From Maribacter antarcticus DSM 21422 (GTDB taxonomy: Bacteria > Bacteroidota > Bacteroidia > Flavobacteriales > Flavobacteriaceae): a stretch of DNA of 64,000 nt. The notes under the pieces are model-generated. The model did no database searches. It was given only the letters and a program-made list of their open reading frames with translations, and was not told the DNA's origin. The DNA lies in contig NZ_JHZC01000009.1 in assembly GCF_000621125.1 (NCBI RefSeq), positions 1 through 64,000 of the forward strand, in the 5' to 3' direction. The translations under genes and the position numbers were made by a program. Below are positions 1 through 64,000 of this stretch, piece by piece (within the stretch, counting starts at the first letter, position 1; the number at the start of each line of letters is the position of its first letter).

Positions 1-383
1 AATTTTTATTGGAAGGTGGGTTTTGTACAGATTATGCAAGTTTTTTAACCGAGAAAAAGTCTTTGATTTATTTACAGGCTACTGAAGATAGTACGGTTAT
101 TGTTTTTGAAAAAAAGGATGTTGATGTTATGTACAAAGCCATTCCAAATTTTGTGCACTTCGGAAAGTTGCTAGCTGAAAGTTTATACATAAAAGTATGC
201 GATATTAATGCTTCTTTTATTTTGAATACCCCAAAAGAACGGTATACTAATTTGATTAAAGACAGACCAAAAGTGATACAATCTATACCTCAATATATGA
301 TTGCATCTTATTTAGGTATTACTCCTGAGGCTTTGAGTAGAATACGGAAGCGTTTAGGAAAAACGCACAAATACAAAGACTAA
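1..383 (+). CDS. Crp/Fnr-family transcriptional regulator, C-terminal part (cut by window start)
   Basis: The reading frame is open from the first bases, so the gene begins outside the window; only about 126 C-terminal residues are visible. It matches the complete regulator at 2622-3197 with about ten differences in 118 aligned residues (roughly 92 percent by eye). Seen are the end of the cyclic-nucleotide-binding-like beta barrel, the long dimer helix and a C-terminal helix-turn-helix ending IASYLGITPEALSRIRKRLGK. This copy runs five residues longer (ending HKYKD). Flavobacteria carry many such short Crp/Fnr paralogues that often lack cNMP-contact residues, so the ligand is unknown. The 3' flank is also shared with the second copy. 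Confidence 0.85.
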   Translation, partial: FLLEGGFCTDYASFLTEKKSLIYLQATEDSTVIVFEKKDVDVMYKAIPNFVHFGKLLAESLYIKVCDINASFILNTPKERYTNLIKDRPKVIQSIPQYMIASYLGITPEALSRIRKRLGKTHKYKD

Positions 384-450
384 CAAAAACTATAGCTGCT
401 ACAAGTATCTTGCTTGTTTTATGGTCTTTGTAACATTAGTGTCAGATAAA

Positions 451-477
451 AAAAGCCTCAATAATTGAGGCTTTTTT
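451..477 (+). terminator. Rho-independent terminator after the first Crp/Fnr gene
   Basis: An 11-bp perfect inverted repeat (aaaagcctcaa / ttgaggctttt) with a 3-base loop is followed by a T run on the plus strand. It lies about 70 bases after the stop of the first Crp/Fnr gene. Confidence 0.8.
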
Positions 478-579
478 CGTATTACAGAAGAATTAATCTC
501 TGATTAAAAATTTAACTACGGGTAAAAGTGCTATTTTTTTTTGGACAGCCGATATTCAGTCAAATGCTAAGTTTGCAAA

Positions 580-650
580 ATAAGAGTATGCGATATTACA
601 GCTTCTTTTATTTTGAATACTCCAGAAAAGCGTTATGCAAAAATCGGTCA
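580..650 (+). pseudogene. Third Crp/Fnr fragment (about 60 bp)
   Basis: A stretch of about 60 bases is nearly identical to the part of the regulator gene that encodes KVCDITASFILNTPE, including the GAATACTCCAGAA context of the 2622-3197 copy. Neither the 5' nor the 3' part of the gene is present, and a transposase remnant begins right after it. It is a leftover of another copy or of a rearrangement between copies. Confidence 0.7.
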
Positions 651-659
651 TAGTATACC

Positions 660-2230
660 ACCCTCGCCAGATTAAAGTGAACCACTAGAAAAGTCGATTC
701 TAGTGGTAAAAAGTAAAACAGATTTTTAAACTTTATAGGGAGGAAGTAAGCAAACGTCAAATAAGTTCGAGGCTAGAATTATCGCGTAATACGATTACAA
801 AGTATCTTAGCTTTTTCAAGCGTTATCAGTTTAGCAGTTACGAGGTCTCTGCAATTACCTTGGAAGAACTGTACAAACGCTTCAAATCAGACCAGAAGCC
901 TAGAAGTAGACAGCTGCTCACCTTAGAAAAGTACTTTCCCTATTTTGATAAGGAGCTTCGTAAAACGGGAGTAACCAGACAGCTACTCTAAGAAGAATAC
1001 TACGTAAAACATCCCGATGATTTTAAGGTGTCACAGTTCAAGTATTGGTACAACAAATGGACCGCGTACGTATCTACCGTTATGCACCTTATCTATAAAG
1101 CAGGCGAGAAGCTGTGCATTGATTACACAGGAAAGAAACTCACTATTGTAGACCGTCATACGGGCAAACTACAAAGCCTTTAAGTATTTGTATGCACACT
1201 GGGTAGCAGTCAACATATCTATGTAGGGGCTAGTGCGAGCCAAAAGAAAGAAGATTTTGTACAGAGCGTTGAAAATGCACTTTGGTTCTATGGCGGTCTA
1301 CCCTATGCCTTAGTCTCCGACAACCTTAAGACAGCAGTCACCAAAAGCAGTCGTTACGGACCAAAGGTAAACGAGACTTTTGCCGATTTTGCTGAGTATT
1401 ATGAAACAGCCGTATTGCCCACCAGAGCAAACAAGCCTAGAGACAAGGCGATAGTTGAGAATGCTGTACGTATCATCTAACACAAAGGTCTTTGCCCCAT
1501 TGCGCCACCAGACATTCCATAGTATACCTCACATTAACAAGGCGATACATCCGCTCTTGGATGCTCATAACAAGTTGTCTTTTAGGGGAAGAGAGTACTC
1601 CCGATATTCTTTGTTCGAGGAAGTAGAAAAACAAGAGTTAAGGCCCTTACCCTTAAAAAGGTACGAGATTAAATCATACGCCAAGAGAACAGTACATAAG
1701 AACAGTCACATCTACTTCAGCAAGAACAAACAGTACTATAGCGTACCCTACTAACCTATAGGAAAACGTATCAAGATTGTCTACTCGGATAGTCTGGTTG
1801 AGATATTCCATAAACTCGAACGCTTGGCAGCGCACCCAAGGGAAAGGAAGAAATAGGCCTACACAACAATCAAAGAACACATGCCCTCACATCATCAGCT
1901 TATAAGTGAATGGAACTCGGAGAAGTTCATTACCTAAGCAGGTCATATCGGAACAAACTGCAAGGAATATATCATCAAGATACAGGATAAGAAACAACAT
2001 CCCAAACAATCCTATAAATCATGTCTAGGGGTATTGCTCCTGACCATAAAAGTAGGCAATACCAGATTGGAAAATGCCTGTAAAAGAGCTTTGGATTATG
2101 GGGGCATATAATTATAATATCATCGAACGCATCCTTAAAAACGGATGGGACTCTCTAGATGAGAACATCGAACCGGAGATTGATATGCCCAACCACGATA
2201 ACATTAGGGGAGGCCATTATTACAAATAAA
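660..2230 (+). pseudogene. Wrecked IS21-family transposase (IstA-like)
   Basis: Translation across several frames gives an IstA-type integrase: an N-terminal helix-turn-helix (SRLELSRNTITKYL), a DDE catalytic core with IDYTGKK (first Asp), VSDNLKTAV (second Asp) and IVENAV (Glu), then YSVPY and the family-typical C-terminus HDNIRGGHYYK. The frame is broken by many lesions: a stop near 990, a stop at about 1180, a one-base insertion near 1479 just after the catalytic Glu, and stops at 1752, 1854 and 1935. No IstB partner could be read downstream. The protein cannot be made, so the element is dead. It lies between copies of the Crp/Fnr gene, which suggests it took part in, or inserted after, that duplication. 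Exact element ends are not resolved. Confidence 0.85.
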
Positions 2231-2621
2231 ATAGAAACATTAAAACCACGCATACATCGCACCGGATAGAACTCAAAGATAAAAGTCAAAGAAAAAAACT
2301 GTAATTTCACAAAGTATATGTTTTTGAGACCAAAATCTAAAGAGGGTTAACATGACCGGAACGGGGGTTAGCATCATCAGAACATCCATTTAGCAAACAA
2401 TATGATGACTCTATGAGATTAGATTTAAAATAGGGATGCACGTTGAATAGCAACAAGAAAAAACGGCTCACAAATTTTATAGACTTGCAAAATATCACCA
2501 ACAGCGATACTATTTTAATAAGGAAATACAATAGAATTACCAGTAGCGTTGGCCAAATAAATAAAGCTGAATTTTTCCCTCATTTTGGTCATCGATTTCA
2601 ATTTTAAAAACTTTACAACTA

Positions 2622-3197
2622 ATGCGTGAACAGGTTATTTTATTTTTCAAACAATTTGTAAACTTAGAAGAAAAGGATATTCTTCTTATTGAAGAGTTGA
2701 CAACAGTAAAACATTTTTCGAAAAATGAATTTATTTTAATACAGGGAAAGGTCTGTGATTTTGTTGCCTTTATACATAAAGGCGCGTTTAGAGGTTTTTA
2801 TTCGGTTGATGGTCAAGAATACAGCAAACAATTTTTCTTGGAAGGCGAGTTTTGTACAGATTATGCAAGTTTTTTAACCGAAAAAAAGTCTTTGACTTAT
2901 TTACAGGCTACTGAAGATAGTACGGTTATTTTTTTTGAAAAAAAGGCTGTTAACACTATGTACAAAGCCATTCCAGGTTTTGTTCATTTTGGAAAGTTGC
3001 TAGCTGAAAGTTTATACATAAAAGTATGCGATATTACGGCTTCTTTTATTTTGAATACTCCAGAAGAGCGGTATACTAATTTGATTAAAGAAAGACCAAA
3101 AGTGATACAATCTATACCTCAATATATGATTGCATCTTATTTAGGCATTACTCCTGAAGCTTTGAGTAGAATACGGAAGCGTTTAGGAAAAACTTAA
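2622..3197 (+). CDS. Crp/Fnr-family transcriptional regulator (complete)
   Basis: This is a 191-residue protein, the usual length for the flavobacterial Crp/Fnr group. Residues about 20-115 form a cyclic-nucleotide-binding-like beta barrel, about 115-140 the dimer helix, and about 150-191 the helix-turn-helix (QYMIASYLGITPEALSRIRK). It is expected to bind DNA as a dimer in the cytoplasm; the classical cAMP-binding Arg/Ser cluster is not obvious, so the signal is unknown. A second copy cut by the window start and a 60-bp scrap flank the IS21 remnant upstream. Just after the stop an ATG frame (MTKTIAVTSILL) begins but is closed after 14 codons; the same start follows the first copy. This suggests that a formerly adjacent gene was duplicated with the regulator and then lost. 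Confidence 0.9.
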   Translation: MREQVILFFKQFVNLEEKDILLIEELTTVKHFSKNEFILIQGKVCDFVAFIHKGAFRGFYSVDGQEYSKQFFLEGEFCTDYASFLTEKKSLTYLQATEDSTVIFFEKKAVNTMYKAIPGFVHFGKLLAESLYIKVCDITASFILNTPEERYTNLIKERPKVIQSIPQYMIASYLGITPEALSRIRKRLGKT

Positions 3198-4209
3198 TGA
3201 CTAAAACTATAGCTGTTACAAGTATCTTGCTTATTTCATAGTCTTCGTAATATAAGTTAGATCAACATTCAAAAGACATACTTAACATAGGCTGCATTAA
3301 TGGAAGTATAAAACAAGAGAAGATGGCGATAAAATACTTCGTGTGAAAGGAGAAAATATTTCTATTGAGAGAACAGAATACTTGGCACTTTTAGAAGGTT
3401 ATTATTATCTAAACAATATGGTAATTTTTTTCATTTTAAGGGTTTCTGAAATTAACCAAATGTTTGGACTATCTAAACGGGACTAATGCGGATGTTACTA
3501 GTATACCTACAATTAAATTATTTGATTAAGGTGACGCTAAAAATCACCGATTTGGAACATACGGTTGCGGTTAGTGAAAATCATATTGGAATGGGTATTT
3601 ACCAAACAAGTAATTACATGTTCTATGCTCTGGTTATCAAAGCAGTAAAATGAAAAGACCGATTACCGACAATTTTTAGACAAATCGATTAAGAAGTGTT
3701 TTTACCAAATTTTGGAATGGTTTGGAAGTGAAAAATAAACATGTGTGGTAACACCGTATAAAATTAATAGCTGGCAAATAACATACTTACGAAAGTCCAA
3801 ACAGACTTTCTTGGTTCGTGTTTTATTTACTGAATTTAGTGCTTTAAAGACGCAGCTAACCTTATACAATCACGTTACCAAAGTTCAAACAAACCTATTT
3901 ACTACTTAATTGAACTAGTATATTTAAACACACGTTTAATTGAACTTTACTGAAAATCAAATTAGTGTACTTTCAAGTAAAGACTAAAGTAAAAAGGATT
4001 TTTTCGCTTTATTATCGACTTTTATAGTAGTCTTTTTAGATTTAGAATCCTACCTCCATCAAAGGAAAATAGTATATTAGAGAAGGGGTTGTGATAAGGA
4101 ACGGAACATGACTGCGAAGTGAGCAACATCAAATATAAACATCTTGAAGACCCCCTTTTTGCCTTTGTAGTATTAATTAGTATCAGCAGCTAAAATCAAC
4201 ATTGAATCC
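3198..4209. other. Gene-poor stretch of about 1 kb
   Basis: No convincing coding frame was found. Short open pieces (for example near 3300-3430 and 3540-3650) look like decayed coding sequence but could not be assigned. A small inverted repeat (gaaagtc-N6-gactttc) lies near 3791-3810. The 3' end (4140-4200) should hold the promoter of the DUF2652 gene; a TGCCTTTG near 4157-4164 resembles the flavobacterial -7 box TAnnTTTG with one mismatch. Confidence 0.5.
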
Positions 4210-5298
4210 ATGACTTCATCGTTACTTTTTTTACCAGACATTTCAGGCTTTACTAAATTCGTCCAAAATACAGAGGTAGAGCACAGTCAACACGTAATTT
4301 CCGAATTATTAGAAGTATTGATTGAAGCGAATACGGAACAATTACTTTTAGCCGAAATAGAAGGAGATGCCCTTTTTTTTTATAAAGAAAATGAAATTCC
4401 TTCATTAGAAAAATTATTAGCTCAAGTAGAGCATATGTTTTCAGCTTTTTATAGTCATTTAAAGTTATTAGAGAAAAACAGAATTTGTCCGTGCAACGCA
4501 TGTTCAACAGCTCCAAATTTAGAACTAAAAATTATTGCTCATTGTGGGGAATTACAATTTATAAATGTTCAAAAAAATAGAAAACCATTTGGAAATCAAG
4601 TAATTGAAGTACATCGATTAATGAAAAATTCGGTGAATAGCGACAATTATGTGTTGCTCAGCAAAGAATTAACAAATCATATTCATTTGTCGGATTCTTA
4701 TCAAACAAAATTATATAATTTCAAAAAAGGAAATAACACCTATGATGGTAAACAGCTAGATTATCTATTTTCAGTTATTGCTAAAAAAGAATTGAAATTA
4801 AAACCCTTTCAGCAAGCAAGAAAGATACTTTTTAATAAACCAGCTTCGCTTATTTTTGAAAATCAATTTCCGGTTTCAGCGAAAGAGCTGTTGGAATATA
4901 TTACAAATTATTCTTATAGAAAATATTGGGTTGATGGTGTAGATAGTTTTGACTATAATTTAAACGAAGTCACAAGAATTGGCACTGAGCATGTCTGTGT
5001 AATTAATCAAAAACGCTTAAATTTCATTACCGTTATTAAAGATGTAAAACCTGGACAATTAGTTTATGGAGAATTAACAACAAGTCCCAAGGCTATTGAT
5101 GAATTGTATCAATTTTTCATTATTTCTCCTTTAACTTCAAATTCTTGCAATCTAACAGCAGAAGTTTACATAAAAGCAAAATCCCCTTTAAAAAAAATAT
5201 TGATTTATGTTTTATTAAAAAATATTTTCAAGAAGAATATTGATAAAGGTTTAAAAAAATTATTAGTGTTTATAGGGTCTAGAAATCAAATATCTTAA
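4210..5298 (+). CDS. DUF2652 protein: class III nucleotide-cyclase-like domain plus SRPBCC-like C-terminal half
   Basis: The protein has 362 residues. Residues 1-190 match the DUF2652 pattern and resemble class III adenylyl/guanylyl cyclase domains: the first strand has LPDISGFTKF with Asp10, the next EIEGDALFF with Asp53 in the place of the second metal-binding Asp, and later FGNQVIEVHRLMK resembles the cyclase helix GxxVNxAxRL. A Cys cluster (C93, C95, C98) sits between. Residues about 215-355 look like a START/SRPBCC lipid- or ligand-binding fold. No signal peptide or membrane segment is seen, so it should be cytosolic. Family members are uncharacterised; cyclase activity is inference from the retained Asp pair. 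It stands alone between decayed DNA. Confidence 0.8.
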   Translation: MTSSLLFLPDISGFTKFVQNTEVEHSQHVISELLEVLIEANTEQLLLAEIEGDALFFYKENEIPSLEKLLAQVEHMFSAFYSHLKLLEKNRICPCNACSTAPNLELKIIAHCGELQFINVQKNRKPFGNQVIEVHRLMKNSVNSDNYVLLSKELTNHIHLSDSYQTKLYNFKKGNNTYDGKQLDYLFSVIAKKELKLKPFQQARKILFNKPASLIFENQFPVSAKELLEYITNYSYRKYWVDGVDSFDYNLNEVTRIGTEHVCVINQKRLNFITVIKDVKPGQLVYGELTTSPKAIDELYQFFIISPLTSNSCNLTAEVYIKAKSPLKKILIYVLLKNIFKKNIDKGLKKLLVFIGSRNQIS

Positions 5299-5862
5299 GG
5301 TTAATGCAAAACAATTTCCTGTAATATCCATTGAAAACAAACTTAAGACGAGTATAATTAATTGCTAGACAGTGTTTAATGATTAGCACGGAAATTCTGC
5401 CGTAATTCCTTCACCCAGTACCTTTTTGTTATCCTAGTGCTTACGCAACTAATCATACACAAGCACCTTACTAAAGCTCAAATTAAAGGGCATTTAATTA
5501 CACTCTTTGAACTATTATTTACACAAACACCTACTTCTCACAAAAAAACACTCCATCCATCCTTTATAGTTTAATTAACGAGTACATTTAATCCCACCCC
5601 CTTATTTAAACTTTTTTTTTCTAAACTCTTTACGTGATGCACCTTTTGGAAAGCGTTAAACTTTTCAGGTAGTATGAAGGTATATTTAAACGATTGTATA
5701 AATGTACTTTGCAATTGAGCAATTTGGACTCATTACAAAAACAGTCTTATGCAAAGGGTCTTTTAAAAGAACGTTGTTGTAGAAGAAGAATGTATTTTTT
5801 ATAATATCCTTTAAGTATGTCTAGTGTATTTTTTTAAATGTTGCCTCCTTTTTAAAATCAAA
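5299..5862. other. Intergenic stretch without recognisable genes
   Basis: About 560 bases of AT-rich sequence with stops in all frames. No RNA gene, repeat or promoter could be supported. Confidence 0.5.
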
Positions 5863-5894
5863 CCCCTATAAGTCAATTACTTATAGGAGTTTTT
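5863..5894. terminator. Bidirectional hairpin terminator next to a tRNA-like scar
   Basis: A 9-bp perfect inverted repeat (cctataagt / acttatagg) with a 5-base loop, extended by a nearly symmetric AAACC/AGTTT, is followed by TTTTT on the plus strand and by a weaker T-rich stretch on the minus strand. Confidence 0.65.
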
Positions 5895-5896
5895 CG

Positions 5897-5930
5897 TGGT
5901 CCAACTTGGGCTCGACCCATAGGCTGCTTT
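5897..5930 (-). other. tRNA-3'-end-like scar (T-arm plus acceptor strand)
   Basis: On the minus strand the sequence reads like a degenerate T-arm (TATGG, loop GTCGAGC, CCAAG) followed by TTGGACCAC, and then the hairpin terminator. Loop position 54 is G instead of T and one stem pair is lost. No 5' tRNA half is present upstream. Likely an old attachment-site scar, but the match is imperfect. Confidence 0.35.
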
Positions 5931-6002
5931 AGTTTAAGATAGTTTATTCCTATAAAATTTAACTAAACAAAAAACAAATCATTTGTTGTCCGTATTTTAT
6001 CC

Positions 6003-6036
6003 CCAAAAAAAAGCCGACTCCTAAAAGCCGGCTTTC
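6003..6036 (-). terminator. Terminator on the minus strand after a tRNA-like scar
   Basis: The inverted repeat aaagccgac / gccggcttt is followed on the minus strand by eight T. It lies directly downstream of the T-arm-like sequence at 6041-6078, as terminators follow tRNA genes. Confidence 0.7.
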
Positions 6037-6040
6037 CCTT

Positions 6041-6078
6041 TGTAAAGGCGGAGAGACTCAAACTCTCACACCTAGTGG
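6041..6078 (-). other. tRNA-3'-end-like scar, probable attachment site
   Basis: The minus strand contains a perfect 5-bp stem with a 7-base loop, GAGAG-TTTGAGT-CTCTC, as in a tRNA T-arm with C56 changed to T, then CGCCTTTA as an acceptor-like 3' strand and then a terminator. The rest of the tRNA is missing; a tyrosine recombinase remnant ends about 100 bases upstream on the same strand. This is the layout left when an element integrates at the 3' end of a tRNA gene. The tRNA species cannot be told. Confidence 0.5.
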
Positions 6079-6176
6079 TATTAAATATAACGTTTGTAGT
6101 GGTTGCTATTTTAAGGATATAGCCATTTAACCCTGCTTCAAGAATATAAAAGTTTAGTTTAACGCTAAATTTCCAA

Positions 6177-7340
6177 TCATTCCTGATATTCATCCATGAT
6201 ATGTGTCGGTAAGTTTTTGATATAGATTTCGGTTGTTTGAAGCTTGCTATGCCCTAGCATTTTGCTTAGTGCATTTATCGGCACATCATCCAGTATTAAA
6301 TTTATTGCCATAGAATGTCTGCTCACATAGCTTGTCAGGCGTTCTTCGATTTCACAAAGTATAGCAATTTCCCTTAAGCGTTTGTTATATCGCTTTCTTT
6401 CCCGTTGTACATCATGAAATTGATCATTAATATGCTCTCTTCCTATTATCGGGTAAATAAAATCACCCCTAGACTTGCCTTTTAAATGGTAGTTTAAAAT
6501 AGATGACATTTGTTACTTTAATGTCATATGGCCTTGCAGTTTTTTACCTCGAATATTAAATTCGACCGTGTGCGATAGAACCTAGCTTTAAATAAGCCAT
6601 ATCTATAAATGATATACCATTCATTAAATACTAGTATGAAAAATAATTTCAGGTATGAAATAATGGATTATCCTATTCTAATTCCAAATCAAGAATTCGT
6701 TTGATTTTATCTTATATTTTTTGAAAGGTTAATAAGTCACCGATACGATTCCCTGTTGAATTGCTTTGTTATAAACAGCTCTAATGGTCCTCATATATAT
6801 ATATATATGGACAATCCATTTACGCTATTCCCTTTTTTAAAATGGGACGTTTTAAATCGCTTCAAATAAGCATAGGATATTTCCTCAAATTTAAGAATTT
6901 ACTTCCTGTTAAATTTCTTTAGGGCGTCAATTACACTTTTATATGCTCTAGCATTTCCAAAACGCTTGACCTCTTCCATCTGATCTATTTACTGTTGCGC
7001 ATACTCAAAAAACAAAATTGGTTTACCAGACTTGGTCAGAATATTTTCAGAACCGTTATACTTAGAACTTCTAAACTTGAATTCTCTTCCAACGAATTGA
7101 TACCATCCTGTAAGTCGGTTTTCTTTTTCGTTAAGAGATTCTTTAAACGGGCAACAGATAAGACTCCAGTATAGGTTCTTTAAATCTCACGATTCTTTTC
7201 GTTCCAATATTCCAGCGGAACAGCAAAACCTGTTGCTATTGTAATAGTTTAAAGATGATGACTCCATCTAAAATAATCGGGTACATCCTATCTTTCCGCT
7301 TACGCCTTGTATCAATCGAAAGGATAATATTCGTTTTCAT
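6177..7340 (-). pseudogene. Wrecked tyrosine recombinase/integrase
   Basis: Reading leftward from an ATG at 7340, the pieces are: an arm-binding N-terminus (MKTNIILSIDTRRKRKDRMYP, then FAVPLEYWNEKNREI), a core-binding SAM-like segment near 6870-7000, and the C-terminal catalytic part with ISRHSMAINL-like RHSMA (around 6305-6320), LGHSKLQTTEIYI (the HxxLGH equivalent followed by the catalytic Tyr). The last 110 residues (6177-6509) are still one open frame, but the rest carries many stops and shifts. This is the Bacteroidetes integrase type used by conjugative or mobilisable elements. tRNA-like scars with terminators lie on both sides, so this is probably the core of a dead integrative element. 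Confidence 0.85.
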
Positions 7341-7469
7341 ATTTTGAGGATACAAAAATTTACACTCAAAACAGGGTGTTATATAGATTCATAAAAACAT
7401 AAACTAGTGATTTACTAAGCTTTTAAGTATTTTTAAATTCATAAGAAACCATTAATCCTATGCCTTATA

Positions 7470-7508
7470 AGCCGGCGGTCCTAAGTTCGAGTCCTAGTGC
7501 CATCACCT
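7470..7508 (+). other. tRNA-3'-end-like scar on the plus strand, probable attachment site
   Basis: The plus strand holds an anticodon-arm-like GCCGG, a variable piece CGGTC, then CTAAG-TTCGAGT-CCTAG, a canonical T-loop with four of five stem pairs, then TGCCATC-A as acceptor strand and discriminator. No matching 5' half (which would begin near GATGGCA) is found upstream, so the gene is truncated. A terminator follows at once. Confidence 0.5.
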
Positions 7509-7511
7509 CTG

Positions 7512-7542
7512 AAACCTCTGGTAAATACTAGAGGTTTTTTTT
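7512..7542 (+). terminator. Terminator after the plus-strand tRNA-like scar
   Basis: An 8-bp perfect repeat (aaacctct / agaggttt) with a 10-base loop is followed by eight T. Confidence 0.75.
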
Positions 7543-7953
7543 ACAGTCAAGAACAAAAAAATAAAATCACTCTAATGTGTATAGTTTGTGATTTTTACAA
7601 ACTATACACATATTTTGAAGTTAGTTGGACTATTGTGAAGGATGCACACAGGGTTCTACATAATATCGTGGGTAAATCGCCTTTTCCTTTTTGAGTAACA
7701 TTTTAAACTTTTAGAAAATTCTTATATAATCACTATCTCCTTTTCTTGAGCATATCCATAAATATTAAAGTTCTGTAAAAGGTGAATTATCGGAACTACT
7801 AAAAGAACGACAAATGGAACAGGAATCATTCTTTAAAATAGCCGGGAGGTCGGTCGGTAAATTTTCATAAAAGGAGTTAAATACCCAATGTTTGTCTAGG
7901 GAATACATAGTAGGTGATATTATTCTATAGTTCCGAGTGACTTAAAGTTAAGC

Positions 7954-8381
7954 ATGAAAGAGAACAAATCAAATATTGGGCCTTTAAGCAAAATGATAAT
8001 TTAGGTTTTAGCATTTGGATTTTATCTATAGTTTTAATTTTGCTGGGCCATGATAATTCGTCAAATAGAAGGACTTTTGACAATCTTCTCAGTGCATTGA
8101 ATGCGCTTTTTTCAGGTTTAGTGTTTCCATAATTCATATTTACGATTGTTATGTAAAAACAAATATTTTAGAATTACAGAGAACCGAAATAGCCCAGAAC
8201 AGAACTGAATTAAAAAAATCTACCAAGACGCAGCAGCTTTCGAAAAAGGCTTGGTGGAGTAAGTAGAAAAAATAAGAATCAGCTCAAAACTAATTCGCTG
8301 AGCACTATAATCGATGTCTACCATATTCAAATCGTAAACCCAGTAAATACTAACGAGATTATTTCAAGAACTAAAGAATAG
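7954..8381 (+). pseudogene. Decayed membrane/coiled-coil protein of the defence-island type
   Basis: Joined across frames, the plus strand reads LGFSIWILSIVLILLG (one TM), FDNLLSALNALFSGLVF then FIFTIV (second TM), then LELQRTEIAQNRTELKKSTKTQQLS (coiled coil), RISSKL, TIIDVYHIQI and NEIISRTKE before a TAG at 8379. Two-TM proteins with this FSGLAF motif followed by a QR/ELxxTRxEL coiled coil are common hypothetical proteins of phage-resistance and mobile islands, sometimes called putative phage abortive infection proteins; that link is from memory of the family. Several stops and at least two shifts break the frame. Confidence 0.6.
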
Positions 8382-8455
8382 CATCGCGACGCTAATCGCT
8401 AAATCAATCTTTTGATTAATCGCGTTGGGGATGATTACTTATATTAAGTACCGCA

Positions 8456-9256
8456 CTACTCTCCACTATTTGCTTGTAAATCATTTACGCATAGAATATC
8501 TAAAGAAGGAACAGAACCTCCTGTTAGCATATTAAGCAAACCTTCCCCGGTTTCTGCAGTCCAAAACATAAGACAGTCTTCTTGGGTGCAGTGTCTTCCA
8601 TGCTCAGTATCCTGATGGTCTGTTTGCATAGCGCTACCAGCGTTTACCAAACCCAGCAAATGTCCTGCCTCATGACTCAGTACCACAGACTCCAAAGTTG
8701 CTAAACTAGGAGCCAAAGGCTGACTACTAAAATTTCTAATAGTTTCCTCAAATATTACAAAAGAAGTATTGCGGTAAGCGACACCCAAAACAGAACCATT
8801 GGCGGTATTTTGATCGTATTCTCCATCTATAAATATACCACTTACTGCTATTGTTTTTTGGTTGTTAAATTTTTGTCGATTAGCATCTTCAATATCCTTT
8901 ATATCCTTTATAGAATATACCTCCTGTTCCGGAGAGACTATTTGTCGTTGTATAATTTCGATTCCCTGAGGTTTATTCAAATGTGCTTCTAAAAATTCCT
9001 TAAAATTATCGATGGTTGCGGAAGTCGGATTCAAATCACCTACATATAATATTTCTATGATTAACTTTTCAAAGCTATTGGATGAAAGAAGATCGTTTGA
9101 AGAGTCCCCAACATTTTTTTTATTTGAAGACGTGTCAATTTCAGTAAGGTTTCCATCCTCATCTTCCGTGACGGTGCTGTTACTTTCTGAATCTTTTGAA
9201 CAAGATAAAACGATCGCAAATAACAGTACAATCAATTTTATATTTCTAATATTCAT
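8456..9256 (-). CDS. Secreted zinc metalloprotease-like lipoprotein
   Basis: The 266-residue protein starts with a lipoprotein signal (MNIRNIKLIVLLFAIVLSCSKDSES; lipidated Cys at about residue 19), then an acidic linker to about residue 50. Around residue 196 it carries SHEAGHLLGL, a zinc HExxH motif with the downstream Gly of the metzincin-like pattern, followed by a second His/Cys-rich segment (TDHQDTEHGRHCTQEDCLMF) that may supply the third zinc ligand and a Met-turn-like Met. Flavobacterial relatives are usually annotated as membrane metalloproteases; the substrate is unknown. It should sit on the outer or inner membrane facing the periplasm. It is an isolated leftward gene between decayed DNA and the DUF4382 gene. 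Confidence 0.75.
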   Translation of the reverse strand: MNIRNIKLIVLLFAIVLSCSKDSESNSTVTEDEDGNLTEIDTSSNKKNVGDSSNDLLSSNSFEKLIIEILYVGDLNPTSATIDNFKEFLEAHLNKPQGIEIIQRQIVSPEQEVYSIKDIKDIEDANRQKFNNQKTIAVSGIFIDGEYDQNTANGSVLGVAYRNTSFVIFEETIRNFSSQPLAPSLATLESVVLSHEAGHLLGLVNAGSAMQTDHQDTEHGRHCTQEDCLMFWTAETGEGLLNMLTGGSVPSLDILCVNDLQANSGE

Positions 9257-9578
9257 AATTTTAAAATTTGGAATCCCGAACTAATTTGAAGTTACACATA
9301 AAACGAAAATTATCAACCTAAATTGTATGATTAGAAGAATAAGAAGAGAATCAAAAAATATAATTTTTTTGTGTAAGGCCGCAAGTAGGGTAGCGAACAG
9401 AATACCCTTCCCATACCCAGTAACGTAGGTATTACTTTTGATATTATAGAACAGCCGTAGTCCCTATAAAGCAAAAGTATGACACAGGCTTGAACTTTTC
9501 TTCTCATGGGATTTAACATTATTTTTAAAATCTTAACACTTTTTTTAGAGGGTAAAGCCCTTTTCATTTGTTGTATAG

Positions 9579-9650
9579 ACGAATGACTCTTTAAAAATAA
9601 ATAGCATGAAAAATTCTTTGAAAATAAATAGTATGAAAAATTATTTAAAA
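9579..9650 (+). repeat. 27-bp tandem duplication at the start of the DUF4382 gene
   Basis: The unit TTTAAAAATAAATAGYATGA.. of 27 bases is present twice (about 9593-9619 and 9620-9646 by phase) and begins a third time. Each unit carries an in-frame ATG (9606 and 9633), so the leader and start codon have been duplicated without breaking the frame. Confidence 0.75.
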
Positions 9651-10586
9651 ATAGTAGCGGTCTTTTTGTACTCAATATCCATTATCGTTTCCTGTAGTAA
9701 AGATGACAACGAAGATGGAAACATGGAAGCCGAATCGTATGATACTACTTTCAATATTACCGATGCCCCCATTGATAACGCCAATGTGGAGGCTGTCTTC
9801 GTAACCGTTTCCAGCGTTAAAGTGGATGGAAAATCGCTGGAGGGATTCAATAAGACTACTTTTAATCTGGCCGCTCTGGTCAACGGACGGACCGAAACCT
9901 TGGGCAATCTTAAACTGGAAGCAGGTTCTTATTCTAATATCGAACTCGAATTGGACTATGTAACCGATGCCACAGGTAACAGTCCGGGATGTTATGTAGA
10001 AATGGCCGATGGCCAAAAAGACCAATTGGAAGCTTCCGCACGTACAATCAGTATCAACGATACGTTTGAAGTCTTTGCGTCCAATACGAACAAAATCATT
10101 ATCGATTTTGACCTGAGAAAGACCATCAAGGAAGAAGAAAATGGTCTAGCTAGCAATTTTGAATTTGTATCTACTACTGAACTTTCTGCGGGAATCCGTG
10201 CGGTAAACGAAGAAACAACAGGGATGATTTCCGGTACGGCCAATGATGCTGGTAACACCTCAGATAAGATTGTGGTTTATGCCTACGAGAAAGGAACCTT
10301 CGATACCGAAGTAGAGACCCAAGGTCAGGGAGAAAGTAATGTTACTTTTGCCAATGCCGTGACCAGTTCCGAAGTGAGTGGTTTGAATAATTCATATAGC
10401 CTTAATTTCTTGGCAGAGGGCGAGTTTGAGCTTGTGTTCGTCTCTTATAATGAAGACGAGGATAGTTTTACCTTTAACGCCCTCTTGGAGGCAGAATCCA
10501 CTACTCTATTGAATCTTGGTGCCATTAACGTAACATCTGCTCTACAGATTAATGCGAATGTGACCATTACAGGCACTAAATCATAA
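9633..10586 (+). CDS. DUF4382 domain lipoprotein
   Basis: From the second of two in-frame ATGs (9606 and 9633) the protein has 317 residues and a standard lipoprotein signal (MKNYLKIVAVFLYSISIIVSCSKDD). I prefer 9633 because it gives a normal signal length; the upstream ATG comes from a 27-bp tandem duplication. Residues about 35-190 fit DUF4382 (FNITDAPIDNANVEAVFVTV, later LGNLKLEAGSYSNIELELDY), a beta-sandwich of unknown function. The C-terminal part (from about 200) looks like a carboxypeptidase-like or Big-type beta domain. A periplasmic or surface structural role is an inference. A strong terminator follows at once, so it is monocistronic. Confidence 0.85.
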   Translation: MKNYLKIVAVFLYSISIIVSCSKDDNEDGNMEAESYDTTFNITDAPIDNANVEAVFVTVSSVKVDGKSLEGFNKTTFNLAALVNGRTETLGNLKLEAGSYSNIELELDYVTDATGNSPGCYVEMADGQKDQLEASARTISINDTFEVFASNTNKIIIDFDLRKTIKEEENGLASNFEFVSTTELSAGIRAVNEETTGMISGTANDAGNTSDKIVVYAYEKGTFDTEVETQGQGESNVTFANAVTSSEVSGLNNSYSLNFLAEGEFELVFVSYNEDEDSFTFNALLEAESTTLLNLGAINVTSALQINANVTITGTKS

Positions 10587-10606
10587 GAAGTGCTATGTTT
10601 TAATTA

Positions 10607-10636
10607 AAAAAGTCCCATCCTACCATGGGACTTTTT
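10607..10636 (+). terminator. Rho-independent terminator of the DUF4382 gene
   Basis: A 12-bp perfect repeat (aaaaagtcccat / atgggacttttt) with a 6-base loop and a T-rich tail lies 20 bases after the stop codon. Confidence 0.9.
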
Positions 10637-10887
10637 GTTTTTTTAATATAAATAGAGGTTCTTCATTCTTAAAGCATAGATTAAAAGGGTCTACATTTTA
10701 TGTTATATCCTAATTTCTTAAAAGTCTACTAAAACGGATGTGTACTTTTCATACGTAATTGATATACAAAGTATGGAATCAAGTAGGCTGTTTTTACGGA
10801 GCCTTTAGGAGAGGCCGTCTTGATTAGCTTTGTTGGTAAAAAAGGGTCAGGTAGCCTTGGAAGGCATCCATAACCGTCCCGAAATTA

Positions 10888-11835
10888 TCAAGCGAAGGTT
10901 TCCTTCCCCCCTTTCTTAAGGTACTTTTTTAGATTGAAGGCGATTGCAGCCATGAGCATGCCCTTATATGCAACGGCCTTGCACAGTACGCCTATTTTTC
11001 TTAGACCGTAGAACAGGGTCAAACTACCGAATACGGGCTCCACCGTACTTTGCCATATTTGTTTCATTTGTTTGCCCCTCTTGCTATGTTGTCAGCCGTA
11101 GGCCCTCAAATATTGTTCGTCATAGACAGTTCTGATTATTTTTTACATTTTGTATTTGGCACACCTTGGGATTTCATGAGGCAGACCTTGTAGTCTTTCG
11201 GTGCTGCCTAGTAGTTTTTCAGTACGCTACCATCACGGTTGGTATATAATCCCTTGAAAGGCAGGGGCCTGTTAATCGGACAACTATATTCGTCCCTTTC
11301 CCTGGTATAGGGAAAACCTTCTCTTTTAGTTTTATATTTCCCAAAAACGGATATCCATCCGGTAACTTTCCTTTGTTCGAGAAAATGGTGGTTGGCGCCA
11401 TTGAAATAACCTGCGTCCGCGAGGAGACCCGTCATAATGAGCTCGTTTTTCCTTAAACGGCTCTGCACCTGCAGGGTGATATTGGTCAGGTACTGGCTCC
11501 CTGCCGTCAGCAAAGTCAGCTTGGATATGAGAGATGACCCCTTCTGCGATATCTACCGCCATGCTGCTATGGTAATTCAGCTTTCTGGCCTTGCCCGGCT
11601 TTACCGATATACAGGCATCCGAATCATGGGGGTTATAGTGCGTCTTGTTACTGAGCAGACAGTTTTTTTTGGGATGCACCGGCTGGGCCTTCCGGACTGT
11701 CCCTTGCGTTTCGTTGGTGTTTCTCTGCGCACTTCAGCTCGTGCGCAGGAGCGGAGATATGTGCGGGAGGTACAGTTTCTGGCGCTTTTTCGATAGTTTC
11801 CCGATTTTTTTCCGACACTTTTTTCAAATAATCTT
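10888..11835 (-). pseudogene. Truncated IS1182-family transposase
   Basis: Reading leftward, the pieces match the C-terminal two thirds of an IS1182-type transposase: LLSNKTHYNPHDSDACISVKPGKARKLNYHSSMAVD (with a Cys), ADFADG, SQYLTNITLQVQ, LLADAGYFNGANHHFLE, YSCPINRPLPFKG, then WQSTVEPVFGSL with the catalytic Glu, and MAAIAFNLKKYLKK before a stop at 10888-10890. Several frameshifts and stops lie between, and the N-terminal third is missing. It abuts the start-truncated DUF6730 remnant, so the insertion probably cut that gene. Confidence 0.85.
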
Positions 11836-11840
11836 GCAAC

Positions 11841-12305
11841 AAGAAACTGGACGAGGTAATGGAACTGCTCACGGACGAACTGGACGGGTTCTACAAGGCA
11901 TTGGAATAATTGCAACGGCTCTCCAAGAACGTGGAGGACATAAGGATACTTTCCGATACCTCCGAAATCAAGAAACTGCTGGAAATATATTTGAAGCGGG
12001 AAAAAGAGAGGACCTTGCAACTTCAGGAATCCGTTGGTTCATTGAAGGAGCGTTTGGCAAAGGCGAGCGTGATATCCAAATGGTGATTGTGGCTGCACTA
12101 TTATATTTGGGCAATCTCTTTGCTTGTCATAGCGTTTCTTGCCGTTAAGGTTTGCCGAACAGACGAGTTTCGTAAAGAATCATTTTCCAAAGGACGGCAA
12201 GAGTCCATAACAAGCCTTAGGGATTATTTTGATGAATATCTGTCTCATTATAAAGAGTCTGAACAATGGCTCAAAAAAAGGGATACTGTTTCAAATCAAA
12301 AGTAG
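11841..12305 (+). pseudogene. DUF6730-like mobilisation-associated protein, start-truncated with two stops
   Basis: One frame runs from about 11841 to 12305 with two nonsense codons: TAA at 11907-11909 (where Lys or Glu is expected) and TGA at 12084-12086 (where Gln is expected, in KWxLWLHYY). Between them it reads KLDEVMELLTDELDGFYK, LSKNVEDIRILSDTSEI, SVGSLKERLAKA, then one TM segment (IWAISLLVIAFLAVKV) and ESFSKGRQESITSLRDYFDEY. From memory, proteins of this form (DUF6730) sit beside relaxase/mobilisation genes on flavobacterial elements. The 5' end is lost at the IS1182 remnant. With no shift and only two point stops it is a recent loss compared with its neighbours. Confidence 0.6.
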
Positions 12306-12547
12306 CGTGTGCCCTATTTCGATTTTACTTTACCTCCATGTTCCATTTTTTTAATTTCATATGACATAAGAAGTCACTGAAATTTGACACTAACTACAGA
12401 CTCCTTCTTTTAAATAGACTCCAAATACTCGTATTTACCAATCTAAAATACTGCATAAAGTAATATTTATAAAACCCTCTTTAGAAAAATTCCGTAGGTA
12501 GATTTAGAGTGCCTATTTTATTGTTTTGGTCTAATTAATCCAATAAT

Positions 12548-13036
12548 TTGAAAAAATTTGAAAGTATAAAGTCTGGTTTCGTTATAATTTTTATTATCGC
12601 GATGTGTTCTGCGTATGTGCTGAGCCCAGTACAAAATGAGGTTTACAACCTTATTCATAAAATATCACACCAATTGGTTTCAGAAAAACAATATATGGAA
12701 GCTGAGGATATTCACGGCGAGTACCATCACCATGACTTTCTAGCTTCCCGCACTATTCAAGAAAAAGACCATCACCATGAAAAAAAGGAAACAGATGCGC
12801 ATACCCATGGGCTACTTTCGTTATTAAGCGCTTATTTCACTAGTGATGAGAACAGGGATAAAAAGCAAAAACTGACCATTGAAGTAAAACCAGATAAACA
12901 TACCCTTCCAGAAAACACAAAAGAAGAAGTATCGTTGCTTATGGTTGTAGCATCCAATGTTTTTTTCCATGCCGATAAAAATTATAAAATCGGTCTGGAG
13001 GTTAAGACGCCACCTCCAAAAGTTGACCTGACATAG
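12548..13036 (+). CDS. His-rich membrane-anchored protein, likely metal-binding
   Basis: The frame starts with TTG (no usable ATG upstream) and encodes 162 residues. Residues 8-27 form one hydrophobic segment (signal anchor or uncleaved signal), then a periplasmic part with His clusters: EYHHHD (about 59-64), KDHHHEKKE and DAHTHG (about 74-89). The rest is charged with no recognised domain, ending in VKTPPPKVDLT. The clusters strongly suggest zinc, copper or nickel binding. It lies 210 bases upstream of a TonB-dependent receptor whose plug also has a His-rich stretch, so the two probably act in uptake or sensing of the same metal. I do not recognise the family. Confidence 0.65.
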   Translation: MKKFESIKSGFVIIFIIAMCSAYVLSPVQNEVYNLIHKISHQLVSEKQYMEAEDIHGEYHHHDFLASRTIQEKDHHHEKKETDAHTHGLLSLLSAYFTSDENRDKKQKLTIEVKPDKHTLPENTKEEVSLLMVVASNVFFHADKNYKIGLEVKTPPPKVDLT

Positions 13037-13201
13037 GTCCATTACAGTACTACATTTGACGCATTTGACAGATACGTTAACTCGGCACATACATACTTTA
13101 TATAAGGCACAGGGCTAATGTATTCTCGCGCTCCAAATCAACATCTTGGGCTGGTCGTGACTAATTAAGCCGTATCTCTTCTGCATACATTCTAAACTAA
13201 C

Positions 13202-13218
13202 GTTTCCACTTGGGAAAC
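13202..13218. promoter_or_regulatory. Inverted repeat upstream of the TonB receptor gene
   Basis: GTTTCC-N5-GGAAAC lies 27 bases before the receptor ATG. It could be an operator or a 5'-UTR hairpin; no regulator can be named. Confidence 0.3.
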
Positions 13219-13245
13219 CATTGATAAATTCAAAAAACTAAACAG

Positions 13246-15474
13246 ATGAAATATATTTATACAGCATTTTTGATGTTCATCACCTATACCAGTATTGCCC
13301 AAAACCTGAGAGGGACCCTAGTGGGCAAGGGAAACCAACCTCTAGAGAATGTTGGCATATTTAGCCAAAACACAGGACAGCATAACCATACCGATGCCAC
13401 AGGATCCTTTGTCCTTACCAATACAGCTGTGAACGACTCCGTTTATTTTTCCCGTATCGGATATAAAAAAGAACTTTTAGTCGTTTCCCAAGACAATTTG
13501 GATACCAAAATTTATATGGTCTTAGAAGAATCCAGCATTTCGCTAGATCAAGTGATTGTGGTAGCGGAAGTAAATGCACTTAGCCGCATCGTTGATGTCG
13601 ATGTAAAGACCAGTCCCGTAAAATCATCACAGGAAATACTACGGAAAGTGCCAGGACTGATTATTGGCCAACATGCCGGTGGCGGTAAGGCAGAACAGAT
13701 TTTCCTACGAGGCTTTGATGTTGACCATGGTACGGATGTGGCTATAAGTGTAGACGGTATGCCTGTGAACATGGTAAGCCACGCACACGGTCAAGGATAT
13801 GCCGATATGCATTTTGTTATCCCCGAAACCATAGAAAACGTAAGTTTTGGCAAAGGTCCCTACTATGCGGATAAAGGGAATTTTAATACCGCCGGCTTTG
13901 TAGACCTTCGTTTGCGAAAAACCTTGAATAAAAGTTTGATCTCCTTCGAGACCGGACAATTTAATACTTCCCGCCTTTTGGGAATGTTCAACCTATTGGA
14001 ATCGGATAATAGCAACGCCTATATCGCTTCCGAACTTTATCTGACCGATGGACCGTTCGATTCTCCACAGAATTTTAACCGTATCAATGTTATGGGGAGA
14101 TACAATTACAATGTACCGGGCAACCAAGAACTGAACCTTACCGCATCTCATTTTCAAAGTACTTGGGATGCTTCCGGACAGATTCCCCAACGTGCCGTAG
14201 ATCAAAGCCTCATTGGAAGGTTCGGGTCAATTGACGATACAGAGGGCGGCCAAACGAACAGAACTAATTTTCTGGCAAACCATACCAAGGTACTTGATGA
14301 AAATAGGCTTTTTAAGACTAAGGCGTACCTGTCACAGTACAATTTTGAGCTTTATTCCAATTTTACTTTTTTTCTAAAAGACCCTGTTAACGCTGATCAA
14401 ATAAGGCAAAAGGAAAATCGTATCATCGTTGGCGCGGAGAGTGTATTTGAACAGAAGAACATGATTTTGGGTGACGATACCCAGTTCGAGTATCAATCTG
14501 GAATCGGGTTTAGATACGATAATGCAGACGACATTGAACTATCGAACACTTTGAACCGTCAAACGACCTTAAACCGGATTTCTTTGGGCGATGTTGATGA
14601 AACAAACACCTATGCTTTCTTAAACACCGAGCTAAAAACAGGCAAATGGACTATCAATCCTTCTATACGATTGGATTATTTCAACTTCGATTATGTAAAC
14701 AAGATTACGGAAACCTATGATAATCAAAGCGAATCCAAAGTTGCCTTTAGCCCAAAACTCAACACCATCTATTCGGTAAACAGAAATTGGCAGCTTTTTC
14801 TTAAGTCCGGCATTGGTTTCCATTCCAATGACACCCGAGTGGTAGTCGCCAACAATGGGGAAGATATCCTTCCGGCAGCCTATGGTATAGATTTCGGCAC
14901 CATCATAAAACCAATAAATAAATTGGCCTTGAACGCTACGCTTTGGGGACTGTTCCTAGAACAGGAATTCGTTTATGTTGGCGATGCCGGCATCGTAGAA
15001 CCCAGTGGAAAGACCAGAAGATTGGGAGCGGAATTTGGCGCACGGTATCAGGCCTTGGATTGGTTATACCTTTACGGGGACATCAATTATACCTATGGAC
15101 GAAGTACTGAAGAACCCGACGGGGCGGATTTTATCCCCCTTGCTCCCGATATTACATCTTCAGGAGGTATCTTGATAGATGGCCTTGGTAACTTTTCAGG
15201 GGCATTAACCTATCGATATATAGATGACAGGCCGGCAAACGAGGATAATTCGATTACCGCGGACGGATATTTTATTACCGATTTCAACCTAAACTACCAT
15301 TATAAAAACTGGACATACGGTATTATTGTGGAAAACCTCTTTGACAACGCGTGGAACGAAACACAGTTTGCTACGGAAAGCCGTCTGTTCAATGAAACCT
15401 CTTCCGTTGAGGAGATTCATTTTACACCTGGTACCCCGCTCTATATCAGGGGGAAAATATCGATATCCTTTTAA
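13246..15474 (+). CDS. TonB-dependent outer-membrane receptor with carboxypeptidase-like N-domain
   Basis: The protein has 742 residues with a signal peptide (MKYIYTAFLMFITYTSIAQ). Residues about 22-100 form a CarboxypepD_reg-like beta domain, 115-225 the plug (ILRKVPGLIIGQHAGGGKAEQIFLRGFDVDHGTDVAISVDGMPVN...), and the rest a 22-strand barrel ending in a Phe (SISF). The plug carries VSHAHGQGYADMHFV, two His-rich steps in a loop next to the substrate side. SusD is absent downstream, so this is not a SusCD glycan pair. With the His-rich protein upstream, a divalent metal or metallophore substrate is plausible, as in ZnuD-like receptors, but this is inference. No terminator hairpin was seen directly after it; an IS1595 remnant follows. 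Confidence 0.85.
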   Translation: MKYIYTAFLMFITYTSIAQNLRGTLVGKGNQPLENVGIFSQNTGQHNHTDATGSFVLTNTAVNDSVYFSRIGYKKELLVVSQDNLDTKIYMVLEESSISLDQVIVVAEVNALSRIVDVDVKTSPVKSSQEILRKVPGLIIGQHAGGGKAEQIFLRGFDVDHGTDVAISVDGMPVNMVSHAHGQGYADMHFVIPETIENVSFGKGPYYADKGNFNTAGFVDLRLRKTLNKSLISFETGQFNTSRLLGMFNLLESDNSNAYIASELYLTDGPFDSPQNFNRINVMGRYNYNVPGNQELNLTASHFQSTWDASGQIPQRAVDQSLIGRFGSIDDTEGGQTNRTNFLANHTKVLDENRLFKTKAYLSQYNFELYSNFTFFLKDPVNADQIRQKENRIIVGAESVFEQKNMILGDDTQFEYQSGIGFRYDNADDIELSNTLNRQTTLNRISLGDVDETNTYAFLNTELKTGKWTINPSIRLDYFNFDYVNKITETYDNQSESKVAFSPKLNTIYSVNRNWQLFLKSGIGFHSNDTRVVVANNGEDILPAAYGIDFGTIIKPINKLALNATLWGLFLEQEFVYVGDAGIVEPSGKTRRLGAEFGARYQALDWLYLYGDINYTYGRSTEEPDGADFIPLAPDITSSGGILIDGLGNFSGALTYRYIDDRPANEDNSITADGYFITDFNLNYHYKNWTYGIIVENLFDNAWNETQFATESRLFNETSSVEEIHFTPGTPLYIRGKISISF

Positions 15475-15739
15475 TTCCAAAAAATATAAATACAAGCTTA
15501 ATCTAGGTAAAACAATCTTAAAAAAATAAAATCTAATTTTTTTCAGGCCTAAACGAGAATATAATTGTGTGAGCTATTTATTTTCTAATTATGTGCACGC
15601 CAACAATTTCAGATTTTGGTTTATTTATATAGGTTATGACGGTAAAATCCATTTTACTTTCAAGTGGCTAATCTATAGAACTACAAGGCTCTTGACCGAT
15701 TGGCAAAAAGAAATGGCTCTCGTTTAAACAAGCTATTAT

Positions 15740-16740
15740 TTGTATATTGAGTTTATAGAAACAAAAAAGCTTACCGAACAAATACTCTCACTGCCAGTTG
15801 CGCAGCGCGAGCGTTTATTGAAGGGAATCGAAGATTCGACCAAAAAAATTGACCTGTCTGCGATTGTCTCATGCCGGCACGAGTTCGATAACAAAGGCTG
15901 TGCCTGTCCGCACTGTGCTCACCCTAAGTATGTTCGCTTTGGTAGGGACAAAGGTGCGCAGCGCTACAAGTGCAAGTCTTGCCACAGGAGATTTACTGAG
16001 TACACTGGCACTTGGGTGGCCGGCCTTCAAAGGAAGGATAAAATTGCAGATTACCTAAAGCTAATGGTCAAAGAAAAGAGCCTTGACAAAATTGTCTCGG
16101 CATTGGGCATCAACAAAAAGACAGCCTTTGACTGGCGTCACAAGATATTGGCCTCACTGGGCGCGGACGACGGGGATGACTTCACCGGTATCACTGAAAG
16201 TGATGAGACTTTCTTCCTCAGGTCTGAAAAGGGTATGGAGGTCAAAAACTGAAAACCAAGGAAAAGGAGTGGCAAGTCCAGCAAAAGGGGCATAAGCAAT
16301 AATCAGGTTGCTGTCATCGTAACCTAGGACATAAATTCTGGGATAGATTTGAGCATGGCCACGCTTGGACGGATTGGGAAGACCGATATTGCAAATGCCA
16401 TTGGCAAACGCATAAAAAAGGGAGGCACAATTTTGTGCAATGATTCCCACTCCAGCTATAAAGGCTTCGCCGAGGACACCGAAGTGGCGTTCCATCCCAT
16501 AAATGTTTCCAAGGGTAAAAGCCGCATTCCATGTGCAACATGTAAACTCGACACACAATAGGATAAAAAAGTGGATTGGCAGTACGTTTTTGGGCGTGTC
16601 CACCAAATACCTGCAACAGTATCTAAACTGGCATACCCTAAAAAAAATCAAATAGGGACACCACTGCTGCCTTCGCACAACAGACATTGGGTGTGGGGGC
16701 TTTGAAGCGGTTTGCGAACATCCAGCCATACTATGAAACT
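15740..16740 (+). pseudogene. Wrecked IS1595-family transposase
   Basis: The N-terminal 170 residues are still open (15740-16252): a zinc ribbon (CPHCAHPKYVRFGRDKGAQRYKCKSCHRRF), a helix-turn-helix (KIVSALGINKKTAFDWRHKIL) and the start of the DDE/N core (ESDETFF with the first catalytic Asp). The frame then shifts near 16250; the continuation gives QVAVIVT, MATLGRIGKTD, GTILCNDSHSSYKGFA (second Asp) and the HPINVSKG segment near 16500, ending in stops. ISXO2-like transposases of about 300 residues have this order. The protein is not functional. Terminal repeats were not resolved. Confidence 0.85.
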
Positions 16741-17341
16741 TAATATCAACGCAGTGCTAAACTAGGGCCACAAAAAATTAAAAAGCCTTAGGGATGATTG
16801 TATCAATCATATGTAAAACGAAAATGATTTGGAGCAAATCATAGAGGCCTTCGAAACATAACATAAAGAGATATTCCATCTTTGAATGCCTCTTATGCAA
16901 ACTAAGTTTGAGATAAAATATTAGAAAGCTATTTTCAATCTTTCAAACAGGATTATAGCATATTAAAAATCCATAAGAGTTTAAAAAAACAGCTGCATAC
17001 CTCGATTTTTATAATTCTAAAATAGGTAAGAAAGATATTAAAAAGAAAACCATGAGTTATTCACAAGTAGTTGATTTATTATTCGCTATTTCGCTAGGAA
17101 TGCCGGGGTCATTCTGAGGGAACGGTCTTTAAATGATGTAAGGGAACTATAGATAAATCTCCGTAATTACTTCTTATCAAAATCAACTACCCATTTTGAT
17201 TTAAAACATGTTTTAAATACTACTTACAATCCCTGGCCCTTTAGATGGACCTTATATTTTGAGTTATACCTATATGTCATTAGGCACTAATATTAGAAAA
17301 TAAAAGCGAAGTCAACATATGAGAAATGAAAATCAAAAAAG
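16741..17341. other. Stretch of about 600 bp with no gene seen
   Basis: The first 120 bases may be the decayed end of the IS1595 element. A short rightward frame starting at 17052 (MSYSQVVDLLFAISLGMPGSF) closes after about 21 codons. Nothing else could be supported. Confidence 0.45.
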
Positions 17342-17524
17342 CTATTGTTCTATATCAATAGCATCAAAAGCCACAAGTTCGTCCCCACTGAAACGGCTTG
17401 TAACCTCAATAGGTCTGCAACACACCTCACAATCCTCTATATAGGTTTGTTGTGTAACCGACGTATCTAATAACATGGAAATTTCTTCCCAACAATAAGG
17501 ACATTGAAAGAACTGTTCGTACAT
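17342..17524 (-). CDS. CPXCG-type cysteine-rich small zinc-ribbon protein
   Basis: I take the internal ATG at 17524, giving 60 residues that begin MYEQFFQCPYCWEEISM, the usual length and start for this family; the longer frame would overlap the upstream gene. It carries CPYCW and CEVCCRP, two Cys pairs for one zinc ion. The family motif CPXCG here has Trp instead of Gly. Function is unknown; cytoplasmic. It is the last gene of the leftward RND/TolC run, 34 bases after the two-TM protein. Confidence 0.75.
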   Translation of the reverse strand: MYEQFFQCPYCWEEISMLLDTSVTQQTYIEDCEVCCRPIEVTSRFSGDELVAFDAIDIEQ

Positions 17525-17558
17525 GAAAGGGGGTATTATTTTTAATATTTTAAAGGCA

Positions 17559-18230
17559 TCAACACTTTTTAAGAAGGTTTGCAAGTTGTTCTAAGGTGAG
17601 CCGCTGCACAATATTCTCCACATTAGAATTAAAAACGATATAATTACCAAGCTTTAAAATAAGCTCTTTATCATCTGACTCCAAAAATAGTTCGGAAGCC
17701 TGTTCTTTAATTTCTTCCAACTTCAAATCAAAACGTTTTTTCATAGTAATGATACCCGATTGATTGGATAATCGAAAGCCAGAATAATCCACCAACCGTT
17801 TGATTCCATTAAAAAAGCTAAAGCCTATCATCACTAAACTTGCCATAGCAGCGTTTACCGCTAAGGAAAAAACATTTATTTCTTCTCCGTTTACGAACAT
17901 AGATACCAAAGAACCAACACCATAAACACCCGCCAAAAAAACCAGCCCCCCAAAAACAACGGCAGCTAGATCTGTAAATACTGCTCCAGCTGCTCTTGTT
18001 ACGGTAATCTCTCCATTATTTATGGAAGCTTTAAATCCTATATCCTTTAAATATTCTAGGTTCTCTATTTGAGATATTTTTACTTCAATGGCTAATTCTA
18101 ATTCGCTCTTATCCACAACCAGACTCCGAGATGCTAGCTCTTCGTTTAAACTTAATTGAGACTCAAACGTAAGCATAGCATACTGTTCCAATAGCTCCAA
18201 TAACTCCTTTGTTGATCTATCGTTATACAT
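17559..18230 (-). CDS. Two-TM protein of unknown function
   Basis: From the ATG at 18230 it has 223 residues; a longer frame from 18287 would overlap the tolC gene by 14 bases. Residues about 1-80 are helical and acidic, about 85-105 and 130-150 are hydrophobic (TDLAAVVFGGLVFLAGVYGVGSL, then AVNAAMASLVMIGFSFF), and the C-terminal 60 residues are charged helices. I do not recognise the family. Its position directly after an RND/TolC set and before the CPXCG gene suggests co-transcription but not necessarily a joint function. Confidence 0.6.
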   Translation of the reverse strand: MYNDRSTKELLELLEQYAMLTFESQLSLNEELASRSLVVDKSELELAIEVKISQIENLEYLKDIGFKASINNGEITVTRAAGAVFTDLAAVVFGGLVFLAGVYGVGSLVSMFVNGEEINVFSLAVNAAMASLVMIGFSFFNGIKRLVDYSGFRLSNQSGIITMKKRFDLKLEEIKEQASELFLESDDKELILKLGNYIVFNSNVENIVQRLTLEQLANLLKKC

Positions 18231-18273
18231 TACTTTTATTTTTAGTGTACATTCTTTGGCCGCCTCATTAAAA

Positions 18274-19665
18274 CTACAATTCAACATTTAATAATTGTCC
18301 CGTTAACTGCAACAGTTGCAGCTCTGCCAATTTAGCATCGTACTTGGCTAAATTCTTATTGGTCTGGGCATTAAGCAAATTAATTTGTGCCTGCCTAAAT
18401 TCTATAGAAGTAATCCTACCCAACTGAAACTGCTCTTTGGACCGCTCAAAGTTGTTTTGATTGGTGACCACATTTTTTTCCTGTATTTTAAATATATTCA
18501 AGCGATTTTCGTAGATAGCCATGGCGTTCTGGATGTCCCTATTCACTTCCATTGCTACCTGTTTCTTTAGCAGTTCTTGATTTTTATAGGCGATTTTAGA
18601 ATTCTTCACCCTAACCGTAGTTCCGCCACCATCAAAGAGATTCCATGTCAGGCGCGCTCCAAGACCAAAGCTTCTATTATTATTTACGTTTACCCCGGGA
18701 AAGAAAGCCGATGCTGCATTTTGGTTTAAATTCCATCCATAGGAACCGTTCAAATCTACAATAGGAAGATAACCAGATGCATTTACCTTAATATCGTAGG
18801 CATTAATCGCCAAGTTGCGTTCCGTTTGTAAAATAGCAACATTGTTTAAATTGGACTCCGCCATAAATTCGTCCAGTTTCAACTTAGGAATGAAAGTAAT
18901 CAAGGTGTCCACTTTATAGACTTCGTTTAAATCCTGATTTAAGACTACGTTAAGATCTCGCTTGGCATTGGCCAATTGTTGATTTGTATTCAGTAAGTTG
19001 ATGCTATCGTTAGTCACATCTACCTCAGCGTTCAAAATATCCAATTTGGTACTTTGTCCGTACTCAAAGGCATACTCTGACCTTTTAATACGTTGATTTG
19101 ATATTTCCAAGGCTTGTTGCTGTACCTTTTTATTTTCAGTCAAGCGTGCAATCTCAAAATACACACTAAACATTTGTATCATGGTATTTTCTATGGTTTC
19201 CCGCGCCTGTAGACTACTTAACTGATATTGTTCCTTTAACCTCTTAAAGTTGTAGAACCTACCCAAACCATCAAAAAGAGTGTAGTTAGCGGTAAGCCCG
19301 GCATTATACCGCTGTGCTTCGGCCTTATAAAGCCCGGCATCCGGTCTTAAAACTGGATTTCCGGCGTCATCCAATAAGTTTCCCCCAGTGGCTGGGTCTC
19401 TAAGAAACTGACCCGGAAATTCGAAAGTAGAATCGTCCCTTTGGTAGTTAGCTCCAGCGTTCCCAGTCAGTGTTGGCAAAAATCCAGAGTTGAGCAAGCC
19501 ACTATTGTTTTCTGCAATTTCTACTTGATTCTTGGCGACTTGTATCCCAAAATTATTTTCCAATGCTTTGATAACCGCCTCTTCCTTTGAAAGGAGCTTA
19601 TCCTGTGCCATAAGCACCGTAAACGGCATTAAAAAAATTAGGGCTGATAGTTTTAATTTCATCAT
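18274..19665 (-). CDS. TolC-family outer-membrane efflux protein
   Basis: The protein has 463 residues with a signal peptide (LKLSALIFLMPFTVLMAQ) and two OEP repeats rich in coiled-coil helix (about 45-230 and 260-450), which form the trimeric outer-membrane channel and periplasmic tunnel. The C-terminal repeat has the family pattern NNFERSKEQFQLGRITSIEFRQAQINLLNAQTN. The ATG overlaps the stop of the upstream RND pump gene by 4 bases, showing translational coupling within the operon. It would serve as exit duct for the RND pump encoded before it. Confidence 0.9.
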   Translation of the reverse strand: MMKLKLSALIFLMPFTVLMAQDKLLSKEEAVIKALENNFGIQVAKNQVEIAENNSGLLNSGFLPTLTGNAGANYQRDDSTFEFPGQFLRDPATGGNLLDDAGNPVLRPDAGLYKAEAQRYNAGLTANYTLFDGLGRFYNFKRLKEQYQLSSLQARETIENTMIQMFSVYFEIARLTENKKVQQQALEISNQRIKRSEYAFEYGQSTKLDILNAEVDVTNDSINLLNTNQQLANAKRDLNVVLNQDLNEVYKVDTLITFIPKLKLDEFMAESNLNNVAILQTERNLAINAYDIKVNASGYLPIVDLNGSYGWNLNQNAASAFFPGVNVNNNRSFGLGARLTWNLFDGGGTTVRVKNSKIAYKNQELLKKQVAMEVNRDIQNAMAIYENRLNIFKIQEKNVVTNQNNFERSKEQFQLGRITSIEFRQAQINLLNAQTNKNLAKYDAKLAELQLLQLTGQLLNVEL

Positions 19666-22600
19666 TTTACTGTAGTTCCTTCTAATTTCTTTATAGTTTC
19701 AATCCTATTTTCCGTAGGTAAGGACAACTTTTCATCGGTACTAAGTGATGTATGGGATTTAGTACCTTCCAAATAAAGGCCTTCCTTTTTTTCCTTAATC
19801 GCCCTTTCTACTTCTTCCTTGGTAATTTTAACTCCGGAGCTAAATAGACCTACCTTCGCTTTCAAATTATTACTGAACGACAAGAACAAGGGTAACAGTA
19901 ATAGCGTTAATACTGTAGCAATACCAATACCATAAGCAATGGAAATGGCCATCGGTTTTAGGAACTGCGCTTGCCTACTTGTCTCCAATAGCAAGGGCGC
20001 CAAACCTGCGATAGTCGTAATAGAAGTAAGGAATATAGCCCTGAATCTTGATTTTCCCGCCTCAAAAATGGCATTATCAAAGGTCATACCTTCCTTTAGG
20101 TTAGTATTGAATCTTCCTATAAGTACCAAACCATCATTTACCATGATACCTATTAGCGCAATAATTCCTAGAAGAGAAAGTACATTAATTGGAAAATCGT
20201 GAATCCAATGTCCCCATGCTACTGCGGTTAAACTAAAAGGCACAATCAATAACAATAGTAAAGGCTGGCTAAAACTTCTAAACGTAAACGCTATTGTAAT
20301 ATAAATCAGGAGCAAGATTGATAGTCCCACTACCTTTAAGGAACCCGTTAACTTGCCTAGTTCCCTATTCTGACCTTCGTAGGAAGTACTAACCGTGGGG
20401 TATTTAGATAGTATTTCGGGCATAATCACATTTTGTACCTCGGCCATGATGTCGGTAGGACTGTCCTTTGGGTTCTTTAAATCAGCAGACACCTGTATTT
20501 CTCTCCTACCTTCTAATCTATTGATAGCTACATCACCTCTCTCAATTGTGTATGCGGCTATTTCCTTTAGCGGCACTCTATCACCACTTGGGGTAACAAT
20601 ACGCATCTCATCTAAATCAGAAATAGAAGACCGATTTTCCTTATCATACCTTACCCAAACCCTAATTTCGTCTTGGGATCGCTGAAAACGTTGTGCCTGC
20701 GTTCCAAAGAAACCGGCCCGTACTTGATTCATCACATTCCTTAAATCCAACCCTAGGAGGTAGGCATTTTCCCTAAGCTCTAGTCGTATCTCCTTAATAC
20801 CGGCAGGATCATTATCCGCAATGTCCTTTAAAGAAGTATTGTTTTGTAAGGCTTGCTTTAGTTCTTTTTTAGCAGCTTTTAGTTCTGTGATGTTGTTCCC
20901 CAGTAAGGAGACGGCAACAGGAGAACCACCAAAGTTACCGCCAGAGCCATAAATGAGACTCTCTACACCTACCACCGGCCCCACAAGCTCCTGCAAGCGA
21001 CTGGTAACCATATCTGATGATATCTCATTCGGTCTTTCCTCTCCAGGTAATAAATTTATAGTCAATGTTGCCGTAGCAGAACCTGGACCCGCCCTCCGTA
21101 TCATGTTTTCAAAAAGTACTTTATCAGTTCCGTTGAAATATTTCTCGGTAAGCTCTTGATTTACGATGTCTGCGTTAGCTTCTATTAAACTAATAATAGA
21201 ATCTGTTATTTTCTCGTTGGTACCGTTAGGCATCTGCAATTCTACTTGAACACGGTCACTGGCTATTCTTGGAAAGAAAGCCGTTCTAATAATTCCTCCG
21301 CCTACAGAGCCAAAAGTAAGAATCAAGGCTCCCGCAAAAAAACTGAAGGTCAATATCTTATAATTCATGGCAAAGCGTAATGCAGGACCGTAAATTTTGT
21401 CGCGCATCCATGACATAAACCGATCACCGGACTCGTTGATGATTCTTAACTTGGCAAATGCACCGGATATTCCTTTTTTAGGTTTATCGGCTGCAGGCTG
21501 CAATGCTTTAGAGTGGGCCAAGTGTGCAGGTAAGATAATCAAGGCCTCTATCAAGGATACGGCAAGCGTAAGAATAACGATTACAGAAACTTCACCAAAG
21601 AATTCACCTATCCTACTATCCAAGAAAAGAAAAATAGAAAAAGCCAAAATAGTAGTGATTATAGCAGAAATAATAGGAGGTAATACTTCCATTGTTCCAT
21701 CTACAGCTGCCTGTACAGGGCTTTTACCTTTTTCGTAGTGTTGGTAAATATTCTCTGCGATAACAATCCCATCATCCACCAAAATTCCGATAACGATTAT
21801 CATTCCAAAAAGGGATAAAACATTGATGGTTACATCAAAAAATCCTGCAAAAACAAACATTCCTAAAAACGCTACTGGCAGTCCGAACGCTACCCAAAAA
21901 GCAAGTCTAGTATTTAAGAAAAGTGATAAGAAAATTAATACCAGAATCATACCCATAATGGCATTCTCCGTAAGCAACTGCGTACGCTGTACCAAGGTGG
22001 TAGAAAGGTCAGAGACTACATCTAGTTGTACATTATTGTACTTCTGGTTAAACTCTTCTACGTATTCCTTTACCTTCTCGGCAGAGCTAACCAAATCTTC
22101 TGTATTGGTGCTGGTGATGGTCGTATTTACAGATAAGTTACCATTAAAATAGGAGGCATCGGGTGTTTCGGCGAAACGGTCCCTAATCTCAGCTATGTCT
22201 TTTAAACGTATTGCATTACCCGAAGCATCTGCCCTAACAATCAAATTGGAGAGCTCATTACCGTAATAAGATCTATTATTTGCACGGATTAAATATTCTT
22301 CTGCATCAGTTTTAATGTTTCCGCCTGTCACTAAAATATTAGCATTTGCAACTGCTTGCGCAACCTCGGCAAAAGAGATATCGTAGGCCAACAGATCATT
22401 CTCATTAACAGCGATTTCTATTTCTTCTTGTGGATACCCTGATATTGCTATTTGTGAAATACCGTCTATAGCACGTAGGTCATTTTCTATCTGTCTTCCC
22501 ACGCTTTTTAGCGTAGCCAATGGAATATCCTCACCACTGATAGCGAAGCTAATGGTTTGTCTTACAGACTCGAGCTTAGAAACAATCAAAGGCTCCATTC

Positions 22601-22964
22601 CCGTAGGAAAGGTTGGAACGCGATCTACAGCATTCTTTACCTCTAAAAGCATAAAATCAATATCCCTCCCCTTCTCTATTTCTACATTAATGCTACCGCT
22701 ATTTTCACGAGAGGTAGAGGTGACTCTATCTACGCCTTCCAGACCCTTTAGGTTGTCTTCTATCTTTAATACGATACCTTCCTCTACCTCTTGCGGAGAA
22801 GCGCCTGGATAGGCTATACTCACAGATATGTTTTTGGAATCCGTAAGCGGGAAAAAAGATGATTTTAAAGACTTAGCACCTACAATACCAAAGATGGCGA
22901 ACGCAATAATAATTACGTTAACGGCAACATGGTAGCGAATAAAGTATTCTATTAACTTTCGCAT
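19662..22964 (-). CDS. RND efflux pump inner-membrane permease (AcrB/HAE family)
   Basis: The 1100-residue protein has the RND layout: TM1 near residues 12-30, a large periplasmic loop (about 35-330), six TMs (about 330-530), a second loop (about 570-870) and a final TM block (870-1030). Seen are IDFMLLEVKNAVDRVPTFP in the porter domain and GILVDDGIVIAENI in TM4 with the paired Asp of the proton relay, as in AcrB-like drug pumps. The C-terminal 60 residues form a charged tail longer than usual. It works with the adaptor before it and the TolC after it. Substrate is unknown; MarR control suggests a small organic or phenolic effector. Confidence 0.92.
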   Translation of the reverse strand: MRKLIEYFIRYHVAVNVIIIAFAIFGIVGAKSLKSSFFPLTDSKNISVSIAYPGASPQEVEEGIVLKIEDNLKGLEGVDRVTSTSRENSGSINVEIEKGRDIDFMLLEVKNAVDRVPTFPTGMEPLIVSKLESVRQTISFAISGEDIPLATLKSVGRQIENDLRAIDGISQIAISGYPQEEIEIAVNENDLLAYDISFAEVAQAVANANILVTGGNIKTDAEEYLIRANNRSYYGNELSNLIVRADASGNAIRLKDIAEIRDRFAETPDASYFNGNLSVNTTITSTNTEDLVSSAEKVKEYVEEFNQKYNNVQLDVVSDLSTTLVQRTQLLTENAIMGMILVLIFLSLFLNTRLAFWVAFGLPVAFLGMFVFAGFFDVTINVLSLFGMIIVIGILVDDGIVIAENIYQHYEKGKSPVQAAVDGTMEVLPPIISAIITTILAFSIFLFLDSRIGEFFGEVSVIVILTLAVSLIEALIILPAHLAHSKALQPAADKPKKGISGAFAKLRIINESGDRFMSWMRDKIYGPALRFAMNYKILTFSFFAGALILTFGSVGGGIIRTAFFPRIASDRVQVELQMPNGTNEKITDSIISLIEANADIVNQELTEKYFNGTDKVLFENMIRRAGPGSATATLTINLLPGEERPNEISSDMVTSRLQELVGPVVGVESLIYGSGGNFGGSPVAVSLLGNNITELKAAKKELKQALQNNTSLKDIADNDPAGIKEIRLELRENAYLLGLDLRNVMNQVRAGFFGTQAQRFQRSQDEIRVWVRYDKENRSSISDLDEMRIVTPSGDRVPLKEIAAYTIERGDVAINRLEGRREIQVSADLKNPKDSPTDIMAEVQNVIMPEILSKYPTVSTSYEGQNRELGKLTGSLKVVGLSILLLIYITIAFTFRSFSQPLLLLLIVPFSLTAVAWGHWIHDFPINVLSLLGIIALIGIMVNDGLVLIGRFNTNLKEGMTFDNAIFEAGKSRFRAIFLTSITTIAGLAPLLLETSRQAQFLKPMAISIAYGIGIATVLTLLLLPLFLSFSNNLKAKVGLFSSGVKITKEEVERAIKEKKEGLYLEGTKSHTSLSTDEKLSLPTENRIETIKKLEGTTVK

Positions 22965-24094
22965 TACCCTTTTGTATTTTCCTTTTGATTCTTATATATT
23001 TTAACAGCCATTCCCGTATACGCACCAATCAGTGGCTTGGACATAATCGTAGTGCCGTTTGGAACGTCTTTCAAAACAACCTGCTTATCGGAAAAATAGA
23101 CTGGGTTTACATTGATAACCTCAAGAACGGAATCACGAACTACAAAGATTTTGTTGCCTTCAAGTAACAGGTTACGATCAACCTCAATAGCATTCTCTTC
23201 ATTCTTTGCATCGAGTCTTGCCTCCAAATACATACCTTCTTTTAAGTTCTTGTCGCTAACTTCGATAAAAGCCTTAATCGTTTGTGTAGCTTGGTCCACC
23301 CTTCCATTTATTCTGGACACTGTTCCATTATAAATTTTAGTATCATTCAAGGTAGTTAGCGCTACGGACTCACCAACTTTCAACAAATCCGAGTAGGTTT
23401 TGCTCACCGCCACCTCTAGCTCATAAATACCAGGATTTATAAATTCACCCAATTTTTGTCCTGACCTAACTAATGTACCCTCTGTAACAGAAGCTTCGGT
23501 CAAGACACCAGAGAAGGGTGCTGCGATTCTATATTTAGTGAGTCGTTGTTCCAAATTCTTAACTGTGTAATAGCTCGTAAGAATGCCTCGGCCAGAAATA
23601 AAGAAACGCTCGTTTTCTAAAGTCATCTCTGGCAACGGCAGTGTACTTTTGGACATATCAAACTCGGTAAGGTATATTTGCCACTTTGGAAAAACCTCAG
23701 GATAATCTAGTCGCAAATCAGGCATTACTGAAGTTAATAGATTAAAGAGGTTACTTTTAGCTGAGCGCACACTAGCAGTATATTCGGAGGCATCTATGCT
23801 TATGACGGTTTCACCAGCCTTGTATGCCTGCCCTTCCTTAAAAAGTTTACTTCCTGTTTTAAAAACCCCTTGTACCTCCGCAAAGAGTTCTACCCTTTGC
23901 TTGGCATTTAAATTTCCATTAGCAGCAACAATGATGGGCACAGTTCCATTCTGTACTACCTCCGTAAAAACGGTCTTGACCACTTTTCCTGCCTTGGGCC
24001 TAAAGCTCTTTTTACTATCTACAATCCCTTTCGCCATAAAAAATGACCCTATTATCAAAAGGATACCTAGGATTGATAAAATAATTTTTCTCAT
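22964..24094 (-). CDS. RND membrane-fusion (periplasmic adaptor) protein
   Basis: The 376-residue protein has an N-terminal TM anchor (residues 3-22), a first barrel/lipoyl half (VELFAEVQGVFKTGSKLFKEGQAYKAGETVISI), a short helical hairpin, the second lipoyl half (YRIAAPFSGVLTEASVTEGTLVRSGQKLGEF) and a beta-barrel plus membrane-proximal domain. This is the HlyD/AcrA adaptor order. It follows the marR gene by 10 bases and shares one base with the pump start, so the set is one transcription unit. Confidence 0.92.
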   Translation of the reverse strand: MRKIILSILGILLIIGSFFMAKGIVDSKKSFRPKAGKVVKTVFTEVVQNGTVPIIVAANGNLNAKQRVELFAEVQGVFKTGSKLFKEGQAYKAGETVISIDASEYTASVRSAKSNLFNLLTSVMPDLRLDYPEVFPKWQIYLTEFDMSKSTLPLPEMTLENERFFISGRGILTSYYTVKNLEQRLTKYRIAAPFSGVLTEASVTEGTLVRSGQKLGEFINPGIYELEVAVSKTYSDLLKVGESVALTTLNDTKIYNGTVSRINGRVDQATQTIKAFIEVSDKNLKEGMYLEARLDAKNEENAIEVDRNLLLEGNKIFVVRDSVLEVINVNPVYFSDKQVVLKDVPNGTTIMSKPLIGAYTGMAVKIYKNQKENTKG

Positions 24095-24104
24095 ACTTGG
24101 ATAC

Positions 24105-24569
24105 TTATTTTAATTCTAATTTTGTTTTAAAATTATTTTGGATTTTTTTTAGGTTCTCTATCATTATGGTTTTATTTTCCACATTTATTCCGTGTTCCAT
24201 AATATCTATTATTTCTTGAATAATTGGCTTTGTCCTATCGAATACCTTTGCTCCTTCTGAAGTAATAAAAACCTCGTTGTTGCGCTTATCCTCTTCGCTC
24301 TGCACTCGCATGATATAATTTTTACCTTCCATTTTGGAAAGTAAACGTGCTAAGGAAGATTTGTCCCTAAATGTTAAGCAAGCAAGTTCATTTTGATTAA
24401 TTCCGTCCTGTTCGTTCAACGTTTTAAGAACAATCATCTGCTCTTTGGTAATATCTATGCCGTGCGAATCAAAGGCCTCTTGCAAATGATAATCAACAAG
24501 TTTTACAGTACTACCCAACCAAGGGCCTATGGAATTTTCAAAATCTATTCGACTTTTTTTTTTTTGCAC
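24105..24569 (-). CDS. MarR-family repressor of the efflux operon
   Basis: The 154-residue protein starts with GTG; the start is followed by a run of eleven A, which codes for QKKK. Helices 2-4 carry the winged helix-turn-helix (ITKEQMIVLKTL, GINQNELACLTFRDKSSLARLLSKMEGKNYIMRVQ, then the wing with DKRNNEVFIT). MarR proteins bind palindromes as dimers and are released by small ligands. A perfect palindrome 21 bases upstream (24590-24615) fits self-regulation of this gene and the adaptor, pump and TolC genes behind it. Confidence 0.9.
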   Translation of the reverse strand: MQKKKSRIDFENSIGPWLGSTVKLVDYHLQEAFDSHGIDITKEQMIVLKTLNEQDGINQNELACLTFRDKSSLARLLSKMEGKNYIMRVQSEEDKRNNEVFITSEGAKVFDRTKPIIQEIIDIMEHGINVENKTIMIENLKKIQNNFKTKLELK

Positions 24570-24589
24570 GTGGCGAAACTACAAAAAAG

Positions 24590-24615
24590 ACATTGGTTGC
24601 ATATGCAACCAATGT
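24590..24615. promoter_or_regulatory. Perfect 26-bp palindrome, probable MarR operator
   Basis: ACATTGGTTGCAT is followed directly by its reverse complement ATGCAACCAATGT. It lies 21 bases upstream of the marR GTG start in the leader region. MarR operators are usually 16-24 bp palindromes placed exactly here; the role is inferred from position and symmetry. Confidence 0.75.
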
Positions 24616-24664
24616 TAAAATAATCATAAAAAGGTTTCTCATTATTGACCTTACCGTAAACAAC

Positions 24665-24688
24665 AAAGAGCCCCTAATGGAGCTCTTT
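24665..24688. terminator. Hairpin terminator between the marR leader and the LRR gene
   Basis: AAAGAGCCCC / GGAGCTCTTT pairs with one mismatch around a 4-base loop. It lies 30 bases after the stop of the leftward LRR gene; T runs are weak on both sides. Confidence 0.55.
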
Positions 24689-24717
24689 ATGTATATCTAG
24701 ATTACCTTTTGACACTT

Positions 24718-25599
24718 TTAGTCCTCTACATCCTCAAACTTGGCGTTGGTAATTCGTGTCCGTGATAGTGTGTTAGTACGAAACTGTATGTTTAAAAACT
24801 CATCATCACTATCAAATGTTGCCAAGCCCTTAGAGCTTAGGTTAATCAATGCCCTTATAGAACCAAAATTATTCCCCTGTAACTGAACCAATTTCAATTG
24901 GGATAAATTGGCAGTGCTTTCCGGAAGATTCCCTTCAAACCTATTGTAAGACAGCACTAGTTCCTTTAAATTTTTCAAATTACCTATATCAGCGGTAATA
25001 GTTCCGCTTAATTTATTTCCAAACAGCTCTAAACTTTCTAGCTCTGTTAGTGCAGCAATACCCTTTGGCAATTCACCATCAAAATAATTACTTGATAAAT
25101 TTAATATCTTTAATTGGCTTGCCTCTCCTATTCCTTCTGGAATAGTACCTTCCAATGAATTATTAAAGAGAGTTAGCTCTCTTAGATTTTTAGCATTTTT
25201 AAAACTGCTTGGTAGGATTCCTGATAGGCTATTCATTTCTAATTTCAACTTCTCCAAATAATGCAACTGTACCAATGAAATTGGAATTGGACCAGTTAAC
25301 TTATTGAACGCTAAATTCAAAACCCTTAAATGGCTAAGATTTCCCATTGAACTTGGAATAGTTCCTTCAAGTCCATTGTGATGAAGATTAATCTCAACAA
25401 CATGGTTGTTCTCAACAACAACCCCGTGCCAAGTCCCTGCTTTTTTATTAAAATTCCATTTATGAGTCCATTCAGACCCGTTAGTGGCTTCGTAGAACTC
25501 CTTAAGAATCTGTTTTTCCTCCTTTGTTATTTTAGCATTAAGCACAATAGAAGCAAAAAAGACCAAAATGATTGTCGTAATCTTTAAAATTTTATTCAT
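24718..25599 (-). CDS. Secreted leucine-rich-repeat protein (copy 1)
   Basis: Starting at the second Met (25599) the protein has 293 residues with a signal peptide (KILKITTIILVFFASIVLNA). After a capping segment with the plant-LRR-like pattern (LKEFYEATNGSEWTHKWNF) there are about eight LRRs of 23-24 residues with the LxxLxLxxNxLxGxIP pattern (for example LRVLNLAFNKLTGPIPISL). The end (TNAKFEDVED) is short and acidic and is shared with copy 2. No membrane anchor or type IX sorting domain is seen. LRRs are protein-binding surfaces; the partner is unknown. It is leftward and next to a related gene. Confidence 0.85.
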   Translation of the reverse strand: MNKILKITTIILVFFASIVLNAKITKEEKQILKEFYEATNGSEWTHKWNFNKKAGTWHGVVVENNHVVEINLHHNGLEGTIPSSMGNLSHLRVLNLAFNKLTGPIPISLVQLHYLEKLKLEMNSLSGILPSSFKNAKNLRELTLFNNSLEGTIPEGIGEASQLKILNLSSNYFDGELPKGIAALTELESLELFGNKLSGTITADIGNLKNLKELVLSYNRFEGNLPESTANLSQLKLVQLQGNNFGSIRALINLSSKGLATFDSDDEFLNIQFRTNTLSRTRITNAKFEDVED

Positions 25600-25742
25600 A
25601 GTCAATACCTTTTAATATAGATCAGATTTGTACTGCCCCATTTGTAAATCGTTTTGTTATCTTCTTAAAGGAATAAAGGATTTACCAAACTATAACGTTT
25701 AAATAAACTATTTATGATATTTAATTGCTCTTTTAAGTACAC

Positions 25743-25775
25743 AAAAAAAAGGAGGTGTAAATTACATCTCCTTTT
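25743..25775 (-). terminator. Terminator after the second LRR gene
   Basis: AAGGAGATGTAA pairs with TTACACCTCC around a short loop, followed on the minus strand by eight T. It lies 35-65 bases after the stop at 25809. Confidence 0.75.
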
Positions 25776-25808
25776 AAACCAAACTAACTATAAAAATGTA
25801 AGCTAAAC

Positions 25809-26684
25809 TTAGTCATCAATATCTTCAAACTTAGTGTCTGCCATTCTAGACTTACTTATGTTGATATCCTTAAATTGTATATTTCTATCTTCTCGGTCAT
25901 AATCGAATACTAAAAACTGTTTTTCATCCATCATTTCCAAATTCTTAAAAGAGGAGAATTTATTATTTTGAATTTGAAATACTTCCAAACTAGCCAATTG
26001 TCCAAATTCAGCAGGTATTTCTCCATCCAAATTATTATTGGCTAACACCAACTCTTTAAGGTTTGTGAGGTTACCCATAGTTGCTGGAATAGCTCCTTGC
26101 AATGTATTTTCAAAAAGTCCCAAAGTTTCCAATTTATCTAAAGACCCAAGCGAACTTGGTATATCTCCCTTCAAGTTGTTACTGGAAAGGTTTAGTACTT
26201 TTAAATCTTTAATGGCCCCGATACTCTCTGGTATACTCCCAGACAAAAAATTATTGAAAGCAGAAATCTCTACTAGACTTACCATTGCTCCAATATCCGA
26301 AGGTATTTCCCCTTTAATCCTATTCATTTCCAATTTTAACACCCTTAACCTTGTAAGTTTCACCAAGCTTTTTGGTAACTCACCCGTTATAGCATTAAAA
26401 GCAAGATTTAAGCTTGTTAAATGCTCTAAATCTCCTATTTCTTCTGGAATAAGGCCCATCAAATTATTATGGAACAATTCTATTCCAACCACTTGGTTGT
26501 TTACTATTTGTACTCCGTACCAGTTACTAACAGGAGCTTTTAAATCCCATTTTTTAACCCAATGATTACCATTGGTACTTTGGTGGAATTCTAGCAAGGC
26601 TTTTTTCTCTTTTTTGGAGACCTCCGCACTTGCTACATGAACCATGAGTACTGTTAAAAACAATAAATAATATAGTTTTTTCAT
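25809..26684 (-). CDS. Secreted leucine-rich-repeat protein (copy 2)
   Basis: I take the ATG at 26684 (MKKLYYLLFLTVLMVHVASA), a clean signal peptide; an ATG 18 bases earlier is also possible. The protein has 291 residues with the same cap (LLEFHQSTNGNHWVKKWDL), about eight plant-type LRRs and the same C-terminal end (MADTKFEDIDD) as copy 1. The two genes are tandem paralogues with separate terminators, roughly half identical by eye. Confidence 0.85.
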   Translation of the reverse strand: MKKLYYLLFLTVLMVHVASAEVSKKEKKALLEFHQSTNGNHWVKKWDLKAPVSNWYGVQIVNNQVVGIELFHNNLMGLIPEEIGDLEHLTSLNLAFNAITGELPKSLVKLTRLRVLKLEMNRIKGEIPSDIGAMVSLVEISAFNNFLSGSIPESIGAIKDLKVLNLSSNNLKGDIPSSLGSLDKLETLGLFENTLQGAIPATMGNLTNLKELVLANNNLDGEIPAEFGQLASLEVFQIQNNKFSSFKNLEMMDEKQFLVFDYDREDRNIQFKDINISKSRMADTKFEDIDD

Positions 26685-26852
26685 GCGTTTTGAGTTTATC
26701 AAGATTGCCCTTGCTTTTTATAAAGTTAGGAATTATCCTACAAATTAATACTTATAACGACCAATTGTCTAACTTTATCGTTCAAAGGGTAAAGTTTGTT
26801 GTGAAACGCTATTTTTACGTTGTAAAAACGTTCTAAACTGTGGCAAGAAAAA

Positions 26853-28763
26853 TTAAGCTATGGTATCTATCTCCGTAGAAAGCCGTTCCCAATTCTCCAT
26901 AAGTTGCTCGAGGGTGTCTTTTTTAGCTTGATAGCCATCAAAGAAATTGGGCTTTGCAATAGTCCCATCGTAGTCCATTAGCAAGTCATGGTCTATTATT
27001 TTTATCTCCTTTTCTAAGCTAGAAATTTTACTTTCGACTGTACTTAATTGGTTTTTTAGGCTTTTTACTTTCTTTTGGTCTTGAAAGGATGTGTTTTTCT
27101 TTTCCACTTTTTTTTCCTCACGTTTTTCCTGCTTCTTTTCTATCGCCCTAAAATCCTCTGCTTTTCGCTGTTGCAAATAAAAATCTACATCACCAAGATA
27201 TTCCTTTATGACCTGATTCTTAAATTCATATACCTTATTCGTTAAACCCTGTAAAAAATCACGATCATGAGACACAAGTATAAGTGTGCCCTCAAAACTT
27301 CTACAAGCCTGTTTTAATACATTTTTAGACTTAATATCCAAGTGGTTTGTAGGTTCATCCATTACCAATACATTAAAAGGCTGCAATAACATCTTAGCCA
27401 GTGCCAATCGATTACGCTCCCCTCCTGAAAGGACTTTTACGTACTTCTCTACATCCTCACCACGAAACAGAAACGACCCCAAAATATCCCTAACCTTGCT
27501 CCGGTTGGTTTCATTAGCAGAATCTATCATGGTATCTAAAACAGTTTTACTACCATCTAAGTATTCCGCTTGGTTCTGTGCGAAATATCCTATTTGGACA
27601 TTATGTCCTAATTTCAAATGCCCTTCATGCTCCAATTCTCCTACAATAATCTTGGCCAAGGTCGATTTTCCCTGTCCGTTCTGCCCCACAAACGCAGTTT
27701 TACTATCACGCTCTATAAGGAGGTTTATATCGTTTAGTACTTCCTTTGAACCATAATTCTTGGAAAGCTCCTCAATTTCCACAACCACTTTCCCTGGTGT
27801 AACGGAAATAGGGAATCTGAGGTTCATGACACTATTATCGTCCTCGTCAACTTCTATACGTTCTATCTTATCTAATTTTTTAATAAGGGATTGCGCCATG
27901 GAAGCTTTCGTAGATTTTGCTCTAAATTTTTCTATTAAACGCTCTGCCTGTTGAATTTCCTTTTCCTGATTTTTCTGAGCACTTAGCTGCTGCTGCTTTA
28001 TTTCATTCCTCAAAACGAGGTATTGCGTATAGGGCTTATTGTAATCATAAATACGTCCTAGAGATATTTCAATCGTCCGGTTCGTAACATTATCCAGAAA
28101 CATTTTATCGTGCGAAACGATTACTACAGCTCCTGTATAATTATTCAAGAATTGCTCAAACCAAATAATAGATTCAATATCTAAGTGGTTCGTAGGCTCA
28201 TCCAACAACAATACATCATTACTTTGTAAAAGTAATTTGGCAAGCTCTATTCGCATACGCCACCCACCGGAAAACGTTTCAGTCTTTTTATCAAAATCTT
28301 CTCGGTTAAACCCTAATCCTTGTAAAATCTTCTCGGTCTCACCTTGGTAGTTATACCCCCCTAGTATTTCGTAATGGTGGCTTATATCACTCAAATCAAT
28401 AATCAACTGATTATATCCTTCACTTTCGTAATCTGTTCGTTCTGCTAGTTGATGGTTTATCTCATCTATCTTACCTTCCAATTTCTTGATTTCCTCAAAG
28501 GCCTGATAAGCCTCGTCCAAGACGCTTCTTCCTTGCACAAAATCTATATCCTGCCGCAAAAAGCCGATTTTTATATCCTTTTCAACCGCTATGGTACCCT
28601 TGTCCAAAGGCATATCTTTGGAAAGTAGTTTCAACAAGGTAGATTTACCTGCACCGTTCTTTCCTACAAGTCCTACCCTATTACCAGAATTTAGGCGGAA
28701 TGATATTTCTTCAAACAAAAATTCCCCACCAAACGAAACGGAGAGGTTGTGTATATTAAGCAT
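26853..28763 (-). CDS. ABC-F family ATPase (ribosome-associated type)
   Basis: The 636-residue cytosolic protein has two ABC domains without TM segments. The first has GKNGAGKST (Walker A, about 37-45), FSGGWRMRIELAK (signature) and LLLDEPTNHLD (Walker B); the second has GQNGQGKST, LSGGERNRLALAK and LVMDEPTNHLD. Between them is the charged linker (about 235-310) that reaches the ribosomal E/P site in this family, and a C-terminal coiled coil (about 540-630). ABC-F proteins act in translation; the exact subtype (Uup/YdiF-like) is not resolved. Confidence 0.9.
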   Translation of the reverse strand: MLNIHNLSVSFGGEFLFEEISFRLNSGNRVGLVGKNGAGKSTLLKLLSKDMPLDKGTIAVEKDIKIGFLRQDIDFVQGRSVLDEAYQAFEEIKKLEGKIDEINHQLAERTDYESEGYNQLIIDLSDISHHYEILGGYNYQGETEKILQGLGFNREDFDKKTETFSGGWRMRIELAKLLLQSNDVLLLDEPTNHLDIESIIWFEQFLNNYTGAVVIVSHDKMFLDNVTNRTIEISLGRIYDYNKPYTQYLVLRNEIKQQQLSAQKNQEKEIQQAERLIEKFRAKSTKASMAQSLIKKLDKIERIEVDEDDNSVMNLRFPISVTPGKVVVEIEELSKNYGSKEVLNDINLLIERDSKTAFVGQNGQGKSTLAKIIVGELEHEGHLKLGHNVQIGYFAQNQAEYLDGSKTVLDTMIDSANETNRSKVRDILGSFLFRGEDVEKYVKVLSGGERNRLALAKMLLQPFNVLVMDEPTNHLDIKSKNVLKQACRSFEGTLILVSHDRDFLQGLTNKVYEFKNQVIKEYLGDVDFYLQQRKAEDFRAIEKKQEKREEKKVEKKNTSFQDQKKVKSLKNQLSTVESKISSLEKEIKIIDHDLLMDYDGTIAKPNFFDGYQAKKDTLEQLMENWERLSTEIDTIA

Positions 28764-28937
28764 TTAGTTTTTTCTTTTATGCGTTTTATTCGGGCATGAA
28801 CCCTAATAGCTCGTTTATATTTAAAAGCAATTCTTTATTTCTAATCAATTCAAATTAACAATTCACCAATCGATTTTTACAATCGCTCTAACTATAAATT
28901 GAGGTGTAAATCTGTACCTTTATATAAAGTTTTGCAA

Positions 28938-29327
28938 ATGTTAAAAAAAGGAAACAAATTCTACAGTATTTTAACAGGAACTTGTCCCCGATGTCATGAA
29001 GAAGGTATGTATTTGGATAAAAACCCATACCATTTGGGGAAAATCTACAAAATGCAAGAGCGTTGCAGCACCTGCGACCTTAAATATAAAATAGAGCCTT
29101 CCTTCTTTTATGGAGCTATGTACGTGAGTTACGGATTAGGAATCGCATTTGCCGTAGCAGCCTTTGTAATAGCAAAATTAATCATTGGTACTACGTTAAT
29201 AAATACCTTTGTAGCTATTATAGGAACATTAATCCTTTTTATGCCTATCATTATGAGGATATCTAGAAATATTTGGATCAACCTATTTATCAAGTACAAT
29301 CCTAATTTTGCTAAACAGAATACCTAG
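28938..29327 (+). CDS. DUF983 membrane protein
   Basis: The protein has 129 residues from the ATG at 28938 (a longer frame from 28899 adds 13 residues without a good start context). It begins with a zinc-finger-like part (CPRCHEEGMYL and CSTCDLKYK) and continues with two TM segments (about 70-90 and 95-115), which is the DUF983 layout. Function is unknown. Its stop shares the CTAG with the stop of the convergent oxidoreductase gene. Confidence 0.85.
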   Translation: MLKKGNKFYSILTGTCPRCHEEGMYLDKNPYHLGKIYKMQERCSTCDLKYKIEPSFFYGAMYVSYGLGIAFAVAAFVIAKLIIGTTLINTFVAIIGTLILFMPIIMRISRNIWINLFIKYNPNFAKQNT

Positions 29328-30382
29328 GCCTTACTATAATCCGAAATATATCTTTTGATATCTATCTCTAGGTTTAAATCGTTTCCTTTTTCTATAGATG
29401 AAAACAACTGGTCCGCAGCCCAAGGCCCTATCATGATGCCGTGGGAACCAAAACCGTTAAGCACAAACAGTCTGTCATATTCGGGATGCTGGCCCACCAA
29501 GGGTTTTCTGTCTTTTACCGTTGGTCGTATACCTGCCTGATGACCCACTACTTCATATGGGCAATCCAACAAAGCATTTAGCTTTCTAATCAACTCTATT
29601 TTCGTATTGTCTGTTGGAAGATTATTGGATGTGTCGCGATCATAATTTGCACCTATCTTGTATAGGTCATTACCTAATGGGATAACAAAGACCGAAGATT
29701 TTATAGCATTCTTTTCCTTGAGTTTTAGGCATTTAATAATGAGATATTCCCCTTTGGAACCCTGCATAGGCAAATAATTAAAAAACGGATTCTGCTGTAA
29801 TCCAAAACCCTCTGTAAAAACAATTTGTTTTGCGGTCATGGAACCATATGTTACATGTGAGCTATTTTGTTCTAAATGAGCATGGTCAAAGGAATCTGAA
29901 ACCAATAGTCCTTCCCGTTCCAACAAGGTGATATAGCTCTTAAGCGTTAGCGCGGTATCCAGTCTACTTGCATGTAATACATTCCCAAAATCGTAGGGAG
30001 CAATCAACCCTTTGTTACTATTACGTACTAGTGTAGGTGACAAGTAGTTCTTTAATTCTTGTTTATCAGCTGCCTCAAACCAAAGGTTCTGTTCTGCTAC
30101 AGAAGCGAACCTCCTATACACAGGCAGACTAGAAATCAACTTTTTCCCTAAGGTATGCTCTAATTCGTGATAGAAAGAGTTCGCTACTGGAATAAGTGTA
30201 CTAGCCTGCCAAGCCAGTGTAAAGCGTTTTAGGATAACAGGATTGGAGAGTCCACCTGCCACCATAGAGGCTCCTTGCGAACTATCGTTGAATACTACAA
30301 AACGTTTATTATGCTTTCTAAGGGTTTCGCAAAAAGCAGTTCCAGCAAGGCCTAAGCCTACCACAATATAATCTAACATCAT
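29324..30382 (-). CDS. FAD-dependent oxidoreductase (DAO/D-amino-acid oxidase fold)
   Basis: The 352-residue protein starts with an FAD-binding Rossmann motif (DYIVVGLGLAGTAFCETL) followed by the DAO substrate domain and the C-terminal GxHAGIRPTVKDRKPLVG and NGFGSHGIMIGPWAADQL motifs that contact FAD. No TM. The exact substrate (amino acid, glycine or nucleoside-type amine) cannot be told. Convergent with the DUF983 gene. Confidence 0.85.
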   Translation of the reverse strand: MMLDYIVVGLGLAGTAFCETLRKHNKRFVVFNDSSQGASMVAGGLSNPVILKRFTLAWQASTLIPVANSFYHELEHTLGKKLISSLPVYRRFASVAEQNLWFEAADKQELKNYLSPTLVRNSNKGLIAPYDFGNVLHASRLDTALTLKSYITLLEREGLLVSDSFDHAHLEQNSSHVTYGSMTAKQIVFTEGFGLQQNPFFNYLPMQGSKGEYLIIKCLKLKEKNAIKSSVFVIPLGNDLYKIGANYDRDTSNNLPTDNTKIELIRKLNALLDCPYEVVGHQAGIRPTVKDRKPLVGQHPEYDRLFVLNGFGSHGIMIGPWAADQLFSSIEKGNDLNLEIDIKRYISDYSKA

Positions 30383-30672
30383 GCAAAGGTAGGAAATTGA
30401 TGAAATTATGGCCTAAAATTTTACGAGCAGCTATTAAGTGAAATGACCTAAGACCACTCCGCTATAACGTATAGCACAAAAGACTTTTGAACTAATTGTA
30501 TTTATGTCTTTTTACAAGCCTCAAAAAACAAATCAAATACTTAAGAACTTCTCTCCTTGCTTAAAATTTTCGATTGAAGTCAAACGGCATCAGGCTCCTC
30601 AAACTATACTGGTATTACACAACTTACTCAATTTCACCTATCATAAATAGAAATTGATTACCAGATATAAAA

Positions 30673-30702
30673 AAAGCGCTCCGACAAATGTCGGAACGCT
30701 TT
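30673..30702 (-). terminator. Terminator after gldN
   Basis: A 14-bp repeat with one mismatch (aaagcgctccgaca / tgtcggaacgcttt) around a 2-base loop is followed by seven T on the minus strand, 30 bases after the gldN stop. Confidence 0.9.
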
Positions 30703-30731
30703 ATACTATTGAATTGGAATATATATTTGGT

Positions 30732-31619
30732 TTAATAAGACCACATATCTTGTTCTCTATCGCGAATAACCTCTTTGATGCGTTTGGCTTCCAATAACTG
30801 GAAGAGTGCGTTATCTGCTATGTAATCACTAACCTTCCGGTCGCCATACACGTTATCTTCTTTGTAAATTACAGCATTAAACCTTCTTGCATTCAACAAC
30901 ATATCAAAAGAAATAGGTTGTGCAGAATTACGTTGGTTAAAGACCTTAGCTTCGTGCAATACCTCACGAGCATCCGGATACCATATCCAGAACAATGGTA
31001 CCATATCAGGATTATCTTGATCCATGAAATTCACATCCGGTGCAACAGGGGCAATACCTAAAAGACGGTATTTCAATTCTCCTTGTCTTTTATCAAAATA
31101 CCACATTCCTTTAATACGGTATTCTTCAATCTGCGCGGCAGATATTTCTCTTCGCATAATAAATTCCTCGGAAACTTGTTCTCCAGCATTAATTTGCTCG
31201 TATCCATAATCCAAAGTATCTGTTTTCTGTAAGGAGGCAGACAAATCTGCAAAATTCCTCTTTTCGGTAAAGTAAGAATCAGCATAAGCGTCCAATGTAC
31301 CATTCTTAACGTTCTTCATTAAGACATGATATAAAGACCTTCTATCAGAACCTATATCAATGGTATCTGTTGGATAATACATAGGAAAGTTTACCCTTTC
31401 ATCCAAATCTATGGTTTCCCATAGCGTTTTGGACCAGAGAATATCCCTATCATCCACATAGCCATATTTCAAAGGAGCGTCATTGTCCACATCTTTCTGG
31501 GCTTGTGTCCGCACCCCGACTTCCTGTGGTTTTTTGGCGTTCAAAATATTAGCTTGTGCCATCATGGATGCTGGTAATACTACCAAAACTCCCATTAAAA
31601 AAACATTTTTCCAATTCAT
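30732..31619 (-). CDS. gldN: GldN, periplasmic ring component of type IX secretion
   Basis: The 295-residue protein has a signal peptide (VFLMGVLVVLPASMMAQ) and family motifs DRDILWSKTLWETIDLDERVNFPMYYP and FWIWYPDAREVL near residue 210. GldN/PorN forms with GldK the large periplasmic ring of the type IX secretion system. It is the last gene of gldK-L-M-N, 60 bases after gldM, with a terminator behind it. Confidence 0.95.
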   Translation of the reverse strand: MNWKNVFLMGVLVVLPASMMAQANILNAKKPQEVGVRTQAQKDVDNDAPLKYGYVDDRDILWSKTLWETIDLDERVNFPMYYPTDTIDIGSDRRSLYHVLMKNVKNGTLDAYADSYFTEKRNFADLSASLQKTDTLDYGYEQINAGEQVSEEFIMRREISAAQIEEYRIKGMWYFDKRQGELKYRLLGIAPVAPDVNFMDQDNPDMVPLFWIWYPDAREVLHEAKVFNQRNSAQPISFDMLLNARRFNAVIYKEDNVYGDRKVSDYIADNALFQLLEAKRIKEVIRDREQDMWSY

Positions 31620-31680
31620 GTTTGTTTTACTTTAAAATAACTGGGTAACTAAAAGCGCTACCCAGAATCATTTATTCTTA

Positions 31681-33240
31681 CTAGTTTGTTATCTCCACAA
31701 CTACCGGAGATACTTTTTTAAGTCTGTAACTCTTATTATTAGTGATGTATGCGTTGATATCGAATATCTGCACAATATCTCCTCTTTTAGCTCTTTTGAG
31801 TGCTGATTTAGCTCTTGAATCTAGCTTGCTTCCTTTTACGCTAATCGTAGGTTGACCAGGTACTTTGAAGCTAAACCCACTTACCGCTATGTTTAAATCA
31901 AAATCAAAATCATCCAAATGAGCGCTTATCGTAGCAATCTCTAAGTTCCTTCTAGGTAATTTTATACTACCTGGTTGTTTACTAACCAATCCTTCTGGTC
32001 TTGGAATATCTTTAATCCTAAACTCGGACTTGGAAGATATTGGCTGACCATCTGGAAGTGTTCCAGAAGCTACTATTGTAACAGATCTGCCCGTTCCAGG
32101 GTTCATTACGTACTTACTACCACTTATAGCTTTAAGACCTGGAGCAGATGCACGTACTTTATTGTTAGGTATCCCTGGAATAGAAATAGACATTGGGTTA
32201 GATACTCCACGGTAAACAACGTTCATTTTATCGGCAGCAATCAACGCAGCATTAGGTTTAGAAATTGTTGCAAAGGAATTCTTTACAGGCACTTCTATCT
32301 CCGCACCGTCTTGTTGAAAAAATAATGTACCCGCAATCACATGATCACCGGCAGGACCGGAACCAATCAACATTTTTACACCACCCGCTTCAATTTTGTA
32401 GTCCTTACCTGCAGCAAGTTTTCTGCCATCCAACGTTAACTCAGCTCTCACTGGAGTAGAAGAATTATCTGTTTTGCTGATAATAATCTTACCGTCATAA
32501 TTTTCACCTGAGTAGAAAGCCGACTTACTAGCAAAAAGTGAGGTAGCAAAGTTCTTCAAGGAAACCTGATCTGTAAGCTCACCTGCTAACATAGATTTAA
32601 GTGCATCTTCTTCGGTAGATTTAATATCTGCCTGTAATGCCGTTATCTTCGTTAAGGAAGCAATCAATGGAAAATCCTTGTAATGATATTCAATCCAATT
32701 TTGCTTTGATTTGTCTCTGGTCAATACTTTCCCGTTTTCGTCACCTACCTCAAAACGAGCTTCTACGGTAGACTTTAATCTTGCAGGTACCAATTTGGCG
32801 ATTTCCGTACGAAAATCGTTGATTCTCTTCATGAATTCCTGACCACCGTCTGCCAAGTTATCTCCTTGAAAAAAGTGTTGGTTCAAGTAATCCGCCTTAT
32901 CCATTACTTGGTAATCTGTTGGATCTTCTACACCAACTAACATACCTTCTTTAATGGTTTCTAAATAATCAAAATATTCCTGTGAAAGTGCCTTTATTTG
33001 GTTTGCTTTCTGGTATACTTCGCCGTACTTAACCTTATCTTCAGACGCTTTTGTTTCCAAACTCGCTAAAAATTGGTCGTTACTTTCGGTTGTTTTTGAG
33101 TTAGACGTCTCCATTTTCACATTCATTAATCCGAATGCGGCGAGTACCTCTTTACTCATATTTAATGCTAGCATACAAATGAAAACCAAATACATTAGGT
33201 TTACCATTTTTTGCCTTGGTGATTGTTTTCCTCCTGCCAT
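31681..33240 (-). CDS. gldM: GldM, type IX secretion motor stator/shaft
   Basis: The 519-residue protein has one N-terminal TM (about residues 12-32, MVNLMYLVFICMLALNMS) with the Glu that takes part in proton-driven rotation just beyond, then four periplasmic domains of mixed helix and beta structure to the C-terminus. With GldL it forms the inner-membrane motor that powers type IX secretion and gliding. Start MAGGKQSPRQKM is the family start. It lies 57 bases after gldL. Confidence 0.95.
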   Translation of the reverse strand: MAGGKQSPRQKMVNLMYLVFICMLALNMSKEVLAAFGLMNVKMETSNSKTTESNDQFLASLETKASEDKVKYGEVYQKANQIKALSQEYFDYLETIKEGMLVGVEDPTDYQVMDKADYLNQHFFQGDNLADGGQEFMKRINDFRTEIAKLVPARLKSTVEARFEVGDENGKVLTRDKSKQNWIEYHYKDFPLIASLTKITALQADIKSTEEDALKSMLAGELTDQVSLKNFATSLFASKSAFYSGENYDGKIIISKTDNSSTPVRAELTLDGRKLAAGKDYKIEAGGVKMLIGSGPAGDHVIAGTLFFQQDGAEIEVPVKNSFATISKPNAALIAADKMNVVYRGVSNPMSISIPGIPNNKVRASAPGLKAISGSKYVMNPGTGRSVTIVASGTLPDGQPISSKSEFRIKDIPRPEGLVSKQPGSIKLPRRNLEIATISAHLDDFDFDLNIAVSGFSFKVPGQPTISVKGSKLDSRAKSALKRAKRGDIVQIFDINAYITNNKSYRLKKVSPVVVEITN

Positions 33241-33297
33241 GTTTCTTAAATTAGATTTTAATTAATACTTAAATTTGGGATGTTGATAAAATCCAAT

Positions 33298-33951
33298 TTA
33301 ATTTTTGCTCATTGCAGTTAACATACCACCATATACACCGTTCAATGAAGAAAGGTTACTGGACAATGAAGCCATCTGGTCTTTTAATGCACTTGCGTTT
33401 TGAACCACTTGCTCGTTAACGCTAGCTTGTTTGCTAGCACTCTCTAATTGTACTTTATAAAGACTGTTCAAAGATTCCATCTGAGAAGCAGCATGTACCA
33501 TTTCATCAGAATATTTTTTAGTAGATTCCATTGCATCAACAGCTGGAGCAATACCTTTAGTGGCACCTTCAAAATTCTTGATGCTAGAACCTAGGCTCTG
33601 CATAAGGTTGGCATCTACACCAGCTTCTTTTAGCATTTCGTCTAATTTTTTAGACAAAGAACCTTCTGCTTCTTTGATTTCATCAGCAGGGTTTTGCTTT
33701 GTACCCATGGAGGCAGCTCCTGCTAATTCTGGATAAACCAAAGACCAATCGTACTCATCGTCTATAGGTTCAAATGCACTGATTGCGAAAATAAGTGCCT
33801 CTGTAATAAGACCTACCGCTAGTAACAAGCCACCTGTAAGCGGCCCAAATTCCCAGTGAAGGATTTTAAATAATGTACCAATAATTACGATTGATGCTCC
33901 TAGGCCATAGGCCATGTTAAATAATTTTTTTGTTGCTTTTGACTGTGCCAT
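33298..33951 (-). CDS. gldL: GldL, type IX secretion motor protein
   Basis: The 217-residue protein has two TM segments (about 15-35 and 40-60) with the conserved Glu in the second (GLITEALIFAISAFEP), followed by a cytosolic helical tail rich in Ser, Met and Gln. GldL forms the pentamer around the GldM dimer. It lies 90 bases after gldK. Confidence 0.95.
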   Translation of the reverse strand: MAQSKATKKLFNMAYGLGASIVIIGTLFKILHWEFGPLTGGLLLAVGLITEALIFAISAFEPIDDEYDWSLVYPELAGAASMGTKQNPADEIKEAEGSLSKKLDEMLKEAGVDANLMQSLGSSIKNFEGATKGIAPAVDAMESTKKYSDEMVHAASQMESLNSLYKVQLESASKQASVNEQVVQNASALKDQMASLSSNLSSLNGVYGGMLTAMSKN

Positions 33952-34041
33952 GATTTTAATTTAAGGTTTAATACTAAAGATTTGGTTTGAAATTTGATTT
34001 GAACTTATGTTGAAAACTATTTTGTATTCTGTTGCTATTAT

Positions 34042-35409
34042 TTATTGTGTGGAATCCTCTTCGCCCATATAATCTTGTACGGTTCTAAAACCTATGTAAC
34101 TACGAGCGGAATCTGCATACTCATAATCTCTTGTACTCACTTGAAGGAAGTATGCAACATCTTTCCAGGAACCTCCCCTGATTACTTTTCTGGTATTGGA
34201 CTGGTCTCCTCCGTTGGGATTCATCGTTGATACATAATCATACGCACTTGGGTCGTAACTGGAATTTGTCCATTCAGATACGTTACCCGCCATGTTGTAA
34301 AGATTAAAATCGTTTGGTTCATAAGCTTTAGCCTCTACCGTATAAAGTGCCATATCTGCTGCGTAATCTCCACGTTGGGGCTTAAAGTTTGCCATGAAAC
34401 AACCTGTATCGCTAATCACATAAGGTCCTCCCCATGGATAAGTTCCACTTTCGATACCTCCTCGTGCTGCATATTCCCATTCAGCTTCCGTCGGTAACCT
34501 GAATTTATTTACAAATTGCCTATCACGACTCTTCTGATCATCGTTCTTAAACTTTGTTCTCCACTCACAAAAAGCCTTTGCTTGCGCCCATGAAATACCT
34601 ACAACCGGATATTCACTATAAGCGTCATGCCAGAAATAATCATTGTGCATAGGCTCATTGTACGAATATTCGAAATCCCTTATCCATACCGTAGTGTCCG
34701 GATAAATTTCTGTTTCTTCTGTCCGAATAAAGTCTTTTCTACTACCATTACCTTTTATAGAAGCACGTGCGGCAGCTTCAATATCCATCCAGCTGTACTT
34801 ATATTTTAATTTTGTAACGTCGATACTTCTTTGACCGTTGTACGATTCCTCTTCAGATAAGTAGATGGAGTCGACCATAATTTCAGTGTAATACTCATCT
34901 GGATAGTCAGAGACATCCCATATTAAATCTATATCCTTGTTTAACGCTCTTTCTTCATAACCAGTTTCTCCCATCCCGGAATAGTTGTCTAGCATATACT
35001 TATCATATGCGGAAGCTTTGGTTGTGTCCGCATCTTTGAAAGCGTACTCACCAATACCGCCGTCATCCCGACCTAGACCTAATCCGTCTGCCAGGATAGC
35101 TAATTGGGTTCTTGCGATAGAGTCTTTTACCCACTCCACAAACTGCCGGTATTCACTATTCGTTATTTCTGTATCGTCCATGTAGAAGGAACGAACAGTA
35201 ACTGTTTTTGTAGGCGCGTTCAAGGTTTTCGCCTGATCCTCCTCACTCTTACCCATGATAAAAGAACCTCTTGGGATAAGTTCCATACCATAAGGCTTTT
35301 CAGGATACCATTTTTTTCCTTGGACTCCGACTAGCTCACCTTTCGTTTTAGACCCACAACTTGTGAGTAAAAAAACAAACGCTATAGATGACAACAATAG
35401 CTTCTTCAT
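34042..35409 (-). CDS. gldK: GldK, SUMF1/FGE-fold lipoprotein of type IX secretion
   Basis: The 455-residue protein has a lipoprotein signal (LLLSSIAFVFLLTSCGSKTK) and a formylglycine-generating-enzyme fold: MELIPRGSFIMG near residue 43, RLPTEAEWEYAARGG around 305, and the C-terminal VIRGGSWKD...STRD...IGFR. It lacks catalytic use in this family and builds the outer-membrane ring with GldN. First gene of the gld operon; an arginase-fold gene lies 120 bases upstream on the same strand. Confidence 0.95.
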   Translation of the reverse strand: MKKLLLSSIAFVFLLTSCGSKTKGELVGVQGKKWYPEKPYGMELIPRGSFIMGKSEEDQAKTLNAPTKTVTVRSFYMDDTEITNSEYRQFVEWVKDSIARTQLAILADGLGLGRDDGGIGEYAFKDADTTKASAYDKYMLDNYSGMGETGYEERALNKDIDLIWDVSDYPDEYYTEIMVDSIYLSEEESYNGQRSIDVTKLKYKYSWMDIEAAARASIKGNGSRKDFIRTEETEIYPDTTVWIRDFEYSYNEPMHNDYFWHDAYSEYPVVGISWAQAKAFCEWRTKFKNDDQKSRDRQFVNKFRLPTEAEWEYAARGGIESGTYPWGGPYVISDTGCFMANFKPQRGDYAADMALYTVEAKAYEPNDFNLYNMAGNVSEWTNSSYDPSAYDYVSTMNPNGGDQSNTRKVIRGGSWKDVAYFLQVSTRDYEYADSARSYIGFRTVQDYMGEEDSTQ

Positions 35410-35532
35410 ACTTTAGGTTAAATTTCGATTAAGGTTACAAACTGCGAATACATTCATTTATTCTATATTCTAAAACTACGTTTTGAATAAATTATTGTAT
35501 AAATGCCTTTTATCCCGTAAAATTATTTTTTA

Positions 35533-36690
35533 TTAATTAAAGCCTTTCTTGTAAGCTTTAAACCACCTTTCGGGAATGTTTTGATTGCAAGCATCTAAAT
35601 AATCCCGCTCTGTGCATGGTAATAACGCAGGTGTATTTGCTTTAGTATGTGAAGTGAAAATTGATGGCACTGCTACCCACCATCTTTGGGTCAAAAGACT
35701 TTTGTAGAAAATAAGGTCTTCAGCATCCGAAGGAACGGTATACTTTGTAAAATCCGCTGTCTTTGAATAAGGTGATTCTTTAATTCTGTAATTGACACCT
35801 TCTATAAAGTACCATACTATTTGGGCTATAAGCTGCTGAGCTTGTACATTATTCTCCATTTCGTAAATTCCAAAAACAGCGACCTTATCACTAATTCCAG
35901 CATATCTGGCTATGGCACAAATTTCTCTACCTGTAAATCCATTAGGAGAAAAGTTAGCAGAAGAAGAAATTTCACTAGCTTGGATAGCCCGTGTATCCAA
36001 ACTTACCATATGGGCATTTCTTAAGGCAGGTTCCGCCAAGGAAAGATCATTGGCTATTTCACCAAGCCTATAAGCATCAAAAAACAAACGTTCCATTAAA
36101 TCTACCTCTTCTTGGGCATTAAAATAGCTCTGATATCCTATATTGGAGAAGTTAAAAAGGTTATTAGGTTTATCCGTTATAATCTTGCTCATATAAGAAT
36201 GTGAGGAAATAAGCTCATCATCTATTCCAAAATCGAATCGGCTGTCTATGGCAACCAAATTTATCATATCCTTGATGCCATCAAAAGCCCTATATGCAGG
36301 ATAGGTTATGTCTTGAGTTGCGCCAAGTAGTATAGGAATAATGTTTTCCTCCAATAATCCCGCCACTATTTCCTTTACAACAAAATAGGTATCCTCTACC
36401 GATTCACCTTCCTCTATATCGCCCAAATCTACAATCGTGGCGTTCCAATTTCCTAATAAAAGCTTATAGAATTCTAACCGAATAGCGGAAACATCTAATT
36501 TTTCCAGTTTTTTCTCAAAGGCATTTCGGGATTCTTTTACACCCAATATAGCTACGGTAGCATTCGCTAGTACAGGAAGACCATCATTTACAGTGTGTAT
36601 ATACGTATTCTTGCCGATGGCCTGTGCAGGCAACAGTTCGCAATGCGCTAAGACTTTATCTTCTACTGGAACTAAGAAATCGAAGGCCAT
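35533..36690 (-). CDS. Arginase/formiminoglutamase-fold protein with lost metal ligands
   Basis: The 385-residue protein aligns with the ureohydrolase fold but the Mn-binding motifs are altered: GGDH is GATQ (about residue 122), DAHxD is DSRFD (about 150), and SxDxDxxDP is SLDTRAIQAS (about 232). Thus several of the six usual metal ligands are missing (His to Gln, His to Arg, Asp to Arg), so a dinuclear Mn centre is unlikely. It is probably not a classical arginase or HutG. It sits directly before gldK on the same strand, with topA further upstream; from memory this neighbourhood recurs in flavobacteria. A link to gliding or secretion is inference. Confidence 0.8.
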   Translation of the reverse strand: MAFDFLVPVEDKVLAHCELLPAQAIGKNTYIHTVNDGLPVLANATVAILGVKESRNAFEKKLEKLDVSAIRLEFYKLLLGNWNATIVDLGDIEEGESVEDTYFVVKEIVAGLLEENIIPILLGATQDITYPAYRAFDGIKDMINLVAIDSRFDFGIDDELISSHSYMSKIITDKPNNLFNFSNIGYQSYFNAQEEVDLMERLFFDAYRLGEIANDLSLAEPALRNAHMVSLDTRAIQASEISSSANFSPNGFTGREICAIARYAGISDKVAVFGIYEMENNVQAQQLIAQIVWYFIEGVNYRIKESPYSKTADFTKYTVPSDAEDLIFYKSLLTQRWWVAVPSIFTSHTKANTPALLPCTERDYLDACNQNIPERWFKAYKKGFN

Positions 36691-36697
36691 TGAATGA

Positions 36698-36722
36698 TTT
36701 ATGGTTTATGGTTTATGGTTTA
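36698..36722. repeat. Short 7-bp tandem repeat
   Basis: TTTATGG is repeated three times plus TTTA, in the leader between topA and the arginase-fold gene. No function is evident. Confidence 0.7.
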
Positions 36723-36794
36723 AAGTAAATAGAATTTTTTGCTCTAACCATAAATGTAGAGAGAAAACAACATTACTTCCAACTCAAAATTAAG

Positions 36795-39302
36795 TTACTT
36801 TTTAGGTTTTGCTTTTGCTTTTGCTTTCGGCTTGGCTTTTGCCTTTTTCTTAGGGGTCTTTTTCTCTACAAGTTCGGAAGCTTGTTTCAAGGTCATTTTG
36901 GTAGCATCGACAGATTTAGCCAACTCTACCTTTATTTTACCCTTTATAATATTATGACGCCCCCATCGTGCTTTTTCTATTCGGATACCTTCTTCTTCCC
37001 AGTTTTGCACCACTTTATCTATCTCCTTCTGCTTTTTTACCTCAATAAGTTCTACAATATCCTCCTGCGAAAGATTATCAAAATCATACTTCTTATTCAC
37101 ATTAATGAACATGCCGTCCCATTTGATGAAGGGTCCAAACCTACCCGAGCCCTTTTGCACACCTTTGCCTTCATATTCCGTTACAGGTGCATCCGCCTTT
37201 TCTTTTGCAATGATTAATTCTATAGCGCGATCCATCACAATTTCCATTGGATCATCACTTTTTTCCATAGAAATGAACTTTTTACCGAATTTAACATAGG
37301 GTCCAAACCTTCCTACATTAGCCTCAACCTCTTCACCTTCATAAACGCCAAGTTTCCTTGGTAATTTAAAGAGATTCATCGCTTGTTCATAGGTTATGGT
37401 ATTCAAAGACTGGTCTGGTAATAAGCTTGCAAACGTGGGCTTTTCTTCATCGTCTACAGTACCCACTTGTACCATTGGTCCAAACCTCCCTAAACGCACA
37501 GATACCTGTTTTCCGGTTTTTGGATCTTTCCCCAGAATACGCTCGCCGCTTGCGCGATCCGCATTTTCTTCTACGTCCAGCACATTGGGATGAAAATCTT
37601 TATAAAAGTTTTTCATCATTTTCTTCCAATCCTCGTCACCAGAGGCAATTTCATCAAAATCCTGCTCTACCTTGGCAGTAAAATTATAATCCAATATAGT
37701 TGCGAAATTAGCAACCAAAAAGTCCGTTACAATCATACCTATATCCGTTGGCACCATCTTCCCTTTTTCGGATCCTACCATTTCCGAAAGTCCTTTTTCT
37801 TGTATACTACCAGCTTCTAATACCAGTTGGTCATATTTCCTCTCGGAACCTTCTACGGTTCCTTTTTCAACATAACCTCTATTTAATATCGTAGAAATTG
37901 TTGGCGCATAGGTAGATGGTCTTCCTATACCTAACTCTTCTAATTTTTTTACTAAAGTCGCTTCTGTAAAACGATATGGTGGTCTTGAGAAACGTTCGGT
38001 TGCCGAAATGTAATTGTTTTGTAATGCTTCACCTATCTTCATTGCTGGCAACATACCTTCTTGCTCTTCGGCAAGATCCTCATCATCTACACCTTCCATA
38101 TAGACTTTTAAGAAACCGTCAAATTTTATAACCTCCCCATTGGCAGTAAATTCTAAATCGTGTTTATCTGCCTGTATTTTTACATTGGTTCGCTCCAATT
38201 GGGCATCGCTCATTTGAGAAGCAATAGTCCTTTTCCATATTAAATCATACAATTTAGATTGATCTCTTTCTAAAGACGGAGATTGATTACCCATTTCGGT
38301 TGGTCTAATGGCTTCATGTGCTTCCTGAGCTCCTTTAGATTTTCCAGTGAAACTCCTTATATTACTATATTTCTCGCCGTAGTTCTTAATAATAGCATCC
38401 TTAGCGGAAGTAATGGCTTCGCTAGAAAGATTAACACTATCGGTTCTCATGTAGGTAATGAGTCCTGCTTCATATAAACGCTGAGCCACTTGCATGGTCC
38501 TCCCTACGGAAAAATATAACTTCCGTGATGCCTCTTGTTGTAAGGTCGATGTTGTAAAAGGTGCTGACGGCGATTTCTTGGCAGGTTTTTTATCTAGCTT
38601 TCCTACCGAAAACCCAGCTCCAATATTTTTTTCTAAAAAGGAATTTGCCTCTTCCTTTGTACTGAAGCTTTTACCCACTTTTGCCGTAAACACACTCCCA
38701 GTACCGGTTTTGAACTCGGCCGATATTTTAAAGGCACCTTCTGGAGTAAATGCTTCTATATCTCTTTCTCGCTCTACAATAAGGCGCACTGCAACAGATT
38801 GCACACGACCGGCAGATAGGCCTGGTTTAATTTTTTTCCATAGCACCGGAGATAGTTGATACCCTACCAACCGGTCTAACACACGCCTTGCTTGTTGTGC
38901 ATTTACCAGGTTGTAGTTTATTTCTCTTGGATTTTCAATTGCTTTTTGAATGGCACTTTTAGTAACCGAGTTAAAAACAATACGTTTTGTCTTTTTCTTG
39001 TCCAACCCCAATTCTTCTGCCAAGTGCCAAGAAATTGCCTCTCCCTCACGATCTTCATCACTGGCCAACCAAATCGTATCGGCCTTTTTAGCTAAATTCC
39101 TTAATTTTTTCACCAAAGCTTCTTTGTCCTTGTCTACGATATACTTAGGCTTAAAGTCATTGTCTACGTCTACCCCTAATTCCTTGGACGGTAAGTCGGC
39201 AATATGACCAAAACTGGATTCTACCTTAAAATCCTTTCCTAGAAATTTTTCAATGGTCTTTGCTTTCGCGGGGGACTCGACAATTACTAAATTCTTAGCC
39301 AT
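36795..39302 (-). CDS. topA: DNA topoisomerase I (type IA)
   Basis: The 835-residue protein has the Toprim domain (residues 1-135; NLVIVESPAKAKTIEKFLG, and DEDREGEAISWHL), the type IA core with the active-site Tyr in GLITYMRTDSVNLS (near residue 290), and C-terminal topo_C_Rpt repeats (GRFGPMVQVG, GRFGPYVKFG, GRFGPFIKW, RWGRHNIIKG). It relaxes negative supercoils. The last about 25 residues are a Lys/Ala/Pro-rich tail (KKKAKAKPKAKAK) that should bind DNA electrostatically. It is leftward, 104 bases before the arginase-fold gene. Confidence 0.96.
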   Translation of the reverse strand: MAKNLVIVESPAKAKTIEKFLGKDFKVESSFGHIADLPSKELGVDVDNDFKPKYIVDKDKEALVKKLRNLAKKADTIWLASDEDREGEAISWHLAEELGLDKKKTKRIVFNSVTKSAIQKAIENPREINYNLVNAQQARRVLDRLVGYQLSPVLWKKIKPGLSAGRVQSVAVRLIVERERDIEAFTPEGAFKISAEFKTGTGSVFTAKVGKSFSTKEEANSFLEKNIGAGFSVGKLDKKPAKKSPSAPFTTSTLQQEASRKLYFSVGRTMQVAQRLYEAGLITYMRTDSVNLSSEAITSAKDAIIKNYGEKYSNIRSFTGKSKGAQEAHEAIRPTEMGNQSPSLERDQSKLYDLIWKRTIASQMSDAQLERTNVKIQADKHDLEFTANGEVIKFDGFLKVYMEGVDDEDLAEEQEGMLPAMKIGEALQNNYISATERFSRPPYRFTEATLVKKLEELGIGRPSTYAPTISTILNRGYVEKGTVEGSERKYDQLVLEAGSIQEKGLSEMVGSEKGKMVPTDIGMIVTDFLVANFATILDYNFTAKVEQDFDEIASGDEDWKKMMKNFYKDFHPNVLDVEENADRASGERILGKDPKTGKQVSVRLGRFGPMVQVGTVDDEEKPTFASLLPDQSLNTITYEQAMNLFKLPRKLGVYEGEEVEANVGRFGPYVKFGKKFISMEKSDDPMEIVMDRAIELIIAKEKADAPVTEYEGKGVQKGSGRFGPFIKWDGMFINVNKKYDFDNLSQEDIVELIEVKKQKEIDKVVQNWEEEGIRIEKARWGRHNIIKGKIKVELAKSVDATKMTLKQASELVEKKTPKKKAKAKPKAKAKAKPKK

Positions 39303-39375
39303 GTATTACATATTAGTGAACAACAAAAGTAGTCGAATTTTTTAATTTCATACGACCATAACTCTTTATGAATAA

Positions 39376-39402
39376 AAAAACACCCCTAAAAATAGAGGTG
39401 TT
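39376..39402 (-). terminator. Terminator after the LVIVD lipoprotein gene
   Basis: AACACCCCT / AGAGGTGTT pairs with one mismatch around a short loop and is followed on the minus strand by seven T, 20 bases after the stop at 39422. Confidence 0.85.
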
Positions 39403-39421
39403 CCGTTATATTTTATGCTTC

Positions 39422-40690
39422 TTAGTTCAAATTAACCGTACTTAATAATCTTATATTATCATCAAGATATTCATATTGGCGCAAGGTTTCTCCGCCGATC
39501 ATCAAAAGGGACTTTTCCAATGGAATGACGTCATAAGCTTCTATATTTTCATAATGATTCACTGGCACAAGGTTTGGTGCTTTGCTCTTATCAAATACCT
39601 TTAGGCCATCGCTTCCGTCACAAACAAACAACTTATCTCCCTTTATACCTAGTCCATTAGGCCCGGCCATAGGGTAGATTACCTTAAGTTCTGGATTTTT
39701 TAAATTTGAAATATCAACAATATATAGGCCACTTTCTGTATTACCGCAGAAATTACCACCCTTTAAAGTAACATAGGCATAACTACCATCTACAACCACG
39801 GGGTCACAAGCGGTACCGTGTCTAAATTCGGAAATGAATTCCGGTTTTGCCGGATTCTTAATATTATATATATACATTCCTTGTCTGCCGCCTATAAAAA
39901 GTACATCACCTTGATTGAAAATGGTTTCGATATCCCACGCCACCTGCACATCATCGAGTACTTTGGGTGCTGCTACATCAGAAATGTCAAAAATATTAAT
40001 AGTACTATAGTCCACTACGTAAAGAAAATCTCCTACTATCTTAAAACGTGCCATAGAACCTCCTTGCCCTACGGAATATTGCGATTCGCCTCCGCCACTA
40101 TCGGAATTAGCAAGCATGTCGTCTCTAAAGTTATTAAATTGAGCCTCATATTCCGAAACGGGCCTTCTTTCCGTGTTTACCTCCCATCCAATGACAATAT
40201 CGCTATCATAATCGATTTCGGAATAATCATAAATATCGGCCTGAGGAAACTCGGTACTGGCCAACCAGATATCATTATTATAAATCGCATTTACAATACG
40301 GTTGCCTAGTTTTATGTCGGTTATATTTGAAATATCAAAAATAACCAAGTCACCATAGCTATCTGCAAATAATTTATCGTCCTTAATCGAAATATCATAA
40401 TTACCTTCCAACTTTATAAAGGCAATACTTTGCGGTGCTGAAGGGTTTTGATTATTTATCACATGGAATCCGCGATCTACGTCATTTACAAATATATAAT
40501 CCTTGTAGGCATAGATCTTACCCGAAGAAATTATAGACGTTGGGCCTTCAATATCAATAGCTTCCGCTTTAAAGGCTATCGCATCCATTATTACAGGTCT
40601 TGCCACAAGATAATCCCTGTGCGGACCATCATCATCGCAGGAAAAAATCGACAGTACTACTACTAGCAATAAAAAAAAGCTACGTATCAT
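39422..40690 (-). CDS. LVIVD-repeat (beta-propeller-like) lipoprotein
   Basis: The 422-residue protein has a lipoprotein signal (SFFLLLVVVLSIFSCDDDGP) and about six repeats of the LVIVD type: short strands ending in DISNI or DVSDV-like steps (YDISIKDDKLFADSYGDLVIFDISN, GLYIVDISNLKNPE). Such proteins form beta-propellers exposed to the periplasm or surface; the function is unknown. It is monocistronic. Confidence 0.85.
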   Translation of the reverse strand: MIRSFFLLLVVVLSIFSCDDDGPHRDYLVARPVIMDAIAFKAEAIDIEGPTSIISSGKIYAYKDYIFVNDVDRGFHVINNQNPSAPQSIAFIKLEGNYDISIKDDKLFADSYGDLVIFDISNITDIKLGNRIVNAIYNNDIWLASTEFPQADIYDYSEIDYDSDIVIGWEVNTERRPVSEYEAQFNNFRDDMLANSDSGGGESQYSVGQGGSMARFKIVGDFLYVVDYSTINIFDISDVAAPKVLDDVQVAWDIETIFNQGDVLFIGGRQGMYIYNIKNPAKPEFISEFRHGTACDPVVVDGSYAYVTLKGGNFCGNTESGLYIVDISNLKNPELKVIYPMAGPNGLGIKGDKLFVCDGSDGLKVFDKSKAPNLVPVNHYENIEAYDVIPLEKSLLMIGGETLRQYEYLDDNIRLLSTVNLN

Positions 40691-41063
40691 TTTTTTAAAT
40701 TTATTAGGTTATACCATTTAGATACAAAACAATCTATTTAGTTGCGTATGTTATTAATAGAAAATAGTTGAGCCTATTCCTTATGTGAAATAAAGAAAAT
40801 GAAAGAGTGAAATAAAGAAAATGAAAGAGTGAAAGAACTAATAATTGAAGATGACCTCATTTTACAAATAACCATAAATTAATATGTTAAACATACACCA
40901 CAGCTACTTTTTGTGACACCTTCAGAATTTATCTTAAAAAATGCCATGAAAACCATTGCAAAACATACGTTAAAAAGAAAATAAAAAAATTATTCAGTGA
41001 TTACTTTCTTCTGATTCCAAAATATTTTTACATTTAAGGAGACTAACTCAAAAAAGCCTAAAA
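40691..41063. other. Divergent intergenic region with a tandem repeat
   Basis: About 370 bases between the leftward LVIVD gene and the rightward BNR gene. It should hold both promoters. TACATTTA near 41029-41036 is a possible -7 box for the BNR gene but no clear -33 box was seen. Confidence 0.45.
40785..40836. repeat. 22-bp direct tandem repeat
   Basis: GTGAAATAAAGAAAATGAAA plus GA is present twice in a row (40785-40806 and 40807-40828) and a third copy begins (GTGAAAGA). It lies in the divergent promoter region. Confidence 0.9.
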
Positions 41064-44000
41064 ATGTACAAGTTATTCCTAGCACTTCTTACTTCCTTTC
41101 TGTTTTTACAACCATGCCAAGATCTTTGGGGGCAGCGAAACAAAAAAATGGTAAGTTATAAGGACTCTACCTATAATGGTATGGAATACCGCTCAATTGG
41201 TCCTTTTAGGGGTGGCAGGGCAGGGACCGTATCTGGTGTAGCAAACAATCCTAACTTATATTATATGGGTACAGCTGGCGGAGGGGTCTGGAAGACCAGC
41301 GATGCCGGAAACACTTGGGAAAGTATATCGGATAACTTCTTTGGCGGCTCAATTGGTGCGCTTGCAGTATCAGAATCCGATCCAAATATTATATATGTAG
41401 GCGAAGGGGAACAAACGCTGCGCGGAAATGTATCTTCTGGAAAAGGATTGTGGAAAAGCTTGGATGCGGGAGAAACTTGGGATTTCATAGGTCTTGAGGA
41501 TTCAGAACATATTTCCAGAATTAGGATTCACCCAAAGAATCCTGACCTTATCTATGTAGCGGCGATTGGAAATTTATGGAAACCAAATGAGACAAGGGGC
41601 GTTTTTCGCTCTAAGGATGGTGGGGAAAATTGGGACAAAATACTGTACGTTAGTGATAAGGCCGGCGCCGGTGATTTGATTATAGATCCAAATAACAGCA
41701 GAATACTATACGCAGCTACTTGGGAAATGAAAAGAAATGGATATCGTATGGATAGCGGTGGTGGTGATAGCAAATTATTTAAAAGTACCGATGGTGGGGA
41801 TACCTGGAAAGACATTTCTTCTCGTACAGGGCTACCTGGTTTTCCATGGGGTATTGTTGGCATAACCGTTTCTCCGGTAGATTCTGACCGTGTATGGGCC
41901 CTGATTGAAGCAGAAGATGGAGGACTATTCAGATCAGACGATGCGGGTGTAACTTGGAAAAAAATCAATGAAAACAGAGCTTTACGCCAACGCGCTTGGT
42001 ATTATACCCGAATCTATGCAGATACCGAAAACAAAGACAAATTGTTTGTCATGAACGTTAGCTATGGTGTTTCTACAGACGGTGGAAAAACATTTATCCT
42101 AAAGAATGCACCCCATGGTGATCATCATGATTTGTGGATAGACCCAAACAACAATAACCGAATGATTATTGCAGATGACGGAGGAGCACAAATTTCAAAT
42201 GATGGAGGAAATAACTGGACCACCTACTACAACCAACCTACGGCACAGTTTTATCGCGTGGCCACTGATAGTATTTTTCCTTATAGAATTTACGGCGCTC
42301 AGCAGGATAATACTGCCTTGCGAATAGCACACAGGTCCTCGGGTGACGCTATTACGGAACGGGATTGGGAACCAACCGCTGGGGGAGAAAGTGCGCATTT
42401 GGCACCTGATCCAAAAAATAATCAAATTGTATATGGTGGAACTTTTAAAGGATATATGAATAGATTGGATCACAGTACAGGACAAGCAAGGTCTACAAAT
42501 GTATGGCCAGATAATCCTGCGGGTTCTGGTGCGGAAGTAATGAAATATCGTTTCAACTGGAATTATCCTGTTTCGTTTAGTAGACATAACTCCAATGTAC
42601 TATATGCTGGGTCAAATCAACTACACATGACAACAGATGAAGGTCAGTCCTGGAAAACAATTTCACCTGATTTGACCAGAGGTCTACCTGAAACCATTGC
42701 CTCTTCGGGAGGACCAATCACACAAGACAATACCGGTGCAGAATTTTACTCGAACATATTTGTGATTTCAGAATCCATTCTTGAGAAAGGGGTTATTTGG
42801 ACAGGAAGCGATGACGGTTTAATACATGTTACTAGAGATAACGGTACCACATGGGAAAATGTCACCCCCCCACTCTCCATGTCTCCAAAATTAAATATGA
42901 TCAATTCCATAGACCCTAGTCCATTTGATAAAGGAACTGTCTACGTAGCTGCGACGTCCTATAAATTTGGGGATTACACACCCTATTTATATAAAACAGA
43001 AAATTATGGTAAAGAATGGACACTGATTACCAATGGAATAAGGGATAATTATTATACCAGGGTTATAAGAACCGATCATGAACGGAAAGGGTTGCTATAT
43101 GCAGGAACAGAATGGGGAATGTATATTTCCTTTGATGACGGTACATCTTGGAATCCATTTCAATTGAATCTTCCAGTTACAGCCATACGAGATTTACAGG
43201 TAAGGGATAACGATTTAATTGTGGCTACACATGGTAGAAGTTTTTGGATTATAGACGATTTAACTCCATTACATCAACTAACAAAAGATATTGTAGCTAA
43301 TGATTTACACCTGTACAAGCCAGATGCTTCTTATAGAATGCATCAATCCAGTGGTTGGTCAAAACCAAACCTCAAATTAGTAGGGGAAAACCATCCAGAC
43401 GGGGTTATAATCAACTATTACGTGAAGCGCTTTACAGTAGCAGATACCGTGCAATTAGACATTTTAGAAAAGAACGGTAACCTAGTCCAAAGTTTTTCTA
43501 CTAGTGCGAAAGAAAATAAATTGAATCCGGCTGCCCCAAAACCCTTAACTGTTACTTCGGGTGGTAATAGAATGGTCTGGAATATGAGATATCCAGGCTT
43601 CAAGACTTTTGATGGAATGATTTTTTATTCATCACCCAATATTGGACCCAAAGCTGTTCCAGGAATATACAAAGTTAAACTTACAGTTAATGGGGTTTCC
43701 CAAGAACAGGAATTTAAAATCGTAAAAGACCCTAGGTTATCCAATTCCCAAAAGGATTATGACAATCAGTTTGATTTTCTAGTTGCTGTTCGAGATCAAG
43801 TTAGTAGGGCCAATGAAGGCATTGTCAAAATAAGAACTATTCAAAAAGATTTAAAGTATCTTAATGAGAAAACTAAGAATAACTCAGAATTTCAGAAGCT
43901 GATAGCAGATTATGAAACAGAACTATCAAGTATTGAAAATAATATTCACATGACTAAAAACCAAAGTAGGCAAGACCCGTTAAATTACGGCATACGTATA

Positions 44001-44201
44001 AATAACAGGCTGGCATTTTTAATGGCAGATTCGCAAAGAGGCGATTACCCTCCTACGCAACAAGCAAAGCAGTTTTTTAATGAGGCTACTCAAGAGTTAA
44101 ATGAACAAATTTCTTCCCTTGATGTGCTCATTGAAACGCAAACTAAAATCATTAATGAGAAGGTTGCCTTAGAGGATATAAAAATGATATCCGCAGACTA
44201 A
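41064..44201 (+). CDS. Large secreted BNR/sortilin (VPS10-like) beta-propeller protein
   Basis: The 1045-residue protein has a signal peptide (YKLFLALLTSFLFLQPCQDLWG). It then carries many BNR/Asp-box units (SxDxGxTW-like: TSDAGNTWE, SLDAGETWD, SKDGGENWD, STDGGDTWK, SDDAGVTWK, STDGGKTFI, SNDGGNNWT, TTDEGQSWK, TRDNGTTWE) that form one or two large propellers (about 45-720), followed by a linker, a beta domain (about 770-900) and a helical C-terminal region (about 910-1030). Such proteins are annotated as glycosyl hydrolase or VPS10-domain proteins; a catalytic activity cannot be shown. No type IX CTD is evident. Confidence 0.85.
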   Translation: MYKLFLALLTSFLFLQPCQDLWGQRNKKMVSYKDSTYNGMEYRSIGPFRGGRAGTVSGVANNPNLYYMGTAGGGVWKTSDAGNTWESISDNFFGGSIGALAVSESDPNIIYVGEGEQTLRGNVSSGKGLWKSLDAGETWDFIGLEDSEHISRIRIHPKNPDLIYVAAIGNLWKPNETRGVFRSKDGGENWDKILYVSDKAGAGDLIIDPNNSRILYAATWEMKRNGYRMDSGGGDSKLFKSTDGGDTWKDISSRTGLPGFPWGIVGITVSPVDSDRVWALIEAEDGGLFRSDDAGVTWKKINENRALRQRAWYYTRIYADTENKDKLFVMNVSYGVSTDGGKTFILKNAPHGDHHDLWIDPNNNNRMIIADDGGAQISNDGGNNWTTYYNQPTAQFYRVATDSIFPYRIYGAQQDNTALRIAHRSSGDAITERDWEPTAGGESAHLAPDPKNNQIVYGGTFKGYMNRLDHSTGQARSTNVWPDNPAGSGAEVMKYRFNWNYPVSFSRHNSNVLYAGSNQLHMTTDEGQSWKTISPDLTRGLPETIASSGGPITQDNTGAEFYSNIFVISESILEKGVIWTGSDDGLIHVTRDNGTTWENVTPPLSMSPKLNMINSIDPSPFDKGTVYVAATSYKFGDYTPYLYKTENYGKEWTLITNGIRDNYYTRVIRTDHERKGLLYAGTEWGMYISFDDGTSWNPFQLNLPVTAIRDLQVRDNDLIVATHGRSFWIIDDLTPLHQLTKDIVANDLHLYKPDASYRMHQSSGWSKPNLKLVGENHPDGVIINYYVKRFTVADTVQLDILEKNGNLVQSFSTSAKENKLNPAAPKPLTVTSGGNRMVWNMRYPGFKTFDGMIFYSSPNIGPKAVPGIYKVKLTVNGVSQEQEFKIVKDPRLSNSQKDYDNQFDFLVAVRDQVSRANEGIVKIRTIQKDLKYLNEKTKNNSEFQKLIADYETELSSIENNIHMTKNQSRQDPLNYGIRINNRLAFLMADSQRGDYPPTQQAKQFFNEATQELNEQISSLDVLIETQTKIINEKVALEDIKMISAD

Positions 44202-44263
44202 AGAGCAAAGCTGAAAAGCAAGAGGGGATAGTATATGTTTTTCACCAAAGATACGTGACCTAG

Positions 44264-44967
44264 TTAGACTGCTTCCTCAAAACCAACCCCATATTTATAG
44301 ATATAATAGGTAGGTGCATTGGCGAGCATCGCGGTAAAGAAAATTTCAACACAACAAAGAATAATACCAAATTCTGCCAAACCCCCCATGATTATGATGA
44401 TGATGATGACCAACCAGTTTTTATTCCCTAAAGCAAAACTTGCCTTGTTAATCTCCATGCCCTAAGCTCTTCATTAAAAGCCAAAAAAGAAGGAAATAAA
44501 GATACGGATACTATTAAATAAAAATCCCCGTACCACAAGTTAACATCCCCGCAATAGTGAGGTCTAGCATTATCAAAGCCAGATTAAAGACTTTACCCGG
44601 GCGAGTTTGTTTAAAAAAGTTAAAATAGGTGTTATTCGTGGCCTTATGGACATTGTTTTGTTCACAAATCTTAAGGAAGGTTGCATTTTTAGGCTAAGCC
44701 AAAAGTCATTACCCTAAAAAGGAATACAGGCATTAGTATGAACATCCCTACGACAACCATAACTAAAAGCTCCTCACTACGTAAAAGTTCAGGGTCGTTA
44801 ATTCCCACAGCAATCATGGGAATGTAAATCAAGATATATAATGGAAATATGACCACAAATGTAAGCAGTCAAACCTTTTAAAAAAGCGCTATGAATACGC
44901 TAAAAATAGCACCAAACTCCAATAGAGCTCTTTCCTATATTTTTTGATTAACGGTTTCTAAGTTCAT
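44264..44967 (-). pseudogene. Decayed multi-TM membrane protein gene
   Basis: Reading leftward from an ATG at 44967, the joined frames give MNLETVNQKI, FGAIFSVFIA, LTFVVIFPLYILIYIPMIAVGINDPELLRSEELLVMVVVGMFILMPVFLF, LALIMLDLTIAGMLTCGTGIFI, and in 44264-44458 an open block MEINKASFALGNKNWLV, GGLAEFGIILC, FFTAMLANAPTYYIYKYGVGFEE. Several stops and shifts lie between (one already after 10 codons), so the gene is dead. About six TM segments are visible. I do not know the family by name. Its reading frame is unusually easy to restore, so the decay is recent. Confidence 0.7.
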
Positions 44968-45044
44968 TGCTGGTTATTTTAGGTTGGTATAATCGTAGAT
45001 TTATAAAATGAAAGCCTAAAGTTACCCTAAATTAAACTGCCAAA

Positions 45045-45076
45045 TTGTCATATTTTTGAATATAGTAGTATCTTTG
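45045..45076 (+). promoter_or_regulatory. Flavobacterial promoter of miaB
   Basis: A TTG at 45045 and TATCTTTG at 45069-45076 are separated by 21 bases, which fits the Bacteroidetes sigma-ABfr consensus TTG-N19-21-TAnnTTTG. The miaB ATG follows 39 bases later. Confidence 0.55.
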
Positions 45077-45114
45077 ACTTCCCTTATATTCATAAGTATA
45101 ATTTGGGTTGATTT

Positions 45115-46560
45115 ATGGAAAAAATAATTGACGAAGTAAAACAAGGTACCGCTTTAACTTTAAACACCACTACCAAAAACAAACGTAAGCTCTATATTGA
45201 AAGCTATGGTTGTGCTATGAATTTTGCTGATAGTGAAGTTGTAGCATCCATATTATCCGAAGATGGTTTCAGCACCACACAAGAATTAAACGAAGCAGAC
45301 TTGATTCTGGTAAACACCTGTTCCATTAGAGACAAAGCGGAACAGACCATACGAAAACGCCTAACCGAATATAATAAAGTAAAAAAAACCAGGCCCCATC
45401 TAAAAGTAGGCGTGCTTGGTTGCATGGCAGAACGCTTAAAGGACAAACTGCTGGACGAAGAAAAAATCGTAGATATGGTCGTAGGGCCAGATGCATACAA
45501 GGATTTACCAAACCTAATTAAGGAAGTTGATTCCGGGAGGGATGCCGTAAACGTGATTTTGTCCAAAGATGAAACCTATGGAGATATTGCGCCTGTTCGT
45601 TTAAATACCAACGGCGTAACTGCATTTGTATCCATTACAAGGGGGTGCGACAACATGTGTACGTTCTGCGTAGTACCTTTTACAAGAGGCAGGGAACGTA
45701 GTCGCGACCCACAATCCATATTACAAGAGGTAAACGATTTATGGAATACTGGCTTTAAGGAAATCACCCTTTTAGGACAAAATGTAGACAGCTATCTCTG
45801 GTACGGTGGCGGACTTAAAAAAGATTTTGAAAAGGCAAGCGATATGCAAAAGGCAACAGCCGTAGACTTTTCAAAATTATTAGACACGGTAGCTTTGGCA
45901 CAGCCAAAAATGCGTATCCGGTTTTCCACCTCCAATCCTCAGGATATGACCTTGGATGTAATACACACCATGGCCAAACATAAAAATATTTGCAATCATA
46001 TTCATTTACCAGTGCAAAGCGGCAGTAACCGCATCCTAAAAGCCATGAACAGGCTACATACCATAGAAGAATATTTTAATCTTATCGATAATATTAGAAC
46101 AATTATTCCCAACTGTAGTATCTCGCAAGATATCATTGCCGGTTTCCCTACCGAAACCGAGGAAGACCAGGAAGACACCTTAAAAGCTTTAGAATATGTG
46201 AAATATGACTTTGGGTATATGTATCTATACTCCGAAAGACCAGGTACCATGGCAGGCAGAAAAATGGATGATGACGTACCCGAAGTGACTAAAAAAAGGA
46301 GACTATCGGAAATTATTGCCCTTCAACGAAGCCATTGCAAATACAGAACGGAACTACATTTAGGAACAATACAAGAGGTATTGATAGAAGGACCTTCAAA
46401 AAAATCACCTGACGAATGGATGGGAAGAAACGCACAAAGTACCGTAGTAGTTTTCCCAAAGGAACAGTATAAAGCGGGCGATTTTGTTAACGTTAAGATG
46501 AACTCCTGCACTTCCGCCACCTTGATTGGAAAAGCAGTAGGATATTCAGACAATAACTAA
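45115..46560 (+). CDS. miaB: tRNA-2-methylthio-N6-dimethylallyladenosine synthase (MiaB)
   Basis: The 481-residue protein has the MTTase N-domain with Cys33, Cys69 and Cys103 for the auxiliary [4Fe-4S] cluster (YGCAMNFADSEV, NTCSIRDKAE, LGCMAERLK), the radical-SAM CxxxCxxC at Cys178/182/185 (RGCDNMCTFCVVPFTRGRERSRDP), and a C-terminal TRAM domain (from about 410). It methylthiolates i6A37 of tRNAs reading UNN codons. First gene of the rightward run; 37 bases lie before the sigma-54 activator. Confidence 0.95.
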   Translation: MEKIIDEVKQGTALTLNTTTKNKRKLYIESYGCAMNFADSEVVASILSEDGFSTTQELNEADLILVNTCSIRDKAEQTIRKRLTEYNKVKKTRPHLKVGVLGCMAERLKDKLLDEEKIVDMVVGPDAYKDLPNLIKEVDSGRDAVNVILSKDETYGDIAPVRLNTNGVTAFVSITRGCDNMCTFCVVPFTRGRERSRDPQSILQEVNDLWNTGFKEITLLGQNVDSYLWYGGGLKKDFEKASDMQKATAVDFSKLLDTVALAQPKMRIRFSTSNPQDMTLDVIHTMAKHKNICNHIHLPVQSGSNRILKAMNRLHTIEEYFNLIDNIRTIIPNCSISQDIIAGFPTETEEDQEDTLKALEYVKYDFGYMYLYSERPGTMAGRKMDDDVPEVTKKRRLSEIIALQRSHCKYRTELHLGTIQEVLIEGPSKKSPDEWMGRNAQSTVVVFPKEQYKAGDFVNVKMNSCTSATLIGKAVGYSDNN

Positions 46561-46597
46561 GCATAACGCACTAAACTATTGACAAGACAACAGTAGC

Positions 46598-47866
46598 ATG
46601 GAAGGCATACAAAATACAAAACAACGTTTTGAAATTATAGGGCAAGACCCTAAGTTAAATCGGGCCCTGGAAAAAGCGATGCAAGTTGCCCCAACAGATA
46701 TCTCTGTGCTAGTTACCGGCGAGAGTGGTGTAGGGAAGGAAGCTATTCCTAAAATTATCCATTCCCTATCACATAGAAAGCATGCAAAATACATTGCGGT
46801 CAACTGCGGTGCTATCCCCGAAGGAACCATAGACAGTGAACTTTTTGGTCACGAAAAGGGTGCATTTACTGGAGCTACCCAAACAAGAAGCGGTTATTTT
46901 GAAGTAACCGACGGCGGAACTATTTTTTTAGATGAGGTTGGGGAACTTCCACTAACAACGCAGGTACGATTGTTGCGCGTATTGGAAAATGGAGAGTTTT
47001 TAAAAGTAGGATCCTCACAGGTGCAGAAAACCGATGTGCGCATTGTCGCGGCAACGAACGTGAATATGTTCGAGGCTATAAAAAAGGAAAGATTCAGGGA
47101 AGATCTTTACTATAGATTGAGTACAGTAGAAATTCAGATACCGCCACTACGGGAACGCAAAGAGGATATTCATTTGCTATTTCGAAAATTCGCCTCCGAT
47201 TTTAGTCAAAAATATAAGATGCCAACTATACGATTAGATGATGCCGGTGCTGCCCTGCTTTTGAAATATAGGTGGCCCGGAAACATACGTCAGCTGAGAA
47301 ACATAGCGGAACAAATTTCGGTATTAGAAGAAAAAAGAGCCATTTCGGCAACAACCTTACACGGCTATTTACCCAGTAATCCAGGTAGTAATTTACCTGC
47401 TGTTATCAAAAACTCAAAATCAGAGAGTGATTTCAGTAGTGAGCGTGAAATTCTGTACAAGGTATTATTCGACATGAAGGGAGACCTCAACGACCTAAAA
47501 AAGTTGACGATGGAATTGCTAAAGAACAATGATTCTCAGAAAGTACAAGACGAAAACGAAAACCTTATCCGGAAAATTTATGGCGAGGACGATGCCGATA
47601 TAGAAACGCAAGACGCAACCGAAATGGAGGTATTACAGTTGCCAGAATCAAAACAGGAAAAATCGCATACGCCAACACCACAAGAAGACAAATATCATTT
47701 TGCGGAAGAAATACAGGAAGAAGAGACCTTATCTTTGCATGAAAAAGAAATAGAATTAATCAAGAAATCCTTAGAACGCAACCGAGGAAAAAGAAAAGCA
47801 GCAGCAGCCGAACTGGGTATTTCAGAAAGAACATTGTATCGAAAGATTAAGCAATACGACCTGTAG
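46598..47866 (+). CDS. Sigma-54-dependent transcriptional activator without receiver domain
   Basis: The 422-residue protein begins directly with the AAA+ domain: Walker A GESGVGKE (41-48), GAFTGA (88-93) which contacts sigma-54, Walker B GGTIFLDE (106-113), and the sensor region VRIVAATN. A variable linker (about 270-380) leads to a Fis-type helix-turn-helix (RGKRKAAAAELGISERTLYRKIKQY) at the end. There is no receiver or other sensor domain, so activity should be set by expression or by a partner. The usual Lys-Thr/Ser after GVGK is Glu here, as in several activators (GKE). It lies between miaB and lptE, a placement I recall from other flavobacteria. Confidence 0.9.
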   Translation: MEGIQNTKQRFEIIGQDPKLNRALEKAMQVAPTDISVLVTGESGVGKEAIPKIIHSLSHRKHAKYIAVNCGAIPEGTIDSELFGHEKGAFTGATQTRSGYFEVTDGGTIFLDEVGELPLTTQVRLLRVLENGEFLKVGSSQVQKTDVRIVAATNVNMFEAIKKERFREDLYYRLSTVEIQIPPLRERKEDIHLLFRKFASDFSQKYKMPTIRLDDAGAALLLKYRWPGNIRQLRNIAEQISVLEEKRAISATTLHGYLPSNPGSNLPAVIKNSKSESDFSSEREILYKVLFDMKGDLNDLKKLTMELLKNNDSQKVQDENENLIRKIYGEDDADIETQDATEMEVLQLPESKQEKSHTPTPQEDKYHFAEEIQEEETLSLHEKEIELIKKSLERNRGKRKAAAAELGISERTLYRKIKQYDL

Positions 47867-47883
47867 ACCTTAGATAAATTAAT

Positions 47884-48405
47884 ATGAAAAATATTCCAAT
47901 TAGTTGTATTTTAGTTTCTTTAATTTTATGTCTAAACGGTTGCGGTGTTTATAATTTTACCGGAGGGAGTGTAGGAACAGCAACTACTTTTCAGGTTAAT
48001 TATTTTCAGAATTACGCCTCTCAAAGCCCTGGATCTATATTCGAACCCGGTATGGATAGAGATTTCACCTTGGCTTTGCAGGATAGAATTTTAAACCAAA
48101 CGAGTTTAGATTTGGTGAATAACGGCGATGCAGATTTATTATATGAAGGAGAGATTACAGAATATCGTATTTCCCCAATGTCGGCAACAGCGCAACAGAC
48201 CGCTGCGCAGAACCGACTATCCATTAGGGTAAAGGTGCGGTTTTACAATAGAACAAAAGAGGATACCGATTTTGACCAAAGTTTTTCTTTCTTCTTTGAT
48301 TATCCGGCAAACACACAGCTTGCATCAATAAAAAGCGAAGCCCATGAGGAGATTTTTGAACGTTTGACACAAGATATTTTTAACGCCTCGCTGGCAGACT
48401 GGTAA
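47884..48405 (+). CDS. lptE: LptE-like LPS-assembly lipoprotein
   Basis: The 173-residue protein has a lipoprotein signal (CILVSLILCLNGCGVYNF; Cys near 20), followed by the start typical for Bacteroidetes LptE (YNFTGGSVGTATTFQVNYF), an alpha/beta fold that plugs the LptD barrel (DADLLYEGEITEYRISPM, RLSIRVKVRFYN). It inserts LPS in the outer membrane with LptD. It starts 17 bases after the sigma-54 activator. Confidence 0.85.
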   Translation: MKNIPISCILVSLILCLNGCGVYNFTGGSVGTATTFQVNYFQNYASQSPGSIFEPGMDRDFTLALQDRILNQTSLDLVNNGDADLLYEGEITEYRISPMSATAQQTAAQNRLSIRVKVRFYNRTKEDTDFDQSFSFFFDYPANTQLASIKSEAHEEIFERLTQDIFNASLADW

Positions 48406-48439
48406 ATAAAAGTCATAAAATAGAGAAGGCCTAAAAGAA

Positions 48440-49348
48440 ATGAAAGTAACGGACTTTACATATTTCCTAGAACATCCCGCAAAGGTTGCGGACCCTGTGC
48501 AGACCAATGAATTGGAAGATATTCTAAAAGAGTACCCCTATTTTCAAGCCGCAAGAGCATTACATTTAAAAGGACTTAAAAACTTACATAGCTACAAATA
48601 CAACAAAGCACTTAAAACAACTGCTGCCTATACTACCGATCGTGACGTATTATTTGATTTTGTCACCTCCAAAGATTTTCTGGAATACACACCACAAACA
48701 GCCACAGAAACTGCAACTGCAACTGCAACTGCAACTGCAACTGCAACTCAAATTACCCCATCAGAAACAATAATCGAAGAAAAACAACCTATTATTGAAG
48801 CATCTGATGACAAGCCTTTACCGCAGGACAAAAAGGACGCTGAACAAATTTTGAGTCCAGAGCTGTTCACTACTAAATATCCCAAAAAAAACATATTAAA
48901 AGACCTAGCGATTGGAGAGCCCTTAGATTTTGATAAAAAAGAAAAATTCTCGTTTACCGAGTGGCTTCAATTAGCAAACAAAAAGCCAACGAACGAGAAA
49001 AAAGAAGTCCTAGAACCTACCAAAAAGCGGAAAGAAAATACCGCTGAACAAAACAGAAGTAAAAAACAAAAATTCGACAGAATAGATAAGTTCATTGCTC
49101 AAAACCCCAAGATTGTCCCCAAAACCAATATACCCGTACCAGAAAACGTCGCAAACTCCGGAGTACTAGACAAAAATGAGCTTATGACAGAAACTTTGGC
49201 AAGGGTATATCTGGAGCAGAAAAAGTATAAAAATGCCATTCAGGCATACAAAATTTTAAGTTTGAAATATCCAGAAAAAAGTGGTTTCTTTGCAGACCGT
49301 ATAAAAATGGTAGAGAAAATTCAATCAGAAAATAGAGATTTAAAATGA
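48440..49348 (+). CDS. TPR-like cytosolic protein with a Thr-Ala repeat linker
   Basis: The 302-residue protein has no signal peptide. The N-terminal 70 residues are helical (FTYFLEHPAKV, LEDILKEYPYFQAARALHLKGLKNL), the middle is a charged low-complexity linker that includes an (AT)n tract, and the C-terminal 60 residues form one or two TPR-like helix pairs (ETLARVYLEQKKYKNAIQAYKILSLKYPEKSGFFADRI). It overlaps the secG start by 4 bases, so the two are translationally coupled. Function is unknown. Confidence 0.75.
   Translation: MKVTDFTYFLEHPAKVADPVQTNELEDILKEYPYFQAARALHLKGLKNLHSYKYNKALKTTAAYTTDRDVLFDFVTSKDFLEYTPQTATETATATATATATATQITPSETIIEEKQPIIEASDDKPLPQDKKDAEQILSPELFTTKYPKKNILKDLAIGEPLDFDKKEKFSFTEWLQLANKKPTNEKKEVLEPTKKRKENTAEQNRSKKQKFDRIDKFIAQNPKIVPKTNIPVPENVANSGVLDKNELMTETLARVYLEQKKYKNAIQAYKILSLKYPEKSGFFADRIKMVEKIQSENRDLK
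48710..48748 (+). repeat. In-frame hexanucleotide microsatellite (ACTGCA)n
   Basis: Six full copies of ACTGCA (48710-48745) plus ACT code for a Thr-Ala tract in the linker of the TPR-like protein. Changes in copy number would lengthen or shorten the linker without a frameshift. Confidence 0.9.
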
Positions 49349-49704
49349 GTACATTTTCAATATTCTTGATACTTATTATCATAGTTTGCTTTTTACTTAT
49401 ATTAGTAGTCATGGTTCAAAACCCAAAAGGTGGTGGATTATCTTCATCTTTTGGTGGAGGTGGAAGCCAAGTAGTTGGTGGCGTTAAAAAAACAGGGGAC
49501 TTTTTGGACAGAAGCACATGGACCTTGGCAGGAATACTTGTACTATTAATTCTTGCTTCCAATATAGCCCTCAAAGGAAATTTTGGTGATATAGAATCCA
49601 AATTATTACAAGGAGACGACATAGAAATTACAGTTCCTGAGACCTTACCAGACGAAATTACTCCTGAACTAACGCCTGAAGTTATTCCGGTAGACAGTTT
49701 ATAA
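49345..49704 (+). CDS. secG: SecG, preprotein translocase subunit
   Basis: The 119-residue protein has two TM segments (about 4-25 and 55-75) and the family motif VQNPKGGGLSSSFGGGG between them. SecG helps SecYEG-dependent export. The C-terminal tail is acidic and Pro-rich (EITPELTPEVIPVD), longer than in E. coli. A terminator follows at 49725-49758. Confidence 0.92.
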   Translation: MSTFSIFLILIIIVCFLLILVVMVQNPKGGGLSSSFGGGGSQVVGGVKKTGDFLDRSTWTLAGILVLLILASNIALKGNFGDIESKLLQGDDIEITVPETLPDEITPELTPEVIPVDSL

Positions 49705-49724
49705 TTCAATGATTATACAATATT

Positions 49725-49758
49725 AAAAATGCCAGCTTAATGACAAGCTGGCATTTTT
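49725..49758 (+). terminator. Rho-independent terminator after secG
   Basis: A 14-bp perfect repeat (aaaaatgccagctt / aagctggcattttt) with a 6-base loop and T tail, 20 bases after the stop of secG. Confidence 0.92.
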
Positions 49759-49769
49759 GGTTTATAATA

Positions 49770-49803
49770 TGTCAGTTTTTAGGTAATGGCATAATTTCTG
49801 ACA
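49770..49803 (+). promoter_or_regulatory. Inverted repeat with sigma-54-like -24 box upstream of groES
   Basis: TGTCAG (49770-49775) and CTGACA (49798-49803) form an inverted repeat 22 bases apart. Inside it lies TGGCATAATTTCTGA (49787-49801), similar to a -24/-12 promoter, TGGC-N7-8-TGA/TTGC. No CIRCE element (TTAGCACTC-N9-GAGTGCTAA) was found. It is 41-74 bases before the groES ATG and is a candidate heat-shock control site. Confidence 0.4.
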
Positions 49804-49843
49804 CCTTAGAATCAACAAAAATCAATTATAAATTATACGAATT

Positions 49844-50122
49844 ATGGCTGAAGTTAACATTAAACCATTGGCAGATAGAGTTCTTATAGAGCCTATGGCA
49901 GCAGAAACCAAAACTGCTTCTGGAATATATATTCCAGATACCGCAAAAGAAAAACCACAAAAAGGTAAAATTGTTGCGGTTGGTCCTGGAACCAAAGATG
50001 AAAAAGTAACTGTTAAAGTTGGTGATACCGTTCTTTACGGAAAGTACGCAGGTACGGAACTAAAACTAGAGGGTACCGATTACCTTATGATGCGCGAGAG
50101 TGATATCCTAGGGATTATATAA
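49844..50122 (+). CDS. groES: GroES co-chaperonin
   Basis: The 92-residue protein has the full-length GroES fold: [12 protein letters not shown] at the start, the mobile loop ([20 protein letters not shown]), and the end [15 protein letters not shown]. It caps the GroEL ring. The groEL gene follows after 133 bases. Confidence 0.97.
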
Positions 50123-50249
50123 GAAGACCTTTTTACTTTTCCCGCTAAGGCGAGAAATTTTTAATCGAACATACAAACTAATTAAATAGATTTCCGTCTT
50201 TACTGAAACGAGTTCAGTACAAGCACCGGAACTAAAAATAAAATCATAA

Positions 50250-51890
<1,641 letters not shown>

Positions 51891-51943
51891 GTCGACGACA
51901 CCTTCAGGTAATTTATTAGTTTGTTGGTGTAAATACCTTATTA

Positions 51944-51980
51944 AAAACCGCTTTTGGAGAATTCCAAAAGCGGTTTTTTT
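51944..51980 (+). terminator. Terminator of groESL
   Basis: AAACCGCTTTTGGA pairs with TCCAAAAGCGGTTT around a 4-base loop, followed by seven T. Confidence 0.93.
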
Positions 51981-52198
51981 GTACACTGAATTTTTACCCT
52001 ATCAACATATAGTACTTCGTCAAAACCTGTTGTTTGTGCTTCTTCCCATGTTTTCGGTCTATAATCTTTCCTAAATGAACTGATAATTAGTAACCTTTAC
52101 TCACTGAATTTTAATTGAAACGCATAAAACGCTTTATATCAGTTTTAACACCTATCAAATTACGGTAGTTTTGATATCCCTTAGAAATCATTACAATA

Positions 52199-52354
52199 AT
52201 GACGACTACCACCGTTTCTGTTCATATAGAAATCGAACATGCCATTAAAAATTATATGGGAATCATATTACGGGAAATTGGAAATAACATCAAACACGCA
52301 GACAGCCTGCAAGAGATGCTACACAATACATCCTTAAAAACTAATTCCCAATAA
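52199..52354 (+). CDS. Small ORF of 51 residues
   Basis: From an ATG at 52199 this small frame has a charged helical C-terminal half (NNIKHADSLQEMLHN) and starts MTTTTVSVHIEIEHAI. It lies 10 bases before the DUF4838 gene and could be its leader or a small partner. It has no recognised domain. Confidence 0.35.
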   Translation: MTTTTVSVHIEIEHAIKNYMGIILREIGNNIKHADSLQEMLHNTSLKTNSQ

Positions 52355-52364
52355 TCCAGACGCT

Positions 52365-54596
52365 ATGAAATACATGAAAACTATTGGACTTCTGTTATTC
52401 GCCTTTTGCTACGCTTCGTGTTCAAGCGATGAGATTGTTCTAACAGAAAATGGGAAATCAACCTATGAAATCGTACACATGGGCACTGATTTTGAGACTG
52501 AATACCAAGCTGCACTTACCTTACAGGAATATATTTTTAAAATAAGCGGAGCTGAATTGCCTTTAGTCGATGAGCCTTCTCAAACGATAGAAGTCCCTAA
52601 AATTTATGTTGGTAACATCAAAAAAACTGCCCTGCAACAACAAGAAATTAGCATAAAAACAGAAAACAAAAACATCTATATTTCCGGTGGTTCTAGTGAC
52701 GCACTTACGAATGCTGTATTTGAATTTTTAGAAAATAATCTAGCTTGCAAATGGTATGCTCCCAATGCTACATATATACCGGTATCCGAAACCATTACCT
52801 TGCATCCAATTAACTATAACTACACTCCCGATATTGTTACGCGTACGGTACATTCGCGACTATTTTACGAAAATGAGGAATTTGCAAAACAACACAAAGT
52901 AACCACGGAGGCATTTCCTTATTATGTGCCAGCGGCAAAAGTGCATACGTTCAATAAATTTATGCCGGAAGAAGTATTCTACAAATCTCATCCAGAGTAT
53001 TATGCACTGCGAGGGGGAAAAAGATTACCGACACAATTATGTTTGACCAACCCTACCGTGTTGGAAATAGTAAAAGACTCCGTAGCTGTGTTATTTCAAA
53101 GAAATCCAGATGCTTCGGTAATTTCTGTGAGTCAGGATGATAACCAACAATACTGTCAATGTGAGCACTGTAACAAAATAGATGCTGAGGAAGGGAGTCC
53201 TTCCGGAACCATGATTTATTTCGTAAATAGCGTAGCAGAAGCATTCCCGCAGAAAACAATATCTACTTTAGCGTATCAGCATACACGGAAACCACCTAAA
53301 ACAAGTCCGCTTGAAAATGTGTTGATTACCTTATGTAGCATCGAATGCGATAGAAGTGCCCCTATTGCTGAAAAATGTACGGATTTTGCTGACGACCTAA
53401 TGGGATGGAGCAAACTGACTGATAATATTCGAATATGGGATTACACCACCCAGTTCACTAATTTTTTATCCCCTTTCCCCAATTTAAACACCCTTCAGCC
53501 CAACATTCAATTATTCAGGGACAACCATGCGAAGTGGGTCTTTGAACAGCACAGTAACAACCCTAGCGAACTGTTTGAGCTTCGGTCCTACATCACCGCC
53601 AAACTACTATGGAACCCAGATCAGGATTTTGATGCCCTCGTGACCGAATTCACCCATGGCTATTACCAAGAAGCAGGTCCGTTTGTAAAAGAATATGTAG
53701 ACCTCATCCATTCCAAATTAAAAGAAGACGGGGATTTTTTCCTGTTTCTCTACGGAGATCCCTCCGAAGCTTTTACCTCCTATTTGAATCCTGAACTACT
53801 TCAAGAGTATATGTCAATATTCAACGCAGCAGAAGAAGCGGTAGCAGAAAAACCAGAAGTGCTAAAACGAGTAAAAATGGCAAGAATAGGAATCGATTTT
53901 GCTGTTTTGGAAGCCAGCAGAAAAAATAGCACCCCCACCTACAGTTTAACTAAGACCAATGAAAACGGCGCCCAAATAACCAATCCTACCGTAGCACTTC
54001 TTTTGGATAATTTCACCAATACTGCCAAAGACAACAACATCACCCTTATGAACGAAATGGGATTCACGGTAAGTGAATATGGTGCTAACTTCATATCTGC
54101 GTTAGAAACGGCGAAAAGAACCAATAAAGCCAAAGGAAAAAATGTAGTTTCGATTACCTCGCCCAAAAAGTACGCAGACGAAAACCCTATGGTATTGACC
54201 GATGGCGCCTTGGGCGGAAGTAATTTTTACGCCAATTGGCTCGGATATGAAGGTAACAATATGGAGGTGATAGTTGATTTAGGCGAAACACAGTCCATCA
54301 GCACCATATCCATGGCCTTCTTGCAAGTGACCAATCACGTTGTATTTTTTCCTACTAGTGTAACCTATTATGGATCTAGGGACAACAAGATCTTTACTTC
54401 TCTAGGAACCGTCACTAATCCTAACCCACTCATAAAAACCAGTAAGGTAAACGACATCTATTATTTTGACTTAGCTCTAAATCCTAAAAAGTACCAGTAC
54501 ATTAAAGTACTGGCAAAAAACACCGAGACACCTTACTGGCATCATGCTGCCGGACTACCTTCTTGGATTTTTGCTGATGAGATTATTGTTGATTAA
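52365..54596 (+). CDS. DUF4838 lipoprotein with C-terminal F5/8-type carbohydrate-binding domain
   Basis: The 743-residue protein has a lipoprotein signal (KTIGLLLFAFCYASCSSDE; Cys about 19). Residues about 25-130 form a small alpha/beta domain like GH20 domain 2 (TLQEYIFKISGAELPLVDE, VFEFLENNLACKWYAPNATYI). About 200-500 fits DUF4838, a TIM-barrel-like region with VISVSQDDNQQYCQCEHCNKID (a CxCxxC cluster, acidic), WDYTTQF and WVFEQHSNN. The end (about 600-743) is a F5/8-type C/galactose-binding-like sandwich (MEVIVDLGETQSISTISMAFLQ, KYQYIKVLAKN). A role as glycoside hydrolase on the cell surface is likely from fold but the substrate is unknown. Confidence 0.8.
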   Translation: MKYMKTIGLLLFAFCYASCSSDEIVLTENGKSTYEIVHMGTDFETEYQAALTLQEYIFKISGAELPLVDEPSQTIEVPKIYVGNIKKTALQQQEISIKTENKNIYISGGSSDALTNAVFEFLENNLACKWYAPNATYIPVSETITLHPINYNYTPDIVTRTVHSRLFYENEEFAKQHKVTTEAFPYYVPAAKVHTFNKFMPEEVFYKSHPEYYALRGGKRLPTQLCLTNPTVLEIVKDSVAVLFQRNPDASVISVSQDDNQQYCQCEHCNKIDAEEGSPSGTMIYFVNSVAEAFPQKTISTLAYQHTRKPPKTSPLENVLITLCSIECDRSAPIAEKCTDFADDLMGWSKLTDNIRIWDYTTQFTNFLSPFPNLNTLQPNIQLFRDNHAKWVFEQHSNNPSELFELRSYITAKLLWNPDQDFDALVTEFTHGYYQEAGPFVKEYVDLIHSKLKEDGDFFLFLYGDPSEAFTSYLNPELLQEYMSIFNAAEEAVAEKPEVLKRVKMARIGIDFAVLEASRKNSTPTYSLTKTNENGAQITNPTVALLLDNFTNTAKDNNITLMNEMGFTVSEYGANFISALETAKRTNKAKGKNVVSITSPKKYADENPMVLTDGALGGSNFYANWLGYEGNNMEVIVDLGETQSISTISMAFLQVTNHVVFFPTSVTYYGSRDNKIFTSLGTVTNPNPLIKTSKVNDIYYFDLALNPKKYQYIKVLAKNTETPYWHHAAGLPSWIFADEIIVD

Positions 54597-54632
54597 ACAA
54601 CGTAGACCATTGTTTTCTAAAGGATAAAACAA

Positions 54633-54664
54633 AAAACCGTTCTTGGAAATCCAAGAACGGTTTT
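54633..54664. terminator. Convergent terminator between the DUF4838 gene and the copper operon
   Basis: AAAACCGTTCTTGG pairs with CCAAGAACGGTTTT around a 4-base loop with A-rich 5' and T-rich 3' flanks, so it can serve both strands. It closes the leftward copper operon and the rightward DUF4838 gene. Confidence 0.9.
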
Positions 54665-54705
54665 AATTTATACTACCTACTCTGATGTAAAATAGTATTA
54701 TTCAG

Positions 54706-55065
54706 TTAATAGTGTTTGCCACTATCATCCGTATTATCCTCCCGGTACTTACAACAAGGATGCACACTATCATACGCTTCTTCTGTTGCTTTGAGTTCTT
54801 TGGTGTCATGACCAACAGCAACTAAGGCAGTTTTAACCTTCATAGGGTCTGTTTTACGTTCATCTATAATCAAGGAAAGTTGGTGCGAGGGAATATCCCA
54901 AAGGGCATATTTGACCCCTTTTACGCCCAATGCTGCTTTTTCTATGCGTGTTTTACACATATCACATTTTCCATCCACCTCCATGGTCATTTTTTTATTC
55001 TTTTCCTGAGCAAAGGTTATGCCGGTCAATAAGGCCATTACTAATGTCAATACTACTTTTTTCAT
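54706..55065 (-). CDS. Periplasmic heavy-metal-associated (HMA) protein
   Basis: The 119-residue protein has a signal peptide (KKVVLTLVMALLTGITFAQ), one HMA fold (TMEVDGKCDMCKTRIEKAALGVKGVKY with the metal-binding CxxC as CDMC) and a C-terminal HPCCKYRE, an extra Cys pair. It probably binds Cu(I) in the periplasm and delivers it to the efflux system. Last gene of the operon; 142 bases lie before it. Confidence 0.88.
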   Translation of the reverse strand: MKKVVLTLVMALLTGITFAQEKNKKMTMEVDGKCDMCKTRIEKAALGVKGVKYALWDIPSHQLSLIIDERKTDPMKVKTALVAVGHDTKELKATEEAYDSVHPCCKYREDNTDDSGKHY

Positions 55066-55206
55066 AATTCTATTATTTTAATTTTTGTTCCCGAGCAGTC
55101 AGTAATCCCTTACTTTTTGCTCACTAGCTCTTTAATCTAAAACTTGGTATTTATCCTACTTCAAATTCAGCTATTATAATCCTCCCTTTAAGGGCTAGGG
55201 GCATTT

Positions 55207-57504
55207 TTACTGTACTTTAAACCGAAACCCCAAGTAGAACATTCTACCCATAATAGGCGCATACACAATACTCGTATCAAAATTCTCACCAAACGGGTCG
55301 TCCAAGCCTAAAATAGGGTTTGGTTGTCTAAAATTAGATAAATTTTCCCCACCGAGGTACACCTCAAATTTAGTTGAAAAAACCTTGGTCACTTGGGCGT
55401 TCATCACACTATAACCATCTGCAAAGTCTCCCAATCTAAACTGTGACGGATTCACATCGGTATTTGGCAAACGCTGTTCCCCTTGGGTATGCACCGTATA
55501 GTCGAACTTCCAAAGAGACCCATTCTCCTTGGGCTTTGTTTCATACCCTAAATTTACAAAAAACCGGTTTTGGGCTTGTAAGGGTTTTTGTAGCCTACCA
55601 CTTCTATAATCAGTGGCTACGTCATAGTATTTATAGGCCATTCGCACCTCTACGTTTTCTAGGATTTCATGGTTTACCTCCACCTGAAAACTATTGGCAT
55701 AGCTTTCCCCATCCAGATTATAAAAGGATATGGCCCTAGGGTTTTCCCAATCTACCACAATCTGATTTCTAAAATCGGTTCGGTAATAGTCCAACGAAAC
55801 GTTTCCTTTTCGGTTGAGGAATACAAAACCCTGTAGAAAACTTATGCCATAATTCCATGCATCTTCAGCATCGAGACCATAGATACTTCCGCCCTCATCC
55901 ATTAATTGAATCTGTCGAGAAGACCCGAATAACTGTTGGTTCTCAGCAAAAATATTCGCGGCGCGCCTACCCCTACCAAAAGAACCTCTTAAGCTCCCCA
56001 ACTCCCAAGGGGTATAGCGTACGTGCAATCTTGGTGTCACAAATGTACCCAAACGGTTGTGGGTATCTACGCGAAGACCTGCGGTTAGGCTCACTTTCTC
56101 CAAGTTTTCGTAGGCATACTCAAAAAATGCGCCACCAGAAACATCCTCCCTGCCGAAGTCCGTAGTGTACACGAGTTCATCGTAGCTGTCATAGGCAAAG
56201 GTCAATCCGGTGGTAAACTTATTCCTTGTATCTCCGATGATGGAGTTGAACAGCAGATTGGAATACACGCTGTTATGGTTTATATCATATCGATTAAAAC
56301 CGAAGTAGGATTCCTGCTGATGATTGCTATAGGAAGCCTGAAACCCTATACTTTGAAATGGCAACTCCGGAAATACATAACCCAATTTTACCGAGGTATC
56401 AAAACGTCGCGTGTCTATTTCACTTCCCCAGCCTTCGGCTGCGCTAAGAGCGAGACCCTCGGGAGTATCAGCATTGGGAGCTGAGCGCAACCGAACCCAG
56501 TTATCGGCATTAAAATCGACTTCCCCTACTTGTTTTTCATCATTTAAATAGCGGAGATTAATAAAGCTTACCCATCCCGTTTCCGGATTCTGGTATTGCC
56601 AACGGTTCATAATATTTATTTGATTGGCCAGAGGCGCATCCAAAAAGCCATCATCGTTACCGTCCTCTTTCTGTCTTCTTTGATTTCCATGGATATATAG
56701 CCCTGTACTCCACTTATCCGTAAGTTTATGGTTCAAATGAGTATTCAGCTCCAAACGCCCGTTTTGATTGGCATACCCGTTTACGAACAAGCGTTTATCT
56801 GTCATGGGCTTTACGAGTTCTGTATTGATTTGTCCAGAAATACTCTCATAACCGTTCACTACGCTTCCTGCACCTTTAGTAATCTGTATACTCTCTACCC
56901 ATGTACCTGGAGTAAATGTGAGTCCGTATGCCTGTGAAGCCCCACGCACCATAGGAATATTCTCTTGGGTAATGAGTAGGTAAGGACTTGTAAGTCCCAG
57001 CATTTGAATTTGCTTAGTACCTGTTAGTGCATCGGAAAAATTTACATCGATAGCAGGATTGGTCTCAAAACTCTCGGAAAGATTACAACAGGCCGCTTTT
57101 AGTAATTCAGCACTATTAATCGTCACCACATTTTGAGCACTAAAAAAAGTTTTTTCTACTGCATCGCGTTGCTGTTGCACCACCACTTCATCTAAGGCAT
57201 TGGAAGGTTTTAGAACATGCCTTATTTTTCTGGGTTCCCTAATATCAAGTGTGTCCGACTCAAACCCTACATAGCTAATAATCAGCGTATTGTATTTCCC
57301 AAAAAACGGAATGCTAAAATTTCCCTTTACATCGGTAACCGTTCCAATTTGGGAATTCATCCAATACACATTGGCTCCTGGCAAGGCTATGGTCTTGTTA
57401 CCGTTAGGTTCCATCACTACCCCATCCACAGTAGACTGAGAAAAGCTAAGAAAAGGCAATACCATAATCACAAAACAACTAAAAAAAAAATTCCCCTTCA
57501 ACAT
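55207..57504 (-). CDS. TonB-dependent receptor of the copper operon
   Basis: The 765-residue protein has a signal peptide (FFFSCFVIMVLPFLSFSQ), a CarboxypepD_reg-like N-domain (about 25-105), the plug (about 115-230; NVVTINSAELLKAACCNLSESF, with a CC pair that may bind metal; then VVNGYESISGQINTEL) and the barrel ending in FKVQ. No SusD is present. Position within the metal operon suggests copper or a chelated-metal substrate. It is 30 bases after the cusB gene. Confidence 0.88.
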   Translation of the reverse strand: MLKGNFFFSCFVIMVLPFLSFSQSTVDGVVMEPNGNKTIALPGANVYWMNSQIGTVTDVKGNFSIPFFGKYNTLIISYVGFESDTLDIREPRKIRHVLKPSNALDEVVVQQQRDAVEKTFFSAQNVVTINSAELLKAACCNLSESFETNPAIDVNFSDALTGTKQIQMLGLTSPYLLITQENIPMVRGASQAYGLTFTPGTWVESIQITKGAGSVVNGYESISGQINTELVKPMTDKRLFVNGYANQNGRLELNTHLNHKLTDKWSTGLYIHGNQRRQKEDGNDDGFLDAPLANQINIMNRWQYQNPETGWVSFINLRYLNDEKQVGEVDFNADNWVRLRSAPNADTPEGLALSAAEGWGSEIDTRRFDTSVKLGYVFPELPFQSIGFQASYSNHQQESYFGFNRYDINHNSVYSNLLFNSIIGDTRNKFTTGLTFAYDSYDELVYTTDFGREDVSGGAFFEYAYENLEKVSLTAGLRVDTHNRLGTFVTPRLHVRYTPWELGSLRGSFGRGRRAANIFAENQQLFGSSRQIQLMDEGGSIYGLDAEDAWNYGISFLQGFVFLNRKGNVSLDYYRTDFRNQIVVDWENPRAISFYNLDGESYANSFQVEVNHEILENVEVRMAYKYYDVATDYRSGRLQKPLQAQNRFFVNLGYETKPKENGSLWKFDYTVHTQGEQRLPNTDVNPSQFRLGDFADGYSVMNAQVTKVFSTKFEVYLGGENLSNFRQPNPILGLDDPFGENFDTSIVYAPIMGRMFYLGFRFKVQ

Positions 57505-57533
57505 CTACTAAGTTTTATAAACTATAATAATAT

Positions 57534-59300
57534 CTATTTACCAATTGTATCTATTACAGAACCGCAAGTTAACATCTCGTCTCCATAATATGGATTTTTT
57601 ATTTCTCTACTTTCACTAAGCCACAAAGCGCCTTTGTTCTGGTTCGCCATTGGACATTTCTGAACATAAAATGGCGGATTCATAGTACTCATATTCATAG
57701 CGACTGGAATAATACTTTCATTCAAAACTACAAAATTAACACGTTGATTTTCTAAATCAGCGTCTTCAAGAATAGCATTAAGTGCTTCATCAATACCACC
57801 AAAATGTTCTTTTTGAGTTTCTGTCAAACTAGAAATTTTAATTTTTTCCAAGTCCTTTAATAAAACACCTGTAGCAATTTTTACCTTTTCAATATCAGAT
57901 TGAACAAAAGCATCCTTCAATTGTGAATAAGAGTTTAATACTAGAAGGAAATTTTTTTGAACAGACTTTGGCAATTCCGTAGTTCCTCCATCCAATTTTT
58001 CTTCCCTATTCATCTGCATACTTGTATACTCCTCATGTCCAGTCATTGTTTTACCACCAGATTTGTTCATCATGGACTTCTTACCCTGTAACTGTGCTGC
58101 CGCGTCCACGGTGAAGGTGCCATTAGTTACAATTTCATCTCCATTTTCTAAGCCATGAGTTATAGTGAAATTTTCTCCATTTCGGTTTCCAATAGTTACT
58201 TCTCGCATTTCAAAAATGGGTTCATTTAGATTGGTTTTTATATATACCAAAGAGCGTTCTCCCGTCCATAGTACAGCAGTTGCAGGAACAGAAATTAATT
58301 CACTATTCTTTTCCGTTAATCCTTGAAGTTTTCCGTTTACAAACATCCCTGGCTTAAACAAATCTTCCGTATTTTTAAGTGTTGCTCTTACGGTAACAGT
58401 TCGCGTTGCTTTATTCAATATGGGGTCAATAAACGAAACTGTTGCTTCAAACTCTTTATTGGGATATGCGTTGGTTACTATCTTTATTTTTTGACCTATT
58501 TTAAATTGAGAGATTTGATTTTCATAGGCATCAAAATCAGCCCAGACCGAACTTAGATTACTTACCTTGAATATTGACATCCCATCCATCACATGGGCCC
58601 CCTCATTGAGCATTATCTCTGTTATAACTCCAGAAACGTGAGAATAAATTGGGAAGCGCTGTATCACTTGGCCGCTGCTCTCAATCTTGTCAAGAACATC
58701 ACCGTGTATCCTCCAATTTTTAAATTTATTGCGTACCGCATCGTATAATTGGGGCTGTAACTCTTTCAACTTAAAGGTGGTTATCAGTTCTTGTTGAGCG
58801 GCCACCAAGGCTGGTGAATAGATAGAGGCTACTTTTTGTCCTCGGTTTACTTTTTCGCCTAATGAATTTACATACAATTGCTCGATGCGACCGTCAAAAT
58901 GTGCAGGCTGTGTTGCAGTTTCGTCCTTGTTTTCTGTAATTTTTCCCGAAAGCGAAATCATACCTTCATTATCTGCTATTTCATTACCAACGATAGTTGT
59001 TTGCACATTGGCCAATGCCATGGCGTTCTTGGTCATTTTTATCTCGTTCACGGCCAATCCTTCCGCACCTGACTCCGCTGGAATTAATTCCATGCCACAA
59101 ATTGGGCAATCGCCTGGTTCTGCTTGTATTATTTGAGGATGCATTGAACACGTCCATAATTGATTCTTAGCCTCTTCAAAATGGTGATGACTGTCCGATA
59201 GTTCTTGATTGGACGTGTTAGCGTTATTTCCAAATAATAGATAGCCGCCAACTAGTCCTATAACTACTGCAATACCGATATATAAAATATTTTTTTTCAT
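57534..59300 (-). CDS. CusB-like RND periplasmic adaptor with metal-binding N- and C-domains
   Basis: I use the ATG at 59300 (MKKNILYIGIAVVIGLVGGYLLF); two further ATGs precede it in frame. Residues 1-25 form a TM anchor; about 45-80 carry a heavy-metal-binding domain (WTCSMHPQIIQAEPGDCPICGMEL); about 90-400 are the HlyD-like lipoyl/barrel part (FDGRIEQLYVNSLGEKVNRGQKVASIYSP); about 460-580 form a DUF3347-like end domain (FLLVLNSYSQLKDAFVQSD) and a final Cys-Pro-Met (QKCPMANQNKGALW). It links the CusA-like pump to TolC. It starts 3-12 bases after the ATPase stop. Confidence 0.9.
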   Translation of the reverse strand: MKKNILYIGIAVVIGLVGGYLLFGNNANTSNQELSDSHHHFEEAKNQLWTCSMHPQIIQAEPGDCPICGMELIPAESGAEGLAVNEIKMTKNAMALANVQTTIVGNEIADNEGMISLSGKITENKDETATQPAHFDGRIEQLYVNSLGEKVNRGQKVASIYSPALVAAQQELITTFKLKELQPQLYDAVRNKFKNWRIHGDVLDKIESSGQVIQRFPIYSHVSGVITEIMLNEGAHVMDGMSIFKVSNLSSVWADFDAYENQISQFKIGQKIKIVTNAYPNKEFEATVSFIDPILNKATRTVTVRATLKNTEDLFKPGMFVNGKLQGLTEKNSELISVPATAVLWTGERSLVYIKTNLNEPIFEMREVTIGNRNGENFTITHGLENGDEIVTNGTFTVDAAAQLQGKKSMMNKSGGKTMTGHEEYTSMQMNREEKLDGGTTELPKSVQKNFLLVLNSYSQLKDAFVQSDIEKVKIATGVLLKDLEKIKISSLTETQKEHFGGIDEALNAILEDADLENQRVNFVVLNESIIPVAMNMSTMNPPFYVQKCPMANQNKGALWLSESREIKNPYYGDEMLTCGSVIDTIGK

Positions 59301-59312
59301 TATCATCATGTA

Positions 59313-62045
59313 TTAGTTAATTGATTTTGTTTTTAATCCCAGGGCATTCACTATAACAGATACCGAACTAAAACTCATTGCAAGTGCCGCAATCATAGGC
59401 GATAATAGTATCCCAAAAAACGGAAATAAAACACCTGCCGCAATAGGGACTCCTAGTGTGTTATATACCAATGCAAAAAATAGATTTTGCTTGATGTTTT
59501 TCATTACAGCGTGGCTTAGATTCTTTGCTTTCACAATACCGTGTAAATCTCCTTTTACAAGGGTAATCATAGCACTCTCAATAGCAACATCGGTTCCTGT
59601 TCCCATTGCGATACCGACATCGCTTTTAGCTAATGCAGGTGCATCGTTAATACCATCGCCAGCCATTGCGACCACTTTTCCTTGTTCCTGTAATTTTGTT
59701 ACTTCTTTGAGTTTGTCTTCTGGTAACATTCCCGCTTTAAAGTCAGCTAGGTTGAGTTCACTCGCTACAGCTTGGGCAGTATCGTGATTATCTCCAGTAA
59801 GCATTATGACAGCGATGCCTTTATCTTGGAATTCTCTAATGGCTTTAGCACTTGTCTTTTTAATTTTATCCCCAATAACCACATAGCCTGACACTTCGGT
59901 ATCTACAGCCAAATAAGAAACCGTTTTGCCCTGTTTCTGAAATGATTGTGCCTCGGCTTCCATTTCTTCAGAAATAGTGGCTTTTGCATATTCCATCATT
60001 TTGGCATTTCCTAAATCTAGTTTTTTACCATCAACTGTTCCCTCTACACCCTTTCCAGTAACCGCACTAAAGTTTTCGGTTTTTGATAGTTCGATTTTTT
60101 GTTCTTTCCCGTATTTCACGGTTGCTGCGGCCAGCGGATGTTCGCTAGAACTGTTTAGGGATGCAACGAAATATAGTATTTCAGTTTCAGAAAAGTTTGA
60201 ACCAAATACACCTATTTTCTCAACTGTTGGTTTTCCTTCAGTAATAGTTCCCGTCTTATCCACTATCAAGGTAGTTACCTTGTCCATTTTTTCCAGCGCT
60301 TCGGCATTTTTAATCAATACACCATTCTGAGCTCCTTTACCAACACCTACCATGACCGACATGGGTGTCGCTAAGCCTAAAGCACAAGGGCAAGCAATAA
60401 TCAATACAGCGATGGCATTTACTAGTGCAAATACATAAGTCGGTTCTGGGCCCCAAATGGCCCAAACTATAAAGGTGATTAAAGAAATGGCCACCACCAC
60501 AGGTACAAAATGTCCTGAAACGGTATCTGCCAGTTTTTGAATAGGTGCCCGACTGCGACTTGCATCATTTACCATCTTTATGATTTGAGAAAGTAGCGTA
60601 TCACTACCAACTTTTACGGCTTTCATCAAGAAAGATTGATTGCCGTTTATGGTGCCGCTACTTACTTTGTCATCTTCAATTTTGTCAACAGGGATAGGTT
60701 CTCCAGAAATCATTGATTCATCTACTGTCGTTTTTCCTTCTGTAATTATACCGTCCACAGGGATTTTATCGCCTGGCTTTACTCTTAGAATATCTTCTTT
60801 TTCAATTTTATCGATAGAAACCTCTTCTTCATTCCCATCAACCACGCGTACTGCTTTATTAGGTGCAAGCTTTAATAATTCCTTAACTGCGGAATTGGTT
60901 TTACTGTGCGCTCTTGCCTCTAAAACTTGACCCATTAAGACAAGGGTAAGTATTACGGTTGCTGACTCAAAATAAACGTGAACTGCTCCTGATGCTGTCT
61001 TAAATTGTTCAGGGAAAAAGTCTGGAAATATCATTCCAAAAACACTAAACAGCCACGCAACACCTGCACCGATTCCGATGAGGGTAAACATATTGAGATT
61101 CCACGTTTTTATACTTTTATAGGCACGCTCAAAGAACATCCAAGTGGCATAAAACACAACAGGAATTGATAGTGCAAACTGAATCCAATTCCACCACTTT
61201 TGCTCCATCACATCATATAATGCATTATTAGGAACCATCTCGCTCATCGCAATCAAGAAAATGGGAAGTGCGAAACCAACCGCTATCCAAAATTTCTTCA
61301 ATAATTTTTTATAGGTCTTCTCTTCAGCAGAAAGGTCTGGTTGCAAAGGCACTAAATCCATTCTGCAAATAGGGCAAGCTCCTGATTCGTCTTTCACGAT
61401 TTCGGGATGCATTGGGCAGGTCCATTGTTCAGAAGTTACTACCGATAAATTTTGTTCTTCTACCAAATCCATTCCACATACGGGACAGTCCTCAGGTTTG
61501 TCATAAGTCTTATCTCCTTCGCAATGCATTGGACAATAAAACGTTCCAGTTCCTTTTCCTTTGGGGTTTCCCTTTTTGGTTTCTATCGTTTTATGATATT
61601 CTCCACGTTCATCAATATTGTATGTGCCACCATCCTCTTTCATCGCTTTCTGAAACGTTTCAATAGAAATGTGAGATTCCATCTCGATAGTTGCTTCTGC
61701 TTTTTCTAAATCTACCGACGCATTGGTTACACCTTCCACTTTTGAAAGTGTTTGCTCCACGTGATGGCGACAACCATTGCAGGTCATTCCGTGTATGCTA
61801 TAGGTGTGTTTCATTATTCCGATTTCCTTTTCTTTTTGCATATGGATACTGTAACGTGTACCATCCTTTACAAGTGCATCTTGAAAGGTCTGGATAGAAA
61901 TATGCGATTCCATTTCGATAGTAGCTTTTTCCTTTTTTAAATCGACTGCTACTTTTGAAACACCTTCCACTTTAGAAAGTGTTTGCTCAACGTGACTGCG
62001 ACAACCATTGCAGGTCATTCCGTGTATGTGATAGGTGTGTTTCAT
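59313..62045 (-). CDS. Copper-exporting P1B-type ATPase with two HMA domains
   Basis: The 910-residue protein has two HMA domains with GMTCNGC (Cys12/15 and Cys89/92), two heavy-metal-binding segments (FYCPMHCEG...CPVCGMDL about 169-194 and WTCPMHPEI...CPICRMDL about 208-231), then eight TMs (about 250-570 and 850-900). The actuator loop has SGEP (447-450), TM6 has CPC (552-554), the P-domain DKTGT (596-600) and later GDGINDAPAL. This is the Cu(I) exporter type (CopA). The second metal-binding segment has Arg for the usual Gly (CPICRMDL). The two HMA domains are close duplicates (see repeat entry). It lies 16 bases after the metal-binding lipoprotein. Confidence 0.93.
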   Translation of the reverse strand: MKHTYHIHGMTCNGCRSHVEQTLSKVEGVSKVAVDLKKEKATIEMESHISIQTFQDALVKDGTRYSIHMQKEKEIGIMKHTYSIHGMTCNGCRHHVEQTLSKVEGVTNASVDLEKAEATIEMESHISIETFQKAMKEDGGTYNIDERGEYHKTIETKKGNPKGKGTGTFYCPMHCEGDKTYDKPEDCPVCGMDLVEEQNLSVVTSEQWTCPMHPEIVKDESGACPICRMDLVPLQPDLSAEEKTYKKLLKKFWIAVGFALPIFLIAMSEMVPNNALYDVMEQKWWNWIQFALSIPVVFYATWMFFERAYKSIKTWNLNMFTLIGIGAGVAWLFSVFGMIFPDFFPEQFKTASGAVHVYFESATVILTLVLMGQVLEARAHSKTNSAVKELLKLAPNKAVRVVDGNEEEVSIDKIEKEDILRVKPGDKIPVDGIITEGKTTVDESMISGEPIPVDKIEDDKVSSGTINGNQSFLMKAVKVGSDTLLSQIIKMVNDASRSRAPIQKLADTVSGHFVPVVVAISLITFIVWAIWGPEPTYVFALVNAIAVLIIACPCALGLATPMSVMVGVGKGAQNGVLIKNAEALEKMDKVTTLIVDKTGTITEGKPTVEKIGVFGSNFSETEILYFVASLNSSSEHPLAAATVKYGKEQKIELSKTENFSAVTGKGVEGTVDGKKLDLGNAKMMEYAKATISEEMEAEAQSFQKQGKTVSYLAVDTEVSGYVVIGDKIKKTSAKAIREFQDKGIAVIMLTGDNHDTAQAVASELNLADFKAGMLPEDKLKEVTKLQEQGKVVAMAGDGINDAPALAKSDVGIAMGTGTDVAIESAMITLVKGDLHGIVKAKNLSHAVMKNIKQNLFFALVYNTLGVPIAAGVLFPFFGILLSPMIAALAMSFSSVSVIVNALGLKTKSIN

Positions 62046-62046
62046 T
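61730..62046 (-). repeat. Direct repeat encoding the tandem HMA domains
   Basis: The DNA at 61730-61815 and 61961-62046 is nearly identical over about 86 bases (including the coding sequence for GMTCNGCR.HVEQTLSKVEGV), and weaker similarity continues through the rest of each domain. This shows a recent internal duplication of about 231 bases. Confidence 0.85.
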
Positions 62047-62061
62047 TGATGTTTTTAAAGT

Positions 62062-62322
62062 CTATTCGTGTTTGTGTCCATTTGCTTTATGGTCTTCATT
62101 TTTTACGAGTGCCATTCCACAAGTGTCGCATTTTCCTTCTTTATCACTGCCACTATCTTTACAATGCATTGGACATACATAAGTAGATGTGTATTCGGTT
62201 CCTTGTTCTTCAGTTATTTCCGTTGGTTGCGTTTTTATTTCTGCTTTGTTGTCTTTACACGACACCATTGTTACTAATGCTAGTACTACCATTCCTGTGA
62301 AAATTAATTTGAGACTTTTCAT
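62062..62322 (-). CDS. Heavy-metal-binding-domain lipoprotein
   Basis: The 86-residue protein has a lipoprotein signal (KLIFTGMVVLALVTMVSCKDNK) and one heavy-metal-binding segment (TYVCPMHCKDSGSDKEGKCDTCGMAL), then a His/Lys-rich end (KNEDHKANGHKHE). The segment resembles those in the ATPase and the adaptor. It probably holds copper or a similar metal in the periplasm. It lies 10 bases after the tolC gene. Confidence 0.88.
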   Translation of the reverse strand: MKSLKLIFTGMVVLALVTMVSCKDNKAEIKTQPTEITEEQGTEYTSTYVCPMHCKDSGSDKEGKCDTCGMALVKNEDHKANGHKHE

Positions 62323-62332
62323 TGTTATGTGT

Positions 62333-63553
62333 TTATTGAGTTATTAAATAATTGACTACTGCACTCTGCAAATAGTATGTTGTTACAGCACTTATTTGAT
62401 TGATTTGAAACTTTAGTTGTAGCTCCTGGATATCAAGAATATCAATAAAATCAATAGTACCAGTTTCGTAATTTTTGATAAGAATTTCTTCGGCATCATT
62501 TGCTTGTTTCAAATTCTTTTCTTGTGTATTGTATTTAATTCTAGCCTGATTGCGTTGTGATATCGCTTTAGCGAAAGCGGATTCCAAAACATTCAACTGC
62601 TGCTTTTTTTGCATCTCAATTTCTCTTTGACGCAATTCGTTTTGCTTTGTAATAGATGTATAGCGGTTGTTGAAGAGCGGAACGGTAACAGAAACCATAG
62701 GCATTAAGATATCCTTACCGTTATCACTAAAATTCATATTAGCCCGTTCAGAAACTGGTAGATAATCTACACCAAAACCTATCATTGGCAAGCCTTCACG
62801 TTGGTTCAACAATTCGGATTTTGAAACAGATTCGTAAAGTTTGTCGTATTTGAGCAGTTCTGGGTTGAGCGCTAATGCATCATAGCCAAAGACGATATCT
62901 TCATCAGGCAATGGCAAAATAGTAACCGTTTCTACCAATATATCATATTCTCTATTCAACAATTTATTAAAAGCCGTCTGAATCCCAAATACCTGTTGCT
63001 CCAAAACTTCTTTTTCTTGAACTAATTCATTCTGCCGTATGTGTAATCGCAATACATCTACCGCTGATGCTTTACCAACGGCTATTGATGTTAGTGCTAG
63101 TTTTTCGTAAGTTTTCAATAATTGAATATTCTCGCCAAGTACCTTTTGTTGCGCTCTAACTCCATAAAGTTTGTAATAAATTTCGGCTACCGAGAGTGCC
63201 AATTTTCTTTTGGCAATGGTTATTTCTACATATTCAGCTTCAGCCATTGAAGTTGCATAATTTTCTCTAGCTGTAATAGTACCAAACCAAGGTAGCATCT
63301 GCCTAAAGCCAAACCGCGCACGCTGCGCTCCTGTTCTTGTTTCAGGTTCGCTTACAAAATAGCCTGCGTTAAATTCTGTATTCGGAATCCAGTCTACTTC
63401 ATTTACTTTTTCTTCAGCGATGTTGTACCGTAAATTAAAAGCCTGGATTTCTGGATTATTGCCGTTTGCTTCCTCGATATATGTCTGTAATTGTTGTGCT
63501 TTCGCAACAGCAGAAACAAACAAAAGACACATTATAATTTTTATATTTTTCAT
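62333..63553 (-). CDS. TolC-family outer-membrane channel of the copper RND system
   Basis: The 406-residue protein has a signal peptide (IKIIMCLLFVSAVAKAQ) and two OEP coiled-coil repeats (about 25-200 and 220-400), with the C-terminal ETGTIDFIDILDIQELQLKFQ pattern. It pairs with the CusA/CusB-like proteins. Its ATG overlaps the cusA stop by 4 bases, showing coupling. Confidence 0.9.
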   Translation of the reverse strand: MKNIKIIMCLLFVSAVAKAQQLQTYIEEANGNNPEIQAFNLRYNIAEEKVNEVDWIPNTEFNAGYFVSEPETRTGAQRARFGFRQMLPWFGTITARENYATSMAEAEYVEITIAKRKLALSVAEIYYKLYGVRAQQKVLGENIQLLKTYEKLALTSIAVGKASAVDVLRLHIRQNELVQEKEVLEQQVFGIQTAFNKLLNREYDILVETVTILPLPDEDIVFGYDALALNPELLKYDKLYESVSKSELLNQREGLPMIGFGVDYLPVSERANMNFSDNGKDILMPMVSVTVPLFNNRYTSITKQNELRQREIEMQKKQQLNVLESAFAKAISQRNQARIKYNTQEKNLKQANDAEEILIKNYETGTIDFIDILDIQELQLKFQINQISAVTTYYLQSAVVNYLITQ

Positions 63554-64000
63554 CTGTTTGCTCCTTTAAGTTGATATTCTTTCTTCCAGCTATATAGCAC
63601 AGGTAATAAGAAATAAGAAGTTATGTCGATAATCATCCCACCAAAAATGGGGATTGCCATAGGTATCATTATATCGCTTCCTTTTCCTGTAGATGTGAGT
63701 ATGGGTAACAGCGCCAGAATGGTTGTTACGGTTGTCATTAGACAAGGACGTATTCTCTTACCGGCAGCTTCCAAGGTTACCAATCGAATTCCTCTGTTGT
63801 CCTTTGGTTTTTCCCTGTCAAACGTCTGTTTGAGATAGGTTGCCATTACCACGCCGTCATCTGTAGCAATGCCAAAGAGCGCAATAAATCCAACCCAAAC
63901 CGCCACGCTTAAATTGATGGTTTTCATATTGAATAGGTCTCGCATATTTTCCCCAAATAGATTAAAATTAAAGAACCAATCTTGGCCATACAACCAAATC
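63550..64000 (-). CDS. CusA-like RND pump, C-terminal end (cut by window end)
   Basis: The frame runs to the window edge, so only about 150 C-terminal residues are seen. They match the last TM block of heavy-metal RND pumps (HME type): IALFGIATDDGVVMATYLKQ (TM10/11), GKRIRPCLMTTVTTILALLPIL and PMAIPIFGGMIIDITSYFLLPVLYSW. Together with the CusB-like adaptor and TolC this suggests a Cu(I)/Ag(I) tripartite exporter. The gene starts outside the window. Confidence 0.9.
   Translation of the reverse strand, partial: IWLYGQDWFFNFNLFGENMRDLFNMKTINLSVAVWVGFIALFGIATDDGVVMATYLKQTFDREKPKDNRGIRLVTLEAAGKRIRPCLMTTVTTILALLPILTSTGKGSDIMIPMAIPIFGGMIIDITSYFLLPVLYSWKKEYQLKGANR

Follow-up and report, generated by a model that had tools for sequence, protein, structure and literature searches.

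FrpB4 and FecA3 of Helicobacter and CntO are described as TonB-dependent receptors that take up nickel, alone or complexed (PMC11247825), and nickel or cobalt uptake across the outer membrane has experimental support in few bacteria. Other receptors have been assigned to these metals by prediction. Cluster 987, which holds Bll6948, Daro_3944 and pHCG3_081 together with RPA_4757 and Daro_1684, is labelled nickel/cobalt in a report that cites Rodionov et al. (2006) as the source of the predictions and describes such receptors as uncommon in marine data (PMC3400609). According to one review, no cobalt-specific outer-membrane receptor has been confirmed (PMC7689651). The ZnuD-type zinc receptor is a further TonB-dependent receptor for a metal (PMC2895646).

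The locus described here lies in a 64,000-nucleotide stretch of the Maribacter antarcticus DSM 21422 genome (the window). As the initial annotation had reported, an open reading frame for a 162-residue protein with clustered histidines (12548-13036, + strand, TTG start) is followed by one for a TonB-dependent receptor of 742 residues (13246-15474, + strand). We consider it reasonably probable that the two serve a route of nickel (or nickel/cobalt) uptake as its arm in the outer membrane and periplasm. The locus provides a Bacteroidota model open to testing, with a partner family defined by LHxxSH, HxH, DKH and PP and with a promoter motif.

The receptor is proposed to take up nickel in a TonB-dependent manner, as FrpB4/FecA3 and CntO do, but no close sequence relation to these proteins was seen; against solved structures it gave weak partial matches, including one to a chain labelled CntO (E 1.1e-4). 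It shares core plug residues with the predicted proteobacterial nickel/cobalt receptors, and sequence relatives about 32% identical to it lie amid nickel genes on plasmids from Afipia carboxidovorans, Bradyrhizobium and Cupriavidus necator. It differs in having H189 where these have N, in its ECF-type promoter motif and in its small partner rich in histidine. Like ZnuD it would be a TonB-dependent metal receptor; unlike ZnuD it has no His-rich barrel loop by eye, and a crude scan gave no convincing Zur operator. In contrast to a SusC/SusD pair, the neighbour of the receptor is the 162-residue His-rich protein. No SusD-like gene and no gene for a siderophore turned up close by (Pfam for the pair and five neighbours, the other reading frames by eye), in agreement with the initial annotation. 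CnrX of Cupriavidus is a membrane-anchored periplasmic nickel/cobalt sensor with histidine ligands in an ECF-controlled setting. The small protein probably resembles it in its anchoring, periplasmic location and histidine ligands and in an ECF-type nickel/cobalt setting, but a profile search of PDB chains detected no sequence relation. Permeases of the HupE/UreJ nickel/cobalt family are encoded near the pair in relatives with a nonribosomal peptide synthetase (NRPS) gene, but were not seen beside the window pair.

The receptor and the metal context of its relatives

The receptor has a plug and barrel architecture according to Pfam, AlphaFold2 and Foldseek. Its N-terminal CarboxypepD_reg-like domain (residues 22-105, 13309-13560, + strand; CarbopepD_reg_2, PF13715, E 1.4e-11) is accompanied by a Plug domain (PF07715, E 9.2e-14). 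The AlphaFold2 model reached a pTM of 0.81, and its best Foldseek match was FecA (E 2.5e-29), a generic match, with identities of 11-16% among the 50 best matches listed. Since residues 143-149 and 178-184 have pLDDT values below 50, the model shows no readable metal site.

Alignment of 81 receptors revealed a plug signature running from H143 to E194 (13672-13827, + strand; HAGGGKAEQIFLRGFDVDHGTD...PVNMVSHAHGQGYADMHFVIPE). H143, D160, H161, D164, H181, D187 and E194 are invariant, as is H526 in the barrel (14821-14823, + strand; 81/81). H179 is kept in 76/81 and H189 in 73/81, with N at the latter position in six proteobacterial rows and in a distant receptor (L209). The His-containing plug stretch pointed out previously (residues 177-190) was confirmed as VSHAHGQGYADMHF.

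The receptor matches 49 plasmid records, and 25 were opened to represent the 40 listed. The first eight were picked partly because some were expected to carry hydrogenase genes, and 17 more were opened to lessen this bias; eight of the 25 lack gene annotation there, leaving 17 annotated. Nickel or cobalt genes lie beside or near the receptor in 12 of the 17: HoxN/NixA-type permeases in six, nikR in five, NiFe-hydrogenase or hyp genes in four, cobW/cobN or other cob genes in three, and HupE in one. The remaining five show no nickel/cobalt gene near the receptor. Among 40 Bacteroidota stretches, the receptor follows urease genes in three (L192, L194, L211), and in three others (L217-L219) it is preceded by a cobalamin riboswitch and placed within or next to B12 genes; in 28 of the 40, whose neighbours were read without one-by-one annotation, no nickel/cobalt gene was recognised.

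The initial annotation had called the receptor one of unknown type. Its relatives, by sequence, are instead predicted nickel/cobalt receptors, the proteobacterial ones being about 27-33% identical to it. Because a nickel/cobalt locus context occurs only in relatives, the window receptor is assigned to this family by homology, namely to receptors in nikR/hoxN/hydrogenase, urease and cob loci with which it shares the signature residues. We found no experimental study of a close relative in the literature. It is likely, as judged from sequence, that the window receptor takes up nickel or cobalt, either free or chelated.

Beside the window pair, no nickel/cobalt enzyme or permease was recognised, and no cobalamin riboswitch was found at threshold. 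The window genome gave no match to urease alpha, LarA or NiFe hydrogenase, and hence no obligate nickel user was identified in it; why such a genome keeps this receptor is a physiological puzzle. It does encode one short HupE/UreJ homologue on a different contig (G000:C9:101467-101937). In a sample of 149 genomes from the same family as the window organism, 59 of which carry receptor homologues, receptor presence does not track NiFe hydrogenase (8/59 receptor genomes versus 11/90 others, P 0.81).

The small histidine-rich protein

The strength of the evidence on the small protein is residue conservation, not composition. Its 13 histidines in 162 residues, some clustered as EYHHHD, KDHHHE and AHTHG, compare with 1.5% in nine window reading frames (binomial P ~1.4e-6, for a protein picked for being His-rich). 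In an alignment of 71 members, H37, H87, P156 and P157 are invariant and H60 is conserved in 68. The conserved core consists of LHxxSH with H37-x-x-S-H41 (12656-12670; H37 71/71, H41 68/71), HxH at H85-x-H87 (12800-12808; 67/71 and 71/71), DKH at D116-K117-H118 (12893-12901; 64/71, 69/71 and 70/71) and the C-terminal PP, P156-P157 (13013-13018; 71/71), all on the + strand.

A hydrophobic stretch at about residues 10-27 (12575-12628, + strand), found by reading, is a candidate membrane anchor and lies within a helix that AlphaFold2 places at residues 4-51, with block means of 85-93 across residues 11-40. The N-terminus is thus probably anchored in the membrane, with the His-rich part in the periplasm. 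The model otherwise has one short helix and is mostly of low confidence (mean pLDDT 69), a quality insufficient for fold comparison.

The protein fits no family in Pfam, NCBIfam or the PDB profiles, where its best match had an E-value of 0.97; the earlier inability to name its family was therefore borne out. When the 71 members were searched at E 0.1, each family matched at most two (NCBIfam) or four (Pfam) of them among the 25 families listed per library, and these scattered matches look unrelated. None of the matches listed pointed to a described small metal-binding family, HYC_CC_PP and DUF6660 being counted among these, and we found no literature on the two. By sequence, the small protein appears to represent an undescribed family in the libraries searched (Pfam, NCBIfam and PDB).

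The neighbourhood conservation that the initial annotation had proposed as a check was clear. All 28 strong small-protein matches in the 149 genomes adjoin a receptor homologue, at 75-294 bp and hence within 300 bp (Fisher P 3.6e-14, or 8.8e-12 with two weak matches in receptor-less genomes included, kinship ignored in both). In another collection, the small gene is present in 70 of the 80 closest receptor loci. The pairing is not obligatory: the small protein was undetected in 31 of the 59 receptor genomes, including one of the same genus (G075), and in one locus (L096) a MerC-family protein takes its place before the receptor.

The adjacency and co-occurrence of the two genes, their conserved residues and the promoter motif are observed; on what is carried, which way the metal moves and whether the two proteins touch, we infer the following route. 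The receptor would bind Ni(II) or Co(II), free or chelated, through the His/Asp signature of plug and barrel, and import it into the periplasm with TonB energy, as its family suggests. The small protein, which its N-terminal helix would fix in the inner membrane, probably handles the metal once it is inside the outer membrane; it would bind the ion through H37/H41, H85/H87 and H118 and either buffer it or deliver it to a permease of the inner membrane whose gene lies elsewhere. The PP, also conserved, may serve as a docking tail.

The same pair could instead take up zinc or copper, the Flavobacteriaceae receptor having changed substrate and the His-rich protein shuttling one of these metals. 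Periplasmic proteins rich in histidine are typical of zinc uptake, and the small protein would share this property. In L192, a small protein between a urea transporter and the receptor (profile E 5.6e-16 with a 25.8-bit composition correction, pairwise BLASTP E only 0.003) weakly matches ZrgA, a zinc uptake protein in NCBIfam (E 7.6e-4; 19 bits, with the cut-off at 185). The MerC-family protein of L096, the genes for a zinc ABC transporter, for MerC with a transcriptional repressor and for a copper-binding protein near some receptor relatives, the failure to find an obligate nickel enzyme (urease, LarA or NiFe hydrogenase) in the window genome and the crudeness of the Zur operator scan all leave room for such a substrate. 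However, the contexts of the receptor family are mainly nickel/cobalt (the 12/17 plasmid relatives and the urease and B12 loci), and the core signature residues are those of the nickel/cobalt-linked members, apart from H189, which is N in proteobacteria. We therefore regard zinc or copper as an unlikely substrate.

A promoter motif upstream of the pair

An ECF-sigma-type promoter, AAACC-N16-CGTA (ggTA), lies about 48 bp before the start of the small protein (12472-12500, + strand) and is the only window match of the motif assigned to an open reading frame start. The motif was spotted by eye in the output of a palindrome scan and then counted on overlapping sequences with related species unweighted; on this basis AAACC-N10-22-CGTW occurs in 21 of 34 upstream regions of loci without the NRPS gene, compared with 0-2 of 34 in ten shuffles searched with the same pattern. 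The spacer is exactly 16 in 19 of the 21. In NRPS-bearing loci, 9 of 37 upstream regions carry the pattern. Sigma-70-type promoters were no commoner than in shuffles.

Two further settings provide a more independent check. Loci without the small gene (L215, L076, L106, L114, L115) still have the motif in front of the receptor, and in relatives the motif also stands before DUF4331 genes near sigma-factor genes; we found no literature on DUF4331. In the window genome as a whole, a stricter pattern was not enriched (six matches versus 14 for the reversed control), and the genes after the other five matches formed no clear regulon. The motif itself is conserved; transcription of the pair from 12472-12500 would involve an ECF sigma factor.

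This motif, and its recurrence before DUF4331 genes near sigma-factor genes, would also suit a different role for the small protein, that of an anchored periplasmic metal sensor resembling CnrX, which would sense nickel or cobalt through its spaced histidines and control the promoter via an anti-sigma/ECF system. Against this, neither CnrX nor any other chain was recovered in the PDB profile search (best E 0.97), the small gene sits with the receptor rather than with a sigma gene, and the motif persists before the receptor in the loci that lack the small gene. We consider a sensor role very improbable and retain metal handling in the periplasm as the preferred function.

Occurrences of the motif within the sigma-factor genes of L239, L240, L242 and L246 had suggested autoregulation, a reading that was dropped. 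These matches lie 281-329 nt into the reading frame and encode [K/Q]NL...FVD, a near-constant position which indicates that they are probably coding sequence.

A Zur box had been suggested upstream of the pair. Our home-made, crude scan for palindromic operators (25 upstream regions, 14 settings, three shuffles each) revealed no convincing Zur operator, and the conserved ECF-type promoter was found instead. In 11 of the 14 settings, the top score was slightly above that of the best shuffle (for example, 9.75 versus 9.29), always with A/T-rich seeds, which we read as clustering of A/T runs rather than an operator.

An NRPS cluster in sister genomes

The initial annotation had pictured the pair as a simple metal-capture module. 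Metal uptake is still the best reading and simplicity holds in the window, but an NRPS gene stands on the same strand directly before the small gene in 36 of 80 related loci. The corresponding NRPS reading frame cluster spans 39 loci, among them L083 with an inverted copy, L114 with fragments and L118, which lacks the small gene. Among the sampled genomes, 15 have an NRPS match at E 1e-100, which lies beside the receptor in 13. In all of these 13, a 411-448-residue HupE/UreJ-type frame is found 1-7 kb from the NRPS match. In the sister genomes this is a candidate metallophore cluster.

The receptor may be specific for a metallophore, that is, for a chelate made by the NRPS operon of sister genomes, with operon-less strains using the chelates of their neighbours. 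In addition to the 36 loci and 13 genomes above, one receptor clade (SH-aLRT 99) has the cluster in 13 of its 16 rows, and the distant receptor L209 (30%) likewise lies within an NRPS-type cluster. On the other hand, no product is known for the cluster, no such cluster appeared in the regions flanking relatives linked to urease or hydrogenase, the clade of the window receptor is without it, and a search of the window genome at E 1e-100 gave no NRPS match. We regard metallophore specificity as a serious possibility that falls short of an even chance. Because it is a form of the nickel/cobalt uptake route rather than its opposite, our confidence in the two overlaps.

More tentatively, and at a confidence lower than that for metallophore specificity, the pair could be part of a regulon through which Flavobacteriaceae acquire nickel or cobalt under ECF sigma control, and the small proteins could be a new family of His-rich metallochaperones anchored in the inner membrane. 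Its fullest form would add a dedicated NRPS nickelophore or cobaltophore and a HupE permease, and strains of the window type would keep the uptake pair and use the chelates of others.

The biosynthetic set for this metallophore would comprise a cyclodeaminase, a prolyl-ACP-dehydrogenase-like enzyme, an adenylating ligase and a carrier protein, as well as an adenylation domain that is interrupted by an amidotransferase/ATP-pyrophosphatase domain.

A small His-rich protein encoded directly upstream of the receptor

The small His-rich protein gene (12548-13036, +; 162 residues) precedes the TonB-dependent receptor gene (13246-15474, +; 742 residues), both read as ORFs on contig C7, the contig of the window, in a genome of 4.85 Mb that is 99.99% complete. 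TTG was taken as the start of the small protein: a stop codon stands four codons before it, and translation from the next in-frame ATG would begin within the helix. Degenerate transposase/mobilisation-like ORFs, read by eye, lie before the pair (10900-12300) and an IS1595-type transposase (15740-16252; E 1.9e-14) lies after it; the genes adjoining the pair gave no clue to its function.

Among 149 same-family genomes, the receptor matched 59 at E 1e-60 or better. The small protein of the window as sole query found matches in 15 genomes, and a 71-row profile (A1) found them in 30. Of these, 28 were strong, at E 5.6e-13 or lower, and all 28 are at a distance of 75-294 bp from the match of the receptor; the remaining two were weak and fragmentary, from genomes in which the receptor had no match. 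From a second collection of 450 confirmed receptor relatives the best 80 were kept, and the small gene is upstream of the receptor in 70 of these 80; the profile was built from the same 70 loci plus the window, so that they match by construction, and matches elsewhere are less biased, though some belong to the same species. The neighbourhood conservation that the initial annotation named as a check was borne out in relatives. The profile found no small protein in the other ten loci (L076, L095, L096, L106, L113-L116, L118 and L127); the L127 contig starts just before the receptor. At L096, a MerC-family protein (5228-5626) takes the position of the small protein.

Members of the small-protein family are 17-35% identical to the window protein and share a constant layout: a hydrophobic helix, Y23, P27, H37xxSH41, a variable His-rich linker, H85xH87, D116-K117-H118 and P156-P157. 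No Pfam or NCBIfam model and no solved structure fits the family, which agrees with the earlier statement that it could not be named. The AlphaFold2 model has helices at 4-51 and 88-97 and is mostly of low confidence elsewhere. The helix and a positively charged N-terminus suggest that the protein is anchored in the inner membrane with the remainder in the periplasm. Our best guess for its role is periplasmic metal handling; a role as a sensor is a less favoured prediction that keeps some weight.

Small anchored-looking proteins also occur beside more distant receptors. Outside the clade of the window receptor, L189 encodes a 136-residue protein (7941-8351, -) that the family profile did not pick up. 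It resembles the family in layout, with SPVTIELYHLTSH, a His-rich composition and PPP close to the C-terminus. Those at L198 (4667-5053) and L201 (4321-4878) carry His/Cys residues and a PP end; they precede the receptor by 362 bp in L198 and by 143 bp in L201. These three may represent a broader group of receptor partners.

Nickel and cobalt genes around receptor relatives

In a quick tree of 81 receptors (SH-aLRT supports only, long branches flagged), the window receptor falls in a 32-row clade (SH-aLRT 98). The small gene is present in 29 of these rows, the exceptions being L010, L025 (near a contig end) and L027. All 81 rows, chosen for their resemblance to the receptor of the window, share H143, D160, H161, D164, H181, D187, E194, D384, H526, E574 and D580 without exception.

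Plasmid records matching the receptor at E 1e-20 numbered 49. Twenty-five were examined to represent 40 of these matches, the others among the 40 looking like near-duplicates by organism and score; eight of the 25 lacked a gene table in the stretch, leaving 17 annotated. Nickel/cobalt genes are near the receptor in 12 of the 17. Cupriavidus necator pHG1 carries hydrogenase genes and hoxN, the latter ~4.4 kb upstream of the receptor; two Bradyrhizobium records have an adjoining HoxN-type permease followed by hydrogenase genes; and Afipia has adjoining hyp genes and nikR. NikR also adjoins the receptor in Methylomagnum (with a zinc ABC gene further downstream), Polymorphobacter (with MerC and a repressor past a second receptor) and a Comamonadaceae strain, and Paraburkholderia has nikR with a HoxN-type permease. 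HoxN-type permease, cobW and cobN directly follow the receptor in Sphingopyxis and Novosphingobium ES2-1, and in Novosphingobium ES2-1 a copper-binding protein is encoded some kilobases before it; cob genes start ~3.4 kb downstream in Methylorubrum CM4, and one gene separates HupE from the receptor in Hymenobacter. No such genes were seen in five annotated records, from Methylobacterium XJLW, Indioceanicola, Sphingobium and Adhaeribacter (two records, carrying DUF4331 and TPR genes). The annotation splits one Adhaeribacter plasmid receptor (L174, 8956-11219) into two overlapping TonB-dependent receptor pieces.

Receptor matches at E 1e-40 occur in 39 of 247 Bacteroidota genomes, and 40 stretches around receptors from this and the 149-genome sample were inspected, three of which (L224-L226) were picked for their NRPS genes. 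The receptor follows urease genes in L192 (UreF, UreG and UreD by Pfam, with a urea transporter), L194 (UreE) and L211 (the same ORF clusters). Between the L192 urea transporter and receptor lies a small protein with readable MHNVVH, HQH, LDKH and PPP motifs, matched by the profile at E 5.6e-16 with a composition correction of 25.8 bits, and by pairwise BLASTP at E 0.003 only. The urease-linked receptor with a small protein (L159) falls outside the 32-row clade. Cobalamin riboswitches (99-126 bits) precede the receptor in L217-L219; Pfam recognised CobQ, CobD, CbiX and CobN around it in L218, several of whose ORF clusters recur in L219; L217 shares those that directly follow the receptor. HupE-type genes are present in six of the 40 stretches (L197, L199, L209 and L224-L226) and a DUF4331-cluster gene in 11 (Pfam-checked in L210); in 28, no nickel/cobalt gene was recognised.

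Published predictions concern the same metals. PMC3400609, in the portion available, labels a cluster with Bll6948, Daro_3944, RPA_4757, pHCG3_081 and Daro_1684 nickel/cobalt, and describes such receptors as uncommon in its studied bacteria and in surface-ocean data. In the available text of PMC7142613, Daro_3944 and BLL6948 are given as predicted for nickel and Daro_1684 as predicted for cobalt, with Rodionov et al. 2006 as the source; that of PMC7689651 describes a NiCoT gene and cobW together with a Novosphingobium receptor that follows a B12 riboswitch. The literature text accessible to us contained no report of a nickel/cobalt receptor in Flavobacteriaceae or of one with a His-rich partner. 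The window receptor is likely a member of a predicted nickel/cobalt-associated family. Searches of the window genome found no urease, LarA or NiFe hydrogenase that would point to the metal moved there.

NRPS operons beside related pairs

An NRPS gene directly precedes the small gene in 36 of the 80 best loci (L053-L132). Eight of the 36 encode 1035-1049 residues, and the one scanned reads C-A-T; the other 28 encode at least 1369, and the two of these that were scanned carry an inserted WbuX/QueC-like domain. Operons adjoining the receptor were found in L224 (2-13296), L225, L226 and L209. The fullest form comprises a cyclodeaminase, a prolyl-ACP-dehydrogenase-like protein, a ligase, a carrier protein and C-A-[WbuX/QueC-like]-T. 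At L224, the ornithine/lysine-cyclodeaminase-like gene has lysine cyclodeaminase as best PDB match (E 1.7e-85) and the acyl-CoA-dehydrogenase-like gene best matches prolyl-ACP dehydrogenase (E 4.9e-117); prolyl-carrier-protein ligase is among the matches of the adenylating ligase (E 4.8e-67), with gramicidin synthetase domains scoring higher. The cyclodeaminase was not seen in L225 or L226, nor the dehydrogenase in L225. A divergently transcribed HupE-type gene (416 residues) is present in L224, and each of the 13 sampled genomes that have an NRPS beside the receptor holds a HupE-type frame of 411-448 residues at 1-7 kb from the NRPS match.

The NRPS operon and long HupE near the receptor form a candidate metallophore cluster of Flavobacteriaceae, of metallophore-like logic. 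The small protein might act with a metallophore complex, a reading that we favour less than periplasmic metal handling. The NRPS search of the window genome gave no match at E 1e-100.

An upstream motif shared with DUF4331 loci

AAACC-N10-22-CGTW, present at 12472-12500 in the window, was found before the small gene in 21 of the 34 loci that lack the NRPS gene, against 0-2 of 34 in ten shuffles; 19 of these 21 matches have a 16-bp spacer. Loci with the NRPS gene have the motif in 9 of 37 cases. In loci lacking the small gene, the motif stands closely before the receptor (L215, L195 and L076) or 256-305 bp before it (L106, L114 and L115). DUF4331-cluster genes are likewise preceded by it in L199, L210 and L214, as is the DUF4331 gene in five of seven further loci (L239-L242 and L246); it is absent there from the window genome (L237) and the same-genus genome G075 (L238). 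The form AAACC-N16/17-CGTA is found before the DUF4331 gene in L210, L214, L239-L242 and L246, all of which, like L237 (G000:C2:111000-125000), hold a DUF4331 pair and a TPR gene.

Sigma-factor genes were seen by eye near the DUF4331 gene in L210, L214, L239, L240, L242 and L246, those of L210 and L214 clustering with an annotated sigma-70 factor in L175. From the motif form and these neighbouring genes, we infer that an ECF sigma factor reads the AAACC/CGTA motif. The receptor occurs in 39 of 56 genomes with DUF4331 and in 20 of the 93 without it (P 7e-9, uncorrected for relatedness).

Two further loci were noted. Genome G013 carries a second, broken receptor copy (C8:204760-206292, -; five stops in the match) ~5 kb from a urease alpha match (C8:211549-211914, -), the only one over the cut-off among the 149 genomes. 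Within the window, a copper-handling-like operon (55207-63553, -) was read by eye as a TonB-dependent receptor (765 residues), a CusB-like protein, an HMA/P-type ATPase and an outer-membrane efflux protein.
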